A stretch of 64,000 nt of DNA, taken from assembly GCA_934504065.1 (NCBI GenBank), contig CAKSVQ010000001.1, forward strand, positions 35,347 to 99,346, written 5' to 3'. Positions 1 through 64,000 of the stretch are shown one piece after another. Source of the stretch: an uncultured Dysosmobacter sp. GTDB taxonomy: Bacteria > Bacillota > Clostridia > Oscillospirales > Oscillospiraceae. The translations under genes were made by a program, and so were the position numbers. The first letter of the stretch is position 1, and every line of letters starts with the position of its first letter. Under the pieces are notes generated by a model. The model searched no databases, was not told the DNA's origin, and saw only the letters and a list, made by a program, of their open reading frames with translations.

Positions 1-76
1 GGCCGCAGCCGTCCCGCCTGCGGGCTGGTTTTTCCGAAAAGTGGGCAAAATAACCCTAAAACCCGCCGGGGAATCA

Positions 77-105
77 TTGCATTTTCCCGCCGCCTCTGCT
101 AAAAT
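77..105 (+). promoter_or_regulatory. Promoter for the sms Fe-S operon
   Basis: TTGCAT at 77-82 and TAAAAT at 100-105 are separated by 17 bases. The box pair sits 40 bases before the first start codon of the operon, and a strong AAAGGAGG-type ribosome binding site follows. The preceding bases 1-76 show no gene. Confidence 0.6.
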
Positions 106-146
106 AGACAGGCTATGAACTTTTTCCCCTAAAGGAGGTTCCCATT

Positions 147-887
147 ATGCTGGAATTGCAGCACATCAGCTACGCCGTGGAGGAAGACGGCGGGCAGCTT
201 GGCATTTTGAACGATATTTCCCTCACCATCGGCGACCATCGGCTGGTGGTCTTTACCGGGCCCAACGGCGGCGGGAAGACCACGCTGGCCAAGGTCATTA
301 TGGGCCTTGTGAAGCCCACTGCGGGCCGCATCCTCTGGAACGGACAGGATATTACCGACCTCGGCATCACCGAGCGGGCGCGGCTGGGCGTGAGCTACGG
401 GTTCCAGCAGCCCCCCCGCTTCAAGGGGCTGACCGTCCGCGACCTTTTGACGTTGGCCTCCGGCGACAAGCAGCTCTCCAAGGACAAGTGCTGCCAGTAC
501 CTCACCCGGGTGGGCCTGTGCGCCAACGATTATCTGGACCGGGAGGTGGACGTGTCCCTCTCCGGCGGCGAGGTCAAGCGCATTGAGATCGCCACCATTT
601 TGGCAAGAAACAGCCAGCTGATGATCTTCGACGAGCCGGAGGCCGGGATCGACCTGTGGTCCTTCGCCCGGCTGACCGAGACCTTTGAGCAGATCCACGC
701 CGCCGGAAGCGCCACCATGATCATCATTTCCCATCAGGAGCGCATCATCTCCCTTGCGGACGAGGTTATTGTGGTGGGCGACGGCACCATCCGCCACCGG
801 GGCACGGCGCAGGACATCCTGCCGAAAATTCTGGCGGACACACTGGGCACCTGCCCGGTACTGACGAAAGAGGTGAAGGCACAATGA
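147..887 (+). CDS. smsC: SufC/SmsC-type ABC ATPase for Fe-S cluster assembly
   Basis: A cytoplasmic ABC-family ATPase of 246 residues that would power Fe-S cluster assembly on its SufB/D-like partner. Walker A GPNGGGKTT lies near residue 37, the signature LSGGE near 137 and Walker B LMIFDEPEAG near 157-166. The Glu-Ala-Gly after Walker B and the lack of any membrane segment are typical of SufC rather than of transporter ATPases. The start is set by an AAAGGAGG site about 9 bases upstream. The stop codon overlaps the start of the next gene, so the two are translationally coupled. There is no adjacent sufS, sufU or sufD, which fits the two-component SMS (SmsCB) arrangement. Confidence 0.88.
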   Translation: MLELQHISYAVEEDGGQLGILNDISLTIGDHRLVVFTGPNGGGKTTLAKVIMGLVKPTAGRILWNGQDITDLGITERARLGVSYGFQQPPRFKGLTVRDLLTLASGDKQLSKDKCCQYLTRVGLCANDYLDREVDVSLSGGEVKRIEIATILARNSQLMIFDEPEAGIDLWSFARLTETFEQIHAAGSATMIIISHQERIISLADEVIVVGDGTIRHRGTAQDILPKILADTLGTCPVLTKEVKAQ

Positions 888-1810
888 TGGAAAACGAGAT
901 CGACCGCGAGCTGCTGGAAAAGATCGCGGATATGCTGGGCAAGCCCGTGGGGGCCTTCAACATCCGCAAGGACAGCGGCTGCGACGGCCGCCAGAGCACC
1001 GAGCACATCCAGATCACCGGAAAGACCGACGGCAAGTCCGGCATCGACATCCGCGTGAAGGACGGCACCGTGGGCGAAAGCTGCCACATCCCCGTCATCA
1101 TTACCAAGCCCGGCATCGAAGAGATGGTCTATAACGATTTTTACATCGGGGAGAACTGCGATGTGCACATCGTTGCAGGCTGCGGCATCCACAACTGCGG
1201 CAATGAGACCAGCCGCCACGACGGCGTGCATACCTTTTATGTGGGAAAACACTCCCATGTGAAATACACGGAAAAGCACTACGGCGAGGGCGACGGCAAG
1301 GGCGGCCGCATCATGAATCCCCAGACCATCGTGTATCTGGAGGAGGGGGCCTCTATCCAGATGGAGACCACCCAGATCCGGGGCATCGACTCCACCAAGC
1401 GGGACACGAAGATCGTCTGCGGCAAGGACGCCGAGGCCGTCATCACCGAGCGGCTGCTGACCCACGGCGATCAGGTGGCCGAAAGCGACATGGAGATCGT
1501 GCTGAACGGCGAGGGCTCCCGGGGGCGGGTGATCTCCCGCTCCGTGGCGCAGGACCAGTCCAGTCAGGTGTTTTATCCCCGGATGGTGGGCAACGCCCAG
1601 TGCTTCGGCCATGTGCAGTGCGACTCCATCATCATGGGCTCGGCCAAGATCAAATCCATTCCCGCCATCACCGCCAACTGCACGGAGGCCCAGCTTGTGC
1701 ATGAGGCCGCTATCGGCAAGATCGCGGGCGACCAGCTTTTGAAGCTGGAAACGCTGGGGCTGACGGAGGAAGAGGCCGAGGAGTGCATCCTCAAGGGCTT
1801 CCTTGCCTGA
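884..1810 (+). CDS. smsB: SufB/SufD-like scaffold protein (SmsB)
   Basis: A 308-residue SufB/SufD-family protein, shorter than E. coli SufB or SufD. The beta-helix core is recognisable, with CDVHIVAGCGIHNCG in the first half, and the family C-terminal block with NAQCFGHVQCDSIIMG and LVHEAAIGKI near residues 240-280. Two start codons stand in tandem (884 and 887); either overlaps the stop of smsC. With SmsC it would form the SmsC2B2-type scaffold for building and transferring Fe-S clusters in the cytosol. Several conserved Cys and His residues in the C-terminal block could be cluster ligands. Assignment to SMS rather than SUF rests on length and two-gene context. Confidence 0.85.
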   Translation: MMENEIDRELLEKIADMLGKPVGAFNIRKDSGCDGRQSTEHIQITGKTDGKSGIDIRVKDGTVGESCHIPVIITKPGIEEMVYNDFYIGENCDVHIVAGCGIHNCGNETSRHDGVHTFYVGKHSHVKYTEKHYGEGDGKGGRIMNPQTIVYLEEGASIQMETTQIRGIDSTKRDTKIVCGKDAEAVITERLLTHGDQVAESDMEIVLNGEGSRGRVISRSVAQDQSSQVFYPRMVGNAQCFGHVQCDSIIMGSAKIKSIPAITANCTEAQLVHEAAIGKIAGDQLLKLETLGLTEEEAEECILKGFLA

Positions 1811-1813
1811 CGC

Positions 1814-1842
1814 TTGCACAATGCCGCAGGGGAGGGTATAAT
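1814..1842 (+). promoter_or_regulatory. Promoter upstream of the beta-helix protein at 1912
   Basis: TTGCAC at 1814-1819 and TATAAT at 1837-1842 are separated by 17 bases. The promoter lies directly after the smsB stop codon, indicating that the next genes form a separate transcription unit. Confidence 0.65.
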
Positions 1843-1911
1843 ACCCCCTGAAAACGCGGCGCTTCCCAAGGCGGAGTGTTTCCGCGATCTACAAAACCGG
1901 GAGTGTTGTTT

Positions 1912-2574
1912 ATGGAACTGCAAACTGCTGCCCTGCTGGACCTGACCCACACGCTGGCAGGGGATTATCTTGCCCAATTCACTTATCCGTGGCAGGCGCT
2001 GGACGGCATCAAGGACTTCATTTTGGCCCTTGGCCCCACGCTGCCCAAAGAAGAATATGACGAGACCGCCCCCCATGTCTGGGTGCACAAAACGGCCAAG
2101 GTCTTCCCCTCGGCCTCTCTGGGCGCGCCCTGCATCATCGGGCCGGAGACGGAGGTGCGCCACTGCGCTTTCATCCGCGGCAGCGCACTGGTGGGCGCGC
2201 ACTGCGTGGTGGGCAATTCGGTGGAACTGAAAAACGTGATTTTGTTCGACAATGTGCAGACCCCCCACTATAACTATGTGGGCGATTCCATTCTGGGCTA
2301 CAAGAGCCACATGGGCGCGGGGTCCATCACCTCCAACGTCAAGTCTGACAAAACGCTGGTGGTGGTGCGCAGCGGAGACGAGCGGCTGGAGACCGGGCGC
2401 AAGAAGTTCGGCGCCATTTTGGGCGACCATGTGGAGGTGGGGTGCAACAGCGTGCTCAACCCCGGCACGGTCATTGGCCGGGGCACCAGCGTGTATCCCA
2501 CGTCCTCTGTCCGGGGCGCGATCCCGGCGGAGAGCATCTTCAAGGCGCAGGACGATATTGTCAGGCGGAAGTGA
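1912..2574 (+). CDS. Left-handed beta-helix (hexapeptide) protein, nucleotidyl/acyltransferase-like
   Basis: A 220-residue protein built mainly of hexapeptide repeats (for example GAPCIIGPETEVRHCAFI and NPGTVIGRGTSVYPTSSV), the fold of the C-terminal half of GlmU and of sugar acyltransferases. An N-terminal helical stretch of about 60 residues precedes the helix. It lacks the pyrophosphorylase domain of full GlmU, so an acyltransferase or sugar-nucleotide accessory role is more likely than UDP-GlcNAc synthesis. The ATG at 1912 is chosen because GGGAG lies 7 bases upstream. An in-frame GTG at 1876 has its purine run touching the codon. Substrate unknown. Confidence 0.7.
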   Translation: MELQTAALLDLTHTLAGDYLAQFTYPWQALDGIKDFILALGPTLPKEEYDETAPHVWVHKTAKVFPSASLGAPCIIGPETEVRHCAFIRGSALVGAHCVVGNSVELKNVILFDNVQTPHYNYVGDSILGYKSHMGAGSITSNVKSDKTLVVVRSGDERLETGRKKFGAILGDHVEVGCNSVLNPGTVIGRGTSVYPTSSVRGAIPAESIFKAQDDIVRRK

Positions 2575-2578
2575 AGAA

Positions 2579-3178
2579 ATGACCGAGTGGGAAAAGCTGC
2601 AAAGCGGGCAGGTCTATAACGATTTTGACGAGGACCTGTTCCAGCGGCGGATCGCGGCGAAAAAGCTGTTCCGGGCCTATAACCGCACAGAGGATGAAGA
2701 GACGGCGCTCCGCCGTGACCTACTGGAGCGGCTGCTTGGCCGGGTGGGAAAAAACGTCTGGATCGAGCCGGACTTTCGCTGCGAGTTCGGGAAAAATATC
2801 GTGATCGGGGATGATGTGTACATCAACTTCGGCGCGGTGATCCTGGACTGCGCGGAGGTCTCCATCGGCGCGAACACCCTGATCGGGCCGAACCTTGGCA
2901 TCTATCCGGTGAACCACGCCTTAGACCCGGAGGAGCGGGCCCACGGCGGATGCGTCAGCGCTCCGGTCCATATCGGAAAGGATGTCTGGTTGGGCGGCGA
3001 TGTAAAGATTCTGGCAGGCGTGTCCATCGGCGACGGGGCGGTGATCGGCACGGGCAGCGTGGTGACGAAAAGCATCCCCGCCCGCGTGGTCGCGGTGGGC
3101 AACCCGTGCCGGGTGCTGCGGCCCATCACGGAAGAGGACAGGCTGGGCTATTTCCGGCGGCGGAAACCGAATGTCTGA
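2579..3178 (+). CDS. Maltose/galactoside O-acetyltransferase family protein
   Basis: A 199-residue member of the LacA/Maa/NodL acetyltransferase family, which moves acetyl from acetyl-CoA to a sugar hydroxyl. The N-terminal Maa domain (residues 1-60, with the E-x4-G-x3-N pattern of the family) is followed by hexapeptide repeats. The catalytic His lies in YPVNHALDP near residue 110, and the C-terminal GTGSVVTKSIPARVVAVGNP block is characteristic. It starts 5 bases after the previous stop, so the two beta-helix genes are one operon. The acceptor sugar cannot be told from sequence. Confidence 0.85.
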   Translation: MTEWEKLQSGQVYNDFDEDLFQRRIAAKKLFRAYNRTEDEETALRRDLLERLLGRVGKNVWIEPDFRCEFGKNIVIGDDVYINFGAVILDCAEVSIGANTLIGPNLGIYPVNHALDPEERAHGGCVSAPVHIGKDVWLGGDVKILAGVSIGDGAVIGTGSVVTKSIPARVVAVGNPCRVLRPITEEDRLGYFRRRKPNV

Positions 3179-3190
3179 TCCAATCAACAG

Positions 3191-3236
3191 AAAAGCTCCG
3201 GCATCTGTCCCAAACGGGCAGATGCCGGAGCTTTTT
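3191..3236. terminator. Bidirectional intrinsic terminator
   Basis: A perfect stem (AAAAGCTCCGGCATCTG pairing with CAGATGCCGGAGCTTTTT) with A-run and T-run on either side lies between the convergent acetyltransferase and uracil-DNA glycosylase genes, and can serve both strands. Confidence 0.85.
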
Positions 3237-3243
3237 GTGTATT

Positions 3244-3816
3244 TTACGCGATGGTGCCGGGGCAGAGCTCCCGAATTTTGGCCTGAATGGACTTCAGGTC
3301 CTCGAAGGTCTCGGGCCGCTTGCTGTCGTCCCGCAGCAGCGCGGCGGGGTGATAGATGGCGGTCATCTGCACACCGTTCCGGGTGAACCACTGGCCATGC
3401 TCGCTGGTGATCTTGAAATCCTCTTTGATGATGACCTTGGCGGCGATGCGGCCCAGACACACGATCAGCTTTGGCCGCAGCAGCGCCGCCTGCCGCCGGA
3501 GATAGCCGATGCAGGCGTCCTGCTCCACGTTCAGGGGGTCGCGATTTTGGGGCGGGCGGCATTTGACCACATTGGCGATATAAACCTTGGTGCGGTCAAG
3601 GCCGATGATCTCCAGCATATCGTCCAGCAGCTGGCCGCCCCGGCCCACAAAGGGGATGCCCTGCTCGTCCTCGTGCTGGCCGGGGCCTTCGCCGATGAGC
3701 ATGATCTCCGCCGTCTCCGACCCGTCGCCAAAGACCACGTTGGTCCGCTTTTCCGCCAGTGCGCAGTTCTGGCAGTGCAGGCACTCCTGCCGCAGGGTCT
3801 CCCAGCTGTCTTCCAT
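3244..3816 (-). CDS. Uracil-DNA glycosylase, family 4
   Basis: A 190-residue Fe-S uracil-DNA glycosylase of the UDGa/family 4 type that removes uracil from DNA at the start of base excision repair. The N-terminal CLHCQNC supplies two of the four cluster cysteines. Motif 1 is GEGPGQHEDEQG near residue 42, the middle contains NVVKCRPPQNRDP, and motif 2 is YHPAALLR near the end. The ATG at 3816 is preceded by AGGAGGAATTTCC, and a longer in-frame extension upstream has no family similarity and was dropped. Monocistronic. Confidence 0.9.
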   Translation of the reverse strand: MEDSWETLRQECLHCQNCALAEKRTNVVFGDGSETAEIMLIGEGPGQHEDEQGIPFVGRGGQLLDDMLEIIGLDRTKVYIANVVKCRPPQNRDPLNVEQDACIGYLRRQAALLRPKLIVCLGRIAAKVIIKEDFKITSEHGQWFTRNGVQMTAIYHPAALLRDDSKRPETFEDLKSIQAKIRELCPGTIA

Positions 3817-3926
3817 GGAAATTCCTCCTGTTTCACGATAAATCTGCCAGCGCCGCGCCGGAATACCCCGCCGCCTTTCGGACACACTGAAAAAAGTGAA
3901 AAATCTTGAAAAGAGGGGGGGAGCGT

Positions 3927-4442
3927 ATGGCCCGCTGGCTCTGGATATTCTGGTTTTACAGCTTCGCTGGCTATTGCCTTGAAAAGCTGTTCGCGGCGGC
4001 GACCTGCGCCCCGAACCAGACGAGAAAGTGCTTTCTCGTTCTGCCGCTGTGCCCGGTATACGGCCTTGGCATGGCGGCGGTGCTGGCGCTGCCCGTGCGC
4101 GGCGCCGTGTGGACGGCGCTGTGGGGCGGCGCGGCGGCCACGGCGGTGGAATACGGCTATCACTGGGCCTGCGAGAGACTGCTGGGCGTTGCTTTCTGGG
4201 ATTACCGCCGCATTCCCGGCAATCTCCATGGCCGGGTCTGCCTTCCGTTTTCCGCCGCCTGGGGTGTGCTGGCATCGCTTGCCGTCTTCACGGTGCAGCC
4301 GTGGGTAGAGAGATTGCAGGTGCCGTGGCAGGTGACGTATGCCCTTTTGCTGGCGTTCACCGCCGACGCAGTATGCACCGTCTACTTCCTGCGGGCCACC
4401 CATGACCCGACCGCGCTGGGCTGGGGGATTCACACCACCTGA
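3927..4442 (+). CDS. CmpB-type putative ABC transporter permease (membrane protein)
   Basis: A hydrophobic protein of 171 residues with about five predicted membrane helices. The opening (WFYSFAGYCLEKLF), the middle PLCPVYGLG and the block WDYRRIPGNLHGRVCLPF match the family annotated as putative ABC-transporter permease CmpB (PF06541), whose function is not established. An AGAGGGGGGAG site precedes the ATG at 3927; a TTG at 3906 would lack one. The last 13 bases overlap the end of the opposite-strand methyltransferase gene, leaving no room for a terminator between them. Confidence 0.75.
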   Translation: MARWLWIFWFYSFAGYCLEKLFAAATCAPNQTRKCFLVLPLCPVYGLGMAAVLALPVRGAVWTALWGGAAATAVEYGYHWACERLLGVAFWDYRRIPGNLHGRVCLPFSAAWGVLASLAVFTVQPWVERLQVPWQVTYALLLAFTADAVCTVYFLRATHDPTALGWGIHTT

Positions 4443-5659
4443 AAAAGATAGAATTTCAGATAACTCGTCTCGTCCACGCCCCAGAGAATGGGGTGGTCGC
4501 AGCTTTGCTGCCGGGCCTCGATCTGCCGCAGCTGCACCCCGGCGTCCTTGGCGGCGTCATGCAGCATGGCGACGAATTTTTCCTCCGTTGCGAAGTGGGA
4601 GCAGGAGCAGGTGGCCAGATACCCGCCCCGGGGCAGCAGGCGCATGGCGCGGTAGTTGATCTCCTTATACCCGCTGATGGCGTTGGCCACGGTTTTGCGG
4701 CTTTTGGTAAAGGCCGGGGGGTCGAGGATGATAAAGTCGTATTTCGCGGGCTCCTTTTCCAGCGCCGGAAGCAGGTCGAACACGTTGGCGGCCACGCAGT
4801 CCATGCGGTCAGATACGCCGTTGCGCGCCGCATTGGCCCGGGCCATTTCCACGGCGGATTCCGACACGTCCACCGCCGTCACGTGTTTGGCACCGCCCAT
4901 GGCGGCGTTGAGGGCAAAGGAGCCGGTGTGGGTGAAGCAGTCCAGCACGGTCTTGCCCCGGGCAAGGCGGCCCACCGCCCGGCGGTTGTATTTCTGGTCC
5001 AGAAAGAAGCCGGTCTTCTGGCCGTTTTCCACATCCACCAGATAGCGGATGCCGTTCTCCACGATCTCCACCACCGGGCTTTCCGGCACGGTCTCGCCGG
5101 GCAGGGGGAACCACCCCTTGTACTGGGTCAGGCCCTCCTTTTCCCGCAGGGCCACGTCGTTGCGCTCGTACACGCCGCGGATGGGCTGGCCGTCCTGACG
5201 CAGAATGTCTGCCAGCGCGGGCAGCAGCATGGCCTTGATGCCCTCCATCCCCACGGAGAGCACCTGCACGCTGAGCAGGTCGTGGAACTTGTCCACTGTC
5301 AGGCCGGGGAAGGCGTCCGCCTCGCCGAAGATCACGCGGCAGCAATCCAGATCGGCCTCGTCCATCACGCTCTTGCGGTAGTCCCACGCCCACTGGAGCT
5401 TGCGGCACCAGAAGGCTTCGTCAAAGCGGTCGTTGGCGTTGCGGGAGATCAGCCGCACCCGAATTTTGGATTGCTGGGAAAGGAATCCTGTGCCAAGATA
5501 ACGGCCTTTTTTGCTTACTATATCCACCAATTTCCCGTTTTCCGGCGTTCCCTCCACAGAGAGCACCTCGGCGTCATAGACCCACGGGTGCCCCCGGAGA
5601 ATGGCGGCCTCCGCCTTGGGCGTGACGGTAAAACGGGGATAGGGACGGTCGGTTTTCAT
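4430..5659 (-). CDS. RlmI-like class I SAM-dependent rRNA (cytosine-C5) methyltransferase
   Basis: A 409-residue protein with an N-terminal PUA-like domain (residues 1-80) and a Rossmann methyltransferase domain. The SAM site reads VLDCFTHTGSFALNAA near residue 225 and acidic VTAVDVSESAVEMARAN follows. The motif IV IILDPPAF near 305 and motif VI ATCSCSHF near 350 are those of the RlmI/YwbD family, which methylates C5 of a cytosine in 23S rRNA (C1962 in E. coli). The start at 5659 has a GGAGGAACTGCG leader. The exact target in this organism is inferred from the family. Confidence 0.87.
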   Translation of the reverse strand: MKTDRPYPRFTVTPKAEAAILRGHPWVYDAEVLSVEGTPENGKLVDIVSKKGRYLGTGFLSQQSKIRVRLISRNANDRFDEAFWCRKLQWAWDYRKSVMDEADLDCCRVIFGEADAFPGLTVDKFHDLLSVQVLSVGMEGIKAMLLPALADILRQDGQPIRGVYERNDVALREKEGLTQYKGWFPLPGETVPESPVVEIVENGIRYLVDVENGQKTGFFLDQKYNRRAVGRLARGKTVLDCFTHTGSFALNAAMGGAKHVTAVDVSESAVEMARANAARNGVSDRMDCVAANVFDLLPALEKEPAKYDFIILDPPAFTKSRKTVANAISGYKEINYRAMRLLPRGGYLATCSCSHFATEEKFVAMLHDAAKDAGVQLRQIEARQQSCDHPILWGVDETSYLKFYLFQVV

Positions 5660-5753
5660 CGCAGTTCCTCCTGCTGTGTAAAAGATGATAGGTGTATTGT
5701 AGCACATTTTTTTCCGCCGCGCCATAGAATCCACTAAAGAAGGAGGGATTCTC

Positions 5754-6494
5754 ATGCCAATCATTTATCTCAGTCCGTCCACGCAGGAGTGGAACGCCTA
5801 CGTCACCGGAAGCGGCTCGGAGGAGTACCAGATGAATCTGATCGCGGATGCGCTGGTGCCGTACCTTGTGTCCAACGGCATCCGCTATACCCGCAACACC
5901 CCGGAGATGACTGCCGCCACCTCCATTGCGCAGGCCAATCAGGGCTATTACGATTTTTATCTGGCGCTGCACTCCAACGCCGCGCCGGAGGGGCGCTATG
6001 GGCAGGAGCGGGGCATCCTCGCCTTTTATTATCCCGGCAGCGCCGAGGGCCAGCGGGGTGCGGAGCTGATCGCCGAGGAGCTGCGGAAGATCTATCCCCT
6101 GCCGGATAAGGTCGCCACCCGCTCCACCACCGCGCTGGGGGAGGTGCGCCGCTCCCGGGCCCCGGCGGTGCTGGTGGAGATCGGGTATCACGACAACTAT
6201 GCCGACGCCGTGTGGGTGGAGGGGCACACGGATGACATCGCCCAGCAGCTGGCCCGTGCCCTGACCCGCCTGTTTGGCCTGCCGTTTATTTATCCCATGG
6301 ACCCGGTGGGCGGCACGGTGACGGTCAGTTACGGCACGCTGAATCTCCGCAGCCGCCCCTCTTCCGACGCACAGGTGCTGGCCAACCTGCCCAACGGCGC
6401 GGCCGTCACCGTCTACGGCGAGTGGCAGGGGTGGTATGTGGTACATTATGGAGATCAGGTCGGGTACGCCGCTGCGGCGTACATCGACACATGA
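5754..6494 (+). CDS. N-acetylmuramoyl-L-alanine amidase-like protein with SH3b domain
   Basis: A 246-residue protein with an Amidase_3-like domain (1-180) and a C-terminal bacterial SH3 domain (TLNLRSRPSSDAQVL near residue 195). The LHSNAAP motif and the catalytic-Glu motif VEIGYHDN are present. The usual first motif DPGHGG, which supplies a zinc His, is replaced by YLSPSTQEWN, and the second ligand would be Glu in SEEYQMN. There is no signal peptide, so it may act inside the cell or spore compartment, or be released with phage or on lysis. AAGGAGGGATTCTC precedes the ATG. Whether it hydrolyses the glycan-peptide bond with one altered ligand is uncertain. Confidence 0.75.
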   Translation: MPIIYLSPSTQEWNAYVTGSGSEEYQMNLIADALVPYLVSNGIRYTRNTPEMTAATSIAQANQGYYDFYLALHSNAAPEGRYGQERGILAFYYPGSAEGQRGAELIAEELRKIYPLPDKVATRSTTALGEVRRSRAPAVLVEIGYHDNYADAVWVEGHTDDIAQQLARALTRLFGLPFIYPMDPVGGTVTVSYGTLNLRSRPSSDAQVLANLPNGAAVTVYGEWQGWYVVHYGDQVGYAAAAYIDT

Positions 6495-6572
6495 CCCGCG
6501 AGCCGCCGGGTGCAGCCCGGAGCGCCGCTTGCGGCGCGGGGCAGAGAATTTCAACTTTCAGGAAATGAAGGC

Positions 6573-6601
6573 TTGACACTGGCCCTGCAAACGATTAAAC
6601 T
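6573..6601 (+). promoter_or_regulatory. Promoter of rny
   Basis: TTGACA at 6573-6578 and TAAACT at 6596-6601 are separated by 17 bases. The predicted transcript has an untranslated leader of about 155 bases before the GTG of rny. Confidence 0.75.
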
Positions 6602-6672
6602 AAAAACGGATGATTATCGGCAGGCGTAGGGGCGTCTGTCGGTCGTTTTCTGATGTGAAGAACAAGCGAAAG

Positions 6673-6724
6673 CCGGTGACTTTTCACCGGGAACACATAC
6701 TGGCAGCCCTATGGGCCGGGCCAG
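6673..6724 (+). promoter_or_regulatory. Two hairpins in the rny 5' leader
   Basis: CCGGTGA pairs with TCACCGG at 6673-6690 around a 4-base loop, and CTGG..GCCC pairs with GGGC..CCAG at 6700-6724. Neither is followed by a U-run, so they are not terminators. They could stabilise the leader or be sites of autoregulation, which is inference. Confidence 0.4.
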
Positions 6725-6760
6725 TAACACGATACCGAAAGACAGGAGGAAGCAAGCACC

Positions 6761-8308
6761 GTGACAACGATCGTCATTATGACCCTGGTGGGGTTGGTGA
6801 TCGGCGGCGCCGTGGGCTTCCCTCTCGGTATTCGCTACCGGAAGACTGTTTCCGAGAAGGAGATCTCCAGCGCTGAAGAAGAGGGAACGCGCATTATCAA
6901 CGAGGCCATTAAGAGCGCCGAAGCGAAAAAGCGCGAGGCCCTGCTGGAAGCAAAAGAAGAGATTTTGAAAAACCGCAGCGAGTATGAGAAGGAAGTAAAA
7001 GAGCGCAGAGCCGACCTGCAGCGGCAGGAAAACCGCTTGCAGCAAAAAGAAGAGAACATGGACCGGAAGCTGGATGCCATTGAGAAGCGGGAGGAATCCC
7101 TGAATCAAAAGCACGCGGCTGCCGACAAGGAAAATGAAGAGATCAAGGTCATCAAGCGCAGCCAGACCGAAATGCTGGAGCGCATCTCCGGCTTCACCGC
7201 CGAGGAGGCAAAGCAGTATCTGATCGATCAGGTGGAGTCCGAGGTGACCCACGAGACCGCCCTCAAGATCAAAGAGGTCGAGTCCCGGATGAAAGAGGAG
7301 TGCGAGACCCGGGCGCGGGAGGTGGTGGCGCAGGCCATCCAGCGCTGCGCCGCCGATTCCGTGGCCGAAATGACCGTCAGTGTGGTTCCCCTGCCCAATG
7401 ACGAGATGAAGGGCCGCATCATTGGCCGCGAGGGCCGCAACATCCGCACCATCGAGACGCTGACGGGCGTGGACCTCATTATCGACGACACGCCGGAGGC
7501 CATCACCGTTTCCTGCTTTGAGCCCGTCCGCCGGGAGATCGCCCGGCTGGCGCTGGAAAAGCTCATCGCCGATGGCCGCATCCATCCCACCCACATTGAG
7601 GAAATGGTGGAAAAGGCCCGCCGCGAGGTGGAGGCCACCATCAAGGCCGAGGGCGAGCGGGTGGTCTTTGAGTGCGGCGTGCGCAATCTCCACCCGGAGC
7701 TGGTGAAGATGCTGGGCCGCCTGCATTACCGCACCAGCTATGGCCAGAACGTGCTGCAGCACTCCGTGGAGGTTTCCCACATCGCGGGCATGATGGCCGC
7801 CGAGCTGGGAGCCGACGTGCAGACCGCCAAGCGCGCGGGCCTGCTCCACGATCTGGGCAAGGCCGTGGACCATGAGATGGAGGGCACCCATGTGGCCCTG
7901 GGCGTGGAATTTGCCCGCAAGTACAAGGAGCGGGAGGACATCATCCACGCCATCGAGGCCCACCACAACGATGTGGAGCCCCGCACCATTATCGCCTGTC
8001 TGGTGCAGGCGGCGGACGCCATCTCCGCGGCCCGTCCCGGCGCGCGGCGCGAGAATCTGGAAAATTACATCAAACGTCTGGAGCAGCTGGAGACCATTAC
8101 CGGCTCCTATCCCGGCGTGGATAAGGCGTATGCCATTCAGGCGGGCCGCGAGGTGCGTGTGATGGTGAAGCCCGAGCAGGTCAGCGAGGATGAGATGGTC
8201 ATTCTGGCCCGCAACCTTGCCAAGAAGATCGAGGAAGAAATGGAATACCCCGGTCAGATCAAGGTCCACGTTCTGCGGGAGACCAAGGTCATCGAATACG
8301 CAAAGTAA
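6761..8308 (+). CDS. rny: Ribonuclease Y
   Basis: A membrane-anchored endoribonuclease of 515 residues that initiates mRNA decay. It has an N-terminal transmembrane helix ([20 protein letters not shown]), a long Lys/Glu-rich coiled coil to about residue 190, a KH domain with the [15 protein letters not shown] motif near 222, and an HD domain with [12 protein letters not shown] near 358. The C-terminal block to VIEYAK is family-typical and the length matches RNase Y of Bacillus. Translation starts at GTG with AGGAGGAAGCAAGCACC upstream. It is monocistronic between its own promoter and a terminator. Confidence 0.96.
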
Positions 8309-8318
8309 TATCAGATGC

Positions 8319-8357
8319 AAAAACTCCCTTGTGGAATCACCACAGGGGAGTTTTTTT
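8319..8357 (+). terminator. rny terminator
   Basis: AAAACTCCC and a TGTGG segment pair with CCACA and GGGGAGTTTT, ending in a run of seven T. It lies 11 bases after the rny stop codon. Confidence 0.88.
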
Positions 8358-8360
8358 ACT

Positions 8361-8400
8361 TTCCCGTCTCCGGACGCGAAGCTTTGCGGGACTTTTTTGG
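8361..8400. repeat. Tail-only copy of the structured intergenic repeat
   Basis: CGTC-TCCG-GACG hairpin followed by GCGAAGCTTTGCGGGACTTTTTT closely resembles the end of the full repeat at 42237-42276 (same TCCG loop, then GCGAAACTCTGCGAGGCTTTTT). It lies between the rny terminator and the end of recG. Confidence 0.5.
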
Positions 8401-8439
8401 AAAAAGGCCATTTTTCGGTCGGCGATCCAGCCGCTCGCG

Positions 8440-10488
8440 TTAGTTCAGGCTGTCTGCCGCCTGTGTGAACAGCTCTTCCAGCCGGGCTTTGACGGCGGGG
8501 CAGGTGGTCAGGTCCGGGTCGGCGGCGATCAGTTCCTCTGCCGCCTGCCGGGCTTCCTGCAAAAGCTGGGTGTCGCAGCCGATGTCGGCCACCCGCAGGC
8601 CGGGCAGACCGGACTGCCGCTGGCCGAAGAAGTCGCCGGGGCCCCGCAGGCGCAGGTCCTCCTCTGCGATCTTGAAGCCGTCGGTGGTGCGGGTCATGAT
8701 CTTCAGGCGGGCCTTTGTCTCGTCGTTGTGGTTGTCGGAGATCAGGATGCAGAAGGACTGGTGGCTGCCCCGGCCCACCCGGCCCCGCAGCTGGTGAAGC
8801 TGGGAAAGGCCGAAGCGCTCGGCGTTTTCAATGACCATCACGGCGGCGTTGGGCACGTCCACGCCCACCTCAATGACCGTGGTGGAGACCAAAATGTCCG
8901 TTTCACGGGCGGCAAAGGCGGCCATCACCGCATCCTTTTCCCTGGGCTTCATCTTGCCGTGGACAAAAGCCACCCGCAGGTCAGGGAAGACCTCGGCTTG
9001 CAGCTTCTGGGCGTATTCCGTGACGGCCTTGCGCTCGTTGGGCAGCTCGTCGTTTTCCGATACCTGCGGGCAGACGATGTAGGCCTGCCTGCCTTCCAGA
9101 ACCAGCTTGCGGATGAACTGGTAGACCCGGGGGTGGTAGCTGCCGGGCACGGCATAGGTCTTCACGCTTTTGCGGCCCGGAGGAAGCTGGTCGATGACCG
9201 AGACCTCCAGATCGCCGTACAGGATCAGCGCCAGCGTCCGGGGGATGGGGGTGGCGGACATGACCAGCGTGTGGGGATGGGCCCCCTTGGCGGCCAGTGC
9301 CGCCCGCTGCTCCACGCCGAAGCGGTGCTGTTCGTCCGTGACCACCAGCCCCAGATCGCGGTAGTGCACCGTGTCAGTCAGCAGGGCGTGGGTGCCGATG
9401 GCAAAGTCCAGCTCCCCGGCTTCCAGCTGGGCGGTGACGGCGCGCTTCTGTTTGGCCGGAGTGGACCCGGTGAGCAGGGCGCAGCGCACCCCCAGCGGCT
9501 CTAAAAGGGGCGCGAGCCCCTCGTAGTGCTGGCGGGCCAGAATCTCCGTGGGGGCCATCAGCGATGCCTGACGGCCATTTTTCACGCAGAAATACACGCA
9601 GGCGGCGGCCACCATGGTCTTGCCGGAGCCCACGTCGCCCTGACAGAGCCGATTCATGGGGATGCCGGAGCGCATATCCGCAAGGGCCTGCTCCACGCAG
9701 CGGCGCTGGGCATCGGTCAGTGTGAAGGGCAGGGCGGAATAAAAGGGGGCCATGTCCACGGCATGGCAGGGGGGCACGTGGACGGTCTCCCGGCGGCTGC
9801 GCAGCCGGGCAAGGCCGATGGTGAAGAGGAACAGCTCCTCAAAGGCCAGACGGCGGCGGGCCAGCTCCAATGCCTCGGGGCTTTCCGGGAAATGGATGTT
9901 CTCATAGGCGTATTCGATGCGGCACAGGTGATGGGTAAGGCGTACGCTGTCCGGCAGGGTGTCGGGCAGGATGTGGGCGCAGGCGGAAAGCCCCTGCCGG
10001 ATGGAGCGGGAGAGGATCAGCTGGCTGACCCCGGCGGTGAGGGGATAGATGGGCACGATGCGGCCCGTCAGCTCCCGCCGCCCCTCCGGCTCCACCACGG
10101 GGGAGGCCATGGTCTTGCGGGTCAGGCTGCCCTCCGCTTTGCCATAAAAAAGATAGCTTTTGCCCACTTCCAGACTGTTTTTCAGCCACGTTTGGTTGAA
10201 AAAGGTCACGTCCAGCGCGCCCGTATCGTCCACGGCCCGCAGCTTGACAAGGTCCATGCCCCGCCGGATGTGGGAAAGGGTGGGCGGCGAGGCCACCATG
10301 GCGCACACGCAGGCGCTCTCGCCGGGGACCAGCTGGGCGATGGGGCAGATGCTGGTGCGGTCCTCATACCGCCGGGGGAACCAGCCGATCAGGCTGCGCA
10401 GGTCGGTGATGCCGAGCTTGGCAAGGGCCTTGGCCCGCTGCTCGCCGATGCCCTTGATCTGTTGCACGGGGTCGCTGAGCTGTGCCAT
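8440..10488 (-). CDS. recG: ATP-dependent DNA helicase RecG
   Basis: A 682-residue RecG, which remodels stalled replication forks and recombination intermediates. Order: N-terminal wedge/OB domain (about 1-250), helicase motif I GDVGSGKT near 285, DEXH-box variant VVTDEQHRFGV near 380, MSATPIPRTLAL, STTVIEVGVDVPNA and QLRGRVGRG in the second RecA lobe, and the C-terminal RLRGPGDFFGQRQSG signature. The ATG at 10488 has AAGGAG upstream; an in-frame ATG ten codons earlier was not chosen. Full copy A of a structured repeat ends just before its ribosome binding site. Confidence 0.96.
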   Translation of the reverse strand: MAQLSDPVQQIKGIGEQRAKALAKLGITDLRSLIGWFPRRYEDRTSICPIAQLVPGESACVCAMVASPPTLSHIRRGMDLVKLRAVDDTGALDVTFFNQTWLKNSLEVGKSYLFYGKAEGSLTRKTMASPVVEPEGRRELTGRIVPIYPLTAGVSQLILSRSIRQGLSACAHILPDTLPDSVRLTHHLCRIEYAYENIHFPESPEALELARRRLAFEELFLFTIGLARLRSRRETVHVPPCHAVDMAPFYSALPFTLTDAQRRCVEQALADMRSGIPMNRLCQGDVGSGKTMVAAACVYFCVKNGRQASLMAPTEILARQHYEGLAPLLEPLGVRCALLTGSTPAKQKRAVTAQLEAGELDFAIGTHALLTDTVHYRDLGLVVTDEQHRFGVEQRAALAAKGAHPHTLVMSATPIPRTLALILYGDLEVSVIDQLPPGRKSVKTYAVPGSYHPRVYQFIRKLVLEGRQAYIVCPQVSENDELPNERKAVTEYAQKLQAEVFPDLRVAFVHGKMKPREKDAVMAAFAARETDILVSTTVIEVGVDVPNAAVMVIENAERFGLSQLHQLRGRVGRGSHQSFCILISDNHNDETKARLKIMTRTTDGFKIAEEDLRLRGPGDFFGQRQSGLPGLRVADIGCDTQLLQEARQAAEELIAADPDLTTCPAVKARLEELFTQAADSLN

Positions 10489-10513
10489 GGGGGGCTCCTT
10501 TCTAGGGCTTTCG

Positions 10514-10700
10514 AACAAGTGACTTTGTCACTTGTTTGAGGTGGTTTCGCTTCGCTCTGCGCCTCGGTTGGCCGCTTACAGCGGCCAATTCGACGCTCGC
10601 TCCGCGCAAAGAGTTTTTCCCGACGTACATGCCGCCGTGAAAAACAAATTTCATGTCTTTCGCGTCTGCTGACGCGAAACTCTGAGAGGCTTTTTGATAA
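10514..10700. repeat. Structured intergenic repeat, copy A
   Basis: About 187 bases containing four hairpins: 10514-10536 (AACAAGTGAC with GTCACTTGTT), 10568-10588 (TTGGCCGC with GCGGCCAA), 10603-10664 (CGCG.AAAGA with TCTTTCGCG, inner GTTTTTC with GAAAAAC) and 10658-10679 (TTTCGCGTC with GACGCGAAA), then CTCTGAGAGGCTTTTT. A second copy with different but still pairing stems is at 42096-42276. On the minus strand it forms the region directly before the recG ribosome binding site. This repeat fills the gap between recG and the phosphoesterase gene. Confidence 0.75.
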
Positions 10701-10757
10701 ACGCTTTTGACAAGCATAGGATACCAGATGGCGGCGGGATTGAAAAGGGGGAAAATC

Positions 10758-11225
10758 TCAGTCCAGTTCCGCCGTCCGGGCGTCCAGACGGTCGGTTTCC
10801 ACCGTCAGTATACCGTAGCAGGGGTGAAAATAGTCGCCGATGCTGCCGGGGTTGAGGAAGAAGGTATCGCCCCGGCGGTCCACCAGCGGTTTATGGGTGT
10901 GGCCGAAGAGGAAGGCGTCCAGCCGCTGCTCCTCGGCAGCGTAGCCCGCTGCCAGCAGCGACTGCTTCACACCGTAGGTATGGCCGTGGCAGAGCAGGAT
11001 GCGCTTGTCCTCCACAAACAGCAGCCGCTCCGCAGGCTCCCCCGGGCGGCAGTCGCAGTTGCCGGGCACCTGATAAAAGGGCAGGTCGGGGAAGGCGTCG
11101 TGCAGGCGCTCGCCGTCCCGCCAGCAGTCCCCAAGGTGCACCAGCATCCGGGGGTGCTCCCGCTCCACCGCCCGCACCATGTTGGAAACGTTGCCGTGGG
11201 AATCGGAAAGGACCAGAATTTTCAT
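10758..11225 (-). CDS. YfcE/MJ0936-type metallophosphoesterase (1)
   Basis: A 155-residue calcineurin-like phosphoesterase. The metal-binding motifs are in order: LSDSHGN (residues 7-13), HLGDCW near 31, GNCD near 56, LLCHGHTYG near 79 and FGHTHKP near 106, with a final NPGSIG. Members of this family hydrolyse phosphodiesters in vitro and their physiological substrates are mostly unknown. The gene stands alone on the minus strand and faces the candidate regulatory region at 11284-11421 divergently. A second, more distant paralogue lies at 11797-12339. Confidence 0.88.
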   Translation of the reverse strand: MKILVLSDSHGNVSNMVRAVEREHPRMLVHLGDCWRDGERLHDAFPDLPFYQVPGNCDCRPGEPAERLLFVEDKRILLCHGHTYGVKQSLLAAGYAAEEQRLDAFLFGHTHKPLVDRRGDTFFLNPGSIGDYFHPCYGILTVETDRLDARTAELD

Positions 11226-11283
11226 GAAAGAAACCTCCCGTTCGCGCCTTGCACAGGCGGAAAAAAGTTTTTTCGAAAAAGGC

Positions 11284-11344
11284 TTGACAGATGCGGTTAG
11301 TCATGGTAAACTAACACCATCAAAGAGGTTAGAGAAAACTAACC
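11284..11344 (+). promoter_or_regulatory. Promoter with two GTTAG/CTAAC operator dyads
   Basis: TTGACA (11284-11289) and TAAACT (11307-11312) are spaced by 17 bases. GTTAG-N10-CTAAC (11296-11315) covers the -10 box and GGTTAG-N6-CTAACC (11327-11344) lies just downstream. The placement is that of a repressor site. The half-site recalls DtxR-family operators, but this is only a resemblance. Confidence 0.6.
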
Positions 11345-11430
11345 GATATGATAAACAGTCATGGAACACCTCTTATACTCCTAAAAGAGACGCCCCGCGG
11401 AAACAGGCAGCCGCGGGGCGTTTCGCCTTT
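11319..11430 (+). ncRNA. Candidate short transcript between promoter and terminator
   Basis: From the predicted start near 11319 to the hairpin at 11390-11421 (ACGCCCCGCGG with CCGCGGGGCGT) lie about 110 bases with no convincing open frame with a ribosome binding site. AGAGGT near 11324 can pair with ACCTCT near 11367. The terminator's T-tract is weak (TTCGCCTTTT). A separate promoter follows for the next gene, which argues that this transcript is not simply its leader. Confidence 0.35.
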
Positions 11431-11441
11431 TCCTCCGGGAT

Positions 11442-11470
11442 TTGACAGCGCAGGCCGGATTTGCTATGAT
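11442..11470 (+). promoter_or_regulatory. Promoter of the 98-residue hypothetical gene
   Basis: TTGACA (11442-11447) and TATGAT (11465-11470) are spaced by 17 bases, with the start codon 28 bases further and AAGGGAGG between. Confidence 0.75.
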
Positions 11471-11497
11471 GGCGGAAGAAATAAGGGAGGCGCAGAT

Positions 11498-11794
11498 ATG
11501 GCAGGCGAGTTCGATTTTCTGGATATGAATTTCTTCACAAAGGCCTCGGTGTTCCCCGGCAGCGTGGGCACGTTCCGCTATCGCTTTCAGCGCAAGGGAT
11601 GGCTGGACGAGGAGGACAGCACCATTCAGCTCTGGGTGTATGAAAACACCAGCTTTGAGCTGGCGCAGGACGTGGAGACCGCGACCTTTCCGTGGACGGA
11701 GGAGGGCGTGGTGCAGATCCGCGCGTGGCTGGAGCAAAAGCTCCAGGAACGGGGGCACGAGCCCTACCGCATCCCCTATCCGCCGAAGAAGTGA
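11498..11794 (+). CDS. Hypothetical protein of 98 residues
   Basis: I do not recognise a family. The protein is acidic to neutral, soluble, with aromatic-rich beta-like segments (GTFRYRFQRKGWL, STIQLWVYENTSFEL) and a C-terminal helix followed by a Pro/Lys tail. There is no signal peptide or membrane segment. AAGGGAGG lies 7 bases before the ATG; an in-frame upstream extension to 11348 would run through the terminator hairpin and has no ribosome binding site. Its stop is only 2 bases from the stop of the convergent phosphoesterase gene. Confidence 0.7.
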   Translation: MAGEFDFLDMNFFTKASVFPGSVGTFRYRFQRKGWLDEEDSTIQLWVYENTSFELAQDVETATFPWTEEGVVQIRAWLEQKLQERGHEPYRIPYPPKK

Positions 11795-11796
11795 CC

Positions 11797-12339
11797 TCAG
11801 CCCAGGGGCGTGAAGGTCTGGCCGGACTCCAGATCGTGCCAGAGGAAGGCCCCGTCCGTCACCGTCAGATAGCTGTGGGGCGTATCCTGCTTGGGCAGGG
11901 ACACGGAGCCGGGATTGAGATAGGTGAAATGGCCGCATTCCCGCCGCACGGGCAGATGGGTGTGGCCGCAGAGCAAAAACGCACCGCCGGGCAGCGGCGG
12001 GGGATTCTCCGGCCCGTGGAGATGGCCGTGGGTGGCGTAAAAGGTGTTGCCGTCGGCATAGAGCAGGGTGGAATCGGCCAGCATGGGGAAGGTGAGCACC
12101 ATCTGGTCCACCTCCGCGTCGCAGTTGCCCCGCACGCACAGGAGCTTGTCCGCCATGCCGTTGAGCATGGAGGTGACGGCGGGCGTGTCGTACTCTTTGG
12201 GCAGGGGATTGCGGGGACCGTGGTATAAAAGGTCGCCCAGCAGCACCAGCTTGTCCGCCTGCTGGCGCTGGAAGGCCTGCATCAGCAAGCGGCAGTAATA
12301 AGCGGAGCCGTGGAGATCGGACGCGATCATCAGTTTCAT
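11797..12339 (-). CDS. yfcE: YfcE-type phosphodiesterase (2)
   Basis: A 180-residue calcineurin-like phosphoesterase close to E. coli YfcE in length. Motifs: IASDLHGS (5-12), LLGDLLYHGPRNPLP near 34 (the YfcE-type insertion GPRN), VRGNCDAEVDQM near 70, THGHLHG near 104 and CGHTHLP near 122, then YLNPGSVSLPK. It is likely a Mn-dependent phosphodiesterase of unknown natural substrate. It differs from the shorter paralogue at 10758-11225. Single-gene unit on the minus strand. Confidence 0.9.
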   Translation of the reverse strand: MKLMIASDLHGSAYYCRLLMQAFQRQQADKLVLLGDLLYHGPRNPLPKEYDTPAVTSMLNGMADKLLCVRGNCDAEVDQMVLTFPMLADSTLLYADGNTFYATHGHLHGPENPPPLPGGAFLLCGHTHLPVRRECGHFTYLNPGSVSLPKQDTPHSYLTVTDGAFLWHDLESGQTFTPLG

Positions 12340-12365
12340 GGTTTTTCCTCCGTGGTCAGAATCGG

Positions 12366-12398
12366 AACCCCCGGAACGGACTTTACCGTTCCGGGGGT
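12366..12398. repeat. Inverted repeat between the phosphoesterase and pspA genes
   Basis: CCCCCGGAACGG pairs with CCGTTCCGGGGG around a 6-base loop. It sits just after the end of pspA on the minus strand. On that strand no T-run follows, although the plus strand reads TCGTGGCTTTTTT after the stem. It is probably a transcript end for the pspA operon. Confidence 0.5.
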
Positions 12399-12408
12399 CG
12401 TGGCTTTT

Positions 12409-13089
12409 TTACAGGCCCATTTCGGCCTTCAGCTTGGCCAGCTCGTCGTCCACGGCGGCGTTCCCGGCGGCGGAGGCGTATTTGGCTTCCAGCTCGGCGG
12501 CCTCGTCCTTGGGGGCGGTGTTCAGCTCGGCCATGGCGTTGGCCTGATCCAGCATCTGGTCAGCCTTGCGCTCCATGCGGTCGAAGGCGCTCATGGCTCC
12601 GGCGGCCTTGTCGGCGCTGACACCCAGCTTGTTGACCTTCTCCTGCGTCTTGGCCACGGCCACCTTGGCCTTGATCATTTCGCGGCGGCCGTTCAGGGTC
12701 TCGATGTCGCCCACCAGCTTGTCGTGCATCTGGCGCATCTTCTGGGCGTTGGCTTGGGCGGCGTCATAGGTGGTCTGCAGGCTGGCGGCCTTTTCCGCAA
12801 GCTGCTGCTTCTTGCCAAGGAACACCCGGGCGTCGCCCTCGTTCCCTGCAGTGAGGGCCTTGCGGGCAAGGTCTTCATACCGCTTGACCTCGGCGGCGTT
12901 CTCGTCCAGCATCCGCTTGGCCCGGGTCTCCTCCGCCATGACGGCGGCGGTCTCTTTCTTCACCTCGGCCAGATCCGCGGTCATATCCCGCAGGTACTGG
13001 TCGATCATTTTGGCCGGATTTTCGCACTTATCCAGCAGGTCGTTGACATTTGCCTTGATGATGTCGGTAAAACGTTCCAGAATGGCCAT
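12409..13089 (-). CDS. pspA: PspA/IM30 (Vipp1) family membrane-stress protein
   Basis: A 226-residue ESCRT-III-like PspA-family protein, predicted almost entirely coiled coil. It opens with the family pattern AILERFTDIIKANVNDLLDK and continues with ENPAKMIDQYLRDM and long Ala/Lys/Glu-rich helices. Such proteins coat and protect the inner face of the cytoplasmic membrane. The ATG at 13089 follows GAGAGGAGATC. It begins 14 bases after the stop of the TPM-domain gene, so the two are one operon, a pairing found in many bacteria. Confidence 0.88.
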   Translation of the reverse strand: MAILERFTDIIKANVNDLLDKCENPAKMIDQYLRDMTADLAEVKKETAAVMAEETRAKRMLDENAAEVKRYEDLARKALTAGNEGDARVFLGKKQQLAEKAASLQTTYDAAQANAQKMRQMHDKLVGDIETLNGRREMIKAKVAVAKTQEKVNKLGVSADKAAGAMSAFDRMERKADQMLDQANAMAELNTAPKDEAAELEAKYASAAGNAAVDDELAKLKAEMGL

Positions 13090-13103
13090 AGTGTGATCTC
13101 CTC

Positions 13104-14234
13104 TCAATCTTTATCCTGTTCTTCGTATTTTTTCGCCAGGTCTTCCACTTCCTGATCGCCGAACTTTTCCAGCGGGGTCTTCAGAATTTCCTCGGCCCGC
13201 TGCTGCTCGCGCTCTTTCTGCTCGCTCCGCTTTTTCCACGCGACGAAGGCCAGCGCGGCCACCGCCACCACGGCGATGCAGATGAACACCGTGGGCAGGG
13301 GCGATTTGGTCACGGTCATGATGCGCTGGGCCGTGTCGGCAAAGGCGTCGGAGAATATCTCCTCCTCGGTCAGGTCGTAGTCGTTGTAATAGCGGTCCAG
13401 ATAGTCCGCAAGGATGGCAAGGGCCTCGTCGTCCATGACGGTCTTGGCCTGATTGCCCACCACATAGCCGCAGTTATAAGAGCCGTTCCCATCGTCGCAG
13501 AACACCAGCAGGAAGTGGCCCTCGTCGGTGAAGAGCTGGGGATACAGCTCCTCGGCCTTGGCGGTAAGCTCCGCGGTGGAGGTCATCTCGCCGTTGGGCA
13601 GGAGATAGAGATAGGGCTGCACGCCCGTCTCCTTATAGAAGGTCTTCATGCCGTCTTCCAGCTGGCTGCGGTTGCTGAACCAGCCGCCCTCGTCGGTATA
13701 GTACCCGGTCTCCGTCACGGCGGAGGCGGGCAGCTTTTCCCGCTGATAGGTGGAGCGCTGCACCCCGCCGCCAGAGGCGTCCTGAATGACGAAGAACAGC
13801 GTCAGCAGCACGAAGATGATGACCACGGTGGCCACCACCGTGCCGCAGCCGCTTCTTCTGCGGGGCTGGTTTCCGCCGCCGGAGAGTGGGGGCGTGGGTG
13901 CGCCGCCGCCATAGCGGGGCGCGTTATTGATGATGATGGGCCCGGTGCGGATGGGCCGCCCGCCGTAGCCGGGGCGGCCAAAGCCGCCGGGGGGAGGGGG
14001 AACAGGCCGTGGGCCGCCATAGCCGCCGGGCCGGGGACCGCCGCCGTATCCGCCGGGGCGCGGGCCGCCGCTGCGCCCTCCGCCAAAGCTGCCGCCGCTG
14101 CGTCCGCCGCCAGAAAAACCGCCGCTGCTGCGCCCTCCGCCGGAGAAACCGCCGGAGGACCGTCCGCCGCCGGAAAAGCCGCCGCTGCGTCCACCGCCGC
14201 CGGAGAATCCGCCGCCTCCGCCTGATCTGCCCAT
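13104..14234 (-). CDS. Gly-rich membrane protein with TPM domain
   Basis: A 376-residue protein in three parts. Residues 1-130 are low complexity, Gly/Ser/Arg-rich (GGGRSGGFSGGG repeats) with a Pro/Tyr-rich end. A membrane helix (VVATVVIIFVLLTLFFVI) follows near 145. A TPM domain (residues about 190-310, with YLYLLPNG, HFLLVFCDDGN and LDRYYNDYDL) leads to a second membrane helix (VFICIAVVAVAALAFVAW) and a charged tail. TPM domains are linked to photosystem repair and envelope stress. The ATG at 14234 has AAAGGAG upstream. The domain order places TPM outside the membrane between the two helices; its partner PspA is downstream. Confidence 0.8.
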   Translation of the reverse strand: MGRSGGGGGFSGGGGRSGGFSGGGRSSGGFSGGGRSSGGFSGGGRSGGSFGGGRSGGPRPGGYGGGPRPGGYGGPRPVPPPPGGFGRPGYGGRPIRTGPIIINNAPRYGGGAPTPPLSGGGNQPRRRSGCGTVVATVVIIFVLLTLFFVIQDASGGGVQRSTYQREKLPASAVTETGYYTDEGGWFSNRSQLEDGMKTFYKETGVQPYLYLLPNGEMTSTAELTAKAEELYPQLFTDEGHFLLVFCDDGNGSYNCGYVVGNQAKTVMDDEALAILADYLDRYYNDYDLTEEEIFSDAFADTAQRIMTVTKSPLPTVFICIAVVAVAALAFVAWKKRSEQKEREQQRAEEILKTPLEKFGDQEVEDLAKKYEEQDKD

Positions 14235-14331
14235 ACAAGCACTCCTTTCCCTGTCCGGCTGGCCGGACGGGCCTTTGATTTCTTTTATTCTAAGGGCAAT
14301 TTGCCGTTTCGTCAACCGTTTCGCAAAAGGT

Positions 14332-14496
14332 TTACGAATTGTTTTCCGTTTTCTGGGGGTCGGACGGCGGCGCGGGTGCAGGCTCTTCCCCGCTGAGATA
14401 CAGCTCCTCGCACTTGCGCTGGGTCTCGATCAGAATGCGGATGGCCTGCTCCGTGCCCCGCATCATGGTGAGATACATTTCTTTCCAGTCTGTCAT
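14332..14496 (-). CDS. Small hypothetical protein of 54 residues
   Basis: A short gene with a consensus site AAGGAGGATTTCTCT before the ATG and its own promoter at 14528-14556. The product starts MTDWKEMYLTMMRGTEQ, continues as an amphipathic helix (AIRILIETQRKCEELYL) and ends in a Pro/Ser/Glu tail. No membrane segment. The helix resembles short phage or plasmid accessory proteins and I cannot assign a role. Divergent from the XRE-nuclease pair. Confidence 0.7.
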   Translation of the reverse strand: MTDWKEMYLTMMRGTEQAIRILIETQRKCEELYLSGEEPAPAPPSDPQKTENNS

Positions 14497-14527
14497 AGAG
14501 AAATCCTCCTTGCTATCTAATGCTTAC

Positions 14528-14556
14528 ATTATATAATCCAAGTGCCTACATGACAA
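14528..14556 (-). promoter_or_regulatory. Promoter of the 54-residue protein gene
   Basis: On the minus strand TTGTCA and TATAAT are separated by 17 bases, with the start codon 32 bases beyond the -10 box. Confidence 0.7.
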
Positions 14557-14611
14557 GGAGAACTCTCCATAAAATATGGTATGTATAGATTATACAATGG
14601 AGAGATCATAT

Positions 14612-14839
14612 ATGGTCAGGATGAATATTTTGCATCTTCTGGAAGAGAAGGGAAAGACGAAATACTGGCTTTATAAGCAGATGGGCGGCATGAGCTATCA
14701 GAATTTCAACAAGATGGCGACGGGGCAGACCGGGGGTATCCGCTTCGAGACCATCGAAATTCTCTGTCAGGTGCTGGAGTGCACGCCCAACGACCTGTTT
14801 GTCATCGACCTGCACAAGCCCGAGGGCCCCACAGAATAG
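14612..14839 (+). CDS. Small XRE/Cro-type HTH regulator
   Basis: A 75-residue single-domain DNA-binding protein. The helix-turn-helix runs through KTKYWLYKQMGGMSYQNFNKM (about residues 15-35) and the C-terminal ETIEILCQVLECTPNDLFVI is typical of the YozG/Cro-C1 group. The ATG at 14612 is preceded by GGAGAG at a suitable distance; earlier in-frame ATGs lack one. It ends 8 bases before the candidate nuclease gene, an arrangement like the controller (C) proteins of restriction systems. Likely autoregulator of the pair. Confidence 0.8.
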   Translation: MVRMNILHLLEEKGKTKYWLYKQMGGMSYQNFNKMATGQTGGIRFETIEILCQVLECTPNDLFVIDLHKPEGPTE

Positions 14840-14847
14840 AGGACGAC

Positions 14848-15741
14848 ATGGAAGAACAAAATCACCTGTGGAGAATGACCGTGAAAACCGCAAGTCAGGA
14901 CGGCAACGCCTTTGCCTTCTGCCGCCAAAATCACATTCTGGGCGTGGGCTGGTGCCTGCGGGATGCGGACGGTCGGCCCTATGCTCCGGCTTCCGTGGAA
15001 GAATGCGAGCAAAGGGGGCGGGAGCAGTACGCTTCCCGGCGGGGCTTCGTGGCGGCCATCCACGCTATTCGGGAAATGGCCGTCGATGATCTGATATGGA
15101 CCCGCCATCAGGGAACCTATTATCTGTGCCGCGTGGGGAGCATGTGGCAATATAACTGCGACGATGCCCATGTCTATGAGGATGTTGTCAACTATGTGGA
15201 TGCCGAATTTCACAGGGTCGGTACGGTAGAGATGGTGCCCGGAAAGGTCGTAAACAGCTTTCGGGCCAGCGCGGCCGTGCAGAAAATCCACGACGGTGTG
15301 CAGCTGAATTATGCCCGGCACCTGTACAACACGCTGACGGGCACATCGGTCTACCCGGAGCGCGCCAGTGGAAAAGAAGCGATTCTGGACTTTCTTCAGC
15401 CGGAGGATGTGGAAGAAGCTGTCAGCCTGTATTTGCAGGTGGAAAAGGGGTATCTGATCTATTCCAGCACGAATAAGCTGGATACCCAGACCTATGAATT
15501 TGTCGCCGTGGCAAGGGACGGAAGCCACCGGGCCTATCCACAGGTGAAAACAGGAAGTGAAATGCTGGACGGCGATGCCTATCGGGAACTGACAGCCCAC
15601 GGGGACCGGGTGTTCCTCTTCACCGTGCATGGCGAGTACCGGAACACGGCGGGAATGGACATCATCGACAAAAAGGCGCTGGTCGATTTCATATACGCAC
15701 ACCAGAGCATCCTGCCCGGCAGGATCAGACAATGGATATAG
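14848..15741 (+). CDS. Candidate modification-dependent restriction endonuclease
   Basis: A 297-residue soluble protein that I read as two domains. The N-terminal half (about 1-130) has the pattern of PUA/EVE-like reader domains: a first strand LWRMTV, ILGVGWCL, an amphipathic helix, then VDDLIWTRHQGTYYLCRVG, a strand WQYNC and VEMVPGKVVNSF. The C-terminal half contains AILDFLQPEDVEEAVSLYLQ followed by YEFVAVARDGSHRAYPQVKTG, which fits a PD-(D/E)xK nuclease core with Gln in place of the last acidic residue (QxK). No methyltransferase is adjacent. Domain calls are by eye and moderately secure; enzymatic activity is inferred. Confidence 0.6.
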   Translation: MEEQNHLWRMTVKTASQDGNAFAFCRQNHILGVGWCLRDADGRPYAPASVEECEQRGREQYASRRGFVAAIHAIREMAVDDLIWTRHQGTYYLCRVGSMWQYNCDDAHVYEDVVNYVDAEFHRVGTVEMVPGKVVNSFRASAAVQKIHDGVQLNYARHLYNTLTGTSVYPERASGKEAILDFLQPEDVEEAVSLYLQVEKGYLIYSSTNKLDTQTYEFVAVARDGSHRAYPQVKTGSEMLDGDAYRELTAHGDRVFLFTVHGEYRNTAGMDIIDKKALVDFIYAHQSILPGRIRQWI

Positions 15742-15755
15742 ACGGAACAAAAATT

Positions 15756-15794
15756 CGGCGCTGCAAGAAAAAACTTGCAGCGCCGGGTTTTTAT
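15756..15794. terminator. Terminator of the XRE-nuclease operon
   Basis: CGGCGCTGCAAG pairs with CTTGCAGCGCCG around AAAAAA, followed by GGTTTTTAT. It lies between the convergent nuclease and O-antigen-ligase genes. Confidence 0.85.
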
Positions 15795-15818
15795 GAGTTT
15801 GGCGGGCTTGGGTTTCTC

Positions 15819-17354
15819 TCAGGCGGCGGGCTGTTCCTTCCGGCCCAGCTTCACGCAGGCCATGATGATGCCCAGCAGGAACCAGTAAGTGAACATATTC
15901 CGGGGATAGAACCATGTATACTCGGCAAGGCTGATGACCAGAATGCCGCAAAGAGACGCGATGGCGGCGGAGAGCACATAGCGCAGGCGCTTGTCCGCGC
16001 TGGCGTAAAAGGCTTTCACGCCGGACTTCACCGTGTAGGCCAGCATGGCAAGATAGGCAAGAAAGCCTATGATGCCCGTCTCCACCCACATTTGCAGATA
16101 ATTGTTGTGGGCGTGGATGGGGTGGTTGCCGTCGAACATGGTGGGGTAAGCGTCAAAGGCTTTTTTCAGCGCGTCGGTGCCAAGGCCCACGCCCTTGAAC
16201 CAGTAATCCTTCATCAGCGTGCCCACGGCCTCGTAAATGGCGAAGCGGTACTGGGTGGAGGAATCCTTGGTGTTGCCGATGGTGAGGATGCGGTTATAAA
16301 TAGTGGTGGGCAGGAACGGGATGGCGGCCACGCCCAGCACGATCAGCGGCGGCACAAGGCGCCAGTTGGTCAGGGCGATGAACACGCACATGGCCAGCGC
16401 AAGGCCGATCCAGCCGGAGCGGGAATAGGTCTGGCCGATGGAGATCACGCAGGGGACAAGGGCAACAAGGCAGGCAAAGCGTCCTTTCCACGTTTTGCTG
16501 CTGAACAGCAGGCCGATGTCCAGCGGGATGAGCATGACCAGGAGCTCGGCGAAATTGTTGGCGTTATCAAAGAGGGAGTAGACCCGGCCGGGCATGCCCT
16601 TGTTCAGCGCCATGTCCTGCAGGGAGGCCACGACCTCCACGCCCACATAGCCCTGATAGCAGCCGTATACCGCCGCCACCGTGATGCCGAAGACCGCCAG
16701 CGCAATGGCAATGCGCAGGTCCTCCAGCTTTTCCACGGCGTTTACCGCCAGCAACGCCAGCAAAAACGCGGCGGCGTGGAACAGGAAGAACCGGATGGAA
16801 AGGGACGTGGCAAGGCTGCACGAAAGGGCGTTGAAAATGCACAGCAGGTAAAAGATCATGTAGGGGCCGAATACGTCCACTTGCAGCGTGCGCCGGGGTT
16901 TGGCGGCGCAGCCGAGCAGATACATCGCCGTCACCGCCAGCGCGCCCAGAAAGCCATAGGCATTGTTCCAAAGGCTGTGGGGCGCGACGAGCATGGCCAG
17001 CATGAAAAGGCCGAGGAAGAAAAATGCGCTGCCGCCCCACGCGGTGAGGGTGCGCAGGAAGAAGCTGCCCTCCCACACGCCGCCAAGGGCGCCGTGGAGC
17101 CACTTGACAAGAGCGCAGGGCAGATTGAGTACCCAGTCGGCAAGGGCGCGGGTGAGGCTGGTCTTCCAGCGGCGGGACAGGGCGCCCTCCCGCCACACGG
17201 TGTCGCAGATCACGCTCTCCTGCGCCTTGCGCCGCACCCAAAGGCCGATGCGCTGGCACAGGGCATGGGTGGCGCAGCCGTCCCACAGGACGAAAAAGCG
17301 CTGCCACAGCCCGGCAAGCAGGCAGTAAACAAAGCTGTTTTCAAGGATGGTCAT
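15819..17354 (-). CDS. O-antigen ligase/polymerase-like membrane protein
   Basis: A 511-residue polytopic protein with about 11 membrane helices and the Wzy_C/O-antigen-ligase region near residues 300-420: IGQTYSRSGWIGLAL, the large extracellular loop, and HAHNNYLQMWVETGIIGFLAY, whose H-x-H-N-x-(Y/L)-L motif is characteristic. Members polymerise or ligate polysaccharide chains at the membrane. Its ATG overlaps the end of the glycosyltransferase gene (ATGA), so both act in one surface-glycan pathway. GAAAGGAG precedes the start. Confidence 0.85.
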   Translation of the reverse strand: MTILENSFVYCLLAGLWQRFFVLWDGCATHALCQRIGLWVRRKAQESVICDTVWREGALSRRWKTSLTRALADWVLNLPCALVKWLHGALGGVWEGSFFLRTLTAWGGSAFFFLGLFMLAMLVAPHSLWNNAYGFLGALAVTAMYLLGCAAKPRRTLQVDVFGPYMIFYLLCIFNALSCSLATSLSIRFFLFHAAAFLLALLAVNAVEKLEDLRIAIALAVFGITVAAVYGCYQGYVGVEVVASLQDMALNKGMPGRVYSLFDNANNFAELLVMLIPLDIGLLFSSKTWKGRFACLVALVPCVISIGQTYSRSGWIGLALAMCVFIALTNWRLVPPLIVLGVAAIPFLPTTIYNRILTIGNTKDSSTQYRFAIYEAVGTLMKDYWFKGVGLGTDALKKAFDAYPTMFDGNHPIHAHNNYLQMWVETGIIGFLAYLAMLAYTVKSGVKAFYASADKRLRYVLSAAIASLCGILVISLAEYTWFYPRNMFTYWFLLGIIMACVKLGRKEQPAA

Positions 17355-18457
17355 AGGGTCTCCTTTCGGGCAAGGGCGGCGCGGTAGGCGTCCATCGTTT
17401 TTTCCACCCAGCCATGGATCTCAAATTTTTCGTGCACGGTGCGCAGGGCGTTTTCGCTGCATTGGCGGCGGAAAGCCCCGTCCTCCATCATCCGCGCCAC
17501 GGCGGCGGCCAGCGCGTCAGCGTCGCCATAGGGCACCAGCAGCCCGTCGCCCGCGGCGGGATTCACAATGTCGCTGTTGCCGCCCACGTCGGTGGCAACC
17601 ACGGGAAGGCCGCAGGCCATGGATTCGATCAGGAAGAATGAAAGCGCCTCCTGCTGGGAGGGGCACACGCAAAGGTCCGCCCCCCGGTAAAGGTTTTTCA
17701 TGTCCTGCCGGAAGCCCAGAAAGCGGACGTTTTCCCCAAGGCCCAGCGTCTGCGCCTGCTGCTTTGCGCCCTCCAGCAATGGGCCGTCGCCTGCCAGCAC
17801 AAGGGTGAAGGGCAGGGAAGTGAGTGCTTTCAGGCGGGCCATGGCGTCGATGAGCACGGCGTGGCCCTTGCCCTCCACAAAGCGGGCGGCGTACAGGGGC
17901 AGGAAGCGGCCGTCCTCCGCGCCGATCTCCCGGCGCAGGGTGGACTCGCCCCCCTGCCATGCCGTCTCGTCCACGGCGTTGAACACCACCCGGACGCGCT
18001 GGGGGCTCCAGCCGTTGGCAATGAGCTGGTCGCGCCCTTTGCTGCACACGGCGAGCATCATGTCCTGCCGATGGTCCAGCAGGCGGTTGCTCAGCCGGGT
18101 GATAAGATCGTTGCTTTGCAGGATATGGTGGGTGTAGACCACCCGGATATGGGGAGCGTAGCGCTTGGCAAGCAGGGCGGTGTAATGCTCCCGCAGGTAC
18201 TGGCAGTGCACAAGGTCGATGCGCCATTCCCGGCACAACTCCGCAAGTGCCTTTGCCGCAGGCAGATCAAAGCGCCGCCGCATTTCGATGCGGCGGCAGG
18301 GCACGCCCATGGCGCGCAGCTTGTCCGCCAGCGGCCCGTCCTCATGATAGACGAAGAAGGGTTCGATATACTCCTCGCCAAGATAGCGCACCAGCGTTTC
18401 CACATACCGCTCTGTGCCGCCCTTCCCGGCAAAATTCAAAAGATACAGGACCCGCAT
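17351..18457 (-). CDS. Glycosyltransferase, GT4 family
   Basis: A 368-residue GT-B glycosyltransferase. The N-terminal glycine loop FAGKGGTERYVETLV (residues 9-23) and the C-terminal E-x7-E motif EALSFFLIESMACGLPVVATDVGG near 280 mark GT4. The linker LVLAGDGPLLEGAKQ is also typical. It would add a sugar from a nucleotide donor to a membrane-linked acceptor, upstream of the ligase/polymerase encoded by the overlapping next gene. GGAGGAGCTTCCC sets the ATG at 18457. Donor and acceptor are unknown. Confidence 0.88.
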   Translation of the reverse strand: MRVLYLLNFAGKGGTERYVETLVRYLGEEYIEPFFVYHEDGPLADKLRAMGVPCRRIEMRRRFDLPAAKALAELCREWRIDLVHCQYLREHYTALLAKRYAPHIRVVYTHHILQSNDLITRLSNRLLDHRQDMMLAVCSKGRDQLIANGWSPQRVRVVFNAVDETAWQGGESTLRREIGAEDGRFLPLYAARFVEGKGHAVLIDAMARLKALTSLPFTLVLAGDGPLLEGAKQQAQTLGLGENVRFLGFRQDMKNLYRGADLCVCPSQQEALSFFLIESMACGLPVVATDVGGNSDIVNPAAGDGLLVPYGDADALAAAVARMMEDGAFRRQCSENALRTVHEKFEIHGWVEKTMDAYRAALARKETL

Positions 18458-18490
18458 GGGAAGCTCCTCCAATGCATCTCGGTTTTCCTC

Positions 18491-18535
18491 GTTTTCGCGC
18501 CGAGGGGCGCAAAACGCCGCGAGGTCGTTTTTGTC
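18491..18535. repeat. Possible tail-only copy of the structured repeat
   Basis: A TTTTCGCGCC-GAGG-GGCGCAAAA hairpin is followed by CGCCGCGAGGTCGTTTTTG, similar in layout to the end of the full copies (hairpin, then CTCTGCGAGGCTTTTT). It lies upstream of the glycosyltransferase start on the minus strand. The match is weaker than at 8361-8400. Confidence 0.35.
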
Positions 18536-18600
18536 TCATGAAACGAGTCGATATTTCACCACCAGTTTACCCTGCCGGAGCCGGGTTTGTCAACGGTGCG

Positions 18601-19191
18601 TCAGTCGGAGTCTGCCTGATAGAGGTCGATGATGGTCTTCACGCAGGCCTCCAGCGAAAATTTGGCGGAGTTCAGCACCAGATCGTAGTAACGGCTGCCG
18701 CCCCACTCATGCCCGGTGTACATCTTATAATACTCCGCGCGCTGGTGGTCCTTGATCCGCAGGCGCTGTTCGACGGATTCCTCCCGCTGGCCGTATACCT
18801 GCAAAATGCGCTGGGACCGCTTTTGCATGGTGGAGCGGACAAAGACCTTTAACACATCCTCCCGGTGGGAGAGGATGAAGTCCGCGCAGCGGCCCACGAT
18901 GACGCAGGGGCCCTGCTCCGCCAGCTCCAGAATCAGATTTTTCTGCATCACCCAGAGCTGGTCCTGCCGGGTGGGGCCGCCGGTGCGGCCCAGCACGGCG
19001 TTCCAGCCCTCGCTGACCATCAGCTCGCCCCGCTCTTTGATGTACTCGGCGGAAAAGCCGCCCTTTTCCACCAGCTTTTCAATGATTTCCTGATCGTAGC
19101 AGGGAATGCCCAGCTGCTGGGCCGCCATGCGGCCAATGGTGCGACCGCCGCTGCCAAATTCCCGCCCGATGGTAATGGTCCGGTTTTTCAT
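18601..19191 (-). CDS. Cytidylate kinase-like protein
   Basis: A 196-residue P-loop protein of the cytidylate-kinase-like family (PF13189), distinct from Cmk. It opens ITIGREFGSGGRTIGRMAAQQLG, the modified P-loop of this family, and has IVGRCADFILSHR near 98 and a lid-like RSQRILQVYGQREESVEQRL. The substrate is not established for the family; nucleotide or sugar kinase activity is possible. Single gene, minus strand. Confidence 0.8.
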   Translation of the reverse strand: MKNRTITIGREFGSGGRTIGRMAAQQLGIPCYDQEIIEKLVEKGGFSAEYIKERGELMVSEGWNAVLGRTGGPTRQDQLWVMQKNLILELAEQGPCVIVGRCADFILSHREDVLKVFVRSTMQKRSQRILQVYGQREESVEQRLRIKDHQRAEYYKMYTGHEWGGSRYYDLVLNSAKFSLEACVKTIIDLYQADSD

Positions 19192-19257
19192 CCGTTTTCC
19201 GTCTCCTTGCTGTGAGATGCTTCCATTATACCACAGCGGCGGATAAGCGCAAGCGGT

Positions 19258-20277
19258 CTATCCGGCGGCGGGGGTATAGGGCTCAATGCTGACCCCGGTA
19301 TAATAGTGGGTGAGAATTTCCCGGTAGTCCGCGCCGGAGGCGGCCATCCGGTTGGCGCCGTACTGGCTGAGGCCCACGCCGTGGCCAAAGCCCGTGACGA
19401 AGAACACCGCCTTGCCGTCCTGCACCTCCCAGGTAAAGCAGGCCGACCGCAGCCCCAGCGCTGAGCGCACCTGCGCCCCCTTCACACTGACGCCGCCGAC
19501 GCACACGGTCTCCACACTGCCCGCGCTGTCGGTCACAAAGTCTCTTAGCCACGCAGCAAGGGGGCCGGAGAGGTCGGCGGAAGGGAAGGCGGCCAGCAGC
19601 TTTTCCCGCAGCTGGGCCTCGGTGAATTCCACGCGGCTATAATAATTGGGAATGGTGTCGGCGCTTTCCGGCGAATCCACCGCCTGCAAATAGGGCAGGT
19701 CGTTCAGCCACACCTGCCCCGCGTTCCGGGTCAGCCCGGCGGAGGAGGAGTGGAACACCGCAAGGATGGGCGCGCCGTCATAGAGGATGGTCTCGCCGTC
19801 GGTGGAGGAGACGGCGGTCTCGATCTTTTTTTCGTAGGCGGCTGCGTTTTCGCCCCAGTTTTCCTCAGCCCGGTCCCGGCTGATGTAGGCCTGACAGCAG
19901 GTGGAGTCCGTGCAGATGTCGGCCTCCGCGCCGTGGTTGCCCCCTGTGGAGAGCTTGTACAGCGTGTAGGTCCGGGCGGCCACGGCCTGCGCTTTCAGGG
20001 CCTCCTCTTCAAAGCTTGCGGGCATCTCCGCCCGCACCACCCCCACAAGGTAGTTTCCAAGGTCCATTTCCTCCACGCTGTCGCCGTTTTTCACCTTTAA
20101 GACGGTCTGGGCGTCCCGCGCGCCGCTTTGAAAGGGCGCGCCCTCCGTTTCGTCCACCGGGGTGCGCCGCTCCAAAAGCCGCTGCCGGAAGGGCGCGACG
20201 AACAGCAGCGGCAGAATGAACAGCGCCGCGATCAGCACCGCCGACACGGCGGCGCTCTGCCTGAGGCTCCGCTTCAT
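19258..20277 (-). CDS. spoIID: Stage II sporulation protein D (SpoIID)
   Basis: A 339-residue membrane-anchored lytic transglycosylase used in septal thinning and engulfment during sporulation. N-terminal membrane helix (VSAVLIAALFILPLLFV), then the SpoIID domain: DLGNYLVGVVRAEMPASFEEEALKAQAVAARTYTL is cut here as DLGNYLVGVVRAEMPASFEE, with the catalytic Glu in RAEMP; later HSSSAGLT and GFGHGVGLSQYGA near the end. AAAAAAGGAGGAG precedes the ATG at 20277. A longer upstream in-frame extension has no family match. This marks the organism as a spore former or close descendant. Confidence 0.93.
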   Translation of the reverse strand: MKRSLRQSAAVSAVLIAALFILPLLFVAPFRQRLLERRTPVDETEGAPFQSGARDAQTVLKVKNGDSVEEMDLGNYLVGVVRAEMPASFEEEALKAQAVAARTYTLYKLSTGGNHGAEADICTDSTCCQAYISRDRAEENWGENAAAYEKKIETAVSSTDGETILYDGAPILAVFHSSSAGLTRNAGQVWLNDLPYLQAVDSPESADTIPNYYSRVEFTEAQLREKLLAAFPSADLSGPLAAWLRDFVTDSAGSVETVCVGGVSVKGAQVRSALGLRSACFTWEVQDGKAVFFVTGFGHGVGLSQYGANRMAASGADYREILTHYYTGVSIEPYTPAAG

Positions 20278-20349
20278 GGCTCTCCTCCTTTTTTGCACAG
20301 CTCGTTCCTCCATTCTATGTGGGTTGTCCACGGAAAATGTGCGTCGGCA

Positions 20350-20378
20350 TGGACAAACAGGCGCACCCGTGTTATACT
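20350..20378 (+). promoter_or_regulatory. Promoter of the membrane protein at 20425
   Basis: TGGACA (20350-20355) and TATACT (20373-20378) are spaced by 17 bases, in the divergent region between spoIID and the membrane protein gene. Confidence 0.6.
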
Positions 20379-20424
20379 CGTATAAATCATTTGCGTGTAA
20401 TTCTCGTCCGAAAGGATGGTTCTT

Positions 20425-21291
20425 ATGAAAAAAACGATCGGCCTGCCCCTGTTGGCCGTGGGCGGCGGCGCGGCGGCGTTCGTGCTGCGTCTGGCCCAGA
20501 ACCACACTGGCTTTGAAGCGGAGACGGGGCTGCCCGTTGCCGGAAACCTGCCTGCGCTGGCGCTTATCGCGCTGTTCGTCCTCCTCGCGGCGGCGGGGGC
20601 CGTGCTGGTGCGCACGCTGCCTGCGGAGACGGGGGAGGGCCCTGCTTTCCCGGCGGACTTTTCCACGGAGGACCCCCGGCTTTTGATGCTGCCCGTCATG
20701 GGCGGCGCGCTGATGGCTCTCTCCGGCCTTGCGGACTTTGCCGGGGCGCTGGGGCTGCGCGTGGGCAGCGGAGAGACCTACGCCGTCTCTGCCGATGGGG
20801 TGGAGATCATCGCCACGTCAGCCTTTTCCCGGCAGCTGCTGCTGGTGATGGGCCTTTTGTGCGCTGTGGGGGCGCTGGGCGTGCTGGCTGGGGCGGTGGC
20901 CTGCCGCCGGGGGGGAAAAAACGTTCCCGGCACGGCGCTGCTCGTCGCTCCGGCGGCGCTGGTGGTGCGGCTGGTGCTGGTATACCGGGCGGATTCCGTG
21001 AACCCCGCGCTGGAGGCCTATTATGTGGACCTGCTGGCGCTGGCGTTTCTGGCACTGGGCTTTTACCGCCTGTCGTCCTTCGCCTTTCAGGGGGGCAGGA
21101 CCCGCGTTTTCGCCCTTTACACGGTGCTGGCTGCGGCGTTTTCCTTTGCCGCGGCGGCGGACAGCGGCCTGACGGACATCGCCGCCACCGCGTTGTATCT
21201 CGGCGGCGCGCTGGCGCTGGTGGGCTTCCTCGCCCTGCGTTTGCAAGCCCCGGCTGGTCACGCTGACCATGATAGCACGCTCCAGCCGTGA
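20425..21291 (+). CDS. Hypothetical polytopic membrane protein
   Basis: A 288-residue Ala/Leu/Gly-rich protein with about seven to eight predicted membrane helices and no charged catalytic motif that I recognise. The loop DFSTEDPRLLMLPVMGG and the ending LALRLQAP are the only polar landmarks. AAAGGA lies 8 bases before the ATG at 20425. It is divergent from spoIID and stands alone. I cannot assign a function. Confidence 0.65.
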   Translation: MKKTIGLPLLAVGGGAAAFVLRLAQNHTGFEAETGLPVAGNLPALALIALFVLLAAAGAVLVRTLPAETGEGPAFPADFSTEDPRLLMLPVMGGALMALSGLADFAGALGLRVGSGETYAVSADGVEIIATSAFSRQLLLVMGLLCAVGALGVLAGAVACRRGGKNVPGTALLVAPAALVVRLVLVYRADSVNPALEAYYVDLLALAFLALGFYRLSSFAFQGGRTRVFALYTVLAAAFSFAAAADSGLTDIAATALYLGGALALVGFLALRLQAPAGHADHDSTLQP

Positions 21292-21567
21292 AAAACAAGT
21301 GCACTGTTTCAGGGAAAAAGTTCAGTCGCTGAAGTGGCTCTGCCACTTTGGTGACAGTAAAAGCAGGAAGCGGCAGGCTTTTCGGCCTGCCGCTTCCTGC
21401 TTTGGAAGATTGGATGAAAAGAAGTTTGTCTCTTGCAAGTATTAAGATACTGGAGAGATGTTAATCAAACCAGCATGAATTGTTACAAAAGTTTTAAATC
21501 TTTCCGGGGGCTTTCTGCTCCGTCCAGACAGGGCCTTTGGCAGGGCTTGCTCGGCCCACTTGCTTGC
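21292..21567. other. Intergenic region with two hairpins
   Basis: About 325 bases separate 21291 from 21617. A small hairpin AAGTGG-CTCTG-CCACTT is near 21332-21348, and a long perfect stem (AAAGCAGGAAGCGGCAGGC with its complement, 21359-21403) follows the membrane protein gene and probably ends its transcript, though without a good T-run. Bases 21404-21567 show no gene. Confidence 0.55.
21359..21403 (+). terminator. Long hairpin, probable terminator
   Basis: A 19-base perfect stem with the 7-base loop TTTTCGG-side sequence; the 3' side is followed by GGAAGATTGG, so Rho-independent termination would be weak. Confidence 0.5.
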
Positions 21568-21596
21568 TTGACAAGCCCCGCCCGGAACCGTATAAT
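21568..21596 (+). promoter_or_regulatory. Perfect consensus promoter
   Basis: TTGACA (21568-21573) and TATAAT (21591-21596) are both exact consensus with a 17-base spacer, 21 bases before the start codon of the 63-residue protein. It should be a very strong constitutive promoter. Confidence 0.85.
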
Positions 21597-21616
21597 CGTG
21601 GGTGTGAGGTGATGAG

Positions 21617-21808
21617 ATGGATAAGCTTGATTTGATCCTTGAGAAATTGGACAACCATCAGGAGACGATGGCGGAGGGCCAGAAGACCATTTTGGAGACC
21701 ATGGCCTCTAAAAGCAGGGTGGAAGCGCTGGAGGATGAGGTCGCGTTTTTAAAGCAGATGATCCGCACTCTTGCACAAGAGGTCAATGATTTGAAAAAAG
21801 CCCAGTGA
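21617..21808 (+). CDS. Small coiled-coil protein of 63 residues
   Basis: A short soluble protein with heptad-like spacing throughout (LDLILEKLDNHQETM, ALEDEVAFLKQMIRTLAQEV), predicted to form a coiled coil. No membrane segment or known domain. GAGGTGAT lies before the ATG. It resembles small phage or conjugative-element accessory coiled coils in general character, but I cannot name a family. It has an unusually perfect promoter for so small a gene. Confidence 0.7.
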   Translation: MDKLDLILEKLDNHQETMAEGQKTILETMASKSRVEALEDEVAFLKQMIRTLAQEVNDLKKAQ

Positions 21809-22145
21809 CCCTATCACATTCTATACATGATTTCAGGCGGCGCCGTGTCCGGCGCCGCCTCTGCTTGTCAAAAAACCTCTGCTTTACGGAAAAAGGTCCT
21901 ATTCAGCAGGGGGAGTACGAGGGGGCGGGAGCCCCTTCGTGTTGGATCGAATGCCTGCAAAACGCCCGCGTTGCGGGCGTTTTGCGCCGCGCAGCGGCAG
22001 CTTTTTGGACTGCACAGCAGACAAAAAAGCGAGGCATTAAGCAGGCTGTCGAAAAATCCTTATAGACTTTTTCGACAGCCTGAGGCGGTGCCGTGTCCGG
22101 CGCCGCCTTTTTGCTGCCCGAAACGGCTGGATTGCATCCCCCAGC
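21809..22145. other. Hairpin-rich intergenic region between convergent genes
   Basis: No gene is visible in these 337 bases. Hairpins: 21835-21860 (AGGCGGCGCC/GGCGCCGCCT), 21958-21984 (CAAAACGCCCGC/GCGGGCGTTTTG), 22042-22082 (CAGGCTGTCGAAAAA with its complement) and 22083-22108 (AGGCGGTGCC/GGCGCCGCCT). The first and last are near-identical, 26 bases, one difference, and bracket the rest. Confidence 0.6.
22042..22112. terminator. Tandem terminator hairpins
   Basis: The first stem of 15 base pairs carries A5 and T5 inside its arms and the second (22083-22108) is followed by TTTTT. They lie next to the end of the minus-strand hydrolase gene and can end transcripts from both sides. Confidence 0.6.
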
Positions 22146-23036
22146 TCACCACTTGGAAACGAATTCCAAGGTCCTGGTGAGAGAGTCCATCCGGTCCCTG
22201 CGGCCCGGTTCTTTGTTCCGTCCCCGGTCGCCCCGGAAGAATTTGGCGGTGCGCAGCTCCAGCGGGACGAAGAGATGGCTGCCGTGCGCATAGCTCAGAT
22301 GCTGGAAGGGATAGGGAAAATCATGCGCCTGCAGCCGCCGCATGATCTGCCCGGCCGCAAGCTCCGACGGCCACATGGTATCCAGCTTGGAGGAGATCAG
22401 CAGCACCGGGCCTGTGATGCGCTCGGCGCGGATCACCGCGGCAGGGTCGGGCTGCTGCACCACGGGCAGATACAGGTCGTACATGGTCAGCTCCCGCGCC
22501 AGCAGGCTCTTCCGCAGCACCGCCCCGAGGGGGAACGTCTTCTGCCGGAAGGGCGTGTAGGGCAGCGGCTTGCCGTGAAAGCTCCAGATGCTCTCTGGCA
22601 GGAACGTGACGCCCTTTTCCTTGGCAAAGCCCTGACAGACTGTGTTCATGGGGGCCACCGCCACCACCGCGTTCACAAGACCGGGCAGAAGGCTGCCCGC
22701 TGTCAGGGCCAGCTCTGCGCCCTTGGAGATGCCCCAAAGCCCCACCTTCTCGTATCCCATGTCATGCAGGCGCTGGGCCGCCGCCTCCAGAAAGTCGATG
22801 GGGATGGCGGAAAACCGCTGGGGCAGGTCCTCCTCCAGCACGTAGGCCAGCGCCAGCACTGTCAGCCCGTGGGAGTGAAAAAGACCTGCCAGCAGGCGCG
22901 TCAGCGCAATGCCGCCGTCGCTGCCGCTGAAGCAGATCAGGGCCTTTTCCGGATATTTGTCCTCCGCTGGGGTGAACAATTCTCCGAAAAAACCGTCGGT
23001 TTTCACACGAAATGTTGGGATTTCTGCATGGGACAT
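22146..23036 (-). CDS. Alpha/beta hydrolase, BAAT/acyl-CoA thioester hydrolase C-terminal type
   Basis: A 296-residue alpha/beta hydrolase. The nucleophile elbow is GISKGAELAL (Ser) near residue 112, a later acidic residue lies in SSKLDTMWPS near 224, and a catalytic His in LSYAHGSHLF near 256, the order of the BAAT_C family. The animal homologues act on bile-acid or fatty acyl-CoA, but the bacterial substrate is unknown and a bile-acid role should not be assumed. It lacks the N-terminal Ig-like domain of the animal enzymes. AAAAGGAGATACAGCC sets the ATG at 23036. A 12-base tandem repeat lies upstream. Confidence 0.75.
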   Translation of the reverse strand: MSHAEIPTFRVKTDGFFGELFTPAEDKYPEKALICFSGSDGGIALTRLLAGLFHSHGLTVLALAYVLEEDLPQRFSAIPIDFLEAAAQRLHDMGYEKVGLWGISKGAELALTAGSLLPGLVNAVVAVAPMNTVCQGFAKEKGVTFLPESIWSFHGKPLPYTPFRQKTFPLGAVLRKSLLARELTMYDLYLPVVQQPDPAAVIRAERITGPVLLISSKLDTMWPSELAAGQIMRRLQAHDFPYPFQHLSYAHGSHLFVPLELRTAKFFRGDRGRNKEPGRRDRMDSLTRTLEFVSKW

Positions 23037-23116
23037 GGCTGTATCTCCTTTTGCTTCCCGAAAAAACAAAAAATTTTTCTCTCCATCGGCGCGGGCCGCT
23101 GCCCGGCCGCGCCGCA

Positions 23117-23177
23117 ATTACACTAACAGTAACACTAACTATAACACTAACATTTACACTAACATTTACACTAACAC
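23117..23177. repeat. Five-fold 12-base tandem repeat
   Basis: About five units of the type ACACTAACAKTA (AACACTAACATT and close variants) run in tandem between tadA and the hydrolase gene. On the minus strand the unit reads GTTAGTGTAAAT, about 80-140 bases before the hydrolase start codon. The stretch is AT-rich, unlike its surroundings. Confidence 0.8.
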
Positions 23178-23221
23178 GCGGCCAAGCGGAGCCAGACGCG
23201 GCCAAATCCAACCAGAAATGA

Positions 23222-23683
23222 TTATGTCAACTTTTTCCGCAGGGAAGCAAAGAACTCCGCCAGCACGGCGCGGCACTCTTCGGCAAGGATGCCCCCCACC
23301 AGCGCCGGGCGGTTGGGGAAGTCCTCCATGAAGAGGTTGGTCACGCCGCCGCAGGCGCCCATGGCCTCGTCCCGGGCGCCGTACCACACCCGGCGCACCC
23401 GGGCGTTCAGAATGGCTCCGGCGCACATGGGGCAGGGCTCCAGCGTGACGTACAGCTCGCACTCGTCCAGCCGCCAGGTGCCAAGAGTTTGATTTGCCTG
23501 TGCGATGGCCTCCATCTCCGCGTGGGAGGCGGTGGCGTGCTTTTCCTCCCGGCGGTTGCGGCCCCGGCCCACGATGCACCCGTCCCGCACGATGACGCAG
23601 CCCACGGGCACCTCCCCGGCGGCGGCGGCCTCCCGGGCCAGCGCCAGTGCTTGTTCCATATACCGTTCCTGCGGTGTGCGCAT
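23222..23683 (-). CDS. tadA: tRNA adenosine(34) deaminase TadA
   Basis: A 153-residue zinc deaminase converting A34 to inosine in tRNA-Arg(ACG), an essential function. HAE motif in TASHAEMEAIAQAN near residue 53 and the zinc motif LEPCPMCAGAIL near 83. The ending with RPALVGGILAEECRAVLAEFF is typical. GGAGGAAGCAGGA precedes the ATG at 23683. The order places it in a house-keeping neighbourhood next to DUF2508-bofA, divergently. Confidence 0.95.
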   Translation of the reverse strand: MRTPQERYMEQALALAREAAAAGEVPVGCVIVRDGCIVGRGRNRREEKHATASHAEMEAIAQANQTLGTWRLDECELYVTLEPCPMCAGAILNARVRRVWYGARDEAMGACGGVTNLFMEDFPNRPALVGGILAEECRAVLAEFFASLRKKLT

Positions 23684-23758
23684 TCCTGCTTCCTCCTGTA
23701 TAAAAACTGGCATATCTGCCCAAACTCCCCATAAACTGTACTGCTGGGAGGGATGTCC

Positions 23759-24007
23759 ATGAAAACCATGTTTTCCAAAAAATCCGCTGACCCGGAGCTA
23801 CTGGTCCTGCAGGCGGAGCTGCGGGAGGCGCAGGGCGAACTGTCGCTGGCCTACCGTCGGTTCGATCAGGCTGTGGACCCGGAGCTGGTGGAGTCCTGCG
23901 TGTATCAGATCAGCGCCGTCAAGGCCCGGTGCAATTACCTCATCCGCGCCATCAAGGCCCGGGACAGCGCGGCGGCCCTTGCGGAGGAGGGAACGGTATG
24001 GACCTGA
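23759..24007 (+). CDS. DUF2508 (YaaL-like) family protein
   Basis: An 82-residue protein predicted to be two helices. The pattern LVLQAELREAQGELSLAYRRFD and YQISAVKARCNYLIRAIK matches the small family that sits next to bofA in sporulating Firmicutes (YaaL in B. subtilis). Function unknown. GGGAGG lies 7 bases before the ATG at 23759; an ATG two codons earlier would be too close. It overlaps bofA by 10 bases. Confidence 0.8.
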   Translation: MKTMFSKKSADPELLVLQAELREAQGELSLAYRRFDQAVDPELVESCVYQISAVKARCNYLIRAIKARDSAAALAEEGTVWT

Positions 24008-24261
24008 AACAAAGCATGTTGGCCGTCCTGCTGGGCGGCTTTTTCCTCATTGCCCTCATCCGGGTGTTCCGCACACCGCTGCGCCTTGCGCTGCGGCTGC
24101 TGGGCAATACGCTGCTGGGGTTTCTGGCGCTGTGGGCCGTGCAGCGCACGGCGGCGTTCACAGGCATCGCGCTGGGGCTGAATCCGGTGAACGCGCTGGT
24201 CATCGGTGTGCTGGGCCTGCCGGGGTTTCTGCTGCTGCTGTTGACCCAGTGGGTGTTGTAG
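23998..24261 (+). CDS. bofA: Pro-sigmaK processing inhibitor BofA
   Basis: An 87-residue integral membrane protein with three hydrophobic segments. In B. subtilis BofA holds the SpoIVFB protease inactive in the outer forespore membrane until the sigmaK checkpoint. The C-terminal GLNPVNALVIGVLGLPGFLLLLL matches the conserved end of the family (N-x3-A-x3-G-x-L-G-x-P-G). GGAGGAGGGAACGG sets the ATG at 23998 inside the end of the DUF2508 gene, implying coupling. Together with spoIID this supports sporulation ability. Confidence 0.9.
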   Translation: MDLKQSMLAVLLGGFFLIALIRVFRTPLRLALRLLGNTLLGFLALWAVQRTAAFTGIALGLNPVNALVIGVLGLPGFLLLLLTQWVL

Positions 24262-24278
24262 CTACATAGCTCGCGCGC

Positions 24279-24809
24279 TTACAGCAGCATTCCGCCGTCA
24301 CCGTCGTAGCAGGTGAGGGAGACGGTGTGCAGCAGGAACAGTGCGGGAGCCGTGTCCACAAGGATGTCCGGCTCGCCGTTTCCGGTGCTGATCCGGGCAA
24401 GGGCCTCCGATTCGCTCCACACCACGAATCCCTCCGGGGATGAGGAGGTGAGGCGGAGGTAGAGCGCCGAGGAGTAGATGGAAGGGTCAAAGCCGCTGGG
24501 GCGGAGGGTAAAAATGCGGGGCTCCTGCGCCCTGCCGCTGCGGACCTCATAGCACAGCAGATACCGCACATCCGGGCGGTTTTCCCGCCGGAACACCACA
24601 AATTGCCTGCCGTCCCAGTCCTCCGTGTGCAGCAGGACGATCCGGTCGCTCAGGCCGAAGCGCTGGCGGGCGTGGAGGAAGCGGGTCATGGCCGCCGGGT
24701 CGTCCGCCCGGAACCCGCCTGAGGGGATGGTCGCGGCAATGAGCACGGTGAGAATGGAGAAAAAGGCGAACAGGCCCTGCGCCAGCGTGATGGGAAACCG
24801 TTTTTTCAT
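24279..24809 (-). CDS. Hypothetical membrane-anchored protein
   Basis: A 176-residue protein with one N-terminal membrane helix (GLFAFFSILTVLIAATIP) and a predicted beta-rich extracytoplasmic part. I recognise no family. GGAGGGGTTTT precedes the ATG at 24809. Convergent with bofA, with only 17 bases between stop codons and no room for a terminator. Anchored or secreted solute-binding or regulatory roles are possible but unsupported. Confidence 0.6.
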   Translation of the reverse strand: MKKRFPITLAQGLFAFFSILTVLIAATIPSGGFRADDPAAMTRFLHARQRFGLSDRIVLLHTEDWDGRQFVVFRRENRPDVRYLLCYEVRSGRAQEPRIFTLRPSGFDPSIYSSALYLRLTSSSPEGFVVWSESEALARISTGNGEPDILVDTAPALFLLHTVSLTCYDGDGGMLL

Positions 24810-24906
24810 AAAACCCCTCCTGTTAAAATACAACATGAGATTTCGGGAGATAAACAGAGATATTCAAAGAAAAACGGAGTTTTACTAGTGCTAAATGAAA
24901 ATTCTG

Positions 24907-24935
24907 TTGACACGGCGCTTCCCCTGTGGTATAAG
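24907..24935 (+). promoter_or_regulatory. Promoter of rplM-rpsI
   Basis: TTGACA (24907-24912) and TATAAG (24930-24935) are spaced by 17 bases, about 75 bases before the rplM start. Confidence 0.75.
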
Positions 24936-24941
24936 TATCCT

Positions 24942-25010
24942 TGCTCCGATTTTAACCCGGAGCACTTGATTTGTAAAGCAAATGCAAATATATGATACGG
25001 AGGAAACACC
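24942..25010 (+). promoter_or_regulatory. Candidate ribosomal protein L13 leader
   Basis: The 5' leader of rplM holds a hairpin CTCCG..CGGAG near 24946-24963 and a second pairing ATTTG..CAAAT before the ribosome binding site. L13-type autoregulatory leaders are known upstream of rplM in Firmicutes, and position and size fit. I cannot confirm a covariance-model match by eye. Confidence 0.4.
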
Positions 25011-25442
25011 ATGTCCACTTTTATGGCAAACAAGGCCAACATCGAGCGTAAGTGGTACATCCTGGACGCCGCCGGTAAGCCTCTGGGCAAGACCGCCGTT
25101 CGGGCTGCCGACCTGCTGCGCGGCAAAGGCAAAGTCACTTACACTCCCCACGCCGACTGCGGCGACAACGTCATCATCATCAACGCCGGAAAGGCTGTGC
25201 TCACCGGCAACAAGGGCACCCAGAAGATCTACCGCACCCACTCCGGTTGGGTCGGCGGCCTGAAGGAGACCCCTTACCGCATCCTGATGCAGGAGAAGCC
25301 CGACGTGGCTATGCGCGTCGCCATCCGCGGCATGATGCCCAAGAACACCATTTCCAAGGATTCTCTGAAGCGCCTGCACATCTACGCTGACGCCAACTAC
25401 GAGCAGCAGGCCCAGAAGCCCGTCGCTCTGGACGTCGAATAA
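25011..25442 (+). CDS. rplM: 50S ribosomal protein L13
   Basis: A 143-residue L13. Landmarks are [14 protein letters not shown] near residue 14, [35 protein letters not shown], and the C-terminal MLP-type [19 protein letters not shown]. Assembles early into the large subunit. The ATG at 25011 is preceded by CGGAGGAAACACC. Operon with rpsI after 14 bases, the universal L13-S9 pair. Codon use is strongly biased, as expected for a highly expressed gene. Confidence 0.98.
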
Positions 25443-25456
25443 GGAGGAGTAAGAGA

Positions 25457-25861
25457 ATGTATCAGTCTAAGAAGCCTTATCTGTATGGCACCGGCCGCCG
25501 CAAGTCTTCCGTGGCCCGCGTCCATCTGTTCCCCAACGGCACTGGTTCCATCACCATCAACGGCCGCGATATCGAGGAGTATTTCGGCCTTGACACCCTG
25601 AAGATGGTCGTCCGTCAGCCTCTGGAGGCCACTGGCAACACGGGCAAGATGGACATCGTTGCCACCGTTACTGGCGGCGGCGTTTCCGGTCAGGCCGGCG
25701 CTCTGCGCCACGGCATTGCCCGCGCCCTGTTGCTGGCCAGCGAGGATAACCGCCCCATCCTGAAGAAGGCTGGCTTCCTCACCCGCGATCCTCGTATGAA
25801 GGAGCGTAAGAAGTACGGTCTGAAGGCCGCCCGTCGTGCGCCTCAGTTCTCCAAGCGCTGA
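25457..25861 (+). CDS. rpsI: 30S ribosomal protein S9
   Basis: A 134-residue S9. It begins with the Tyr-rich [19 protein letters not shown] block and ends in the basic tail RRAPQFSKR that reaches the P-site tRNA. The central [21 protein letters not shown] motif is universal. AAGGAGGAGTAAGAG sets the start. A terminator follows. Confidence 0.98.
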
Positions 25862-25883
25862 TTTATCTGCTTTCTATGTCTCA

Positions 25884-25916
25884 AAACCCGGAAACCTTGT
25901 GGTTTCCGGGTTTTTC
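25884..25916 (+). terminator. rplM-rpsI terminator
   Basis: AACCCGGAAACC pairs with GGTTTCCGGGTT around a TTGT loop and ends in a T-run. Confidence 0.9.
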
Positions 25917-25953
25917 TTATGTAAAAAGGGACTTTTCCACATTTTGATAAGTT

Positions 25954-25982
25954 CGAACCCCCAGCCACTGGCCGGGGGTTCG
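25954..25982 (-). terminator. Hairpin after the SLH beta-helix gene
   Basis: CGAACCCCC..GCCA pairs with TGGC..GGGGGTTCG, 18 bases beyond the stop of the large minus-strand gene. The minus-strand 3' flank (AACTTATC) has only a short T-tract. Confidence 0.45.
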
Positions 25983-25999
25983 ATTCGCTTTATATGCGC

Positions 26000-28900
26000 T
26001 TACTTCCCAGCGTACAGCCGCCACAGGAAGGTGACGATCTGGGCGCGGGTGCAGGGGTTATTGGAGCCAAACAGGCCGTTGCCGATACCATTGGTGATGC
26101 CGTTGTCCGTGGCCCACTTGACCGCCTGCGCGTAATACGCGCCGGAAGCCACGTCGCTGAACGCGGACGTGCCGCTGGCGGACGCCTTGACCGCCCGGAA
26201 CAGGAACGCCATGCCCTGGGCGCGGGTGCAGGAGGCGTTGGGACTGAACGTGGTGTCGGTCGTGCCCAGCGTGATGCCGTTTTCCACAGCCCACGCCACG
26301 GCCTTGGCGCAGTAGCTGTCCTCGGCAACATCCGTGAAGTTTGCTGCGTTCGCAGGCTCGGGAGAGCCTGCGGCGCGCCACAGGAACGTCACGATCTGGC
26401 CCCGGGTGCAGGGATCGTTGGACCCAAACAGGCCGTTGCCCTTGCCGCCCGTGATGCCCTTGTCCGCCGCCCACTTGACGGCCTCGAAATAATAAGCGTT
26501 GGTCGCCACGTCGGCAAACGGACTGGTCACTTCCGCCGTTTCCTCAGCGAACGCGGCGCTGACCTCGACCTTGCCCTCCGGCATGGTGAAGGTATACACG
26601 CCGTTGCCCTTGTCCGTGAGCTTCAGGGCGTTGCCCTTGCTGTCAGTCACGGTGAGGCCATCCAGCTTGTAACCCGCGTCGGGCTTGACAGTGATGGTCA
26701 CGGTGCTGCCCTTGGCGGCATTCTTCGCGTTGGAAGAAACGCTGCCGTTATCTGCCTTGCTGGGAGTGTTCACGGGGTAAGTCGGTGCGGAGCTTCCGCC
26801 GCCACCGCCGCCGGAAGCGGGCTGCGGAGAGATGGTCAGCGTGCCGCTGGTAAGGGTGATCGCGTGGTAATTGCCGCCCGCAGGCTCGCTTATACCGGAG
26901 AGCACGATGTCATACGTGCCAGCCTTGGACGTGTCGGGCACAGCAGCCGCGCCGTCCTTTTCATATGTCATGATAGGTGTCCCGACAAGGGAATCACTGC
27001 CCACCAGCCCGGTGACGGTGTAGTGCGTGCCCGCCACGGGGGAAGAGAGGTCGGGCACGGCGTCGCCGACATAGATGCTCTGGTTTCTGGCGGCCACGGT
27101 GACGGTGGCCTTGCCCACGGTGATGGTGGCTGCGGCCTGCCCAAAGGCGGTGGAAGAATCATACGACGCGCTGAGCGTGGCGCTGCCTGCGCCGACAGCC
27201 TCGATCGTGGCAGCCGCGCCGTGTATGTCAATGACCTTCAACACGGCGGGGTCGCTGGAGTGCCAGCTCCACAGCTCCGCCGTTCCGGGATTCGCGGCGG
27301 CAGCGGTGACGGTGAACGCCGCATCGCCGTAGGTCTTGGCGGCGGGGGCGGCAATGGTCACACCCGCGTCTGCCTTGTCGGTGACGGTGACCGTCAGCTC
27401 TACATCCTGCTGGGCGGTATAGTTTTTAGAGCCCGCGTAGCTGGCATAGTAATACTGCTCGCCCATCTGCTCCATCTTTGCCGCGGGGTCTGTCCATGTC
27501 CAGCCCTCCGGCAGCTTCACGGTGGAAAGGGACTGCCCCTTCATGCCGATCAGGCCGACAGGCGCGGTGGGGTCTGCCTTGCGGATGGTGACGGTGGCGC
27601 TGCCGCCTGCGTACTCGTAATTATCCGCGGACACCCGGTAATAAATCGTGTATTGACCCGCGTCCGTATAGCCAAGGGCGGGGAAGCCCCATTCCTCATA
27701 AGGGCCGCTGGCCGCGGAATTGTTGGTGTTATAGCGAATGACCGCGTTGGGGTGATTGCGCACGGTCACGGTGATGGAGTGTTCCGCTCCGTCGTAGGTG
27801 CCAAGATAGTCCGCGGCGGTGATGTCGAACCGTGCCTTTCCAATGGTGAAGTGCCAGGCACTCTCATGCAGGGTGTCCGCTTTGAAGTTTCCGCCCTCCG
27901 CCACGGTGATCGTGAACGTGTAAGTTCCGGCGTTTTTGAGTGCGGCGGTGGGCTGGCCGTTGCAGACATAGTGCACGGTGTAATCGCAGTCGGTCAAGCC
28001 GCTTTGCAGGGCAATGGACACCTGCCGCTCCGCGCCGTCATAGATCGAATCGGCGGGCACGGTCACAGCGAAGTCGCCGGGGGTGGGCGTTTTTCTGGCG
28101 ATACTCCACGCGACTGTCTTCGGCTCGGCGCTGCCGTCGCTCCACTGATAACCGGAATCCAGCGTGGCCGTCGCGGTGTAGCTGCCCGCGTTGACGGCGG
28201 AGACTGCGCCGGAGAGAGTGTAGCCCGTGCCAGGATTTACGCCGATCTGCGTCTGGCCGTTATACACAAGGCCGCGCACCGCAGCGGGAACATCGACCGG
28301 GGTGGGCGCATCGCTGGCCAGCACCAGCTTGCCGCCGCTGAGGGCGATGTGGTAACCGCTGTCTTCGCTGGTGAATTTTCCGGCCGCCGCTTCGTCCAGC
28401 GTCACGCCGGATGCCGCAGCAGCAACGATCACGCCTGCGGTGGGATTCTCCACGGCCACGCCGATGCTGGCACTGTCTCCCAGCGCGGCGCTGACGGTGA
28501 CGGTCCTGCCCGTGGGCAGATAGACGTTGCCCGCCGTGTTGCCGAAGATGCGGGCATTTCCGCAGACGCTCAGCGTACCGCCGTTATACACGCCGCCGAC
28601 GCCATTTTGGGCCGTGTTGCCGCTGATGGTGCCGGAGGCCATGCGGAAGACGCCGCCTTGAGCAATGTACACTCCGCCGCCGCGGTAATTGGTGCTGTTG
28701 TCGGTGATGGAGCCGCCGTACATGTTGAACTTGCCGTAGGCGTTCACACCGCCGCCATTTGTGCCGTAGGCGTGGTTGTCGGTGATGGAGCCGCCGTAGA
28801 GATTCAGGGTGCTGTTCGTGCTGTAGATCTGCACGCCCCGGCCATACTTGCCGCTGCCGTGGGTGAGAGTGCCCACATGGCCCTCCGGCTGGCAGTCGGT

Positions 28901-31900
28901 CAGGTTGAGGACCGCGCTGCCGCGGAGCGTGATGACATCACAGGCAGCCGCGCTCTCTGTCGTCAACTTGAGCTCATGGCCGTTCAGACAGAGACTGACC
29001 GTCCCGCTGGCAACGGAAATGGGGAATTTCAGATTCAGGTTCTCGTCCAGATAATAACTTCCCGCAGCCAGCGTATAGCTGTAAGTGCCGGAGGCGGTGT
29101 CCGGGTCCTTGACGGTCCCGTTTTGCAGCAGCTCGCCCGCAGCGTTTTGCGCCAGCTTTACCGCAAAGGTGGTCTGGCCGGATTCCGCCCCATGGCCGAT
29201 CTGATTGCAGGTATTGCCGCCGCAGAGGAAGTGCCTGTGAGGCTGGGGCGGGGCCAGCTTCACCGTGCCGTCTGCGGCGAGGGAGGTAATATACTTCTCA
29301 TTATCACTGGTGAAACGGGCGGCTTCCTCCGCGCTTACCGCGTGGCTTCCTGTGCCAGCGGCAACGGTGACGGGGCTGCCGACTGCGGGCGTGTCCATTG
29401 TGGTCACGCCGATCTTGCCAGTGAAGTTCGCCCCAACGGTGACGCGCTTGTCGCGATACAGATAGAGATTGCTGGCGCTGCCGTCCGTTTTTTCGTTGTC
29501 GGTGATCTCCATATCGCCGGAGACCGTCAGGCTGACGCTGTTTCCGGCCGACTCCACGCCGCCGACGTTGGGGGAGGTGTTCTTCGTGATGGAACCGCCG
29601 TAGAGATACGCTCTTTGATAGTTGCCAAGACCGCCGATGCCGTATGGCCCCTTGGAATGGTTGCTGGTGATGGAGCCGCCGTACATATAGAAGTCAACGG
29701 AGTTCGACACGCCGCCGGCACCGTTGTCGGAAACGGTATTGTTGGTGACCGTTCCGCCGAAGAGCCTCACAACGCTGTTTGCGCCGTTGTGGTTAAACAG
29801 GGTGTTGATGCCAACGCCCAGAATGCCGTCCGCGTGCTGCACGCGGCCTTGGGGATCGTCAGCCGTTCCGGCGTGGCAGTCGGTCAGTGTGAAGTCGCGG
29901 CCCTCGTTTATGAAGATCGCGGCGTAATTGTTTCGATACAGACTGCTTGTTCCGGCGGTGATCGTATAGCCGTTCAGGCAGAGCACCGTGCCGTCCGCCG
30001 GTCCCCACGGCCCGCTGGTCGTCACGTTTTTGGTCAGATACCAGTTCCCGGCGGAAGTGGGTAGGGAGGTGTCGGATTCCCACGGCTGGAATACGGTCTC
30101 GCTGTCCGTGTGTCCGCCCACCTTTGTGCAGGTGCCGCCGCCGCAGAGATAGTGCTGATGGGGCGGATTTGCCAGAACAAGGGTGTTGCCCACTAGCTGG
30201 ATCGTGTAAGGGGCGCCCGCGTCGGCAAAGACATGCTGCTCGTCGCCCGCCTGCGCGCCAGTGGCGACCGTGACGGAGCTTCCGCTGGCGGGGAGGGCGT
30301 CGCTGTCCTTCTGGATGCCGATGCTGGCGTCGCCCGTCAGGCCGCCGTTGATCGTGAGCGCGGCATCGCCCGCAAGATAGACGTTTCCGGCGGAGTGTCC
30401 CGTGACTCTGGCGCTGCCGCCGACGGACATGGAAGCGCCGCTGGCCACATACACGCCGCTGTTTTCCACAGATGTTCCGCCGCCGTTATTTTGAACACTG
30501 CCGCCATACATATTGAAAGCGCCATTTACCAGCACGCCACTGCCTTTGTCGTCAAAGAGTCGGTTTCCGGTGATGCTGCCGCCGTACATGGTAAAGGTGC
30601 CGCCGGAGAGGACCTCCGCGCCGCCTCCATTTGACCGATTATAGTTGCCGCTGCCCCACCAGCTCTGGTGGGTGATTTTGCCCACCGCGTCCCGCAGATA
30701 GCAGTCAGTCAGGGTGAAGTCCCCACCGTCTTTGACGGTGATGGTATTCCGGTCGAGAGTGCTGGCGTGCTTGAGCGTCACATCGTATCCGTGCAGGCAA
30801 AGCGCCACCTTCGCGCCGCTTTCAATGGAAATGGGACACTCAAGATCAAGATCGCCATCCAGATAGTAATTGCCGGAGGGCAGCATATAGGTCGGGTACG
30901 AGCCGCTGGTGGAATACTGCGCCGCCAGCTTGTTTTGAGAGCTTCCAAGCCGCAGATCGCCGTCCGAGCCCAGCCAGATCGGGGTGAACACGGTTTCTGC
31001 GTCGTCCGTATGCCCGGCGGCATGGGTGCAGGACTCCGCGCCGCAGAGGTTGTGCTTATGGCTGGTGGTCATCACCAGCTGCGGCTCGCCGCTGTTTATT
31101 TCGTAGTAGAGGTAATCGCGGTCGCAGGAAAAGCGCGATGCCATCTCCCGGGTGAGTGTGTCCGCGTGCTCACCCTTTACAACGCAGACGGGGGTCGCGG
31201 TGAGGTCTTTGACCATGACGCCCGCCTCACCTGTGAAATCGTCCGCGACGGTGACGTATGCGCCGCCGTTCAGCATGATGTTCTGGGGCGCGCCTTTTGT
31301 CCGGTCAGACCTGTTGAGTGCCCGGTTGTCGGTGACCTTCGCGCTGCCGGAGAGGATCATTTTGCTGGAAGGCCCGTCCAGATACACGCCGGCGTTGTCA
31401 AATGTAGCGGTCCAGACTGACCCATAGTTCCCGGAGATCTCGCCGCCGCTCATATAAAAGGTGCCGCTGCGTACCTCCACAACGCCCCAAGGATTCGTAT
31501 TTCTCGTGAGCTTTCCGCCGGTCATGTAAAAGGCCGCGCCGCCGTCAACGTACACAACGGCGCCGATGCCGCAGTCAAGATGCTCATTTACCTGTATGTG
31601 CTCCAGTGTGCCCGGGGTGCTGGGGTCGGCACAGTCCTCCAGCGTGAGGCTGACGGGACCTTTGAGAGTGAATATGCGATTATCAACTAGGCTTTCATAG
31701 TTGATCAGGTGACAGCCATTCAGGCACACTGTCACATCGCCTTCAACGTTGATTTGAGGAAAATGCGTGTAGTCTCTGTCAAAATAGTATTTTCCAGTAG
31801 GCAGCTTGTACTGATAGGGTTTATAGTCACGCGACATTTCCGCCGCCTCCGAGCCGATGTACAGCACGCCGTCACTGTCAACGGACAGGAGGGTATAGCC

Positions 31901-32197
31901 GGAGTGGTCATGCCCGCTCTCGGCCTGTACGGCGGCGCTTTGCTCTGCTGCCTGTGGGGCGGGGACTTCCGCTTCCGTCAGTTCCTCTGGCTCCTCCGCG
32001 GGCGGTTCCTCTTTTGTGGGAACGTTTTCTCCTGAATTTTCTTCCGGCTGTTCCGGCTCCGGCTGGGCCGGGGCGGTCTCGCCCTGCTTGGTCGGCTCCT
32101 GCTGCGGCGCTGGGGTGCCCTCCGCCAGTGCTGCCGTGGGCAGCATGGTCAGGCACAGGGCCAGCGCAAGCAGCAGACTGAGTGTTTTTTTCTTCAT
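26000..32197 (-). CDS. Very large SLH-anchored beta-helix surface protein
   Basis: A 2065-residue secreted protein. Signal peptide MKKKTLSLLLALALCLTMLP with cleavage likely after ALA near residue 25, then a Pro/Glu/Gln-rich linker to about 90. Four large modules of right-handed beta-helix (Pectin-lyase-like) repeats follow, with many NLY or MYGGSIT(G/D)N turns. Modules begin with the Cys-His pattern H-x-H-x-LCG-x3-C (HKHNLCGAESC, HQHYLCGGGTC, HRHFLCGGNTC). After about residue 1280 come MBG/Big-like beta domains (GKATVTVAARNQSIYVGD), and the last 200 residues hold three SLH domains (FADVATNAYYFEAVKWAADKG type) for attachment to the cell wall. Probable adhesin or S-layer component. Confidence 0.85.
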   Translation of the reverse strand: MKKKTLSLLLALALCLTMLPTAALAEGTPAPQQEPTKQGETAPAQPEPEQPEENSGENVPTKEEPPAEEPEELTEAEVPAPQAAEQSAAVQAESGHDHSGYTLLSVDSDGVLYIGSEAAEMSRDYKPYQYKLPTGKYYFDRDYTHFPQINVEGDVTVCLNGCHLINYESLVDNRIFTLKGPVSLTLEDCADPSTPGTLEHIQVNEHLDCGIGAVVYVDGGAAFYMTGGKLTRNTNPWGVVEVRSGTFYMSGGEISGNYGSVWTATFDNAGVYLDGPSSKMILSGSAKVTDNRALNRSDRTKGAPQNIMLNGGAYVTVADDFTGEAGVMVKDLTATPVCVVKGEHADTLTREMASRFSCDRDYLYYEINSGEPQLVMTTSHKHNLCGAESCTHAAGHTDDAETVFTPIWLGSDGDLRLGSSQNKLAAQYSTSGSYPTYMLPSGNYYLDGDLDLECPISIESGAKVALCLHGYDVTLKHASTLDRNTITVKDGGDFTLTDCYLRDAVGKITHQSWWGSGNYNRSNGGGAEVLSGGTFTMYGGSITGNRLFDDKGSGVLVNGAFNMYGGSVQNNGGGTSVENSGVYVASGASMSVGGSARVTGHSAGNVYLAGDAALTINGGLTGDASIGIQKDSDALPASGSSVTVATGAQAGDEQHVFADAGAPYTIQLVGNTLVLANPPHQHYLCGGGTCTKVGGHTDSETVFQPWESDTSLPTSAGNWYLTKNVTTSGPWGPADGTVLCLNGYTITAGTSSLYRNNYAAIFINEGRDFTLTDCHAGTADDPQGRVQHADGILGVGINTLFNHNGANSVVRLFGGTVTNNTVSDNGAGGVSNSVDFYMYGGSITSNHSKGPYGIGGLGNYQRAYLYGGSITKNTSPNVGGVESAGNSVSLTVSGDMEITDNEKTDGSASNLYLYRDKRVTVGANFTGKIGVTTMDTPAVGSPVTVAAGTGSHAVSAEEAARFTSDNEKYITSLAADGTVKLAPPQPHRHFLCGGNTCNQIGHGAESGQTTFAVKLAQNAAGELLQNGTVKDPDTASGTYSYTLAAGSYYLDENLNLKFPISVASGTVSLCLNGHELKLTTESAAACDVITLRGSAVLNLTDCQPEGHVGTLTHGSGKYGRGVQIYSTNSTLNLYGGSITDNHAYGTNGGGVNAYGKFNMYGGSITDNSTNYRGGGVYIAQGGVFRMASGTISGNTAQNGVGGVYNGGTLSVCGNARIFGNTAGNVYLPTGRTVTVSAALGDSASIGVAVENPTAGVIVAAAASGVTLDEAAAGKFTSEDSGYHIALSGGKLVLASDAPTPVDVPAAVRGLVYNGQTQIGVNPGTGYTLSGAVSAVNAGSYTATATLDSGYQWSDGSAEPKTVAWSIARKTPTPGDFAVTVPADSIYDGAERQVSIALQSGLTDCDYTVHYVCNGQPTAALKNAGTYTFTITVAEGGNFKADTLHESAWHFTIGKARFDITAADYLGTYDGAEHSITVTVRNHPNAVIRYNTNNSAASGPYEEWGFPALGYTDAGQYTIYYRVSADNYEYAGGSATVTIRKADPTAPVGLIGMKGQSLSTVKLPEGWTWTDPAAKMEQMGEQYYYASYAGSKNYTAQQDVELTVTVTDKADAGVTIAAPAAKTYGDAAFTVTAAAANPGTAELWSWHSSDPAVLKVIDIHGAAATIEAVGAGSATLSASYDSSTAFGQAAATITVGKATVTVAARNQSIYVGDAVPDLSSPVAGTHYTVTGLVGSDSLVGTPIMTYEKDGAAAVPDTSKAGTYDIVLSGISEPAGGNYHAITLTSGTLTISPQPASGGGGGGSSAPTYPVNTPSKADNGSVSSNAKNAAKGSTVTITVKPDAGYKLDGLTVTDSKGNALKLTDKGNGVYTFTMPEGKVEVSAAFAEETAEVTSPFADVATNAYYFEAVKWAADKGITGGKGNGLFGSNDPCTRGQIVTFLWRAAGSPEPANAANFTDVAEDSYCAKAVAWAVENGITLGTTDTTFSPNASCTRAQGMAFLFRAVKASASGTSAFSDVASGAYYAQAVKWATDNGITNGIGNGLFGSNNPCTRAQIVTFLWRLYAGK

Positions 32198-32268
32198 GCT
32201 TGTCCCTCCCGTATGGTCGTCTCCTTGAATATCACGGTGCGAAAGGAAATGGCCCTCCGTACACGGAG

Positions 32269-32292
32269 GACAAGGGAGCGCGCTCCCTTGTC
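32269..32292. promoter_or_regulatory. 24-base perfect palindrome in a divergent promoter region
   Basis: GACAAGGGAGCG is followed directly by its reverse complement CGCTCCCTTGTC, with no loop. It lies between the SLH gene and the merR gene, which point away from each other. A dimeric operator is likely; on the minus strand its right edge forms TTGACA. Confidence 0.5.
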
Positions 32293-32363
32293 AACGCGTC
32301 CTGCGGGCCACCTCCGGGAATGGGCAAAGACTGCGCGGTAGTCGGTTCTGGCCGACATTTTCC

Positions 32364-32420
32364 TTGCTTTTTCTGCGGCATTCCCTTATACTCACATCAT
32401 ACACCGTACATCAATGTACG
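32364..32420 (+). promoter_or_regulatory. merR promoter and operator-like dyad
   Basis: TTGCTT (32364-32369) and TATACT (32387-32392) are spaced by 17 bases. The dyad CGTACAT-CA-ATGTACG (32405-32420) begins 12 bases downstream, the place for a roadblock or autorepression site. In MerR-activated promoters the dyad would normally lie between the boxes, so this may be a different type of control. Confidence 0.55.
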
Positions 32421-32455
32421 ATACAAGCACTACTTTGCGTCTGAAGGAAATTTGT

Positions 32456-33229
32456 ATGGAACACACAGAAAATCTCTTTACGATTGGTGAAATCGCCAAA
32501 GCGCTGGGCGTTACTCGCCGCATCATCCTCCACTATGAGGAGCGGGGCCTTATCCATCCCGATGGCCGGGACGAATCCACCGGAAACCGCCTGTACTCTA
32601 TTGACACCTTCACGCAGCTGCGCAGCATCCGCAGCCTGCAAAATCTGGGGCTGACGCTGGATGAGATTCGGAACTATTTCCAGCGGGACAGCGACTTGAT
32701 GCCCTTGATCCGCCGTCTGGAGGGCATGCGGGACGAGCTGAATCTGAACATCGAAAAGCTCTACGAGCGCTCGAAGACCAACTCCGCGCAAGTGAGGGAG
32801 CTGGTGCTTCCGACCCAGCTGGTGTACCGCCGGACGTACCACACTGAAACGGTGGCGGAAAAGACGGTGCTGCTGCGCAACACGGCGCTGGAGGCCATGC
32901 GCTCCTACGGCACGGATATTACCCGGCGGATGTATTTCATCGAATTTTCCGTGGACCGCCCGGCGGAGGTCTCTTTCTGCGTGGCGGTGCCGCAGGGTAG
33001 CGCGGGGGAGCACGTGGAAACGCTGGCGCCCGGCCGCGCCATCTGCCTGTATCATCACGGCAGGTATGAACAGCTGCCCGCCGTGGGGCGGCTGCTGCTG
33101 GACGAGGCGGCCCGGCGCGGTCTCACGCCGCTGGGCACCCTGCGCCATACCTATCTGGAAGGCCCGCCCCAGCATCAGGATCCCGGCAAATTCATCACGC
33201 AGGTGGCCCTGCCGCTTGCCGAGTGCTAA
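32456..33229 (+). CDS. MerR family regulator with GyrI-like effector domain
   Basis: A 257-residue transcription factor with the layout of BmrR. The MerR winged helix is at 7-75 (FTIGEIAKALGVTRRIILHYEERGLI), a dimerisation helix follows to about 120, and the C-terminal part (GyrI-like/AraC effector binding) has VSFCVAVPQGS, AICLYHHGRYEQL and TLRHTYLEGPP. BmrR-like proteins sense hydrophobic ligands and activate export or redox genes. The neighbouring flavodoxin-like gene, 57 bases on, is a plausible target. GAAGGAAATTTGT sets the start at 32456. Confidence 0.87.
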   Translation: MEHTENLFTIGEIAKALGVTRRIILHYEERGLIHPDGRDESTGNRLYSIDTFTQLRSIRSLQNLGLTLDEIRNYFQRDSDLMPLIRRLEGMRDELNLNIEKLYERSKTNSAQVRELVLPTQLVYRRTYHTETVAEKTVLLRNTALEAMRSYGTDITRRMYFIEFSVDRPAEVSFCVAVPQGSAGEHVETLAPGRAICLYHHGRYEQLPAVGRLLLDEAARRGLTPLGTLRHTYLEGPPQHQDPGKFITQVALPLAEC

Positions 33230-33285
33230 CAGACTGTCTGTGCATCCCGGCGGCGTGATATACTTTATACAAAAAGGTGACGCAC

Positions 33286-33876
33286 ATGAGAGCATTGATT
33301 CTGCAGGGCAGCCCCCACAAGTACGGCAACACCGCGCAGCTGTCCGCGCCGTTTGCCAACGAGCTGCGAAAGCTCGGTTTTGCCGTGGAAGAGCAGTGGA
33401 TCTACGACCAGAAGCTGCACCCGTGCATGGGGTGCGGCCACTGTCAGGACCGCATCGGCGAGATCGGCTGCGCGTATGAGGACGATTTTACCGGGTTAGT
33501 GGAGGCCATCTTGCGGGCGGACCTTGTGGTGCTGTCCACGCCGATCTATGCGTGGTTCCCGCCCGGACCTGTGAAAATTTTTCTGGACAGGCTGATGTAC
33601 GCGCCCATCAAGCTCTACGGCAGGGAAAAGGCCCCCTCGCTTCTGCGGGGGCGGGCCATCGCGCTGCTGGTGACAGGCGGCTATCCGCCTAAGGACATCG
33701 TCGTTCCCATTGAGATCGCCATCACCCATCTGGCCCAGCGCCATGAGCTGCGCTATCTGGGCTGGACAGGCGGCACCGACCCGGGCAAGGACAGGGTCTT
33801 CATGAATGAGAAAAAGGAGCAGCGGGTGCGGGAATTTGCCCGCAGCCTTGCGCAGAAGCTGGAAGACGAAGCATAA
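33286..33876 (+). CDS. NAD(P)H-dependent flavodoxin-family oxidoreductase
   Basis: A 196-residue flavodoxin-fold FMN reductase. N-terminal phosphate loop LQGSPHKYGNTAQLS, a CMGCGHC cluster near residue 47 (possible Fe-S or redox Cys set, as in iron-sulfur flavoprotein-like enzymes), and VVLSTPIYAWFPPGPVKIFLDR, the family's second FMN loop. TATACT-like bases precede it, so it may have its own promoter within the MerR regulon. Likely an anaerobic redox or detoxification enzyme. AAGGTGA precedes the ATG at 33286. Confidence 0.83.
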   Translation: MRALILQGSPHKYGNTAQLSAPFANELRKLGFAVEEQWIYDQKLHPCMGCGHCQDRIGEIGCAYEDDFTGLVEAILRADLVVLSTPIYAWFPPGPVKIFLDRLMYAPIKLYGREKAPSLLRGRAIALLVTGGYPPKDIVVPIEIAITHLAQRHELRYLGWTGGTDPGKDRVFMNEKKEQRVREFARSLAQKLEDEA

Positions 33877-33879
33877 ATC

Positions 33880-33918
33880 AAGCGCCGCACGGATCACGTG
33901 CGGCGCTCATTTTTTTAA
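33880..33918 (+). terminator. Terminator of the merR unit
   Basis: AGCGCCGCAC pairs with GTGCGGCGCT and is followed by CATTTTTTT. Confidence 0.85.
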
Positions 33919-33932
33919 AGTGCAAGTTTCTA

Positions 33933-33993
33933 TTGACAACTTTCCTTGTCAGTGCTATCCTGCAAATGACAAGTAAAATTGTCAATTTGACAA
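33933..33993 (+). promoter_or_regulatory. Promoter with GACAA-N6-TTGTC operators
   Basis: TTGACA (33933-33938) and TATCCT (33956-33961) are spaced by 17 bases. The dyad GACAA-N6-TTGTC occurs at 33935-33950, over the -35 box, and again at 33968-33983, with a further half-site GACAA at 33989-33993. The two dyads are 33 bases apart, about three helical turns, as for cooperative repression by the downstream XRE protein. Confidence 0.75.
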
Positions 33994-34018
33994 GGATGGC
34001 AGTCAGAGGAGGGGCGCT

Positions 34019-34237
34019 ATGCCGCTGTACAACCGCTTGAAGGAATACCGCGCGCGGCTGGGAGTGAACCAGCAGGAGATGGGGGCGCTGGCGGGGGTCT
34101 CCCGCCAGACCATCAGCCAGATCGAACGGGGGGACTATTCCCCCTCGGTGACGCTGGCGCTGAAGCTGAGCAAGATCTGCCGGGTGTCGGTGGAGGACAT
34201 TTTTTCGTATGAGGAGGATACACAGGATGAAACGTGA
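34019..34237 (+). CDS. XRE family regulator
   Basis: A 72-residue single-domain Cro/C1 HTH protein (RLKEYRARLGVNQQEMGALA, then VSRQTISQIERGDYSPS, residues 26-42) of the type that binds symmetric operators and represses its own gene. The GAGGAGG site precedes the ATG. It overlaps the start of the DUF3169 gene by 11 bases. Its probable operator is the GACAA-N6-TTGTC pair upstream. Confidence 0.9.
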   Translation: MPLYNRLKEYRARLGVNQQEMGALAGVSRQTISQIERGDYSPSVTLALKLSKICRVSVEDIFSYEEDTQDET

Positions 34238-34988
34238 CGATGTGAAGCAGGATAACCGCAAGGCCCTGCCCAAATATCTGGTGCGGCTGATGGCGGCGGG
34301 GGTGCTGGGCGGCATTTTCGGCTTTGCGGCAGGCGTGATGGGGGAGTTTGACCTGTCCGCAGGCATGGCCGCAGTGGGAAGAAGCGTGTGTGCCGCCGCG
34401 CCGTGGGTGATGGCCGGAACCACTGCCGTCTCCTCTGCGGCGGTGGTGATGCTTTACCGCCGGGCGAAGGGCCGCTTTGCCGCGTGGGACGGCGAGGCGG
34501 AAGCGCCCATGGAGAAGGCGGAGCAGGAGCTGAACTGGGCCATGCTGACCACTTCCTGCCAAGTGGTGGTGGACCTGTTCTTCTTCGGCGCGGCGGTGAC
34601 GGACCTTGGCAATGCCCTGCCGGGCACGGGGGTGTTCCTTGCGGCGGTGTTTTTGCTGATCGTCCTGCAACAGCGGTGCGTGGACCTCGTCCGCCGGATG
34701 AACCCGGAAAAGCAGGGCAGCATTTATGATGTCAAGTTCCGGGAAAAGTGGGTGGACAGCTGCGACGAGGCGGAGCGCCGCCAGATCGGGCAGGCGGCCT
34801 ATCGAGCGTTTGGCGCGGTGAACGTGCTGTGCCCGGTGCTGTGGGTGGCGCTGGTGATCCTGCGTATCGCCAGCGGGGCACAGGTGCTGCTGGCGTCGTT
34901 TCTGGTCTGCGTGGTCTGGCTGGTGCTCAACGCCGCCTATTCGCTGGAGTGCATCCGGCAGGGCGGGCACATCCCGGCGGAAAACTGA
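34227..34988 (+). CDS. DUF3169 family membrane protein
   Basis: A 253-residue protein with about six membrane helices and a central charged region (EKQGSIYDVKFREKWVDSCDEAERRQIGQ, shown here in part as GSIYDVKFREKWVDSCDEAE) matching the DUF3169 family usually coupled to a small XRE regulator. Function is unknown; roles in stress or toxin resistance have been proposed only by context. The GAGGAGGATACACAGG site lies inside the end of the regulator gene, so translation is coupled. Confidence 0.8.
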   Translation: MKRDDVKQDNRKALPKYLVRLMAAGVLGGIFGFAAGVMGEFDLSAGMAAVGRSVCAAAPWVMAGTTAVSSAAVVMLYRRAKGRFAAWDGEAEAPMEKAEQELNWAMLTTSCQVVVDLFFFGAAVTDLGNALPGTGVFLAAVFLLIVLQQRCVDLVRRMNPEKQGSIYDVKFREKWVDSCDEAERRQIGQAAYRAFGAVNVLCPVLWVALVILRIASGAQVLLASFLVCVVWLVLNAAYSLECIRQGGHIPAEN

Positions 34989-35043
34989 CCTTATAAAATT
35001 TTCTCGTTTTGGCACTTACAATGAAGTCACGGCTGGATTAGAC

Positions 35044-35076
35044 TGGTAGAAATCCGAAAGAGAAGAGGGACTACCA
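35044..35076 (+). promoter_or_regulatory. Hairpin around the ECF S-component ribosome binding site
   Basis: TGGTAG (35044-35049) can pair with CTACCA (35071-35076), which abuts the ATG and holds the GAAGAGGGA site in the loop. It could slow initiation. I do not recognise a riboswitch. Confidence 0.3.
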
Positions 35077-35610
35077 ATGTCTACTGTATCCAACCTGCGC
35101 AAAGAGCGCCCGGTAAAATGGCTGACGGTGACCGCCATGCTGATGGCGCTGAATGTTGCCATGAGCTCGTTCAGCATCCCCGTCCCCGGCGGGCACCTGT
35201 ATTTGAACGACGCGGTGATCTGCACCGCGGGCATCCTGCTGGACCCGCTGGGCGCGTTCATCGTGGGCGGCGTGGGCGCGTTTCTGGGCGACTTTTTCTT
35301 CTACCCCGCGCCGATGTTCGTCTCCCTGCTGACCCATGGCATTCAGGCGCTGGTGGTGTCGCTGTGCGCCCACAAGCTGTTTGAAGAGCACCGCAGCCGC
35401 GGAGCGCTGGTGGGCGTGGTGCTGGGCGTTGTCATCAACGTGGTGGGCTATTCCATCGGCCGCGCCTTTGTCTATGCCACGCCGGAAGCCGCCATGCTGA
35501 AGTTCCCGTTTCAGGTCTTTCAGGCGTCCTTTGGCGCGGTGGTGGCCATGCTGCTGTGCTTCAAGGCCGGACTGCTGAAATTCTGGGATAAGTTCTCCAA
35601 AGCGGCATAA
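35077..35610 (+). CDS. ECF transporter S component, substrate unknown
   Basis: A 177-residue membrane protein with about six helices and the S-component hallmark of Gly/Ala-rich small-residue helices (LNDAVICTAGILLDPLGAFIVGGVGAFLGDFFF, cut here as LNDAVICTAGILLDPLGA). The N-terminal helix ends ALNVAMSSFSIPVPGG, typical of the vitamin-type ECF-S fold; the Asn-Asp and GxxxGD positions would line the substrate site. It would capture a vitamin or related solute and dock to a shared EcfT/A module encoded elsewhere. Similar proteins are annotated QueT, ThiT or BioY; I cannot choose. Confidence 0.78.
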   Translation: MSTVSNLRKERPVKWLTVTAMLMALNVAMSSFSIPVPGGHLYLNDAVICTAGILLDPLGAFIVGGVGAFLGDFFFYPAPMFVSLLTHGIQALVVSLCAHKLFEEHRSRGALVGVVLGVVINVVGYSIGRAFVYATPEAAMLKFPFQVFQASFGAVVAMLLCFKAGLLKFWDKFSKAA

Positions 35611-35631
35611 AAAGAAGAAACAGGCGAAGAA

Positions 35632-35670
35632 AAGGCCCCGGAACGGTTCATATCGTTCCGGGGCTTTTTG
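35632..35670. terminator. Terminator between convergent genes
   Basis: GCCCCGGAACG pairs with CGTTCCGGGGC and continues into TTTTTG on the plus strand. It can also end the leuD-type transcript on the minus strand, preceded by AAAA. Confidence 0.85.
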
Positions 35671-35695
35671 CTTGCCGAAAAACCTTTCAGACTTT

Positions 35696-36198
35696 TTAGC
35701 GGCCTGCAAACCGGGCGCGCATCAGGGGCTTGATGCCGCCTGCTTCCAGAATTTTGGCGGCCTGCTCGCCCAGCGGCTCACAGGGAAAGCACTCCCCGGT
35801 CTCCCGCACGGTGACGGTCCCTCCGGCAAGATCCAGCGTCAGAGTCTGGCCGCTTTGCACGTGCTGGCTGATGCCCTTGCAGATGACAGGCACCAGACCA
35901 AGATTCACGGCGTTGCGAAAGAAAATGCGGGCGAACGAATCGGCGACGACCGCTGCGGTCCCCATGTTCAAAAGAGCGATGGGGGCGTGTTCCCGGGAGG
36001 AGCTGCAGCCAAAGTTGCGGCCCGCCACCACGATGCCGCCCTGCGGAAAGCTGGCGGCGATGGTTTGGTCCACGCCGCTGAGGCAGTGGCTGCCGATCTT
36101 TTTGGGGTCGGTCAGGGTCAGATAGCAGCCGGGATAGATCTGTCGGTATCAACATTGTCCCCTACGACAATGATCTTTCCGGTGATCTCACGGTTCAT
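35696..36198 (-). pseudogene. LeuD-type dehydratase small subunit, frameshifted
   Basis: The start is at 36198 with AAAAGGAGACTTC upstream and reads MNREITGKIIVVGDNVDTD. The expected next residues QIYPGCYLTLTDPKKIGSHC are found only one frame off, because one C is missing near 36142 (GACAG instead of GACCAG). The rest (FGCSSSREHAPIALLNMG) is intact and matches the small subunit of isopropylmalate or homoaconitate dehydratase. One deleted base separates it from a complete gene of about 166 residues. Sequencing error is possible here, but the large subunit next to it has several lesions. Confidence 0.82.
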
Positions 36199-36226
36199 AA
36201 AAGAAGTCTCCTTTTTCAGATTTTAT

Positions 36227-37040
36227 TTACAGAAAGTCTCTGGGGCCGGTAAGATAGCCGTTGACCATGCTGGCCGCCACAGTGGCCAGACTGGCAAGAT
36301 AGATCTGCGCTTCGGTGAACCCCATGCGGCCGGGGAAATTGTGGTTGGTGCTGGTGACGCAATACCTCGCCCGGAGCCAGAATTCCCTTATGCGCGCCAA
36401 GGCAGGCGCCGCAGCCGGGCGTGGTGACGGTAGCCCCGGCCTGCATCAGCGTCTGGATATACCCCGCTTTCATGCACGTCTGCATGACCTCGCAGGAAGC
36501 GGGCACGATCACCAGCCGGGTGTATTCCGGGATATGCCTGCCTGCGGCTGGCCATCCAGCCGGACTTCGATGATCTCCGGCACGCGGAACCACAGCTCTC
36601 CGGTCATCAGGATGGTGGCCATGTCGGTGGCGCCGCAGCCGGTGCCCAGCGCGCCGAACGCGCCGTGGGTGGTGGTGTGGCTGTCCGTGGCCACCACGAT
36701 CATGCCCGGATAGATCACACCCGCCTCCGGCATGACCTGATGGCAGACGCCGCAGTTGGTGTCAAAATGGAAACCGCAGGTCGTTCTTTCTGGCAAACTC
36801 GCGCATCGCCTTGTGGTTGGCCGCGCTTTTGATGTCCGGACAGGGGGCGTAGAGGTCGAAGACGAATGCCGCCCGTTCCCGGTCCCAGACCCGTTCGCCG
36901 CCCATTTCGTAAAAGGAGTAGATCGTTTGGAGATACAGGTCGTTGATCTCGGAAAAATCGATCTTGGCGGTCACGATCTCGTCGGCGTGGACTTCGGCTC
37001 TGCCGCTGTTTTTCACTAAAATTTTTTCAATGGCGTGCAT
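36227..37040 (-). pseudogene. LeuC-type dehydratase large subunit, heavily broken
   Basis: Starts MHAIEKILVKNSGRAEVHAD at 37040 and is readable to the end at 36227 only across three frames. An extra T near 36775 (CGGTTTCCA) shifts frame before FDTNCGVCHQVMPE; the region after ATDSHTTTHGAFG and VPEIIEV jumps directly to IPEYTRLVIVPAS near 36536, so about 130-150 codons of the middle are deleted; another extra T near 36370 shifts the end, which is otherwise [20 protein letters not shown]. The Fe-S cysteine region [11 protein letters not shown] survives. It would have been a 4Fe-4S hydro-lyase of about 420 residues with LeuD. Its regulator and operators remain intact. Confidence 0.88.
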
Positions 37041-37079
37041 AATGGACCCTACTGCAAGTTTAAAATTTGCATTTTGAAT

Positions 37080-37211
37080 ATCGTATATGATTTTTAGCAA
37101 GACAACAGTACACCGCTTGGATGCGCTTTGCAAGAGGCGGAGGGTACTTTCTCTGTTCTTGTCAAAGATGAGGGGACGATTGCTTGAAAAATAGTGAATA
37201 TTGTATACGAT
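37080..37211. promoter_or_regulatory. Two GntR-type operators in the divergent region
   Basis: ATCGTATATGAT (37080-37091) and ATTGTATACGAT (37200-37211) are close variants of one palindrome, at opposite ends of the leuC/gntR intergenic region. They match the T-x-GT-N3-AC-x-A style of FadR-subfamily GntR sites. One is near the leuC side and one near gntR, suggesting joint control. Confidence 0.65.
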
Positions 37212-37279
37212 ATATGAGATGCAGTATTTGACAGACGGTACTCCGCGTGCTATTCTAAAAAAGAAAGGGGCGTTACAGG

Positions 37280-37927
37280 ATGGAGACTATAAAAAAAGCA
37301 ATGCCCACGCGTGTGCAGGTCACTGCGATTTTGAAAAAGGCACTCTTTTCCGGCGAATACAAAAGCGGCGACGAATTGAGCCTGACAGAGATCGCAGAGC
37401 GGCTGGGGGTCAGCCGGACTCCGGTGCGGGAAGCCTTTCAGACGCTGGAGAGTGAAGGGCTGATCGAGCTGCGGATGAATCGGGGCGCGATCGTCAAGCC
37501 CATCGACGAAAAATACATTACCGACCATTACGAAATGCGCATCCTGCTGGAAACCGAGGCGGCCAGGCGGGCTGCTGTGCGGGGGCTTCCGGCTGCGGAA
37601 ATCCTGCTGGAAAAGCTGGGATCTTTGCATGAACGCCTTGACAGCGTTTCCGAGGGCGAATATGAGGAACTGAATTTCGCGGTCCATTCCGCGATCTGGG
37701 CAGCGGCGGACAATGAGCGGCTGTATAAATTCCTCTCCAGCTTGTGGAACGGTCCCAGCGTGGGGGCTTCCGCCCCGAAGCTGGAGCATTACGCCAAGTC
37801 CACACAGGAGCATATCTGCATTCTCAAGGCCATTGAGCGGCAGGACGAAAAAGCCGCCAGACAGGAAATGAGAAAGCACATTGCCCGCAGTCTGGATAAT
37901 ATTTTGAAAAACTTCCAGTACCGTTGA
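37280..37927 (+). CDS. GntR family regulator, FadR/FCD subfamily
   Basis: A 215-residue repressor with the N-terminal winged helix (LSLTEIAERLGVSRTPVREAF near residues 36-56) and the helical FCD ligand domain containing YEMRILLETEAARRAA, the AVHSAIWAAADNERL His-Asn metal/acid-binding positions and CILKAIERQDEKAARQEM with the last His in MRKHIARSL. FCD domains bind organic acids, often with a metal, so a substrate or product of the adjacent LeuCD-type enzyme is the natural guess. AAAGGGG lies upstream of the ATG. Confidence 0.9.
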   Translation: METIKKAMPTRVQVTAILKKALFSGEYKSGDELSLTEIAERLGVSRTPVREAFQTLESEGLIELRMNRGAIVKPIDEKYITDHYEMRILLETEAARRAAVRGLPAAEILLEKLGSLHERLDSVSEGEYEELNFAVHSAIWAAADNERLYKFLSSLWNGPSVGASAPKLEHYAKSTQEHICILKAIERQDEKAARQEMRKHIARSLDNILKNFQYR

Positions 37928-37931
37928 AATG

Positions 37932-37990
37932 AACCAACAGCCGCCCCGGCCATGTGCATGCGTATGCACGTGACCGGGGCGGCTGTTGGC
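37932..37990. terminator. Long dyad between convergent genes
   Basis: CCAACAGCCGCCCCGG pairs perfectly with CCGGGGCGGCTGTTGG across a loop that itself contains GTGCAT..ATGCAC. It abuts the end of the TtcA-like gene. No T-run follows on either strand, so it may be a stabilising end rather than a classic terminator. Confidence 0.55.
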
Positions 37991-38842
37991 TTAACGCTTT
38001 CCGTCTTCGTATTTTTCCAGAAACGAGTGTTCGGCGCCCTGGGTCTTATAGCCGGGGAAGGTGTCCAGCGACACGGCGTGGATACTGCGGAAGATGGATT
38101 TTTCGATGTTGGGGTTGTCCCGTTTCAGCCGACGCAGCAGGACCTTGATCTCCTGCCGCTTGGAGCCGCCTCCGCCGTTGTCGCAGATGGTGCAGCTTTC
38201 TGTGAAGCGGCAGGCGCACTGGATGAACTCCAGCTGGTTATACTGCCGCCACGCGATGATGTTGTCCTCATGGATGCAGTACATGGGGCGAATGAGCTCC
38301 ATGCCCTCAAAGTTGTCGCTGTGGAGCTTGGGCAGCATGGCCTGTAACTGCGAGCCGTAAAACATGCCCATCACCGTGGTCTCGATGACATCGTTAAAGT
38401 GGTGGCCCAGAGCGATCTTGTTGCAGCCCAGCTCCTTGGCCTTGCTGTAAAGGTGGCCCCGGCGCATCCGGGCGCAGAGGTAGCATGGGGACTTTTCACT
38501 GCTGTTGGCCACCTCGAAAATATTGGTCTCAAACACTGTGATGGGGACATGGAGCAGGGCGGCGTTGCTTTCGATCTTCTGGCGGTTGATGGCGTTATAG
38601 CCCGGGTCCATCACCAGAAACACCAGCTCAAAGGGAACGTCGCTGTGGCGGTGCAGCTCCTGCATGAGCTTTGCCATGAGCATGGAGTCCTTGCCGCCGG
38701 AGATGCACACGGCGATCTTGTCCCCGGCTTGAATGAGCTCGTATTTTTTCACGGCGTAGATAAAGGGCTTCCAGAGCTCGTCCCGGTATTTTTTGATGAT
38801 GCTGCGCTCAATGAGCTGGTATGGCTCCCATGTTCTTGCCAT
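37991..38842 (-). CDS. TtcA-like tRNA 2-thiolation PP-loop ATPase
   Basis: A 283-residue N-type ATP pyrophosphatase. The PP-loop VCISGGKDSMLMA is near residue 46, a CYLCARMRRG motif near 120, and a further Cys cluster FTESCTICDNGGG near 226, giving the three Fe-S cysteines of the TtcA family. LGCNKIALGHHFNDVIET is the conserved middle block. TtcA makes 2-thiocytidine at tRNA position 32, using sulfur from a cysteine desulfurase such as the one downstream; the family also includes other thiolation enzymes, so the exact modification is unproven. It starts 25 bases after the desulfurase stop. Confidence 0.82.
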   Translation of the reverse strand: MARTWEPYQLIERSIIKKYRDELWKPFIYAVKKYELIQAGDKIAVCISGGKDSMLMAKLMQELHRHSDVPFELVFLVMDPGYNAINRQKIESNAALLHVPITVFETNIFEVANSSEKSPCYLCARMRRGHLYSKAKELGCNKIALGHHFNDVIETTVMGMFYGSQLQAMLPKLHSDNFEGMELIRPMYCIHEDNIIAWRQYNQLEFIQCACRFTESCTICDNGGGGSKRQEIKVLLRRLKRDNPNIEKSIFRSIHAVSLDTFPGYKTQGAEHSFLEKYEDGKR

Positions 38843-38866
38843 AGCGGGTCACTCCTTTTTAAGGAA

Positions 38867-39982
38867 TCAATTTTTATGATAGCAGAGGTCAAAGATCTGC
38901 AAAAATTCCTGCGCTTCCTCCACGCTTGTCATGTGGCTCAGGCTGATGCGCCAGGAGGACAGGGCGTTTTTCCGGTCGCGGCTCACGGCGTACACGGCCT
39001 TGGAGGGTGTGCCCTCCACCGAGCAGGCGGACTTGACGGACACGCACACGCCGCGCGCTCCCAGCTCCTGCTGGAAGACCGTGCCCTTCACGCCGCTAAC
39101 GCTGAGATTCAGGATGTGGGGCACGGCGCCTTCCGGACTGTTGATACGGACGGCGGGGTATTTTAAAAGCTCCGCGCGCAAAGAGGCGTTCAGCGCCCGG
39201 ACGTGGGCCACCCGCTGGGGCTGCTGCTCCAGTGCAAGGCGCAGCGCCTTCTCAATGGACACCGCCAACCCCAGCGCCGGGGTGCCGCTGCGGTAAGGCG
39301 TGGTGCTGCTGCCGCCGTGGATCTGCGGCTCGATGACAAGGCTGCGGCGCTTGAAGAGCAGGCCGCTGCCGTTGAGCCCGTAAAACTTGTGGGGCGCGAT
39401 GCTCATGGTGTCCACCCCGTCCAGTACCAGATCGGTTTTGCCCACGGCCTGCGTGGCGTCCACGTGCAGGCGGCAGTTAGGGTAGTCCCGCAGAATCTCG
39501 CCCACCTCCCGGATGGGCTGCACCGTGCCCAGCTCGCTGTCCACCGCGCAGAGGGAGACCAGCACGGTGTCCTGCCGCAGCAGCTCCCGCAGGTGCTCCA
39601 GATCGACGGTGCCGTCCCGCCGGATGTCCACCAGATCCACCTCGCAGCCTTGCTGCTGGAGGGCGGAGAGGGCCCCGCCCACGGAGGAATGCTCCAGCGC
39701 GGTGGAAATGATGTGCCTGCCCACGTGGCGGGAGGCGTGCACGATGCCCTTGAGGGCCAGATTGTTGGACTCGCTGGCCCCGGAGGTATAGATGATCTCC
39801 TCGGGCTGCACGCCCAGCAGGGCGGCGATGTCCGCTGTCACCCGGGCCATTTCCGCCTGCGCGGCCCGCCCGGCGGGATGGGTGGAGTTGGGGTTGCCGA
39901 TGAACTGCCGTTCCGTCTGGCAGAAGGCCTCCAGCACGGCGGGGTCTGCCGGGGTGTTGGCGGAGTAATCCAGATAGATCAT
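38867..39982 (-). CDS. Cysteine desulfurase (NifS/IscS type)
   Basis: A 371-residue PLP enzyme that takes sulfur from cysteine. The Schiff-base lysine is in MSIAPHKFYGLNGSG near residue 195, the cofactor site in HVDATQAVGKTDL, and the catalytic Cys in VSVKSACSVEGTPSKAVYAV near 310 (class I loop SACS). MIYLDYSANTPADP is the family start. The ATG overlaps the preceding gene by ATGA. In this operon it likely provides persulfide for the ThiF-type partner, for thio-tRNA, or for the molybdenum cofactor system with XdhC. Confidence 0.93.
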   Translation of the reverse strand: MIYLDYSANTPADPAVLEAFCQTERQFIGNPNSTHPAGRAAQAEMARVTADIAALLGVQPEEIIYTSGASESNNLALKGIVHASRHVGRHIISTALEHSSVGGALSALQQQGCEVDLVDIRRDGTVDLEHLRELLRQDTVLVSLCAVDSELGTVQPIREVGEILRDYPNCRLHVDATQAVGKTDLVLDGVDTMSIAPHKFYGLNGSGLLFKRRSLVIEPQIHGGSSTTPYRSGTPALGLAVSIEKALRLALEQQPQRVAHVRALNASLRAELLKYPAVRINSPEGAVPHILNLSVSGVKGTVFQQELGARGVCVSVKSACSVEGTPSKAVYAVSRDRKNALSSWRISLSHMTSVEEAQEFLQIFDLCYHKN

Positions 39983-40746
39983 GCCGTCGTTCCCGCTCCG
40001 GTCAGGTCCTTCACCACCTCGCCGGCGATGATAAGCCCCACCACCGGGGGCACAAAGGCGCTGCTGCCGGGCACCTGCCGCCGCTGGGTGCATTTGCGGG
40101 CCGTGCCCGGCGGGCAGATGCAGTGGGTGCGGCAGCTGATGGACATATCGTCCAGCGGCGTCATGGGCGGCTCCTTGGAGTAGACCACCTTCAGCTTCTT
40201 CACGCCCCGGCGCTTCAGCTCCCGCCGCATGACCCGGGCCAGCGGGCACACGGAGGTCTCATAGATGTCCGCCACCTCAAAGGCGGCGGCATCCAGCTTG
40301 TTTCCGGCCCCCATGCTGCTGATGATGGGCACGTTTGCCTGTTGGGCCTGCTCCACCAGCGCCAGCTTTCCGGTCACGGTGTCGATGGCGTCCACCACGT
40401 AGTCATATTGGGTAAAGTCGAACTGCTCCGCCGTCTGGGGGGCGTAAAAGGTCTTGTATGTATGGACCACCGCGTCCGGGTTGATCTCCTTGACGCGCTG
40501 CTCCGCCACGTCCACCTTGTACTGCCCCACGGTCTTCCGGGTGGCAAGCAGCTGGCGGTTCAGGTTGGTCAGGCACACCCGGTCGTCGTCGATCAGGTCC
40601 AGCGTGCCCACACCGCTGCGGGCCAGCGCCTCCACGGTGTAGCCGCCCACACCGCCGATGCCGAACACCGCCACGCGGGCGTGGAACAGCCGCTCCATGC
40701 CCTCCTGTCCCAAAAGCAGCTGCGTTCTTGAAAACTGATTGAGCAT
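39979..40746 (-). CDS. ThiF/MoeB-type E1 enzyme, TcdA-like
   Basis: A 255-residue adenylating enzyme. The ATP/Rossmann motif FGIGGVGGYTVEALARSGVG is near residue 30, then DDDRVCLTNLNRQLLAT, typical of TcdA (CsdL), which makes cyclic t6A in tRNA. The C-terminal TGAGTTA end and a Cys-x-x-Cys-like segment (RTHCICPPGTARKC) may bind zinc. Pairing with a cysteine desulfurase echoes the E. coli csdA-csdE-csdL set. The ATG at 40746 has GAGG upstream; a TTG two codons earlier is an alternative. Confidence 0.8.
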   Translation of the reverse strand: MLNQFSRTQLLLGQEGMERLFHARVAVFGIGGVGGYTVEALARSGVGTLDLIDDDRVCLTNLNRQLLATRKTVGQYKVDVAEQRVKEINPDAVVHTYKTFYAPQTAEQFDFTQYDYVVDAIDTVTGKLALVEQAQQANVPIISSMGAGNKLDAAAFEVADIYETSVCPLARVMRRELKRRGVKKLKVVYSKEPPMTPLDDMSISCRTHCICPPGTARKCTQRRQVPGSSAFVPPVVGLIIAGEVVKDLTGAGTTA

Positions 40747-40748
40747 AT

Positions 40749-41132
40749 TCAATCCTCGATTCCGTAAATTTCCAGCACGTCCACGGCCTGCTGGCCCCGG
40801 GCCGTCAGGGCCATGCTGCCGCGGGCGGGATAGTCCCCATAATCCGCGTAGTCAAAGCCGGAGAGCGGCAGGTCATAGTCCACCCGGATCAGCCCCTTTT
40901 GCTGCAATCCGGTGATGCTCTGGGCCGTGGCCTCCGTCGCTTCCAGACACACGGGGGTCTCCGCGTCCCACCGTCGCGCCACCGGGAGAAAGGGCATCTG
41001 GGCAAAGCGGCGCAGAAGGGCCACCTCGCCCTCCGTCAGATACAGCGCGCCGCTGCCGCAGCCACCGCACCCTCCGCCGCAGCTCCCACCGCAGCAGGCG
41101 CCGCAGTGGTCGTGTCCGCAGGAACTGCTCAT
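40749..41132 (-). CDS. Small Cys/Gly-rich protein with winged-helix-like domain
   Basis: A 127-residue protein whose first 28 residues hold nine cysteines among Gly, Ser and two His (SCGHDHCGACCGGSCGGGCG), a likely metal- or sulfur-carrying segment, followed by a helical domain (LTEGEVALLRRFAQMPFL, SITGLQQKGLIRVDYDLP) with winged-helix character. The family is not one I can name. It overlaps xdhC by 4 bases and ends 3 bases before the ThiF-type gene, so it belongs to the same operon. The Cys-rich start suggests a metal or persulfide donor in cofactor maturation. Confidence 0.65.
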   Translation of the reverse strand: MSSSCGHDHCGACCGGSCGGGCGGCGSGALYLTEGEVALLRRFAQMPFLPVARRWDAETPVCLEATEATAQSITGLQQKGLIRVDYDLPLSGFDYADYGDYPARGSMALTARGQQAVDVLEIYGIED

Positions 41133-42073
41133 GACCGCGCCTCCGTTTCTCCGCTATTTGGGCTGATGTCCTCAATCAGGACCCGCATCCGGCCGCCGCA
41201 GACCATGCCCTCCATCTCGGCCACGCCGTTGCTCATGTCCACGTCCACGCATTTGCGGGTGTGGGTGCCGATCAGGCGGCGGGCCTCGGTGAGCACCGTG
41301 TGCTCGCTGCATCCGCCGCCGATGGTCCCGGCAGTGAGCCCCAGACGGTCCACCACCATCATGGCGCCGGACTTCACCGGGGTGGAGCCGGAGGTCTCCA
41401 GCACCACCAGCAGCGCCTGCGGCGTGCTCTGCCGGGAAAGGGCCTGCAAAAGGGAAAGGTCGATGTCCTCGGATACAAGGGTGGTGCTGCCGGAGCGGCG
41501 GGGAGTTTCCCGGCGGCGGCACTGGATCAGCTCCGCCGCGATGGAAACGGCGATTTCCTGCGTGGTCAGGGCGTTGATGGCAAGGCCGATGGGGGCGTGG
41601 ACCCGCTCCAGCGCGGCGGGGGAGAAGCCCTCGTTCCGCAGCAGGGCGAAAAGCCCTGCCACCCGCCGCCGGGAGCCGATCATGCCCAGATATTTCGGCA
41701 TGGTCCCGGCAAGGATCACCCGCAGACAGTCCGCGTCATAGCGGTGGCCCCGGGTGATAACGGCCACATAGTCCGCCGGACGGATGTCCAGCGCCTGCAG
41801 CGCCGCGGGGAAGGCGTTGCAGACGATCTCAGCGGCCTCCGGGAAGCGGGTGCGGTTTGCAAAGGCGGGGCGGTCGTCCACCACCGTCACCGCAAAGCCC
41901 AGCTCCGCGCCATAGCGGCACAGGGGCTGGGCGATGTGGCCGCCGCCCAGCAGGATCAGCCGTTCCTTCGGCAGAAAATTGCGAACATAGGAAACGCCGT
42001 CCACGTCCCACGTGACGGCGGCGGGCTGCCCCGCCAGAATGGCCGGGTACAGCGCTTCATAATGTGCAGACAT
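41129..42073 (-). CDS. xdhC: XdhC/CoxI family molybdenum-hydroxylase accessory protein
   Basis: A 314-residue XdhC-type protein with the Rossmann XdhC_C part first (LILLGGGHIAQPLCRYGAELGF near residue 40, GHRYDADCLRVIL) and the CoxI part second (VVLETSGSTPVKSGAMMVV near 220, TIGGGCSEH with its conserved Cys, CGGRMRVLIE). XdhC binds molybdenum cofactor and helps insert its terminal sulfur, with a cysteine desulfurase as donor. No Mo hydroxylase gene is in the window. Domain order is that of the selenium-dependent hydroxylase-associated group. Repeat copy B lies directly upstream. Confidence 0.87.
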   Translation of the reverse strand: MSAHYEALYPAILAGQPAAVTWDVDGVSYVRNFLPKERLILLGGGHIAQPLCRYGAELGFAVTVVDDRPAFANRTRFPEAAEIVCNAFPAALQALDIRPADYVAVITRGHRYDADCLRVILAGTMPKYLGMIGSRRRVAGLFALLRNEGFSPAALERVHAPIGLAINALTTQEIAVSIAAELIQCRRRETPRRSGSTTLVSEDIDLSLLQALSRQSTPQALLVVLETSGSTPVKSGAMMVVDRLGLTAGTIGGGCSEHTVLTEARRLIGTHTRKCVDVDMSNGVAEMEGMVCGGRMRVLIEDISPNSGETEARS

Positions 42074-42095
42074 ATCCGTTCTCCAAAAGGCATTC

Positions 42096-42276
42096 GGAAA
42101 AGTGACTTTGCCACTTTTCCGAGGAAGTTTCGCTTCGCTCCGTGCCTCATGACCGCTGCGCAGTCATTTCGACACACGCTTCGCGCAAAGTGTGTTCTGC
42201 CACGCACATGTCGCGGCAGAACACAAATTTTATTGCTTTCGCGTTTCCGAACGCGAAACTCTGCGAGGCTTTTTCA
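42096..42276. repeat. Structured intergenic repeat, copy B
   Basis: About 181 bases with the same hairpin series as copy A but altered stems: 42096-42120 (GGAAAAGTG with CACTTTTCC), 42149-42167 (ATGAC with GTCAT), 42182-42243 (CGCGCAAAG with CTTTCGCG, inner TGTGTTCTGCC with GGCAGAACACA) and 42237-42258 (TTTCGCGTT with AACGCGAAA), then CTCTGCGAGGCTTTTT. On the minus strand it ends 23 bases before the xdhC start. Confidence 0.75.
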
Positions 42277-42419
42277 GCAGACTGATGAGATTACATAGTG
42301 TGTTACTAGGTTACCATATCGCCCCGCCGCTGTCAATCACCCGCGCCCGGTAGGGGGGAGGCGTTTCTCAACGGCATTTTAACTTGCATGTGCGGTTCGC
42401 GTAGATTTTGGTACGATTC

Positions 42420-42447
42420 GGGCGGCGGGACACATTTCCCGCCGCCC
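42420..42447 (-). terminator. Hairpin after hcp
   Basis: A 10-base GC stem with an 8-base loop, 5 bases beyond the hcp stop. No strong T-run follows on the minus strand. Confidence 0.4.
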
Positions 42448-42452
42448 ATCTG

Positions 42453-44030
42453 CTATACTGCACGGTGCAAAATAGCGTCCAGATCCTGCTGTGGGTCGGT
42501 GGTGGGCTGCAAGCCAAAGGTGTCCACCAGCGTTTTCACCACGTTTTCCGAGAAGAACGCAGGCAGCGTGGGGCCGAGGTAGATGTTTTTGATCCCCAGC
42601 GCCAGCAGCGAAAGCAGAATGCATACCGCCTTTTGCTCATACCATGTCAGCACCAACGTCAGCGGCAGCTCGTTCACGCCGCAGCCGAAGGCTTCGGCCA
42701 GCGCCAGCGCGATCTGCACGGCGCTGTAAGCGTCGTTGCACTGGCCCACATCCAGAATGCGGGGAATGCCGCCGATCTCGCCAAGGTCCAGATCGTTGAA
42801 GCGGAACTTGCCGCAGGCCAGCGTCAGCACCAGCGTGTCCATGGGGGTGCGGCGGACGAACTCGGTGTAGTAGTTCCGGCCCGGATGGGCTCCGTCGCAG
42901 CCGCCCACAAGGAAGATGTGCTTCACCGCGCCGGAGCGGATGGCCTCCAGCAGCTTCGGCGCCTGCGCCAGCACGGCGGAGCGGGCAAACCCGGTGGTGA
43001 GCATATGCCCGCCGTTGATGCCGCTCATGCTCTGGTCGGTTTTGTATCCGCCAAGGGCCAGCGCCTGCGCCAGCAGGGGCGAAAAGTCCTTGCGCCCCGC
43101 GGCATCCTCCGGGATGTGCCGCAGGCCCTCGTACCCCACCACCGAGGTGGTATACACCCGGTCGGCATAGCTGGGCCGGGGCGGCATCAGGCAGTTGGTG
43201 GTGAACAGCACCGGGGCCGGGATGCCGTCAAATTCCCGCTGCTGGTTCTGCCACGCCGTGCCGAAGTTGCCCGCAAGATGGGGATACTTCCGCAGCGCCG
43301 GATAGCCGTGGGCGGGCAGCATTTCGCAGTGGGTGTAAACATGGATGCCCGTCCCCGCCGTCTGCTCCAGCAGCTCATGAAGGTCCTCCAGATCGTGGCC
43401 GGAGACCACGATGAACGGCCCCCGCTTCACGTCCGTGTTCACCCGCGTGGGCACGGGGTCGCCGAAGCGGGTGGTGTTGGCCTGATCCAGCAGGGCCATG
43501 CAGCGGAAGTTCACCTTGCCGAATTCCATCAAAAGCGCCAGCCATTCTTCCACCGTCCGTTCCTGCCGCAGGGCGCTCAGCCCCCGGTAAAACCATGCGT
43601 CCACCGTCTCGTCCACAAATCCCAGCCGCCGGGCGTGATGGGCGTAGGCCGCCATGCCCTTGAGGCCGAAGAGCAGCGCCGAGCGCAGGGACACGATGTC
43701 GGTCTCCCCCTTGAAAAGCCAGTCCGGCGCTTCCCGGTCCTCGTCATCCAGCGTGTGCAGGGCGTCCTCCACCCGCCGGATGAAGGCGCGGATGGCGCCG
43801 TCGTCAAAATTCACATTGGTCAGCGTGGTGAAAAGGCCGTCGGTCAGCAGGACCGTGACCTCATCGCTGCGGGCGTCCCGCTCGCTGCATACGGCGGCAA
43901 GACGGCACAGGCGCGCGACGAGTTCATCCTGCAAGTGGGCGGTGGAGGGCTGCTTGCCGCACACACCCACCCGCACGCAGCCGCTGTTTCCTGCCGTCTG
44001 CTGGCACTGAAAGCAAAACATTTCCGACAT
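42453..44030 (-). CDS. hcp: Hybrid cluster protein / hydroxylamine reductase
   Basis: A 525-residue anaerobic Fe-S-O enzyme that reduces hydroxylamine and, in enterics, nitric oxide. The N-terminal FCFQCQQTAGNSGCVRVGVCG holds the cysteines of the cubane cluster (class I spacing CxxC-x7-8-C-x5-C). The hybrid-cluster ligands appear as SGHDLEDLHELLEQT, HCEMLPAHGYP, TNCLMPP, LVGGCDGAHPGRNYYTEF and LACGKFRFN. It is full length for class I. GGGAGGAGAAACGATCC sets the start. It is monocistronic and gives protection from nitrosative stress. Confidence 0.96.
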   Translation of the reverse strand: MSEMFCFQCQQTAGNSGCVRVGVCGKQPSTAHLQDELVARLCRLAAVCSERDARSDEVTVLLTDGLFTTLTNVNFDDGAIRAFIRRVEDALHTLDDEDREAPDWLFKGETDIVSLRSALLFGLKGMAAYAHHARRLGFVDETVDAWFYRGLSALRQERTVEEWLALLMEFGKVNFRCMALLDQANTTRFGDPVPTRVNTDVKRGPFIVVSGHDLEDLHELLEQTAGTGIHVYTHCEMLPAHGYPALRKYPHLAGNFGTAWQNQQREFDGIPAPVLFTTNCLMPPRPSYADRVYTTSVVGYEGLRHIPEDAAGRKDFSPLLAQALALGGYKTDQSMSGINGGHMLTTGFARSAVLAQAPKLLEAIRSGAVKHIFLVGGCDGAHPGRNYYTEFVRRTPMDTLVLTLACGKFRFNDLDLGEIGGIPRILDVGQCNDAYSAVQIALALAEAFGCGVNELPLTLVLTWYEQKAVCILLSLLALGIKNIYLGPTLPAFFSENVVKTLVDTFGLQPTTDPQQDLDAILHRAV

Positions 44031-44153
44031 GGATCGTTTCTCCTCCCGATTCTTTGGTTGTGGGTAGTATGCGCACACGGCCCGTTCGATACGCGCCAAA
44101 TGGTAAATTTTCGTTTTTTGACATTTTTCACCGAATTTCCTGCCGAATTTGCA

Positions 44154-44173
44154 ATATATATATATATATATAT
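44154..44173. repeat. (AT)10 dinucleotide tract
   Basis: Twenty bases of uninterrupted AT lie in the divergent region between hcp and the exopolysaccharide genes. Slippage there could alter promoter spacing on either side. Confidence 0.85.
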
Positions 44174-44305
44174 CACGTAAAACCTTTCTTCCCGGCCTTG
44201 ACAATTTCCCCCGAAGGTGGCATATTTATAGTATCTGTTAGTGTACCCTTTTTTAGGGATTATTTACCAAAGAAGTTTACTACCAACGGGAAGGAAATTG
44301 GGAAC

Positions 44306-45073
44306 GTGAAAGAAACCAGATTAGAACGGGATGGGGTCGTGGAGATCGACCTCATCAAGCTTTTGCAAGCCCTGCTGCAAAAGTGGTGGCTCATCGTGCT
44401 GTGCGCGCTGGTGCTGGGTGCGGCCAGCCTGCTTTACACCGTCAAATTCGTCACCCCGCTGTACCGGGCCAGCATCACCGTGTATGTCAACAACGTCCGC
44501 AGCGGCGAACGCATCGACTACATTTCCGGCAGCAACCTGCAAGCCTCCCAGCAGCTGGTCAATACCTATTCTAATATCATTCAGAGCGACACCGTGCTCA
44601 ACAAGGTCATCGAGGAGGCGGACGTGCCCTACACGCCCGAGCAGATGCGCAAGATCCTCAGCACCGCCCAGATGGGCGAGACCGAGTTATTTAATGTATA
44701 CATCGTGCATCCCGACCCGGAGGAGGCCGCCCGTCTGGCCAACACCATTGCCAACGTGGCCCCCGCCGAGATCGAGGGATTTGTGGAAGGCAGCTCCGCC
44801 AAGATCATCGACTTTGCCAAGGTCCCCGATCAGCGCTATTCTCCCAGTTACAGCCGCGCGGGCCTGCTGGGCGCGGTGCTGGGCGGGTTACTGGTGTCGG
44901 CCTATGTGGTGCTGCGCAGCCTGCTGGATGTCCGCATCCGGGATGAAGAGGACCTGCAGTCCCTCTTCCCCTATCCGGTGCTGGGCCAGATCCCCCGGTT
45001 CGATGCGCCTGCCTCTGGCAAAAAGAATGCCTATGCCGCCGCTCAGAGCGCGGCAGGCGGAAAGGGGGAGTGA
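44306..45073 (+). CDS. Wzz-type polysaccharide chain-length / kinase modulator protein
   Basis: A 255-residue membrane protein. The pattern VVEIDLIKLLQALLQKWWLIV leads into the first membrane helix, a periplasm-like loop with YRASITVYVNNV and a second helix (AGLLGAVLGGLLVSAYVVL) near 205, then PYPVLGQIPRF. In Firmicutes this protein is the activating partner (CapA/YveK/CpsC) of the separate BY-kinase. Translation probably begins at GTG 44306 with GGAAGGAAA upstream. The next gene is the kinase, 3 bases on. Confidence 0.88.
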   Translation: MKETRLERDGVVEIDLIKLLQALLQKWWLIVLCALVLGAASLLYTVKFVTPLYRASITVYVNNVRSGERIDYISGSNLQASQQLVNTYSNIIQSDTVLNKVIEEADVPYTPEQMRKILSTAQMGETELFNVYIVHPDPEEAARLANTIANVAPAEIEGFVEGSSAKIIDFAKVPDQRYSPSYSRAGLLGAVLGGLLVSAYVVLRSLLDVRIRDEEDLQSLFPYPVLGQIPRFDAPASGKKNAYAAAQSAAGGKGE

Positions 45074-45076
45074 GAA

Positions 45077-45883
45077 ATGTCCATCTTCAAGCGTGGAAAG
45101 CACACCGCGTCGGCCGCCCCCCAGATGGCCGACGAGCGCCGCCATATTTTAAGCAACCAGAGCGACTTCTTTGTCCGCGAAGCCTATAAGACCCTGCGCA
45201 CCAACACCATGTTCGCCCTGGCGGACAAGGACGGGTGCAAAACGGTGATCGTCACCTCCTCCCTGCAAAGCGAGGGCAAGAGCATTACCGCCCTGAATCT
45301 GGCCATTTCCTTCGCGCTGGCCGAAAGCCGGGTCCTGCTGATCGACTGCGACCTCCGCCGCCCCAAGCAGGCGCGGCTGCTGCGCAAGAATACCCGCGCG
45401 GGTCTGAGCAACCTCCTGCTCCAGCCGGAGCTGCTGCCCAAGGCCGTTTTGCACACGGATGTGGAAAATCTGGACATCATCATTTCCGGCGATATTCCGC
45501 CCAACCCCTCCGAGCTTCTGGGTTCCGCCCGGATGGCGGCCCTGCTGGATCACCTGCGGGCGGATTATGACTATATCATTTTGGATACCCCCCCGGTCAA
45601 CATGGTCACCGACGCGGTGGTCCTCTCCTCCCGCAGCGACGGGGTGCTCTTCGTGGTGCGCTCCGGCCAGTCCGAGCGGGGCAGCGTGCTCCGCGCCGTC
45701 GAGCAGCTGGAGTACGCGCAGGCAAAGATCTTGGGCTTCGCGCTGGACGACGTGGTCGCCGCCTCCGGCGGAGGGTATGGCTACGGCAAGTATAAGCGCT
45801 ATCAGAAGTATAGCCGCTATGGCTACGGATACAGCAGCGGGTACGGCTACGAGCCCACCACCGCAGGCACCACCCAGTCATGA
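45077..45883 (+). CDS. BY-type protein-tyrosine kinase (CpsD/CapB)
   Basis: A 268-residue cytoplasmic tyrosine kinase with Walker A SSLQSEGKSITALNLA near residue 62, A' VLLIDCDLRRPKQ near 90 and B YDYIILDTPPVNMVTD near 160. The last 40 residues are Gly/Tyr-rich (GYGKYKRYQKYSRYGYGY) and form the autophosphorylation cluster. It regulates polysaccharide assembly with the preceding membrane modulator, and its opposing phosphatase is encoded by the overlapping next gene. Confidence 0.93.
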   Translation: MSIFKRGKHTASAAPQMADERRHILSNQSDFFVREAYKTLRTNTMFALADKDGCKTVIVTSSLQSEGKSITALNLAISFALAESRVLLIDCDLRRPKQARLLRKNTRAGLSNLLLQPELLPKAVLHTDVENLDIIISGDIPPNPSELLGSARMAALLDHLRADYDYIILDTPPVNMVTDAVVLSSRSDGVLFVVRSGQSERGSVLRAVEQLEYAQAKILGFALDDVVAASGGGYGYGKYKRYQKYSRYGYGYSSGYGYEPTTAGTTQS

Positions 45884-46608
45884 CGGATATACATACCCAC
45901 ATTCTCCCCGGCATGGACGACGGCGCGGCGGACGTGGAGACCAGTCTTTCCATGCTGCGCGCCCAGTGTCGGCAGGGAGTGGACGCGGTGATCCTCACCC
46001 CGCATTTTTACCGCCGCCGGGAGCATATCTCCCAGTTCCTCACCCGCCGCCGCGCCTCGGCGCAAAGGCTGGCGGAGGCCCTCATGGCCCTGCCGAAGGA
46101 AGAGGCCCGCGCCCTGCCCCGGCTGGCGCTGGGGGCCGAGGTGGCGTGGTTCCCCAACTTGGCCGACAGTGAGGACTTGGACCGCCTCACGCTGGGCGCC
46201 AGCCGCTGCCTGCTGCTGGAGCTTCCCTTCCAGCCGTGGACAGAGCAGATGCTTCGCCAGCTCTATGAGCTGCCCGGCCGCACCGGGCTCACCCCCATCC
46301 TCGCCCATCTCGAGCGGTATTTCAAAGGCCAGAAGCCCCAGTATATCGAAGCGGTGCTGGAGCTGGGCTTCCCCGTGCAGGTCAGCGCCGCGCCCCTCGC
46401 CCATCCCCTGCAAAGGGGCACGGTGCTCCGGCTGCTGCGCCAGCGGCAGGCGTGGTACATGGCCTCCGATTCCCATAACCTCACGGACCGTCCACCGGAC
46501 TTGGCCGAGGGTTTGGCCGTTGCCCGCCGCAAGCTGGGCGACAGTGTGGCCGACGCGCTGATACAAAAGGGTGATGAACTGTTTCGTCTCACCCAGTCTT
46601 CCAAATAG
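45880..46608 (+). CDS. PHP-family protein-tyrosine phosphatase (CpsB/CapC)
   Basis: A 242-residue metal-dependent phosphatase. It begins with the PHP motif TDIHTHILPGMDDGA (residues 2-16), has LTPHFYRR near 40 and EVAWF near 87, and ends in the metal-binding MASDSHNLTDRPP. It dephosphorylates the BY-kinase to reset the polysaccharide machinery. ATGA overlap with the kinase gene. Confidence 0.93.
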   Translation: MTDIHTHILPGMDDGAADVETSLSMLRAQCRQGVDAVILTPHFYRRREHISQFLTRRRASAQRLAEALMALPKEEARALPRLALGAEVAWFPNLADSEDLDRLTLGASRCLLLELPFQPWTEQMLRQLYELPGRTGLTPILAHLERYFKGQKPQYIEAVLELGFPVQVSAAPLAHPLQRGTVLRLLRQRQAWYMASDSHNLTDRPPDLAEGLAVARRKLGDSVADALIQKGDELFRLTQSSK

Positions 46609-46674
46609 TTCCCCTGTGTGAGTTTGTCAGCAAAACCCCTTAATATATGAAAATGAACAAAGGGAGGGCAATTT

Positions 46675-49600
46675 ATGAAACCACGAACAAAAAAGCTCCT
46701 GTCTCTTCTGGTGACCTTTGCCATGCTGATCGGCATGATGCCAATGGCCTACGCAGATGAGACGACATCCGGCAACTCGCTAGATGACGCCGACGGCAAC
46801 GATTATTATGCCGTTGCGAAAATAGGTGACAAGACCTATGAGACGCTGCAAGCAGCCATCAATGCGGCTGAGAATGGCGCGATTATCACGCTGGACGAAG
46901 GCACGTTTGATCTTGAGCAGATCAAGGTCAGCGATGGTAAGAGCCTGACGTTTGTCGGTGCTGGTATGGATAAGACCACGCTGACTTATGGTAAAGAGGC
47001 CGTTTCCGGCAATTCTGATGGCGGTGGCGGTGCTTGTTACAGCTTTGATGGCGCTGGAGCCATTGCGTTCAAGGATATAACGCTCCGGGATAACATTGCC
47101 ACAAAAGATTATTTCCGTGGCTTTGTGCGGGCGTCTTCTATGAGCTTCGATAGCTGCAAGTTCACCAATGTTGCAGGTTATTGGGGCACGGGCGCAGTTG
47201 AATTTACGGATTGCGTTTTCGAGACAGATGTTGCCGAGAGCTTTGACATAAAGTGCTATTCCGGCACGTCCTTTACATTCAATGGTTGCACATTCCGGTC
47301 TCCTTATGGCTTCATTGACGCATATCGCACCTCCGCGCTGGATGGTGTCCGCGATATTTACGTCAAGAATTGTGAGTTCATTGGAACTGGTTCTTCTGCG
47401 GCTTCCAAGCCCGCTGTTCGTCTGTGCGACTATACACATGCGGCAGAGGGCGGCGCGTGGAACGTTTATTTCACTGGCGAAAACACGACTAAGAACATTA
47501 AGGTGGACTCTGTGACGGAAAGCGCCCTGTATGGTTGCCGTTACTACTCCGGCTATGATCCTCTGATGGGTACGGTTTATGTCGATGGCGTAAAGGTTTG
47601 GGAAAACGGCGCTGCGGTGACCGCTTCCGAGCCTGTTGCCAAGATTGGCGACACCGAGTACACCTCTTTGCAGGATGCCATCGCGGCGGCGCAGGATGAC
47701 CAGACGGTTACTCTGCTGAGCGACATTGACCTGTCTGCAACTGCAACGGTTTCCAACAAGACCATTACGCTGGATCTTGCTGGTTACACCATTTTCAATT
47801 CCGAAGATATTTGGAAGGGTAACGATTGGTCTTTGATTTCCGTCCGTGAAAACGGTGATCTGACCGTCACGGGCAACGGCACGCTGAAAGCCAAGGTAAA
47901 TGATTGCTACGCGTTGGATACGCAGGAAGATACTTCCGTGTTGACCGTGAAGAACGGTACGTTCATCGGTAATATTTCTGCGGTTTACCTCCAGCCGGGC
48001 ACGGTCTATATTGAGGGCGGTTCTTATTCCATCCAGCAGTTGAATACGAACAACGTGCAGGATGGCTATGGCCTGACGATCAACTGCTATGATAGTGATT
48101 ATAAAGATGGAACGGCGAAGGTCACTATCACGGGCGGCTCTTTCACGAATTTTAACCCCGCCGCTAATGAAGCCGAAGGCAAGGGCACGAATTTCGTTCC
48201 CGCTGGTTACACTGTTAAGCAGGATGGCAATGTTTACACTGTCGTAAAAGACAGCGTGACGGCAGAGACCCCCACGGTGGATACGACCACTGGTTCTGCC
48301 ACCACCACGGTCAGCGGCAAGCCTGCGGCGGGGGAGAGCACGATCACGGTGGATGCAAAGGCGGCAGGTTCTTCCACAGAGATCAAGTCCTCCACCGTTA
48401 CTGTGTCCAATGACACTCTGACGGCGATTGCGGATTCTTCTGTCGAGACTGTTACCATCGACACCAACGTCGGCTCTCTGACGGTCTCTAAGGACGCCCT
48501 GTCCACCATGGCCGAGGGCGCTAACGGTGAGGCTCTGGATTTGAAGATTGCCAAGACCGACGGCACGACCAGCGACAGCTATAAAGTGAAGTACACCCTC
48601 ACCGCCAAAGCTGGTGACGAGGATGTGTTCACTGCTTCTAATGGCGAAGTGAAAATCTCCGTCCTCTACACTGGCACCAATCCCGTGGTCTACTATGTCA
48701 ACGGCGAGACTTCGGAGAAGATGCCTTCCACGTATAAAGATGGCATCCTCACTTGGACCACCACTCACTTCTCCGATTTCGAGGTGCAGGAAGAGAAAGT
48801 AGTGACCGATGTAGCGCAGGTTACTACCAAAGCGGGAACTGTTGTTGGAACATATTCCACTTTACAGGAAGCGGTTTCTGCGGCAAAGACGAATTATATC
48901 GTAAAGATGCTGGCAAATGTGGAATTGTCAGAGCCGATTGCAATCAGTAATAGTATGACTCTCGACTTAAAAGGCTATACAATCAGTGCACCGGGTAGAG
49001 TCATCAATGTGAATACTAAGAATTGCAGATTGACTATTCAGGATAGTACTGCGACTCAGCCCACCGTGGATGGTGCATCTGTTACGGGGTATTCCGGTGG
49101 TAAAATCATTGGCACAAAAGGCTATGTTACTGCTATTTCTGTTGTGAACGGTGGTTCGCTAACGTTGAAGAGCGGCATGGTGCAGAGCGTAGAATATACG
49201 GCTATTTATGCAAATGGCAACTGCACTCCGAATAGTTCTGGCCAAATTGCGTCGAATATTAAGATCACAGGCGGTTATGTCAAGAGTCAGGAATACGGCA
49301 TTGGCGTGGCTGGTATTGGCGCGTCTTTGAATGTTAGCGGTGGCGTGATTGAGGCCATGGATAATGCGGCTGTGGCTGGTAACGGCACAAATGACAGTTC
49401 AGCTTACATGGGCGGCACGACTATCACGATTAGCGGCGGCAAGTTGGTGAGCCATATTCAAAGTAATGGCTTCATTGCTTGCGGTGTTTATCACCCGCAG
49501 GTCGGCAAGCTGAACATTAGTGGCGGTTCGATTTATGCCGACGGCGGTGTGGGCATCCTGATGCGTGGCGGTACGCTGAATATGACGGGCGGCACGGTGA

Positions 49601-52600
49601 CTGCTACGGGCACCACTGGCGGCAAAGTTGGCGACAGCAATGTTATCGCCCAATGCTACGGTGTGTATGTGGATGGTTCCGCGAGTTATTACGGCGCAAC
49701 GGAGGAGAATTTCGCCGCCAACATTAGCGGCACGGCTGCGGTGATGGCTACTGACGGTGTTCCCGCTTTGAATTTGAGCAGTAATTCCAATTCTACCTCT
49801 AAGGGAAGTATTGTTGTATCCGGTGGTACGTTCTCCAGCGCGGTTGATGCCAGCTATTGTCCGTATGACTTTACGCCAGCGGATAATGGTGATGATACAT
49901 ATGGAGTGAGCAAAAACCCCGAAGCAATGATCGGTAATGTGCAGTATGGTTTCCTGCAAGATGCTGTCAAAGCAGCTAAAACTGGTGAAACGATCATGCT
50001 CATGCACGATGTTGATTTGGATGCATTGGGTGTTACTGAAGTCAGTACTTATGGCATTAAGACCTCCAATGTTACACTTGATCTTGGTGGATATACTTTG
50101 AGTAGTTCAAGCCGTTGGACTCTATGTGTTGGAGCTCCGAATTGGACGGTACAAAATGGTACGATCAAGAATATGGATGCAACATCTAAATATGGCGCTG
50201 TATATATCATGAGTGCAAGTTCGACCACATTTAAAAATGTGAAGATCGAAAGTGCAGCTACCGGAATTTATTGTAAAATTGCCACTACTGCTAATATAGT
50301 CGCTTCGATAACGATTGAGGATAATACAGTAATTAGTGGCGGTACGTATGGCATTTATATGGGGGGCCCAATCAAGCCTTATGGTAAGACGACCAATGGT
50401 AAGGAACTTCTAACTGTAAATGGCGGCAGCATTAGTGGTGATACTGCTGGTATTGCAATTATTGGCGCAGGAAGCGGCAATACGGAAGCAGTTGTTAGTG
50501 CTACAATCAATGGCGGCACAATTTCCAGTTCCAAGGGCTTTGCGATTGCAGGTAATGGTAAAACCGCAGAACCCACTACTATCATTGTCAACGGCGGTAC
50601 AATTACTTCTGCTTCTGACGATGGTGCTGGTATTTATCATCCCCAGAACGGTACGCTGACTATCACTGGTGGCTCTATCAGCGGTGCAGTTGGCGTACAG
50701 ATGTGCGCCGGCTCCTTGAGCATCAGTGGTGAGCCTACTATCACTGCAACACAGGGTGATAAATCTGCGTCTAAGACTGGTGACGGTTCTATTTCTGACG
50801 GTGCGGCAATTTCCATTGTGGGTCGCACTGGCTATGCTGATCTTGGCACGGTTGAGATCAAGGGCGGTACGTTTAAGTCTGAAGAGGGCACTGCTGCTAT
50901 CAAGGCGTATGAGTGGAGTAACAATACTGCCAGCGACTTCGACAACAGCGATGATACTGTTTCCGTTTCCGGCGGCACGTTCTCCAGTGTTCCCAAAAAC
51001 ATAGCCGACCTCTGCGCTGACGGATTCACGACTGAGGTCAAAGAAGACGGCACTGTCAATGTGACAAAGAGTGCTGTGGCTGAAGTCAACGGCGTAACGC
51101 ATACCACCTTGAAGGATGCTGTTGCTGCCGCCAACGATGGTGACACGGTTACACTGCTGGCGAATGTGGACCTCGATGAACAGATCGCCCTTTCTAAGGC
51201 TATCACCATTGACGGTCAGAGTCGGTACACCATTAAGGCTACGAAGAAAATCGTTGGTGCCTCTGGTAAGGCTGGTATGTTCTACCGCACGACTTTCGCG
51301 CAGGGAACACTGACATTCCTGAATGTGACGCTGGATGGTAACGGCGTTTCTAAGATTTTCCTCAATGAAGGTGGCGCTGGCGAGACAGTGTTTGACGGTG
51401 TGACTTCCCAAAACGGCGGCGGAATCGCTTACGGTTCCGGTATCCACATTTCTGGCGATGGTTCCCATGCCACGATCAAGAACTCTACGCTGATCGGCAG
51501 CACGGGCACGTTGGAGCTGAATGAGACAAACTACTATGCGGCAAATGACCTGTGGGTCGGCGGCAACGTGTATGTTACTGTGGAAAACTCTACCATTGAT
51601 AAAGTGTTTGTTAACTCCGCTCCTTCTGCAACGGCAACGAACGGTGTCGTTCACGGTCAGCTGACGGTCACGGGTGAAAATACCAAGATCTACTATCTGT
51701 CCGGCGAGGAGGAGCGTGCAGACAAGGTCGATAAGTTTGGCAACAACGGCTCTTTGGTGAAGATCGAAGCAGGCGAAGTTGGCACGATTGTCGATAAGGG
51801 TAGCTACTCCATTTCCGGTGGTACGTTCAAGACCGAGGTCAAGAACGAGTGGTGCGCGATTGGTTACGAGCCGACGAAGGATGAAGTTATGAATCTGTAC
51901 ATCGTTGAAAAATCTTCTAAGCAGGCACATTACATCGATGCAGATGGCAAGGCAGTGTATGGTGACTTCCTGACGGCTCTTAATACGGCGAAGGAGAACT
52001 CCACAATCACGCTGGTGAATCCTGTGAATGTGACGGCTGGTAACAGTAGTAATGGGTTGGTCATCAAGAATGGCTATACTGTGGATATGAATGGCCAGAC
52101 GCTGACCTCTTCGTATGTGATCCTTGTCAACGGCGACATCAAGGATTCTACCGATGGCTCCGGTTTGATCAAGCTTTCTGGAAACTTTGGCACGATTAGC
52201 GGTTTGCAGGTGCAGATGGGCAATTCTCAGATGACCGTGTACGATTCCGATGCAGGCGGCTATCGGCTCTTCAATTGCTCTGCCGAAGTCATGGAAGGCA
52301 CGGTGAAGAAAGATAACAACAAGACAACGGCTTCCTTTGATTTCCGGTTTACCTTCACCAACAGCAAGGCATATGAGCTGCTGGCAAAAGATACCACGGA
52401 AGCGCTGAGCAAGTTGACAGTTAAGCTAAAGTTGACTTGGGGCAGTCAGGAATATGACTTTAAGTTTGCTCCCAGCATGTGGGCCAAGTATGGCGCTCAT
52501 ATGGCAGCCGGAGAGAATTATGGTATGTATCTGGATCTGTTCGGACTTAGCGGCGTGGCAGGAGAGACAATCGTCGGTACGCCGAGTCTCAACTCTGCAA

Positions 52601-52659
52601 CAGGCGCAGTTGAGAGTGGCTTTGACATCACGTGTGAAATCCCTACGGATGCAAAATAA
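46675..52659 (+). CDS. Very large secreted beta-helix surface protein without SLH or sortase signal
   Basis: A 1994-residue secreted protein. Signal peptide KKLLSLLVTFAMLIGMMPMAYA (cleavage after AYA near residue 28 in sequence). It is made of right-handed beta-helix repeats with recurring openers of the type IGDTEYTSLQDAIAAAQDDQ, followed by TVTLL(S/A)(D/N)(I/V)DL and a TLDL.GYT(I/L) strand, at about residues 50, 325, 750, 1110 and 1490. There is no SLH domain, LPxTG or transmembrane anchor, so attachment must be by another route. Base composition is clearly lower in GC than the surroundings, especially about 48.8-50.7 kb. AGGGAGG precedes the ATG. Confidence 0.82.
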   Translation: MKPRTKKLLSLLVTFAMLIGMMPMAYADETTSGNSLDDADGNDYYAVAKIGDKTYETLQAAINAAENGAIITLDEGTFDLEQIKVSDGKSLTFVGAGMDKTTLTYGKEAVSGNSDGGGGACYSFDGAGAIAFKDITLRDNIATKDYFRGFVRASSMSFDSCKFTNVAGYWGTGAVEFTDCVFETDVAESFDIKCYSGTSFTFNGCTFRSPYGFIDAYRTSALDGVRDIYVKNCEFIGTGSSAASKPAVRLCDYTHAAEGGAWNVYFTGENTTKNIKVDSVTESALYGCRYYSGYDPLMGTVYVDGVKVWENGAAVTASEPVAKIGDTEYTSLQDAIAAAQDDQTVTLLSDIDLSATATVSNKTITLDLAGYTIFNSEDIWKGNDWSLISVRENGDLTVTGNGTLKAKVNDCYALDTQEDTSVLTVKNGTFIGNISAVYLQPGTVYIEGGSYSIQQLNTNNVQDGYGLTINCYDSDYKDGTAKVTITGGSFTNFNPAANEAEGKGTNFVPAGYTVKQDGNVYTVVKDSVTAETPTVDTTTGSATTTVSGKPAAGESTITVDAKAAGSSTEIKSSTVTVSNDTLTAIADSSVETVTIDTNVGSLTVSKDALSTMAEGANGEALDLKIAKTDGTTSDSYKVKYTLTAKAGDEDVFTASNGEVKISVLYTGTNPVVYYVNGETSEKMPSTYKDGILTWTTTHFSDFEVQEEKVVTDVAQVTTKAGTVVGTYSTLQEAVSAAKTNYIVKMLANVELSEPIAISNSMTLDLKGYTISAPGRVINVNTKNCRLTIQDSTATQPTVDGASVTGYSGGKIIGTKGYVTAISVVNGGSLTLKSGMVQSVEYTAIYANGNCTPNSSGQIASNIKITGGYVKSQEYGIGVAGIGASLNVSGGVIEAMDNAAVAGNGTNDSSAYMGGTTITISGGKLVSHIQSNGFIACGVYHPQVGKLNISGGSIYADGGVGILMRGGTLNMTGGTVTATGTTGGKVGDSNVIAQCYGVYVDGSASYYGATEENFAANISGTAAVMATDGVPALNLSSNSNSTSKGSIVVSGGTFSSAVDASYCPYDFTPADNGDDTYGVSKNPEAMIGNVQYGFLQDAVKAAKTGETIMLMHDVDLDALGVTEVSTYGIKTSNVTLDLGGYTLSSSSRWTLCVGAPNWTVQNGTIKNMDATSKYGAVYIMSASSTTFKNVKIESAATGIYCKIATTANIVASITIEDNTVISGGTYGIYMGGPIKPYGKTTNGKELLTVNGGSISGDTAGIAIIGAGSGNTEAVVSATINGGTISSSKGFAIAGNGKTAEPTTIIVNGGTITSASDDGAGIYHPQNGTLTITGGSISGAVGVQMCAGSLSISGEPTITATQGDKSASKTGDGSISDGAAISIVGRTGYADLGTVEIKGGTFKSEEGTAAIKAYEWSNNTASDFDNSDDTVSVSGGTFSSVPKNIADLCADGFTTEVKEDGTVNVTKSAVAEVNGVTHTTLKDAVAAANDGDTVTLLANVDLDEQIALSKAITIDGQSRYTIKATKKIVGASGKAGMFYRTTFAQGTLTFLNVTLDGNGVSKIFLNEGGAGETVFDGVTSQNGGGIAYGSGIHISGDGSHATIKNSTLIGSTGTLELNETNYYAANDLWVGGNVYVTVENSTIDKVFVNSAPSATATNGVVHGQLTVTGENTKIYYLSGEEERADKVDKFGNNGSLVKIEAGEVGTIVDKGSYSISGGTFKTEVKNEWCAIGYEPTKDEVMNLYIVEKSSKQAHYIDADGKAVYGDFLTALNTAKENSTITLVNPVNVTAGNSSNGLVIKNGYTVDMNGQTLTSSYVILVNGDIKDSTDGSGLIKLSGNFGTISGLQVQMGNSQMTVYDSDAGGYRLFNCSAEVMEGTVKKDNNKTTASFDFRFTFTNSKAYELLAKDTTEALSKLTVKLKLTWGSQEYDFKFAPSMWAKYGAHMAAGENYGMYLDLFGLSGVAGETIVGTPSLNSATGAVESGFDITCEIPTDAK

Positions 52660-52684
52660 ACAAATTACCTATCAGGAGGATAAC

Positions 52685-52855
52685 ATGAAGAAACCATACC
52701 AAAAGCCTGAGCTCGAAAAAATCACCTTTTCCCTTACGGATGAGTTGATGGACAGTGCCGCACTTCCCGGCACGGGGAGCAGTGCGGGTAGTCGTCCATG
52801 GGGTGCAGGCAGCGACTCGGATAGCGTAGTTGTAGACGGCTATCAATTATCCTGA
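52685..52855 (+). CDS. Candidate RiPP-type precursor peptide of 56 residues
   Basis: A short gene with the perfect site AGGAGGATAAC before the ATG. The leader MKKPYQKPELEKITFSLTDE contains Y-x-x-P-x-L (YQKPEL), the motif by which lasso-type leader peptides are recognised by PqqD-like proteins. The rest is Gly/Ser/Asp-rich (PGTGSSAGSRPWGAGSDSDS) and ends DGYQLS with a C-terminal Ser. In paeninodin-type systems an HPr-kinase-like enzyme phosphorylates the C-terminal Ser, and exactly such a gene follows, overlapping by one base (TGATG). Core position and modification are inferred. Confidence 0.65.
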   Translation: MKKPYQKPELEKITFSLTDELMDSAALPGTGSSAGSRPWGAGSDSDSVVVDGYQLS

Positions 52856-53553
52856 TGCTTTACAGCATCGCGGAACTTCTCACCGAAGTTCCGGCAGCGG
52901 GAGGCATGGCCTCCCGCTGCCGGAACTACGTGACAACCGAATCTCGACCTGCCCAAATCGTGATTTCCGAAGAGCGGTATGAGCCGGAGATTTGGAAAAA
53001 CACAAGTTATGATGATGCGATTTATCTGGAATCCGGCTTCCAATTTTACTGGGGCCTGCTCCGCTATTCCGGGCTGATGCTCCACGCCTCGGCAGTGGCG
53101 CTGGGGGGCAGGGCGTACCTGTTCTCCGGCCCCTGCGGGCGGGGCAAGTCCACCCACACCCGCCTGTGGCAAAAGACTTTCGGCCCGGACGCGCAAATTT
53201 TCAACGACGATAAGCCCGCCCTCCGGCGGCTTGACCGCTGGTATGCCTACGGCACGCCGTGGTGCGGCAAGGACGGGCTGAACCGCAACCAGAAATGGCC
53301 GCTGGGCGGCATCTGCTTTCTGGAACAGGCGGCGGAAAACCGCATCCGGCGGCTGACTCCTGCCGAGGCCCTGCCGCTGGCGCTGGCCCAGACGACCTAC
53401 CGTCTCCAGCCCCGGAGTATGGAATTGCTGCTTGCGGCGCTGGATGCGCTGCTGCGGGAGGTGCCGATTTTTCTGCTGGAAAATCGGCCAGACGAAGCGG
53501 CCGCCCGCCTGAGCTATGAAACGATGCGCCGCGCCGCAGAGGAGGAATTATGA
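52855..53553 (+). CDS. HPr-kinase-like P-loop protein, candidate peptide kinase
   Basis: A 232-residue protein with the HprK C-terminal fold. After a family-typical LMLHASAVALGGRAYLFSG (residues 79-97) comes the P-loop GPCGRGKSTHTRLW (about 93) and the acidic IFNDDKPALRRL near 115, then TPWCGKDGLNRN. It lacks the N-terminal domain of true HPr kinase. It is coupled to the peptide gene in front and to the PqqD-like gene behind (ATGA overlap). Homologues in lasso and related clusters phosphorylate precursor peptides on Ser. Confidence 0.75.
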   Translation: MLYSIAELLTEVPAAGGMASRCRNYVTTESRPAQIVISEERYEPEIWKNTSYDDAIYLESGFQFYWGLLRYSGLMLHASAVALGGRAYLFSGPCGRGKSTHTRLWQKTFGPDAQIFNDDKPALRRLDRWYAYGTPWCGKDGLNRNQKWPLGGICFLEQAAENRIRRLTPAEALPLALAQTTYRLQPRSMELLLAALDALLREVPIFLLENRPDEAAARLSYETMRRAAEEEL

Positions 53554-53816
53554 AACTCAAGGAAAATTTCATGCTGCGGCAGGTGGCCGGCAGCTATGTG
53601 GTGGTGGCCGTGGGCGACGCCTGCGTGGATTTCGACGGTATGCTGACCCTGAACGAAAGCGGCGCGCTGCTCTGGCGCACGCTGGAGCAGGGGGCCGACC
53701 GCGACGCTCTGACCGCCGCTCTCACGGCGGAATACGACGTACAGCCGACGCAGGCCCGGGCCGACGTGGAGGAATTTCTTGCCTCCCTGCGGGATGCCGG
53801 ATGTCTGGACGAGTGA
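53550..53816 (+). CDS. PqqD-like peptide chaperone (RRE)
   Basis: An 88-residue PqqD-family protein. The pattern FMLRQVAGSYVVVAVGD, FDGMLTLNESGALLWRTLEQG and TAEYDVQPTQARADVEEFLASL follows the winged-helix of RiPP recognition elements and of PqqD. It would bind the leader of a precursor peptide and present it to modifying enzymes. It overlaps the kinase gene by ATGA, so peptide, kinase and chaperone are made together. Confidence 0.82.
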   Translation: MKLKENFMLRQVAGSYVVVAVGDACVDFDGMLTLNESGALLWRTLEQGADRDALTAALTAEYDVQPTQARADVEEFLASLRDAGCLDE

Positions 53817-53843
53817 GGTAAAACTCCCATTTCAAGCAAATTA

Positions 53844-53889
53844 CGCAGCATTTCCACGCTGCGGATCGGGCCGGAAACGGCTCCGGCCC
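53844..53889 (+). promoter_or_regulatory. Two hairpins between the PqqD-like and secreted-protein genes
   Basis: CGCAGC/GCTGCG (53844-53863) and GGGCCGGA/TCCGGCCC (53868-53889) stand one after the other without a T-run. They could lower read-through or protect the upstream message end, setting different expression for the two halves of the cluster. Confidence 0.45.
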
Positions 53890-53926
53890 GTCCCGGAACG
53901 CGGAGATGATTTCTAAGAGAGGTGGT

Positions 53927-54967
53927 ATGATGAAACGAGCAATTTCCCTGCTGCTGTCACTGTGTCTGGCGGCGGCACTGCTGGCGTGTCCCGCAGGCGC
54001 GGCTTCCACCCAGCAGCAAAACCGGGCCGACGCGCTGAACAGCCTGCACCTGTTTTTGGGTACGGGCACTGCCAAGGGCTATGACCTTGACAGCAACCTC
54101 AACCGTAATCAGGGCGTCATTCTGCTGGTGCGCATTCTGGGCAAGGAGCAGGAGGCCGAAAACGGCGGCTTTACCCATCCCTTCACCGATGTGCCCGCCG
54201 GGGCCGCCGGGGCGGTGGCGTATGCTTACAGCAACCACATCGTCAACGGCTACACCGCGACGGCCTTCGGCGGGAGCGACACCATGTCCGACACCCAGTT
54301 CCTTGCGCTGGGCTATACCGATAAGGGCGACGCACCGGACTTTACCTACGCCGAGAGCCGGACGTTCGCCCAGCAGCTGGGTCTGGTGACAAGCGCCGAG
54401 CACGACGCCGCCTTTACCCGCGGCGACGTGGTGGAAGTGGTGTGGAACGCCCTGAACGCCAAGCTCAAGGGGCAGGAAAAGACTCTTGCCCAGCAGATGA
54501 TGGAGCAGGGCGTGTTTACGCAGGCGCTGTTCGACAGCGCGGCTGACATTGCCAAAAACGGCAAGCCATCCTCCGGCGGCTCGACCTCGGGCGGTTCTTC
54601 TTCCGGTGGGTCGTCTTCTGGAGGTTCTTCTTCCGGCGGGTCCAGTTCTGGCGGGGCGACCTCTGGAGGCTCTACATCCGGTGGTTCAACCTCCGGTGGT
54701 TCTTCGTCTGGTGGTTCGACCTCCGGCGGGTCCACTTCCGGCGGGAGCAGCGAGACGGTGAAGAAGCCCGGCGACGTGACGTGGGAAGAATACGAAGCCA
54801 TGTCCGGCGCGGAGCGGCAGGAGCACTTCCAGCAATTTGAGTCTCCCAGCGATTACCTTCAGTGGATGAACGAGGCCAAGGCCGCTTACGACAAGACCCA
54901 TCCCACCATTGAGGTGGGCCCCGGCGGCAACGTGGACCTGAGCGAGATCATCAAGGGCAACAGCTGA
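53927..54967 (+). CDS. Secreted SLH-like protein with Gly/Ser linker
   Basis: A 346-residue secreted protein. Signal peptide MMKRAISLLLSLCLAAALLA, then a region of about 180 residues like two degenerate SLH repeats (NRADALNSLHLFLGTGT, VILLVRILGKEQEAE, FTDVPAGAAGAVAYAYSNHI). A long low-complexity linker of GGSTSGGSSS units (about residues 207-268) leads to a charged C-terminal helix segment (VTWEEYEAMSGAERQEHFQQ). The role is unclear; it could be a wall-attached substrate or partner of the peptide system. The ATG at 53927 or 53930 follows AGAGAGGTGGT. Confidence 0.75.
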   Translation: MMKRAISLLLSLCLAAALLACPAGAASTQQQNRADALNSLHLFLGTGTAKGYDLDSNLNRNQGVILLVRILGKEQEAENGGFTHPFTDVPAGAAGAVAYAYSNHIVNGYTATAFGGSDTMSDTQFLALGYTDKGDAPDFTYAESRTFAQQLGLVTSAEHDAAFTRGDVVEVVWNALNAKLKGQEKTLAQQMMEQGVFTQALFDSAADIAKNGKPSSGGSTSGGSSSGGSSSGGSSSGGSSSGGATSGGSTSGGSTSGGSSSGGSTSGGSTSGGSSETVKKPGDVTWEEYEAMSGAERQEHFQQFESPSDYLQWMNEAKAAYDKTHPTIEVGPGGNVDLSEIIKGNS

Positions 54968-55431
54968 TGAACGGCAAGACCGTGCCCATGGCCCAGCTCA
55001 CCCCGCTGTTGGAGGAGATCCTGCGGCAGGGTGGACGGGTGGAAATGACCGCCACGGGCCGCAGTATGGAGCCGCTGCTGCACGACCGGGAAAGTCAGGT
55101 GCGGCTGGGTCCGCCAAGGCCGCTGCGGCGGGGCGACATCGCCCTTTACCGCAGGGATTCCGGCGGGTACGTGCTGCACCGGGTCACGGCGGCGGGTGAG
55201 CGCTATACCTGCTGCGGCGACGCCCAATGGGCGCAGGAGCGGGACATCCGGCCCGATCAGATCGTGGCCGTGACCGAGGCGTTTACCGTGCGTGGCCGCT
55301 GGGTGAGTGTCGGGGCGCTGCGGCACGGCGTTTACTGGCATATCTGGCTGGCGCTGCGCCCGGTGCGAAGACTGGTCATCGGCGGGAGCCACCGCATCCG
55401 GCGGCTGCTGGCCCACGGAGGCGGCGCATGA
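54967..55431 (+). CDS. S24/S26 signal-peptidase-like protein
   Basis: A 154-residue protein with the S26 Ser motif MTATGRSMEPLLHDRESQVRL (Ser near residue 32), then RRGDIALYRRDSGGYVLHRV, the box where the catalytic base lies. It has no clear membrane anchor apart from a C-terminal hydrophobic stretch (YWHIWLALRPVRRLVIGG). Proteins of this shape accompany ABC exporters in lasso-like and related peptide clusters and may trim the peptide leader. It overlaps the secreted-protein gene by 1 base and the transporter gene by 4 bases. Confidence 0.78.
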   Translation: MNGKTVPMAQLTPLLEEILRQGGRVEMTATGRSMEPLLHDRESQVRLGPPRPLRRGDIALYRRDSGGYVLHRVTAAGERYTCCGDAQWAQERDIRPDQIVAVTEAFTVRGRWVSVGALRHGVYWHIWLALRPVRRLVIGGSHRIRRLLAHGGGA

Positions 55432-57071
55432 AAAGTGGACACGACGCGCTGCACGCGGCGCTGGCTCCCTGCCGCCGGGCAGGAGCCGCCCTGTCGGCAC
55501 TGACGGGGGTACGGTCGTTGGCGCTGGTGGCGCTGGCGCTCACTTCCCGGGGCGTTCTCAACAGCGCCCCCGGAGGCGACGGATTTTTTCTCTGGTGCGC
55601 GGCGCTGGGCATTCTGAGCATCGTCATCCCCCTTTTGAACAGCGCACTCAGCGCATTTTCCGGCCGCATCACCGACCGGACGTGCGCCGAGGTGCGGCAA
55701 ACCCTGTTCGCGCAGTTACAGCATAAGGACTGCGCATCCCTTCGCCATTATCACAGCGGGCACCTGTTCAGCCGCCTGACCGGGGACTGTGCAACGGCCT
55801 GCCAGCAATATACTTCTCTTTACCCCAGCATTTTCGGCCAGCTCATGCAGCTTGCGGGCGCGTTCATTGCGCTATGTGTGCTGCGGCCAGCGCTGGCAGC
55901 GGTGCTTACGCTGTGCGGCGCGGCAGCCGCGGCAGCCGGACTGGTGTTCCGCCGCTTCCTCAAGGGGAAGCATCTTGCGGAGCGCCGGGCCGGAGAGGGC
56001 GTGACCGCCTGCTTGCAGGAGGGGCTGGAGCAGCTGGAGACCGACCGCGTGACGGCCTCCCCCGGGGAGACGGTGGGGCGGTTTTCGGCCCGGCAGACGC
56101 TTTGGCTCCGGGTGCGGGAAAGTCTGCGGCGCTGTTCCATCGGCGGCTGGCTGGGATTTTCCCTTCTGGTGTATCTAGGCTCCGGCGGAGCCATTTTATG
56201 GGGCGCGCTGTCCATCCGGGCAGGGACGCTGACCATCGGTGACCTGACGGCCATCTTGCAGCTGATTGGACTGTTCCGCTCGCCCGTTACCGGGCTGACC
56301 GGAGTGCAGAGCCAGTTCGCCGCGGCAGACGCCGCCCGGGAACGGCTGGAAGCGCTGTGGTCGCTGCCGGAGGAGCCGACTGGGCCCGCCATACCGCCGC
56401 AGGCCCAGTGCCGTGCGCTGGTGCTGAAAGACCTTACCTTTACCTATGAGGGCGAGGAGCGTCCGGTTTTCAAGGGCGTGACCGCCCGCATCCCGCTGGA
56501 CGGCTGGGTCTGCCTGACCGGGGCCTCCGGCCGGGGCAAGAGCACGCTTTACCGCCTGATTTTAGGTTTGTACCATCCCCAGAAAGGGGAGATCCTATTA
56601 GAGACCGACCGCGGGACCTTTCCCTGCGGAGTGGAGACCCGGCAGTTTTTCGGCTTCGTGCCGCAGGAGCCTGCGCTCTTTTCCGGCACGGTGCGGGAGA
56701 ACCTGTACCTGAGCCGTCCAGACGCTTCTGACGAGGCGCTGTGGCAGGCGCTGGAGGATGCGGAGTGCGGATTTTTGAAAGCGCTCCCGCTGGGGCTGGA
56801 CACACCGCTGGGCGAGGGAGGGCAGGGCCTTTCCGCCGGACAGCGGCAGCGGCTGGCCATTGCGCGGGCGCTGCTGCGGCCATCGCAGGTGCTGCTGCTG
56901 GATGAGATCACCTCCGCGCTGGACGCGGAGACGGAGCGGCGGGTGCTGCACAAGCTGCAAGCACACTATCCCGCCGCGCTGACGGCCACCCACCGCACCG
57001 AGACCCCCATGGAAATGCAGATGCGCCTCCTGAAGCTGGAGGAATGGACGGCAGGAGGCGAAGACCATTGA
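55428..57071 (+). CDS. ABC transporter, fused permease and ATPase (exporter type)
   Basis: A 547-residue half-transporter with a six-helix membrane domain (about 1-310) and ATPase. Walker A TGASGRGKSTLYRLI near residue 363, Q-loop GFVPQEPALFSGTVREN, signature LSAGQRQRLAIARALL near 467, Walker B VLLLDEITSALD near 489 and switch His in LTATHRTET. It lacks a C39 peptidase domain, consistent with a separate peptidase upstream. It likely exports the processed peptide or a related substrate. ATGA overlap with the S26 gene. Confidence 0.9.
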   Translation: MKSGHDALHAALAPCRRAGAALSALTGVRSLALVALALTSRGVLNSAPGGDGFFLWCAALGILSIVIPLLNSALSAFSGRITDRTCAEVRQTLFAQLQHKDCASLRHYHSGHLFSRLTGDCATACQQYTSLYPSIFGQLMQLAGAFIALCVLRPALAAVLTLCGAAAAAAGLVFRRFLKGKHLAERRAGEGVTACLQEGLEQLETDRVTASPGETVGRFSARQTLWLRVRESLRRCSIGGWLGFSLLVYLGSGGAILWGALSIRAGTLTIGDLTAILQLIGLFRSPVTGLTGVQSQFAAADAARERLEALWSLPEEPTGPAIPPQAQCRALVLKDLTFTYEGEERPVFKGVTARIPLDGWVCLTGASGRGKSTLYRLILGLYHPQKGEILLETDRGTFPCGVETRQFFGFVPQEPALFSGTVRENLYLSRPDASDEALWQALEDAECGFLKALPLGLDTPLGEGGQGLSAGQRQRLAIARALLRPSQVLLLDEITSALDAETERRVLHKLQAHYPAALTATHRTETPMEMQMRLLKLEEWTAGGEDH

Positions 57072-57835
57072 AATTGAAAAGCAAAAAGGGCCGCTGGGCG
57101 GCGGCCATCATCGGGATACTGATCATACTGGCGGCGCTGGTGCTCTGGCACTTCCGCGCCGAGCTGCACGCCCTTTCCGTTGCCCGTCAGTATACCCCGG
57201 AAGAGTTGGAGGACCAGCTCGCGGGCAACGACCAGACCGTGCAGGACGCGGTGGATGCCGCGCCGGACGTAAATGTCCGCGCCCCCACCGAGGAAGAACG
57301 GCAGGCGCTGAAGGACGGCAGCATCACCGAAGAAGAGCTGATCCAGCGCATTACCGAAGGCGGCAGCGGCAACTCCGGCATTTCCGACTCCGCCGCTTCC
57401 GGTCCCAGTACCTCCGGCGGCAGTGCGGCGCCCACCGCACCCGCCAACCAACTCCCTGTTTCTTCGCAGGAACCATCCTACTCCCAGCAGCTTTCCGCGC
57501 TGGTGGCCCGGGTGTATGTCCTGCGTGAGGAATATCTCAACGCGCTGGCGAATATGGAGTCCGCCGCCAAGGCAGACTACCGAGCCATCCCCGAATCCCA
57601 ACGCACCGCAAGGCGTCTTGCGTCGCTGGCCAGCAGCTATCTCTCGCGGGCCAACGCCCTTGAAAAGCAGTGCGATGCGCAGATGGATGCCGTTATCGGG
57701 GAAATGGAGCGGCTGATCCAGCAGAACCATGGCGACATGAGCCTGCCGCAGACGGTCTACGATTCCTACGCCAATGAAAAAAGTCTTAAAAAAGCGTGGT
57801 ATCTTGCCCGCTTAGAAGAGAAAGGATTGATTTGA
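57068..57835 (+). CDS. Membrane-anchored hypothetical protein with disordered linker and helical end
   Basis: A 255-residue protein with an N-terminal membrane helix (WAAAIIGILIILAALVLWHF), an acidic region (TPEELEDQLAGNDQTVQDAV), a Ser/Gly/Ala/Pro linker near 100-130 and a helical C-terminal part (LVARVYVLREEYLNALANMES). No family recognised. The chosen start is TTG 57068 with AGGAGG 9 bases upstream, overlapping the transporter stop (TTGA); an ATG at 57044 has its purine run too close. It is co-expressed with the transporter and may be a partner at the outer face of the membrane. Confidence 0.6.
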   Translation: MKLKSKKGRWAAAIIGILIILAALVLWHFRAELHALSVARQYTPEELEDQLAGNDQTVQDAVDAAPDVNVRAPTEEERQALKDGSITEEELIQRITEGGSGNSGISDSAASGPSTSGGSAAPTAPANQLPVSSQEPSYSQQLSALVARVYVLREEYLNALANMESAAKADYRAIPESQRTARRLASLASSYLSRANALEKQCDAQMDAVIGEMERLIQQNHGDMSLPQTVYDSYANEKSLKKAWYLARLEEKGLI

Positions 57836-59155
57836 ATGAAGCAGAAAATTGCAGCAATTCTCACCGCCGTGATGCTGGTATGCCTCACGATCCCGCAGGC
57901 ATTTGCCGTGACTAAGTATCATGTCACGGTCACGCTCTCCGGCCCGGATGGCAACGGTGTGACGCGCACCATCTCCGCCGACACCGGTGACGGCACCACC
58001 ACCACCAAGCTGGCCGCCGAGGTCGTTGGCCTGCTTGGCGAAAAGTATTCCGAGATCGAGACCACCTTTGCCGGGACTGGACTGCGCAGCATTGTGGATG
58101 ACGGCCGCACTGCTTTCGACAACGGTTCCTCCGCGTGGGAGGCTTATGTCAGCGGCTTTACCGGGGACATGAACAACCCTGCTTTCAAGGCACAGCTTGC
58201 AAGCCTTGACACCACTTATGCCGATCTGACGGTGAACGCCAGCAACGTGCTGACTTATCAGGGCTACACCCTGACGGTCACTCTCAAGAGCACCTCCACG
58301 GGCTCCAGCTCTGGTGGCTCCGGCGGCAGCTCCGTCAAGCAGCCCACGGATGAGGCCACCACGACCACCACTGTGAAGAATGCTGATGGCTCCACCACGA
58401 CCATCGTGAAGGACAACGCCACCGGAAAGATGACCGTCACCGTTTCCGGCGCTTCCTCCGCTAAGGTCGCTCTGCCCGCTTCCAACCTGCATCCCGGTCT
58501 GGTGGCTGTGGACGCAAACGGCGATGTGGACCCCAAGTCCATCGTCACCAATGACGGTGTGGTCACTGTGATCTCCGGCACGGAGACTGTGACCGTTGAG
58601 GACCGCTCCAAGGACTTCACCGACATCCCCGCCAGCTACTGGGCACATGACGCGGTGGACTATGTTTCCGCTCGCGGCATGATGAATGGCACCTCCGCCA
58701 CCACCTTCTCTCCCAACGGCTCCGTTACCCGCGGTATGATCGCCGCCATTCTGTACCGTCTGGAGAGTGAGCCGGGCTTCAAGAATGCCAGCAACTTCAG
58801 CGACATTCTGAACGGCCAGTATTATACCGACGGCGTGCAGTGGGCTGCTGAAAACGGTGTGGTCACCGGATACAGCGACGGCACCTATCAGCCCAACCAG
58901 TCCATCACCCGTCAGCAGTTCGCCGCCATGCTGTACCGCTATCTGGGTCAGCCCGCGGTGGACGATCAGGCGACCCTGAACTTCTCTGACGCCGCACAGG
59001 TCAGCACCTATGCCCAGTCCGCCATGAAGTGGGCGGTGAGCAACGGCCTGCTGCAGGGCAACAACGGCCAGCTGAATCCCAACGGTCTGCTGACCCGCGC
59101 CCAGTGCGCTACCATCCTCATGCGCTTCAACACCTACGTGATGAACAACCTGTAA
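57836..59155 (+). CDS. Secreted protein with three SLH domains
   Basis: A 439-residue protein: signal peptide KIAAILTAVMLVCLTIPQAF (cleaved after AFA), a beta-rich N-terminal domain (KYHVTVTLSGPDGNG, YTLTVTLKSTSTG), a Ser/Gly/Thr linker near 160-190, another beta segment, and three SLH domains at about 255-435 (FTDIPASYWAHDAVDYVSARG, FSDILNGQYYTDGVQWAAENG, FSDAAQVSTYAQSAMKWAVSN). It is held on the cell wall by pyruvylated secondary polymer. It directly follows the membrane protein (TGAATG junction), and its hairpin terminator ends this operon. Confidence 0.9.
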   Translation: MKQKIAAILTAVMLVCLTIPQAFAVTKYHVTVTLSGPDGNGVTRTISADTGDGTTTTKLAAEVVGLLGEKYSEIETTFAGTGLRSIVDDGRTAFDNGSSAWEAYVSGFTGDMNNPAFKAQLASLDTTYADLTVNASNVLTYQGYTLTVTLKSTSTGSSSGGSGGSSVKQPTDEATTTTTVKNADGSTTTIVKDNATGKMTVTVSGASSAKVALPASNLHPGLVAVDANGDVDPKSIVTNDGVVTVISGTETVTVEDRSKDFTDIPASYWAHDAVDYVSARGMMNGTSATTFSPNGSVTRGMIAAILYRLESEPGFKNASNFSDILNGQYYTDGVQWAAENGVVTGYSDGTYQPNQSITRQQFAAMLYRYLGQPAVDDQATLNFSDAAQVSTYAQSAMKWAVSNGLLQGNNGQLNPNGLLTRAQCATILMRFNTYVMNNL

Positions 59156-59169
59156 TCGTTCGGCGCGTT

Positions 59170-59197
59170 GCGCGGCGGGGACCTTTCCCCGCCGCGC
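59170..59197 (+). terminator. Hairpin ending the surface-protein operon
   Basis: GCGCGGCGGGG pairs with CCCCGCCGCGC around ACCTTT. No long T-run follows, so termination may be partial. Confidence 0.6.
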
Positions 59198-59349
59198 AGG
59201 CCCGGCGTTCGGCTTGAAGAAAACGCAGAAATGTGGACTGCGTGATTTTTTGCGCTTTTTTGAGACTAAACGCTGGAAAATATTGTTAGATTTCAATAAA
59301 ATTACCCTGTGTTTTTTTCTATGCGCGGGGTAAGGGGAGGGAAGCTTTT

Positions 59350-61254
59350 ATGGCCAGACAAAAGATCACAAGACGGGAACTTGCCGTCGTACTGCTGGAT
59401 ATTCTCATTCTGGCGGCTGCGGACGGACTGGCGCTGCTGACGCGCTTTGACTTTTCCTTCAGCAGCATTCCAACGGAATACCTGCATGCGTGTATGCACC
59501 TTTTCCCGGTGCAGGTCGTGCTCACGGTGCTGATTTTCGGCTTTTGCCGGATGTACAGCTATGTGTGGCGCTCGGTCAGCGCCCGGGATGCCACGGAAAT
59601 GCTCCTTACCGCGCTGGTCGCCGGGTGTGTCAGCTTTGTCGCTGGCAGCCTGATGGGGTTGCAGATCCCCCGCAGTGTGCAGTTCCTTTCGATTTTCTTG
59701 CAGGTGACAGCGTTCACGGGTATGCGGTGTGTGCTGCGAGTCTATGAGTCGCTGCGGCGGCTGCGCGCCGTTCCCAGCAAGAAGGGCGATTCGCCCCGCA
59801 TCATGCTGATCGGTGCAGGTGAGGCGGGCCGGGTGCTGCTGCGGGAGAGCATGTCCAACAACAGCGCCCACGGGCGCATCTGCTGTGTGATCGACGATGA
59901 CCGGGAAAAGTGGGGCAAATACCTCAATGGTGTGCCCATCGTAGGTGGACGGGAGTCCATCCGCGAGGCGGTGAAGAGCAAGCAGATCGACCAGATCATT
60001 TTTGCCATTCCCTCGCTGGGATTGCAGGAAAAGAAGGACATTTTGAACCTGTGCAAGGACACGGGCTGCCGTCTGCGGATCTTGCCGGAGATTTATAAAA
60101 TGATGGACCATCAGGGCGACATCAGCATGGCCGTGGTGCAGGATGTGCAGATGGAGGACCTGCTGGGCCGCGACCCCGTCCGGCTGGATACTGACATGCT
60201 GAAGGATTTCCTTGGCGGCAAGACGGTGTTGGTCACCGGGGGCGGCGGTTCGATCGGCAGTGAGTTGTGCCGTCAAATCGCAGTATATCAGCCGAAAAAG
60301 CTGATTATAGTGGACATTTATGAAAACAACGCCTATGACATCCAGCAGGAGTTGCTCCGCAATTATGGCCGGGAATTCCCCCTGCAAGTGGAGATCGCTT
60401 CCGTGCGGGATAAGGAGCGCATCTATCAGATCTTTGCCGATTACCGTCCGGACATTGTGTTCCATGCCGCCGCCCACAAGCACGTTCCTCTGATGGAGGA
60501 GTGCCCGGAGGAGGCCGTGAAGAATAATGTCTTCGGCACGTGGCATGTGGTGCGGGCCTCCGAAAAGTTCGGCGTTTCCAAATTCGTGATGATCTCCACG
60601 GACAAGGCGGTGAACCCCACCAACTTCATGGGCGCGACCAAGCGCTTCTGCGAGATGATTTTGCAGAGCCGCCGCCACAGCCCCACGGAGTTCTGTTCGG
60701 TGCGCTTTGGCAACGTGCTGGGCTCTAACGGCTCGGTGGTGCCCCTGTTCAAAAAGCAGATCGCTTCCGGCGGCCCTGTGACCATTACGGACAAGCGTAT
60801 CACTCGCTTTTTCATGACCATCCCCGAAGCCGCCCAGCTGGTGCTGGAGGCTGGAGCCATGGCCCGGCAGAGCCAGATATTCGTGCTGGATATGGGTGAG
60901 CCTGTGAAGATTCTGGAGCTGGCGGAAAACCTGATCCGCCTGTCCGGACTGGAGCCCTACCGGGATATTGCCATTGAGGAGATCGGCCTGCGCCCCGGCG
61001 AGAAGCTGTATGAAGAACTGCTGATGCGCAGCGAGACGCTGTCTGCCACGGCCAATAAAAAGATTTTTGTGGAACAGCAGCAGGAAATCGACGGCGAAGA
61101 GATCATGGGGGACCTCAAACAGTTGGACCGCTCGCTGGCCGAAGGCTGCACCCCGCAGGAGCTGATCGCCCAGTTCCGCCATATGGTGCCTACATATCAT
61201 GACCCTGACGAGGTGAATAAAAAGGTGGGCGAGGCCCAGCTTTCCGCCGTGTAA
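59350..61254 (+). CDS. FlaA1/CapD-type nucleoside-diphosphate-sugar dehydratase/epimerase
   Basis: A 634-residue membrane enzyme of the WbpM/PglF/CapD family. Four N-terminal membrane helices (to about 120), a CoA-binding-like Rossmann domain (MLIGAGEAGRVLLRES near 152) and a C-terminal SDR domain with VLVTGGGGSIGSELCRQI near 295, the catalytic SMATDK-like MISTDKAVNPTNFMGATKR near 415. It makes a 4-keto-6-deoxy (or 4,6-dehydratase) UDP-GlcNAc-type precursor for surface glycan. In other Firmicutes it directly follows the Wzz-kinase-phosphatase genes, here 13 kb upstream. AGGGGAGGGAAGC precedes the ATG. Confidence 0.93.
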   Translation: MARQKITRRELAVVLLDILILAAADGLALLTRFDFSFSSIPTEYLHACMHLFPVQVVLTVLIFGFCRMYSYVWRSVSARDATEMLLTALVAGCVSFVAGSLMGLQIPRSVQFLSIFLQVTAFTGMRCVLRVYESLRRLRAVPSKKGDSPRIMLIGAGEAGRVLLRESMSNNSAHGRICCVIDDDREKWGKYLNGVPIVGGRESIREAVKSKQIDQIIFAIPSLGLQEKKDILNLCKDTGCRLRILPEIYKMMDHQGDISMAVVQDVQMEDLLGRDPVRLDTDMLKDFLGGKTVLVTGGGGSIGSELCRQIAVYQPKKLIIVDIYENNAYDIQQELLRNYGREFPLQVEIASVRDKERIYQIFADYRPDIVFHAAAHKHVPLMEECPEEAVKNNVFGTWHVVRASEKFGVSKFVMISTDKAVNPTNFMGATKRFCEMILQSRRHSPTEFCSVRFGNVLGSNGSVVPLFKKQIASGGPVTITDKRITRFFMTIPEAAQLVLEAGAMARQSQIFVLDMGEPVKILELAENLIRLSGLEPYRDIAIEEIGLRPGEKLYEELLMRSETLSATANKKIFVEQQQEIDGEEIMGDLKQLDRSLAEGCTPQELIAQFRHMVPTYHDPDEVNKKVGEAQLSAV

Positions 61255-61267
61255 AAGGGGAGAATTT

Positions 61268-61316
61268 GAAAACGCTCTGTTGAATGGCGAAGCCATTCAA
61301 CAGAGCGTTTTACATT
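61268..61316. terminator. Bidirectional terminator
   Basis: AAAACGCTCTGTTGAATGGC pairs with its complement around GAA, with T-run beyond. It separates the convergent dehydratase and chromate-transporter genes. Confidence 0.9.
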
Positions 61317-61342
61317 TTGAGCAGTTTTCCGGGCGCCGGACT

Positions 61343-61876
61343 TTACCGGATGAGCACCAGCCCCGCCAACGCGCAGGCCAGAATCGTCAGGGAGATGCTC
61401 TGTTTCCATACGAAGAGCATCACCACCGCCAGCACGCCGATCAGCGCCGCCGCAGGGCTGAACGCCCCGGCGGTGTTGACATAGTTGGTGCTGCATAGGG
61501 AGATCAGCACGCCGATGAGCAGCCCCAGACTGGCCGGGCGCACGCCGACCATGGCGTCGCCCAGTGTGCGGGAGTCCTTGAACCGCTCAAAGGCTACCGC
61601 CGCCAAAGAGCACAGCAGCAGCGTGGGGGAGGTGACCCCCAGCACAGCGCACAGCGCCCCCAGCAGCCCCGCCGTCCGGGTCCCGGCGAAAATGGCGCAG
61701 TTCAGGCCCAGCGGGCCGGGGGTCATTTCCGCAATGGCCACAATGTCGCTGACCTCGGTGGCGGTCATCCAGCCGTGGCCCAGCATCTCGCTGTTGATCA
61801 GCGGCACCATGCTCAGCCCGCCGAAGCTGGTGAAGCCGATCTTGCAGAAGGTGATAAACAGTTCCCAGAAGATCAT
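61343..61876 (-). CDS. chrA: Chromate transporter half-protein (ChrA C-terminal type)
   Basis: A 177-residue CHR-domain membrane protein with about six helices. FITFCKIGFTSFGGLSMVPLIN is the family start motif (F-G-G) and EMTPGPLGLNCAIFAGTRTAG holds the PGP motif. Together with the overlapping second gene it makes the short-chain heterodimeric CHR antiporter. It may export chromate or another oxyanion. ATGA overlap with the other half. Confidence 0.85.
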   Translation of the reverse strand: MIFWELFITFCKIGFTSFGGLSMVPLINSEMLGHGWMTATEVSDIVAIAEMTPGPLGLNCAIFAGTRTAGLLGALCAVLGVTSPTLLLCSLAAVAFERFKDSRTLGDAMVGVRPASLGLLIGVLISLCSTNYVNTAGAFSPAAALIGVLAVVMLFVWKQSISLTILACALAGLVLIR

Positions 61877-62451
61877 GGCTGCCGCTCCTCTCTGTACCGC
61901 CGCAGCGCGGACAGCGCCAGTCCCAGCACGGCGCAAAGGCACACCACGACCGCGCAGTTCCACCCCAGCACCACATAGGCCACCGCCGCCAGCACCATAA
62001 AGGCAAGGCCGCTTTTGTCCGCCAGTGCGGCGGTGCGCAGCTTGGCCGAGGCCAGCAGGATGATGGGGGCCACGCTGGCCCGCACGCCTGCCATGGCCCG
62101 TTCCACGTAAAGGTTGCCCTGCAAGAAGGCGTAGCCCCACGTGACCAGTGTCAGCACGATCAGTGACGGCAGGGAGATGCCTATCAGTCCTGCCACCGCG
62201 CCGGGAAAGCCCGCCATGCGGTAGCCGAAGAGGTACGACACGTTGCAGATCATAATTCCCGGTACGCTGCGGCCCACACTGGTGATGTCCAGCAGGTCCT
62301 CATTAGTGATGCACTGGCGCTTTTCCACATATTCCTTCTGAATCTGTGCCACGATTGACCAGCCGCCGCCAAAGGTATAAAAACCGATGCGAAAGAAGAA
62401 TAAAAATACCCGGACCGCTTCTGTAAGCTTTCCGGACTGCTTTTGCTCCAT
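61873..62451 (-). CDS. chrA: Chromate transporter half-protein (ChrA N-terminal type)
   Basis: A 192-residue CHR-domain membrane protein. FFFRIGFYTFGGGWSIVAQIQ carries the FGGG motif, and LLDITSVGRSVPGIMICNVSYLFGY the second conserved block. It forms the first gene of the pair. Both halves are needed in other bacteria for oxyanion export. GGAAGTGA precedes the ATG. Confidence 0.85.
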   Translation of the reverse strand: MEQKQSGKLTEAVRVFLFFFRIGFYTFGGGWSIVAQIQKEYVEKRQCITNEDLLDITSVGRSVPGIMICNVSYLFGYRMAGFPGAVAGLIGISLPSLIVLTLVTWGYAFLQGNLYVERAMAGVRASVAPIILLASAKLRTAALADKSGLAFMVLAAVAYVVLGWNCAVVVCLCAVLGLALSALRRYREERQP

Positions 62452-62514
62452 CGTCTCACTTCCTTATTTTTGATGTGGCTCATTTTACCCAAAAAGTGAC
62501 GAGTAGTAAATATC

Positions 62515-62550
62515 AAAAAGACCACTACGGTAAACGTAGTGGTCTTTTTG
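62515..62550 (-). terminator. Terminator after the tRNA-Ser genes
   Basis: AAAAAGACCACTACG pairs with CGTAGTGGTCTTTTT and carries T-runs in both directions. It begins directly at the CCA end of the first tRNA on the minus strand and also separates it from the chrA genes. Confidence 0.88.
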
Positions 62551-62641
62551 GCGCGGAAGGAGGGATTTGAACCCTCGCGGCGGTTTTAGCCACCCTACTC
62601 CCTTAGCAGGGGAGCCCCTTCGGCCTCTTGGGTACTTCCGC
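62549..62641 (-). tRNA. tRNA-Ser (GCT anticodon), CCA encoded
   Basis: A 93-base class II tRNA on the minus strand. Acceptor arms GCGGAAG and CTTCCGC pair; anticodon loop CTGCTAA lies between CTCCC and GGGAG; a long variable arm follows; T-loop GTTCAAATC is present. The G-CCA end is genomically encoded and merges with the terminator stem. Reads AGC/AGT serine codons. Confidence 0.95.
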
Positions 62642-62664
62642 AGGTCGATGGTGTTCTATAAAAA

Positions 62665-62752
62665 TGGCGGAGAGAGTGGGATTCGAACCCACGGAGACTT
62701 GCGCCTCGCCGGTTTTCAAGACCGGTTCCTTAAACCGCTCGGACATCTCTCC
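62665..62752 (-). tRNA. tRNA-Ser (TGA anticodon), CCA encoded
   Basis: An 88-base class II tRNA on the minus strand. Acceptor GGAGAGA with TCTCTCC, anticodon loop CTTGAAA between CCGGT and ACCGG, a long variable arm, T-loop GTTCGAATC, and an encoded CCA. Reads TCA/TCG serine codons. It is transcribed before the GCT tRNA from the same promoter. Confidence 0.95.
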
Positions 62753-62791
62753 ATCAGCGTGGCAGGTTCTCCGGCTCTCAAACGCTTAGTT

Positions 62792-62821
62792 AGTTTACCA
62801 TACCCGGCACCGGTTTGTCAA
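62792..62821 (-). promoter_or_regulatory. Promoter of the tRNA-Ser pair
   Basis: On the minus strand TTGACA and TAAACT are separated by 18 bases and lie 40 bases before the first tRNA. Confidence 0.65.
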
Positions 62822-62884
62822 CCGAAAAAGTAAAGAATATTCCAAGAAAATTCACGACGGGGGAAAACGTTCACAATTTAGGGA

Positions 62885-62912
62885 TGACTTTTGTGGGGGG
62901 AACGGTTATAAT
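62885..62912 (+). promoter_or_regulatory. Promoter of the rhomboid-like gene
   Basis: TATAAT (62907-62912) is exact; TGACTT about 16 bases upstream is a weak -35 box. A G-run lies in the spacer. Confidence 0.45.
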
Positions 62913-62975
62913 AGTGCCAATAAACAACTGGTTTTGCAGCCTGATGCATCCAAACAAATGACAGGAGGTTCTGTT

Positions 62976-63839
62976 TTGAAGAAACTGAATCAATGGATCG
63001 ACCGGTTTGCCTACAGCCATCCCCGCTTTGGCATCCCGAATCTTATGCTGTATATCGTCATCGCCAATGCGGCCACCTACATCCTTACCATGTTTGCCGG
63101 ATCGGAGGCGCTGAGCTTTTTGGAGTTCGATCTGTACCACCTGCTTCACGGCGAAGTGTGGCGACTGGTGACCTTTGTGCTGCTGCCCTTCAGCTACAGG
63201 CCGCTTTCTCTTTTTATTATGCTGTCCTTTTACTATTTTGTGGGCGGCACGCTGGAACGGGAATGGGGCACTGCCAAGTTTACCTTATATTATCTCAGCG
63301 GAATGATCCTCAGCGTGTTGTCCACGGTGATTCTGTCCCTGGCCACGGGTTACTATGGATGGAGCCTGTCCGACGCCTATTACATCAACCTGACGATGTT
63401 CCTGGCCTATGCGGCATTGTATCCGGATGCCCAGATCTGGTTCTATATGGTGATCCCACTGAAAGCCAAGTGGATAGCCTGGGCGGACATTGCCCTGTTT
63501 GGCTGGAACATTTTCAGATCCTTGACCTATGGCGCTTACGGCAGTGCACTGGCCGCCGTGGTGGCGATTCTGAATTTTGTCATCTTTTTCTGGGAGGATA
63601 TCAAGGGGATGCTGGGCATCCAGAGCCGCCAGCGCTCCCGGCAGACCATCCAGTTCAAGTCTGCCGTCCGGCAGCAGAAGCGGGCGGAGGCAGAGCGGGG
63701 CTATCGCCACAAGTGCGAGATCTGCGGACGTACTGACGCTGACCATCCGGAACTGGAGTTCCGGTACTGCTCCAAGTGCCAGGGCTATCACTGCTTCTGC
63801 TCGGACCATATTTTCAATCACCAGCATTTTGATAAATAA
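62976..63839 (+). CDS. Degenerate rhomboid-family membrane protein with zinc-ribbon tail
   Basis: A 287-residue protein with about six membrane helices. LMLYIVIANAATYILTMFAG, LLHGEVWRLVTFVLLPFSY, and LEREWGTAKFTLYYLSGMI match the rhomboid (DUF1751-like) core, but the GxSG catalytic Ser motif is missing (YYINLTMFLAYAALYP instead), so it is probably not a protease. The C-terminal soluble tail has CEICGRTDADHPELEF and YCSKCQGYHCFCSDHIFNHQH, a zinc-binding cluster of Cys and His. Translation starts at TTG 62976, 7 bases after AGGAGG. Possible pseudoprotease or sorting factor. Confidence 0.72.
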   Translation: MKKLNQWIDRFAYSHPRFGIPNLMLYIVIANAATYILTMFAGSEALSFLEFDLYHLLHGEVWRLVTFVLLPFSYRPLSLFIMLSFYYFVGGTLEREWGTAKFTLYYLSGMILSVLSTVILSLATGYYGWSLSDAYYINLTMFLAYAALYPDAQIWFYMVIPLKAKWIAWADIALFGWNIFRSLTYGAYGSALAAVVAILNFVIFFWEDIKGMLGIQSRQRSRQTIQFKSAVRQQKRAEAERGYRHKCEICGRTDADHPELEFRYCSKCQGYHCFCSDHIFNHQHFDK

Positions 63840-64000
63840 GTGCGGCAGGACCTCCGGGAAACCGGGGGTTCTGTTTGCTATTGGGGGATGAGGAGGAAAC
63901 GATACTATATAATATAGTGGTGATGCGGCGGCGCTGGAAGGGAAGCAGCTGCAGCCGATGGTGAGATAGGGGAAAATTGAGGGGCCGGGAGGGCGTTTCT
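63840..64000. other. End of window, probable terminator
   Basis: ACCTCCGG pairs with CCGGGGGT at 63850-63869 and is followed by TCTGTTTG, probably ending the rhomboid-like transcript. The remaining 130 bases show AT-rich TACTATATAATATAGTG near 63904 and no gene that can be called within the window. Confidence 0.45.

Follow-up and report, generated by a model that had tools for sequence, protein, structure and literature searches.

A probable LPP-type RiPP pathway without a cyclase, encoded beside a giant surface protein in an uncultured Dysosmobacter

The window analysed here, a stretch of 64,000 nucleotides from an uncultured Dysosmobacter sp., carries a gene for a short precursor peptide between the gene for a giant secreted protein and that for a kinase. 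The features of the region are the following (positions in the window, strand, assignment):

45077..45883, +, CpsD-like ATPase (BY-kinase type, by context) of the capsule/EPS locus, outside the RiPP core (Pfam AAA_31, 1.7e-13)
45880..46608, +, CpsB/CapC phosphatase of the capsule/EPS locus (Pfam CpsB_CapC, 8e-37)
46675..52659, +, giant secreted surface protein of 1994 aa (iterated C-terminal profile; no Pfam match at 0.01)
52685..52855, +, RiPP-type precursor peptide of 56 aa, AGGAGG upstream (leader profile 34.4 bits, the peptide itself being among the profile's sequences)
52855..53553, +, kinase of predicted HprK/PEPCK fold (AlphaFold model, pLDDT 94.8; Foldseek matches to PEPCK and HprK/P)
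53550..53816, +, discrete RRE of the PqqD type (Pfam PqqD, 8e-19)
53927..54967, +, stalk protein with signal peptide (by eye), SLH domain (2.3e-4), Ser/Gly-rich linker and C-terminal domain
54749-54967, +, the conserved C-terminal domain of the stalk (alignment A3 of 26; helical model, pLDDT 78)
54967..55431, +, signal-peptidase homologue (S26), candidate LppS-like leader peptidase (Ser / HR / GD pattern)
55428..57071, +, ABC exporter with membrane and ATPase domains (Pfam ABC_tran, 1e-25; ABC_membrane, 1e-13)
57044..57835, +, membrane-anchored protein (by eye), no family assigned (no significant family match)
57836..59155, +, secreted protein with three SLH domains (Pfam SLH, 3e-35, 3 stretches)
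59350..61254, +, polysaccharide biosynthesis epimerase/dehydratase, EPS locus context (Polysacc_synt_2, 2e-120)

The peptide starts 25 nt after the stop of the giant protein. Overlaps of 1 nt (peptide stop and kinase start; stalk and S26) or 4 nt (kinase and RRE; S26 and ABC exporter) join the genes that follow, confirming the order given in the initial annotation: YQKPEL peptide, kinase, PqqD-like RRE, SLH protein, S26 peptidase and exporter. Capsule genes flank the RiPP cluster on both sides, as judged by a Pfam scan. The protein at 57044..57835 matches itself alone among 71 loci, and a plasmid search with the peptide-kinase-RRE stretch gave no match.

The peptide (MKKPYQKPEL...GYQLS) reads YQKPELEKITFSLT at its leader motif, whose motif residues are Tyr5 and Pro8; a second sequence, P0121, is near-identical to it (95%). 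The YxxPxL motif noted initially is conserved as [YF]xxP. Across 42 peptides Phe stands at P+7 in 27 and Leu in 10, and no conserved HQ or FET is found in the leader. There are 29 relatives whose kinase is at least 46% identical over its full length; in 28 of them a leader-profile match lies within 6.5 kb, and in the 29th (L015) the sequence has 20 nt ahead of the kinase match. This occurrence exceeds chance and supports a RiPP-type unit of peptide, kinase and RRE. The L014 cluster is that of a culturable relative, Flavonifractor sp. An82. No leader match was found in L036, L041 and L045, which share 46-50% identity over part of the kinase. The 80 wider loci gathered from more distant kinases gave a leader match in 12, several of them doubtful, so that the peptide is not a partner of every kinase of the HprK fold. 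Its conservation next to the kinase, on which the first interpretation had been made to depend, thus holds in near relatives and is seen in a minority of the distant loci. Over 71 loci, a peptide lies near the kinase in 39, together with an RRE in 38, with an S26 peptidase as well in 32 and with a stalk besides in 23; all five parts, the exporter included, occur together in 11.

The cores of the 42 peptides are hypervariable. Ser is present in all of them, against 35.7 expected by shuffling (P 0.0004, 10 residues tested), and Thr in 36, against 34.7. In paeninodin-like phosphorylated lasso peptides the C-terminal Ser is the kinase site, and the same had been proposed for the window peptide, which ends in Ser. 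Such a residue is found in 3/42 peptides, which rules it out as a conserved phosphosite. Linear Polyphosphorylated Peptides (LPP) are described by Popov et al. (2026; PMC13381572) as cyclase-free systems in which the main modification is phosphorylation of a core Ser, located at the third position of the core and bearing multiple phosphates, and in which the enzymes yield a linear, leader-cleaved phosphopeptide. By analogy, Ser24 (Tyr+19), near the place of LPP Ser3, is the most likely site here. That phosphorylation is the main modification, as first suggested, appears likely: the parts resemble those of LPP, and no cyclase was matched among the window ORFs scanned.

The kinase has no match in the Pfam copy used, and its NCBIfam matches are weak (ScmC, 1.3e-5; HprK_rel_A, 6.6e-4). 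Its predicted model matches PEPCK and HprK/P structures in Foldseek (E 3e-6 to 5e-6), by which the protein is assigned the HprK/PEPCK fold. Homologues number 3363 among the 7999 scored.

In the RRE, Asn35, Asp72 and Phe76 align with Asn33, Asp70 and Phe74 of LppB (profile A6, aligned to 9x8z and other RREs). A leader Tyr co-occurs with Asp72 in 30 of 33 loci and a leader Phe in none of 9, two loci without a readable motif being left out. The Fisher P of 4.9e-7 for this pairing is not independent evidence, because on the kinase tree the pairing rests on three changes of Asp; in independent pairs on that tree, Tyr and Asp agree in one or two of three and are opposite in none, which is not significant. 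Among PDB RREs, LppB is the fourth-best match of the RRE profile and, at 27.2 bits, the lowest of four lasso and LPP RREs, TbiB1 reaching 41.1 bits. By profile score, the RRE thus appears nearer to the B1 proteins of lasso peptides than to LppB.

With an iterated profile of the last 330 aa of the giant protein, 24 other loci show a match in the ORF that precedes the peptide (E<=5e-31), and this C-terminal module is conserved among relatives (alignment A4). In 33 of 40 evaluable loci the peptide has, no more than 60 nt ahead of it, the end of a large ORF, mostly the giant surface protein; the control gives 119/2820 (4.2%). Further copies of the module occur on contigs other than the kinase's. 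Where they end the protein, a peptide follows in two of six (L283 and L294, giving two giant-peptide pairs on contigs without a kinase) and none follows in L284-L287. In L295 the protein extends far beyond the module and no peptide follows; in L292 and L293 no stop is seen. Three modules on the kinase contig of L008, some 10-22 kb away, likewise have no peptide behind them. A stalk protein lies in many of the operons. It has a single SLH domain (Pfam) in the window and a conserved C-terminal domain, for which a fold search of the PDB gave nothing at E<=0.001.

In 5 of 56 loci the last residues of the peptide recur at the C-terminus of a neighbouring surface protein, and these shared tails are preserved despite synonymous codon changes. 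L199 is the weakest of the five, with a score of 29, one above the highest in the background (28), and a weak leader match (10.5 bits). The window itself shows no tail sharing: the best local score is 25, equalled by 13 of 1187 background ORFs, and a six-frame search finds DGYQLS once. L061 (score 30) was set aside, as 2/1199 background ORFs score as high and the match is not C-terminal. The upstream giant ORF, the stalk and the shared tails support the link to surface proteins made at the outset, and hint that the peptide may act at the cell surface. The giant-peptide pairing, the conserved stalk domain and the shared tails are new here.

The product might instead be a bacteriocin or a signal peptide, and the surface genes mere neighbours in an EPS island. 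Hypervariable cores and the presence of an exporter agree with this, as does an uneven occurrence: a broad kinase profile finds 29/63, 50/250 and 148/246 genomes of three families. We consider it unlikely, in view of the large ORF so regularly placed upstream, the giant-peptide pairs on contigs without a kinase and the tails common to peptides and surface proteins.

The S26 peptidase of the window has no significant family match (Pfam, NCBIfam). In five of five relatives tested the best match is TIGR02228, the model of signal peptidase I of the archaeal type, with scores under the cut-off, and the Ser / HR / GD pattern is found in 104 of 106 homologues. SipW of B. subtilis is a Sec signal peptidase dedicated to TasA and carries an N-terminal TM helix; the window enzyme resembles it as a putative archaeal-type peptidase encoded near surface proteins. 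Alternatively, S26 could serve the giant and the stalk as their own Sec signal peptidase, with peptide, kinase and RRE as a separate regulatory unit. The overlap of its gene with the stalk gene and weak matches of the SipW model NF046067 to three of the five relatives point that way. Unlike SipW, however, the window enzyme lacks an N-terminal TM helix (by eye) and is encoded with a kinase and an RRE, and none of the 55 window ORFs scanned matches the TasA family. The trio of kinase, RRE and S26 moreover recurs in 46 of the 80 distant loci, mostly with no recognised peptide nearby (9/46 have a leader match within 6.5 kb, some doubtful), and LppS, of the same broad type, cleaves leaders with the help of the RRE (PMC13381572). 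On balance we find this reading improbable, slightly more so than the previous one.

Among the 55 window ORFs scanned, a part of the full set, there is no match to Asn_synthase, Transglut_core3 or NTP_transf_5. The cyclase search covered the window ORFs, and that in relatives covered B2, which was over its cut-off in 0/35 genomes (weak in 2/35) that we picked from those behind 70 loci. The absence of a lasso cyclase and B2 from the window, reported at the start, is thereby upheld for the ORFs scanned. NTP_transf_5 is present in 33 of the 35 relatives, a few copies lying near a kinase. A phosphorylated lasso peptide with cyclase and B2 protease encoded elsewhere, suggested by the closeness of the RRE to lasso B1 proteins and by a kinase, discrete RRE, exporter and [Y/W]xxP leader as in paeninodin clusters, is very improbable given that B2 is over its cut-off in none of the 35 relatives, that neither enzyme was matched among the window ORFs scanned, that the leader has Tyr in place of Trp, and that the C-terminal Ser is not conserved.

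The other possibility raised initially, a distinct system without a cyclase, fits best. As LPP are presented in PMC13381572, they share with the window a YxxP leader, an HprK-like kinase adjoining a discrete RRE with a Tyr-reading Asp, an ABC exporter, the lack of a cyclase and a capsule locus. The LPP peptidase is an archaeal-type SpI (SipW-like) enzyme with Ser/His/Asp, of which the S26 homologue of the window is a candidate counterpart. The exporter here, a fusion of ABC_membrane and ABC_tran with MsbA_rel among its NCBIfam matches (below cut-off), corresponds to the MsbA-like exporter of LPP; an ABC profile places an exporter near only 25 of 71 kinases. The LPP leader consensus, Px9Fx[T/A] (YxxPxVLxHQxIxFETxxS; PMC13381572), has Phe at P+10 and does not fit the peptides here, with Phe at P+7. 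The window also differs in the NTP-transferase of LPP clusters, not matched in the ORFs scanned, and in the giant surface protein and stalk of its operon. In view of its different leader spacing and of an RRE nearer to lasso B1 by score, we call the system a putative LPP-like variant. PQQ biosynthesis shares the PqqD-fold RRE; here the RRE is discrete and lies beside a kinase.

We thus prefer the view that the locus encodes an LPP-type RiPP pathway without a cyclase, probably serving the cell surface. The order of the genes and their conservation, the leader/core pattern, the fold of the kinase (as a predicted model), the pairing of giant and peptide and, in some relatives, the shared tails are observed; the following account of catalysis and of a role at the surface is, for this organism, inferred throughout. 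The leader YQKPEL would add a strand to the RRE, where Asp72 would hold Tyr5, and the RRE would hand the peptide to the kinase. The kinase would phosphorylate a Ser in the acidic core, for which Ser24 is the likeliest candidate, and not the C-terminal Ser. The LppS-like peptidase would cut off the leader, and the ABC exporter would secrete the linear phosphopeptide, its phosphate perhaps capped by an NTP-transferase encoded elsewhere. Outside the cell, the peptide would work with the upstream-encoded giant protein and the anchored stalk in an exopolysaccharide context.

More tentatively, the peptide may be a matched surface tag: giant adhesin genes would carry their own RiPP gene, and the soluble phosphopeptide and the anchored protein could share a cluster-specific tail, both being recognised or assembled via one partner. 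If so, the RiPP would be integral to the architecture of surface or capsule, or form a recognition code, and would not act as an antibiotic that diffuses away. The roles of LPPs and paeninodins are stated as unknown in PMC13381572, whose main text contains no occurrence of Clostridi, Oscillospir, surface, S-layer, SLH or adhesin; the Clostridia loci offer three handles on the role of the peptide, namely the giant protein, the stalk domain and the shared tails. Kinases found by the broad profile are common (148/246 genomes in one sampled family), with a recognised peptide near part of them, and a surface role, if true, would add an overlooked layer to gut-bacterial surface biology.

Tails were also compared without use of the leader, by scanning small against large ORFs, which gave 17 pairs at a score of at least 30, against 2 in a random control. 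L054, L027, L066 and L030 were recovered again. Five pairs in L026 were rejected as repeats on the non-coding strand (by eye), and L216 as a fragment resembling the end of the larger ORF. Single pairs at 30 or above were also seen in L229, L173, L231, L205, L058 and L017, and a second pair in L027.

The window holds an LPP-like, cyclase-free cluster predicted to make a phosphopeptide, a variant of the kind named Linear Polyphosphorylated Peptides (LPP; PMC13381572). As that paper describes it, the LPP set consists of a kinase, an RRE, an SpI peptidase, an MsbA-like exporter and an NTP-transferase, has no cyclase and lies in capsule loci; core Ser3 carries the phosphates, and leader cleavage needs the RRE. 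The window's gene set resembles that of LPP, its peptidase being a candidate for the SpI type, and departs from it in the leader consensus and in the NTP-transferase, which was not found among the 55 window ORFs scanned. NTP_transf_5 is present in 33 of 35 relative genomes, and in four (G004, G006, G019 and G014) it is no farther than ~6 kb from a kinase. The lasso protease B2 exceeded the cut-off in none of the 35 and matched weakly in two.

Members of the operon and its capsule-type flanking genes (window coordinates)
45077, CpsD-like gene (flank)
45880, CpsB/CapC gene (flank)
46675-52659, giant surface protein
52685-52855, precursor peptide, with AGGAGG ahead of its start
52855-53553, kinase
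53550-53816, RRE (PqqD match, 8e-19)
53927-54967, SLH stalk (anchored secreted protein)
54967-55431, signal-peptidase (S26) homologue
55428-57071, ABC exporter
57044-57835, membrane protein
57836-59155, SLH protein
59350, Polysacc_synt_2 gene (flank)

Scanning genome contigs with a kinase profile yielded 70 relative loci, mainly from Oscillospiraceae and other Clostridia. Counting the window as well, and allowing a match to the peptide-leader profile from -2500 to +120 nt of the kinase start, 39 of 71 loci have a leader match, 38 also an RRE, 32 also S26, 23 also a stalk and 11 the ABC exporter in addition. Among 80 further wide loci with more distant kinases, picked mostly by E-value order, a leader match within 6.5 kb was found in 12, vs. 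43 of the 70 in the first set. Kinase, RRE and S26 occur together in 46 of the 80, 9 of them with a leader match, some doubtful. Partnership with the peptide is therefore a trait of the window's branch and of some others rather than of every kinase of the fold.

The window kinase is hard to assign from sequence by family profile scans; its predicted model (pLDDT 94.8) groups with PEPCK and HprK/P structures in a structure search. The Pfam accession PF27840 is precomputed on all kinase homologues except P0089, among the 120 listed. In the peptidase, Ser33, His71 and Asp97 have spacings, counted by hand, near those of Ser29, His68 and Asp93 in LppS, the LPP peptidase. The Ser/HR/GD pattern is kept in 104 of 106 homologues, and the best match of five relatives' peptidases is the archaeal-type signal peptidase I, under the family cut-off.

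Asn35, Tyr62, Asp72 and Phe76 of the window RRE correspond to Asn33, Tyr60, Asp70 and Phe74 of LppB (the LPP RRE) with a constant shift of two, and when the profile is aligned with 9x8z, Asp72 falls on an Asp of LppB. In the crystal structure described in PMC13381572, LppB Asp70 bonds the leader Tyr. Position 72 is Asp in 30 Tyr-leader loci and another residue in 3; the counts for Phe-leader loci are 0 and 9. On the kinase tree Asp changed three times and Tyr/Phe six times, so the Tyr/Asp association reflects few events; one or two of three independent pairs agree with it and none disagree (sign test not significant). The RRE profile scores the lasso B1 proteins TbiB1, TfuB1 and PbaB1 at 41.1, 36.9 and 33.3 bits and LppB at 27.2.

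The peptides were compared as one per locus (n = 42; leader score at least 14, -2500 to +120 nt). Counting from the leader Tyr (Y), 41 have Pro at Y+3, 34 have Glu at Y+6 and 27 have Phe at Y+10; farther along, the sequence is variable. Of the 42, 35 are preceded by a ribosome-binding motif, taken as 4 nt of AGGAGG. Cores (Y+17 onward) abound in Asp, Gly, Glu and Ser. The initial annotation had singled out the C-terminal Ser as a possible target of the kinase; this residue ends 3 of 42 peptides. Every core contains Ser (42/42; shuffled mean 35.7; P 0.0004, and 0/5000 in a second run; ten residues tested). Thr is in 36 of 42 cores vs. 34.7 expected, not a significant excess, and nor was the excess of the eight further residues significant by shuffling. 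The window's peptide is among the 13 of 42 that have Ser at Y+19; LPP Ser3 corresponds to Y+18 by the consensus given in PMC13381572. Trp is among the final eight residues in 14 peptides vs. 7.5 expected (P 0.0034).

Gene order, and shared tails in some relatives, support a tie between the cluster and surface proteins. Of the 40 loci that could be evaluated (L029, L030, L066 and L199, lacking upstream sequence, were left out), 33 have an ORF of 250 aa or more on the same strand that stops no more than 60 nt ahead of the peptide start; in 23 of the 33 it is 1000 aa or longer (median 2437 aa). Only 119 of 2820 random small ORFs (4.2%) pass the same test. Seven loci fail it (L008, L018, L023, L027, L168, L191, L239); in L018 and L027 a giant ORF lies 215-255 nt upstream. 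By iterated profile, a C-terminal module homologous to that of the window's giant protein occurs in 24 other loci. Giant and peptide form tandem pairs in L019/L288 and L007/L296, and pairs on kinase-free contigs in L283 and L294. No peptide was found at 4 of 6 giant modules on kinase-free contigs or at another 3 on the contig of L008. The stalk proteins have a common C-terminal domain of ~60 residues on differing anchors (SLH, lipobox or TM, as judged by eye).

When peptide C-termini in 56 loci were compared with all ORFs of 100 aa or more from the same locus, five loci stood out by a tail shared with a neighbouring protein; for each of the five, none of ~1190 background ORFs scored as high. 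The partner is a 1604-aa protein in L027 and an SLH or SLH-like stalk in L054, L066, L030 and L199, the last by a narrow score (29 vs. 28 for background). Each match reaches the C-terminus or stops one residue away from it. In five loci a stalk-like secreted protein lies between peptide and kinase; four share the tail and L032 does not. Codons are identical at only 21 of 43 same-residue positions, and hence the shared tails are not fresh copies. A count of the tail pattern in three genomes (L054, L066, L027) gave exactly two occurrences each, both in the neighbouring gene pair, and none of the reversed pattern. The window has no such shared tail.

Literature searches for an LPP-like cluster combined with surface proteins returned one matching paper, PMC13381572; the absence of other reports is claimed for those searches only. 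A term check found none of kinase, signal peptidase or Clostridi in PMC12710340 and PMC7470986. According to PMC7533575, which treats them in connection with lasso clusters, many rumen genomes have an HPr kinase, PqqD and a nucleotidyltransferase.

Several kinase sets, with peptides of differing cores, are found in the single genome G035 (L066, L181) and in a single isolate (L007, L018); the cores thus seem to be set-specific, not genome-wide. L040, L050 and L064 have, some 3.8-4.3 kb downstream from where the kinase starts, Cys-rich peptides in which CxxDGxC is repeated; the sole PqqD match of the locus comes directly after them, and they look like a different kind of RiPP alongside the kinase. 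YxxP peptides with AILTGC/AILSGC and Cys/Ser-containing cores lie directly upstream of a related kinase in L069 and L070, which come from a deltaproteobacterial and an Omnitrophota MAG. Elsewhere in the window, a second giant surface protein (26003-32197, minus strand; 2065 aa) combines three SLH domains with an InlB B-repeat-like domain, and a chromate transporter gene pair (61346-62451 and 62549-62752, both minus) adjoins two tRNA-Ser genes. PP-loop ATPase, class-V aminotransferase, ThiF and XdhC genes form one run (37994-42073, minus), perhaps, at a guess, for molybdenum/selenium enzyme maturation.
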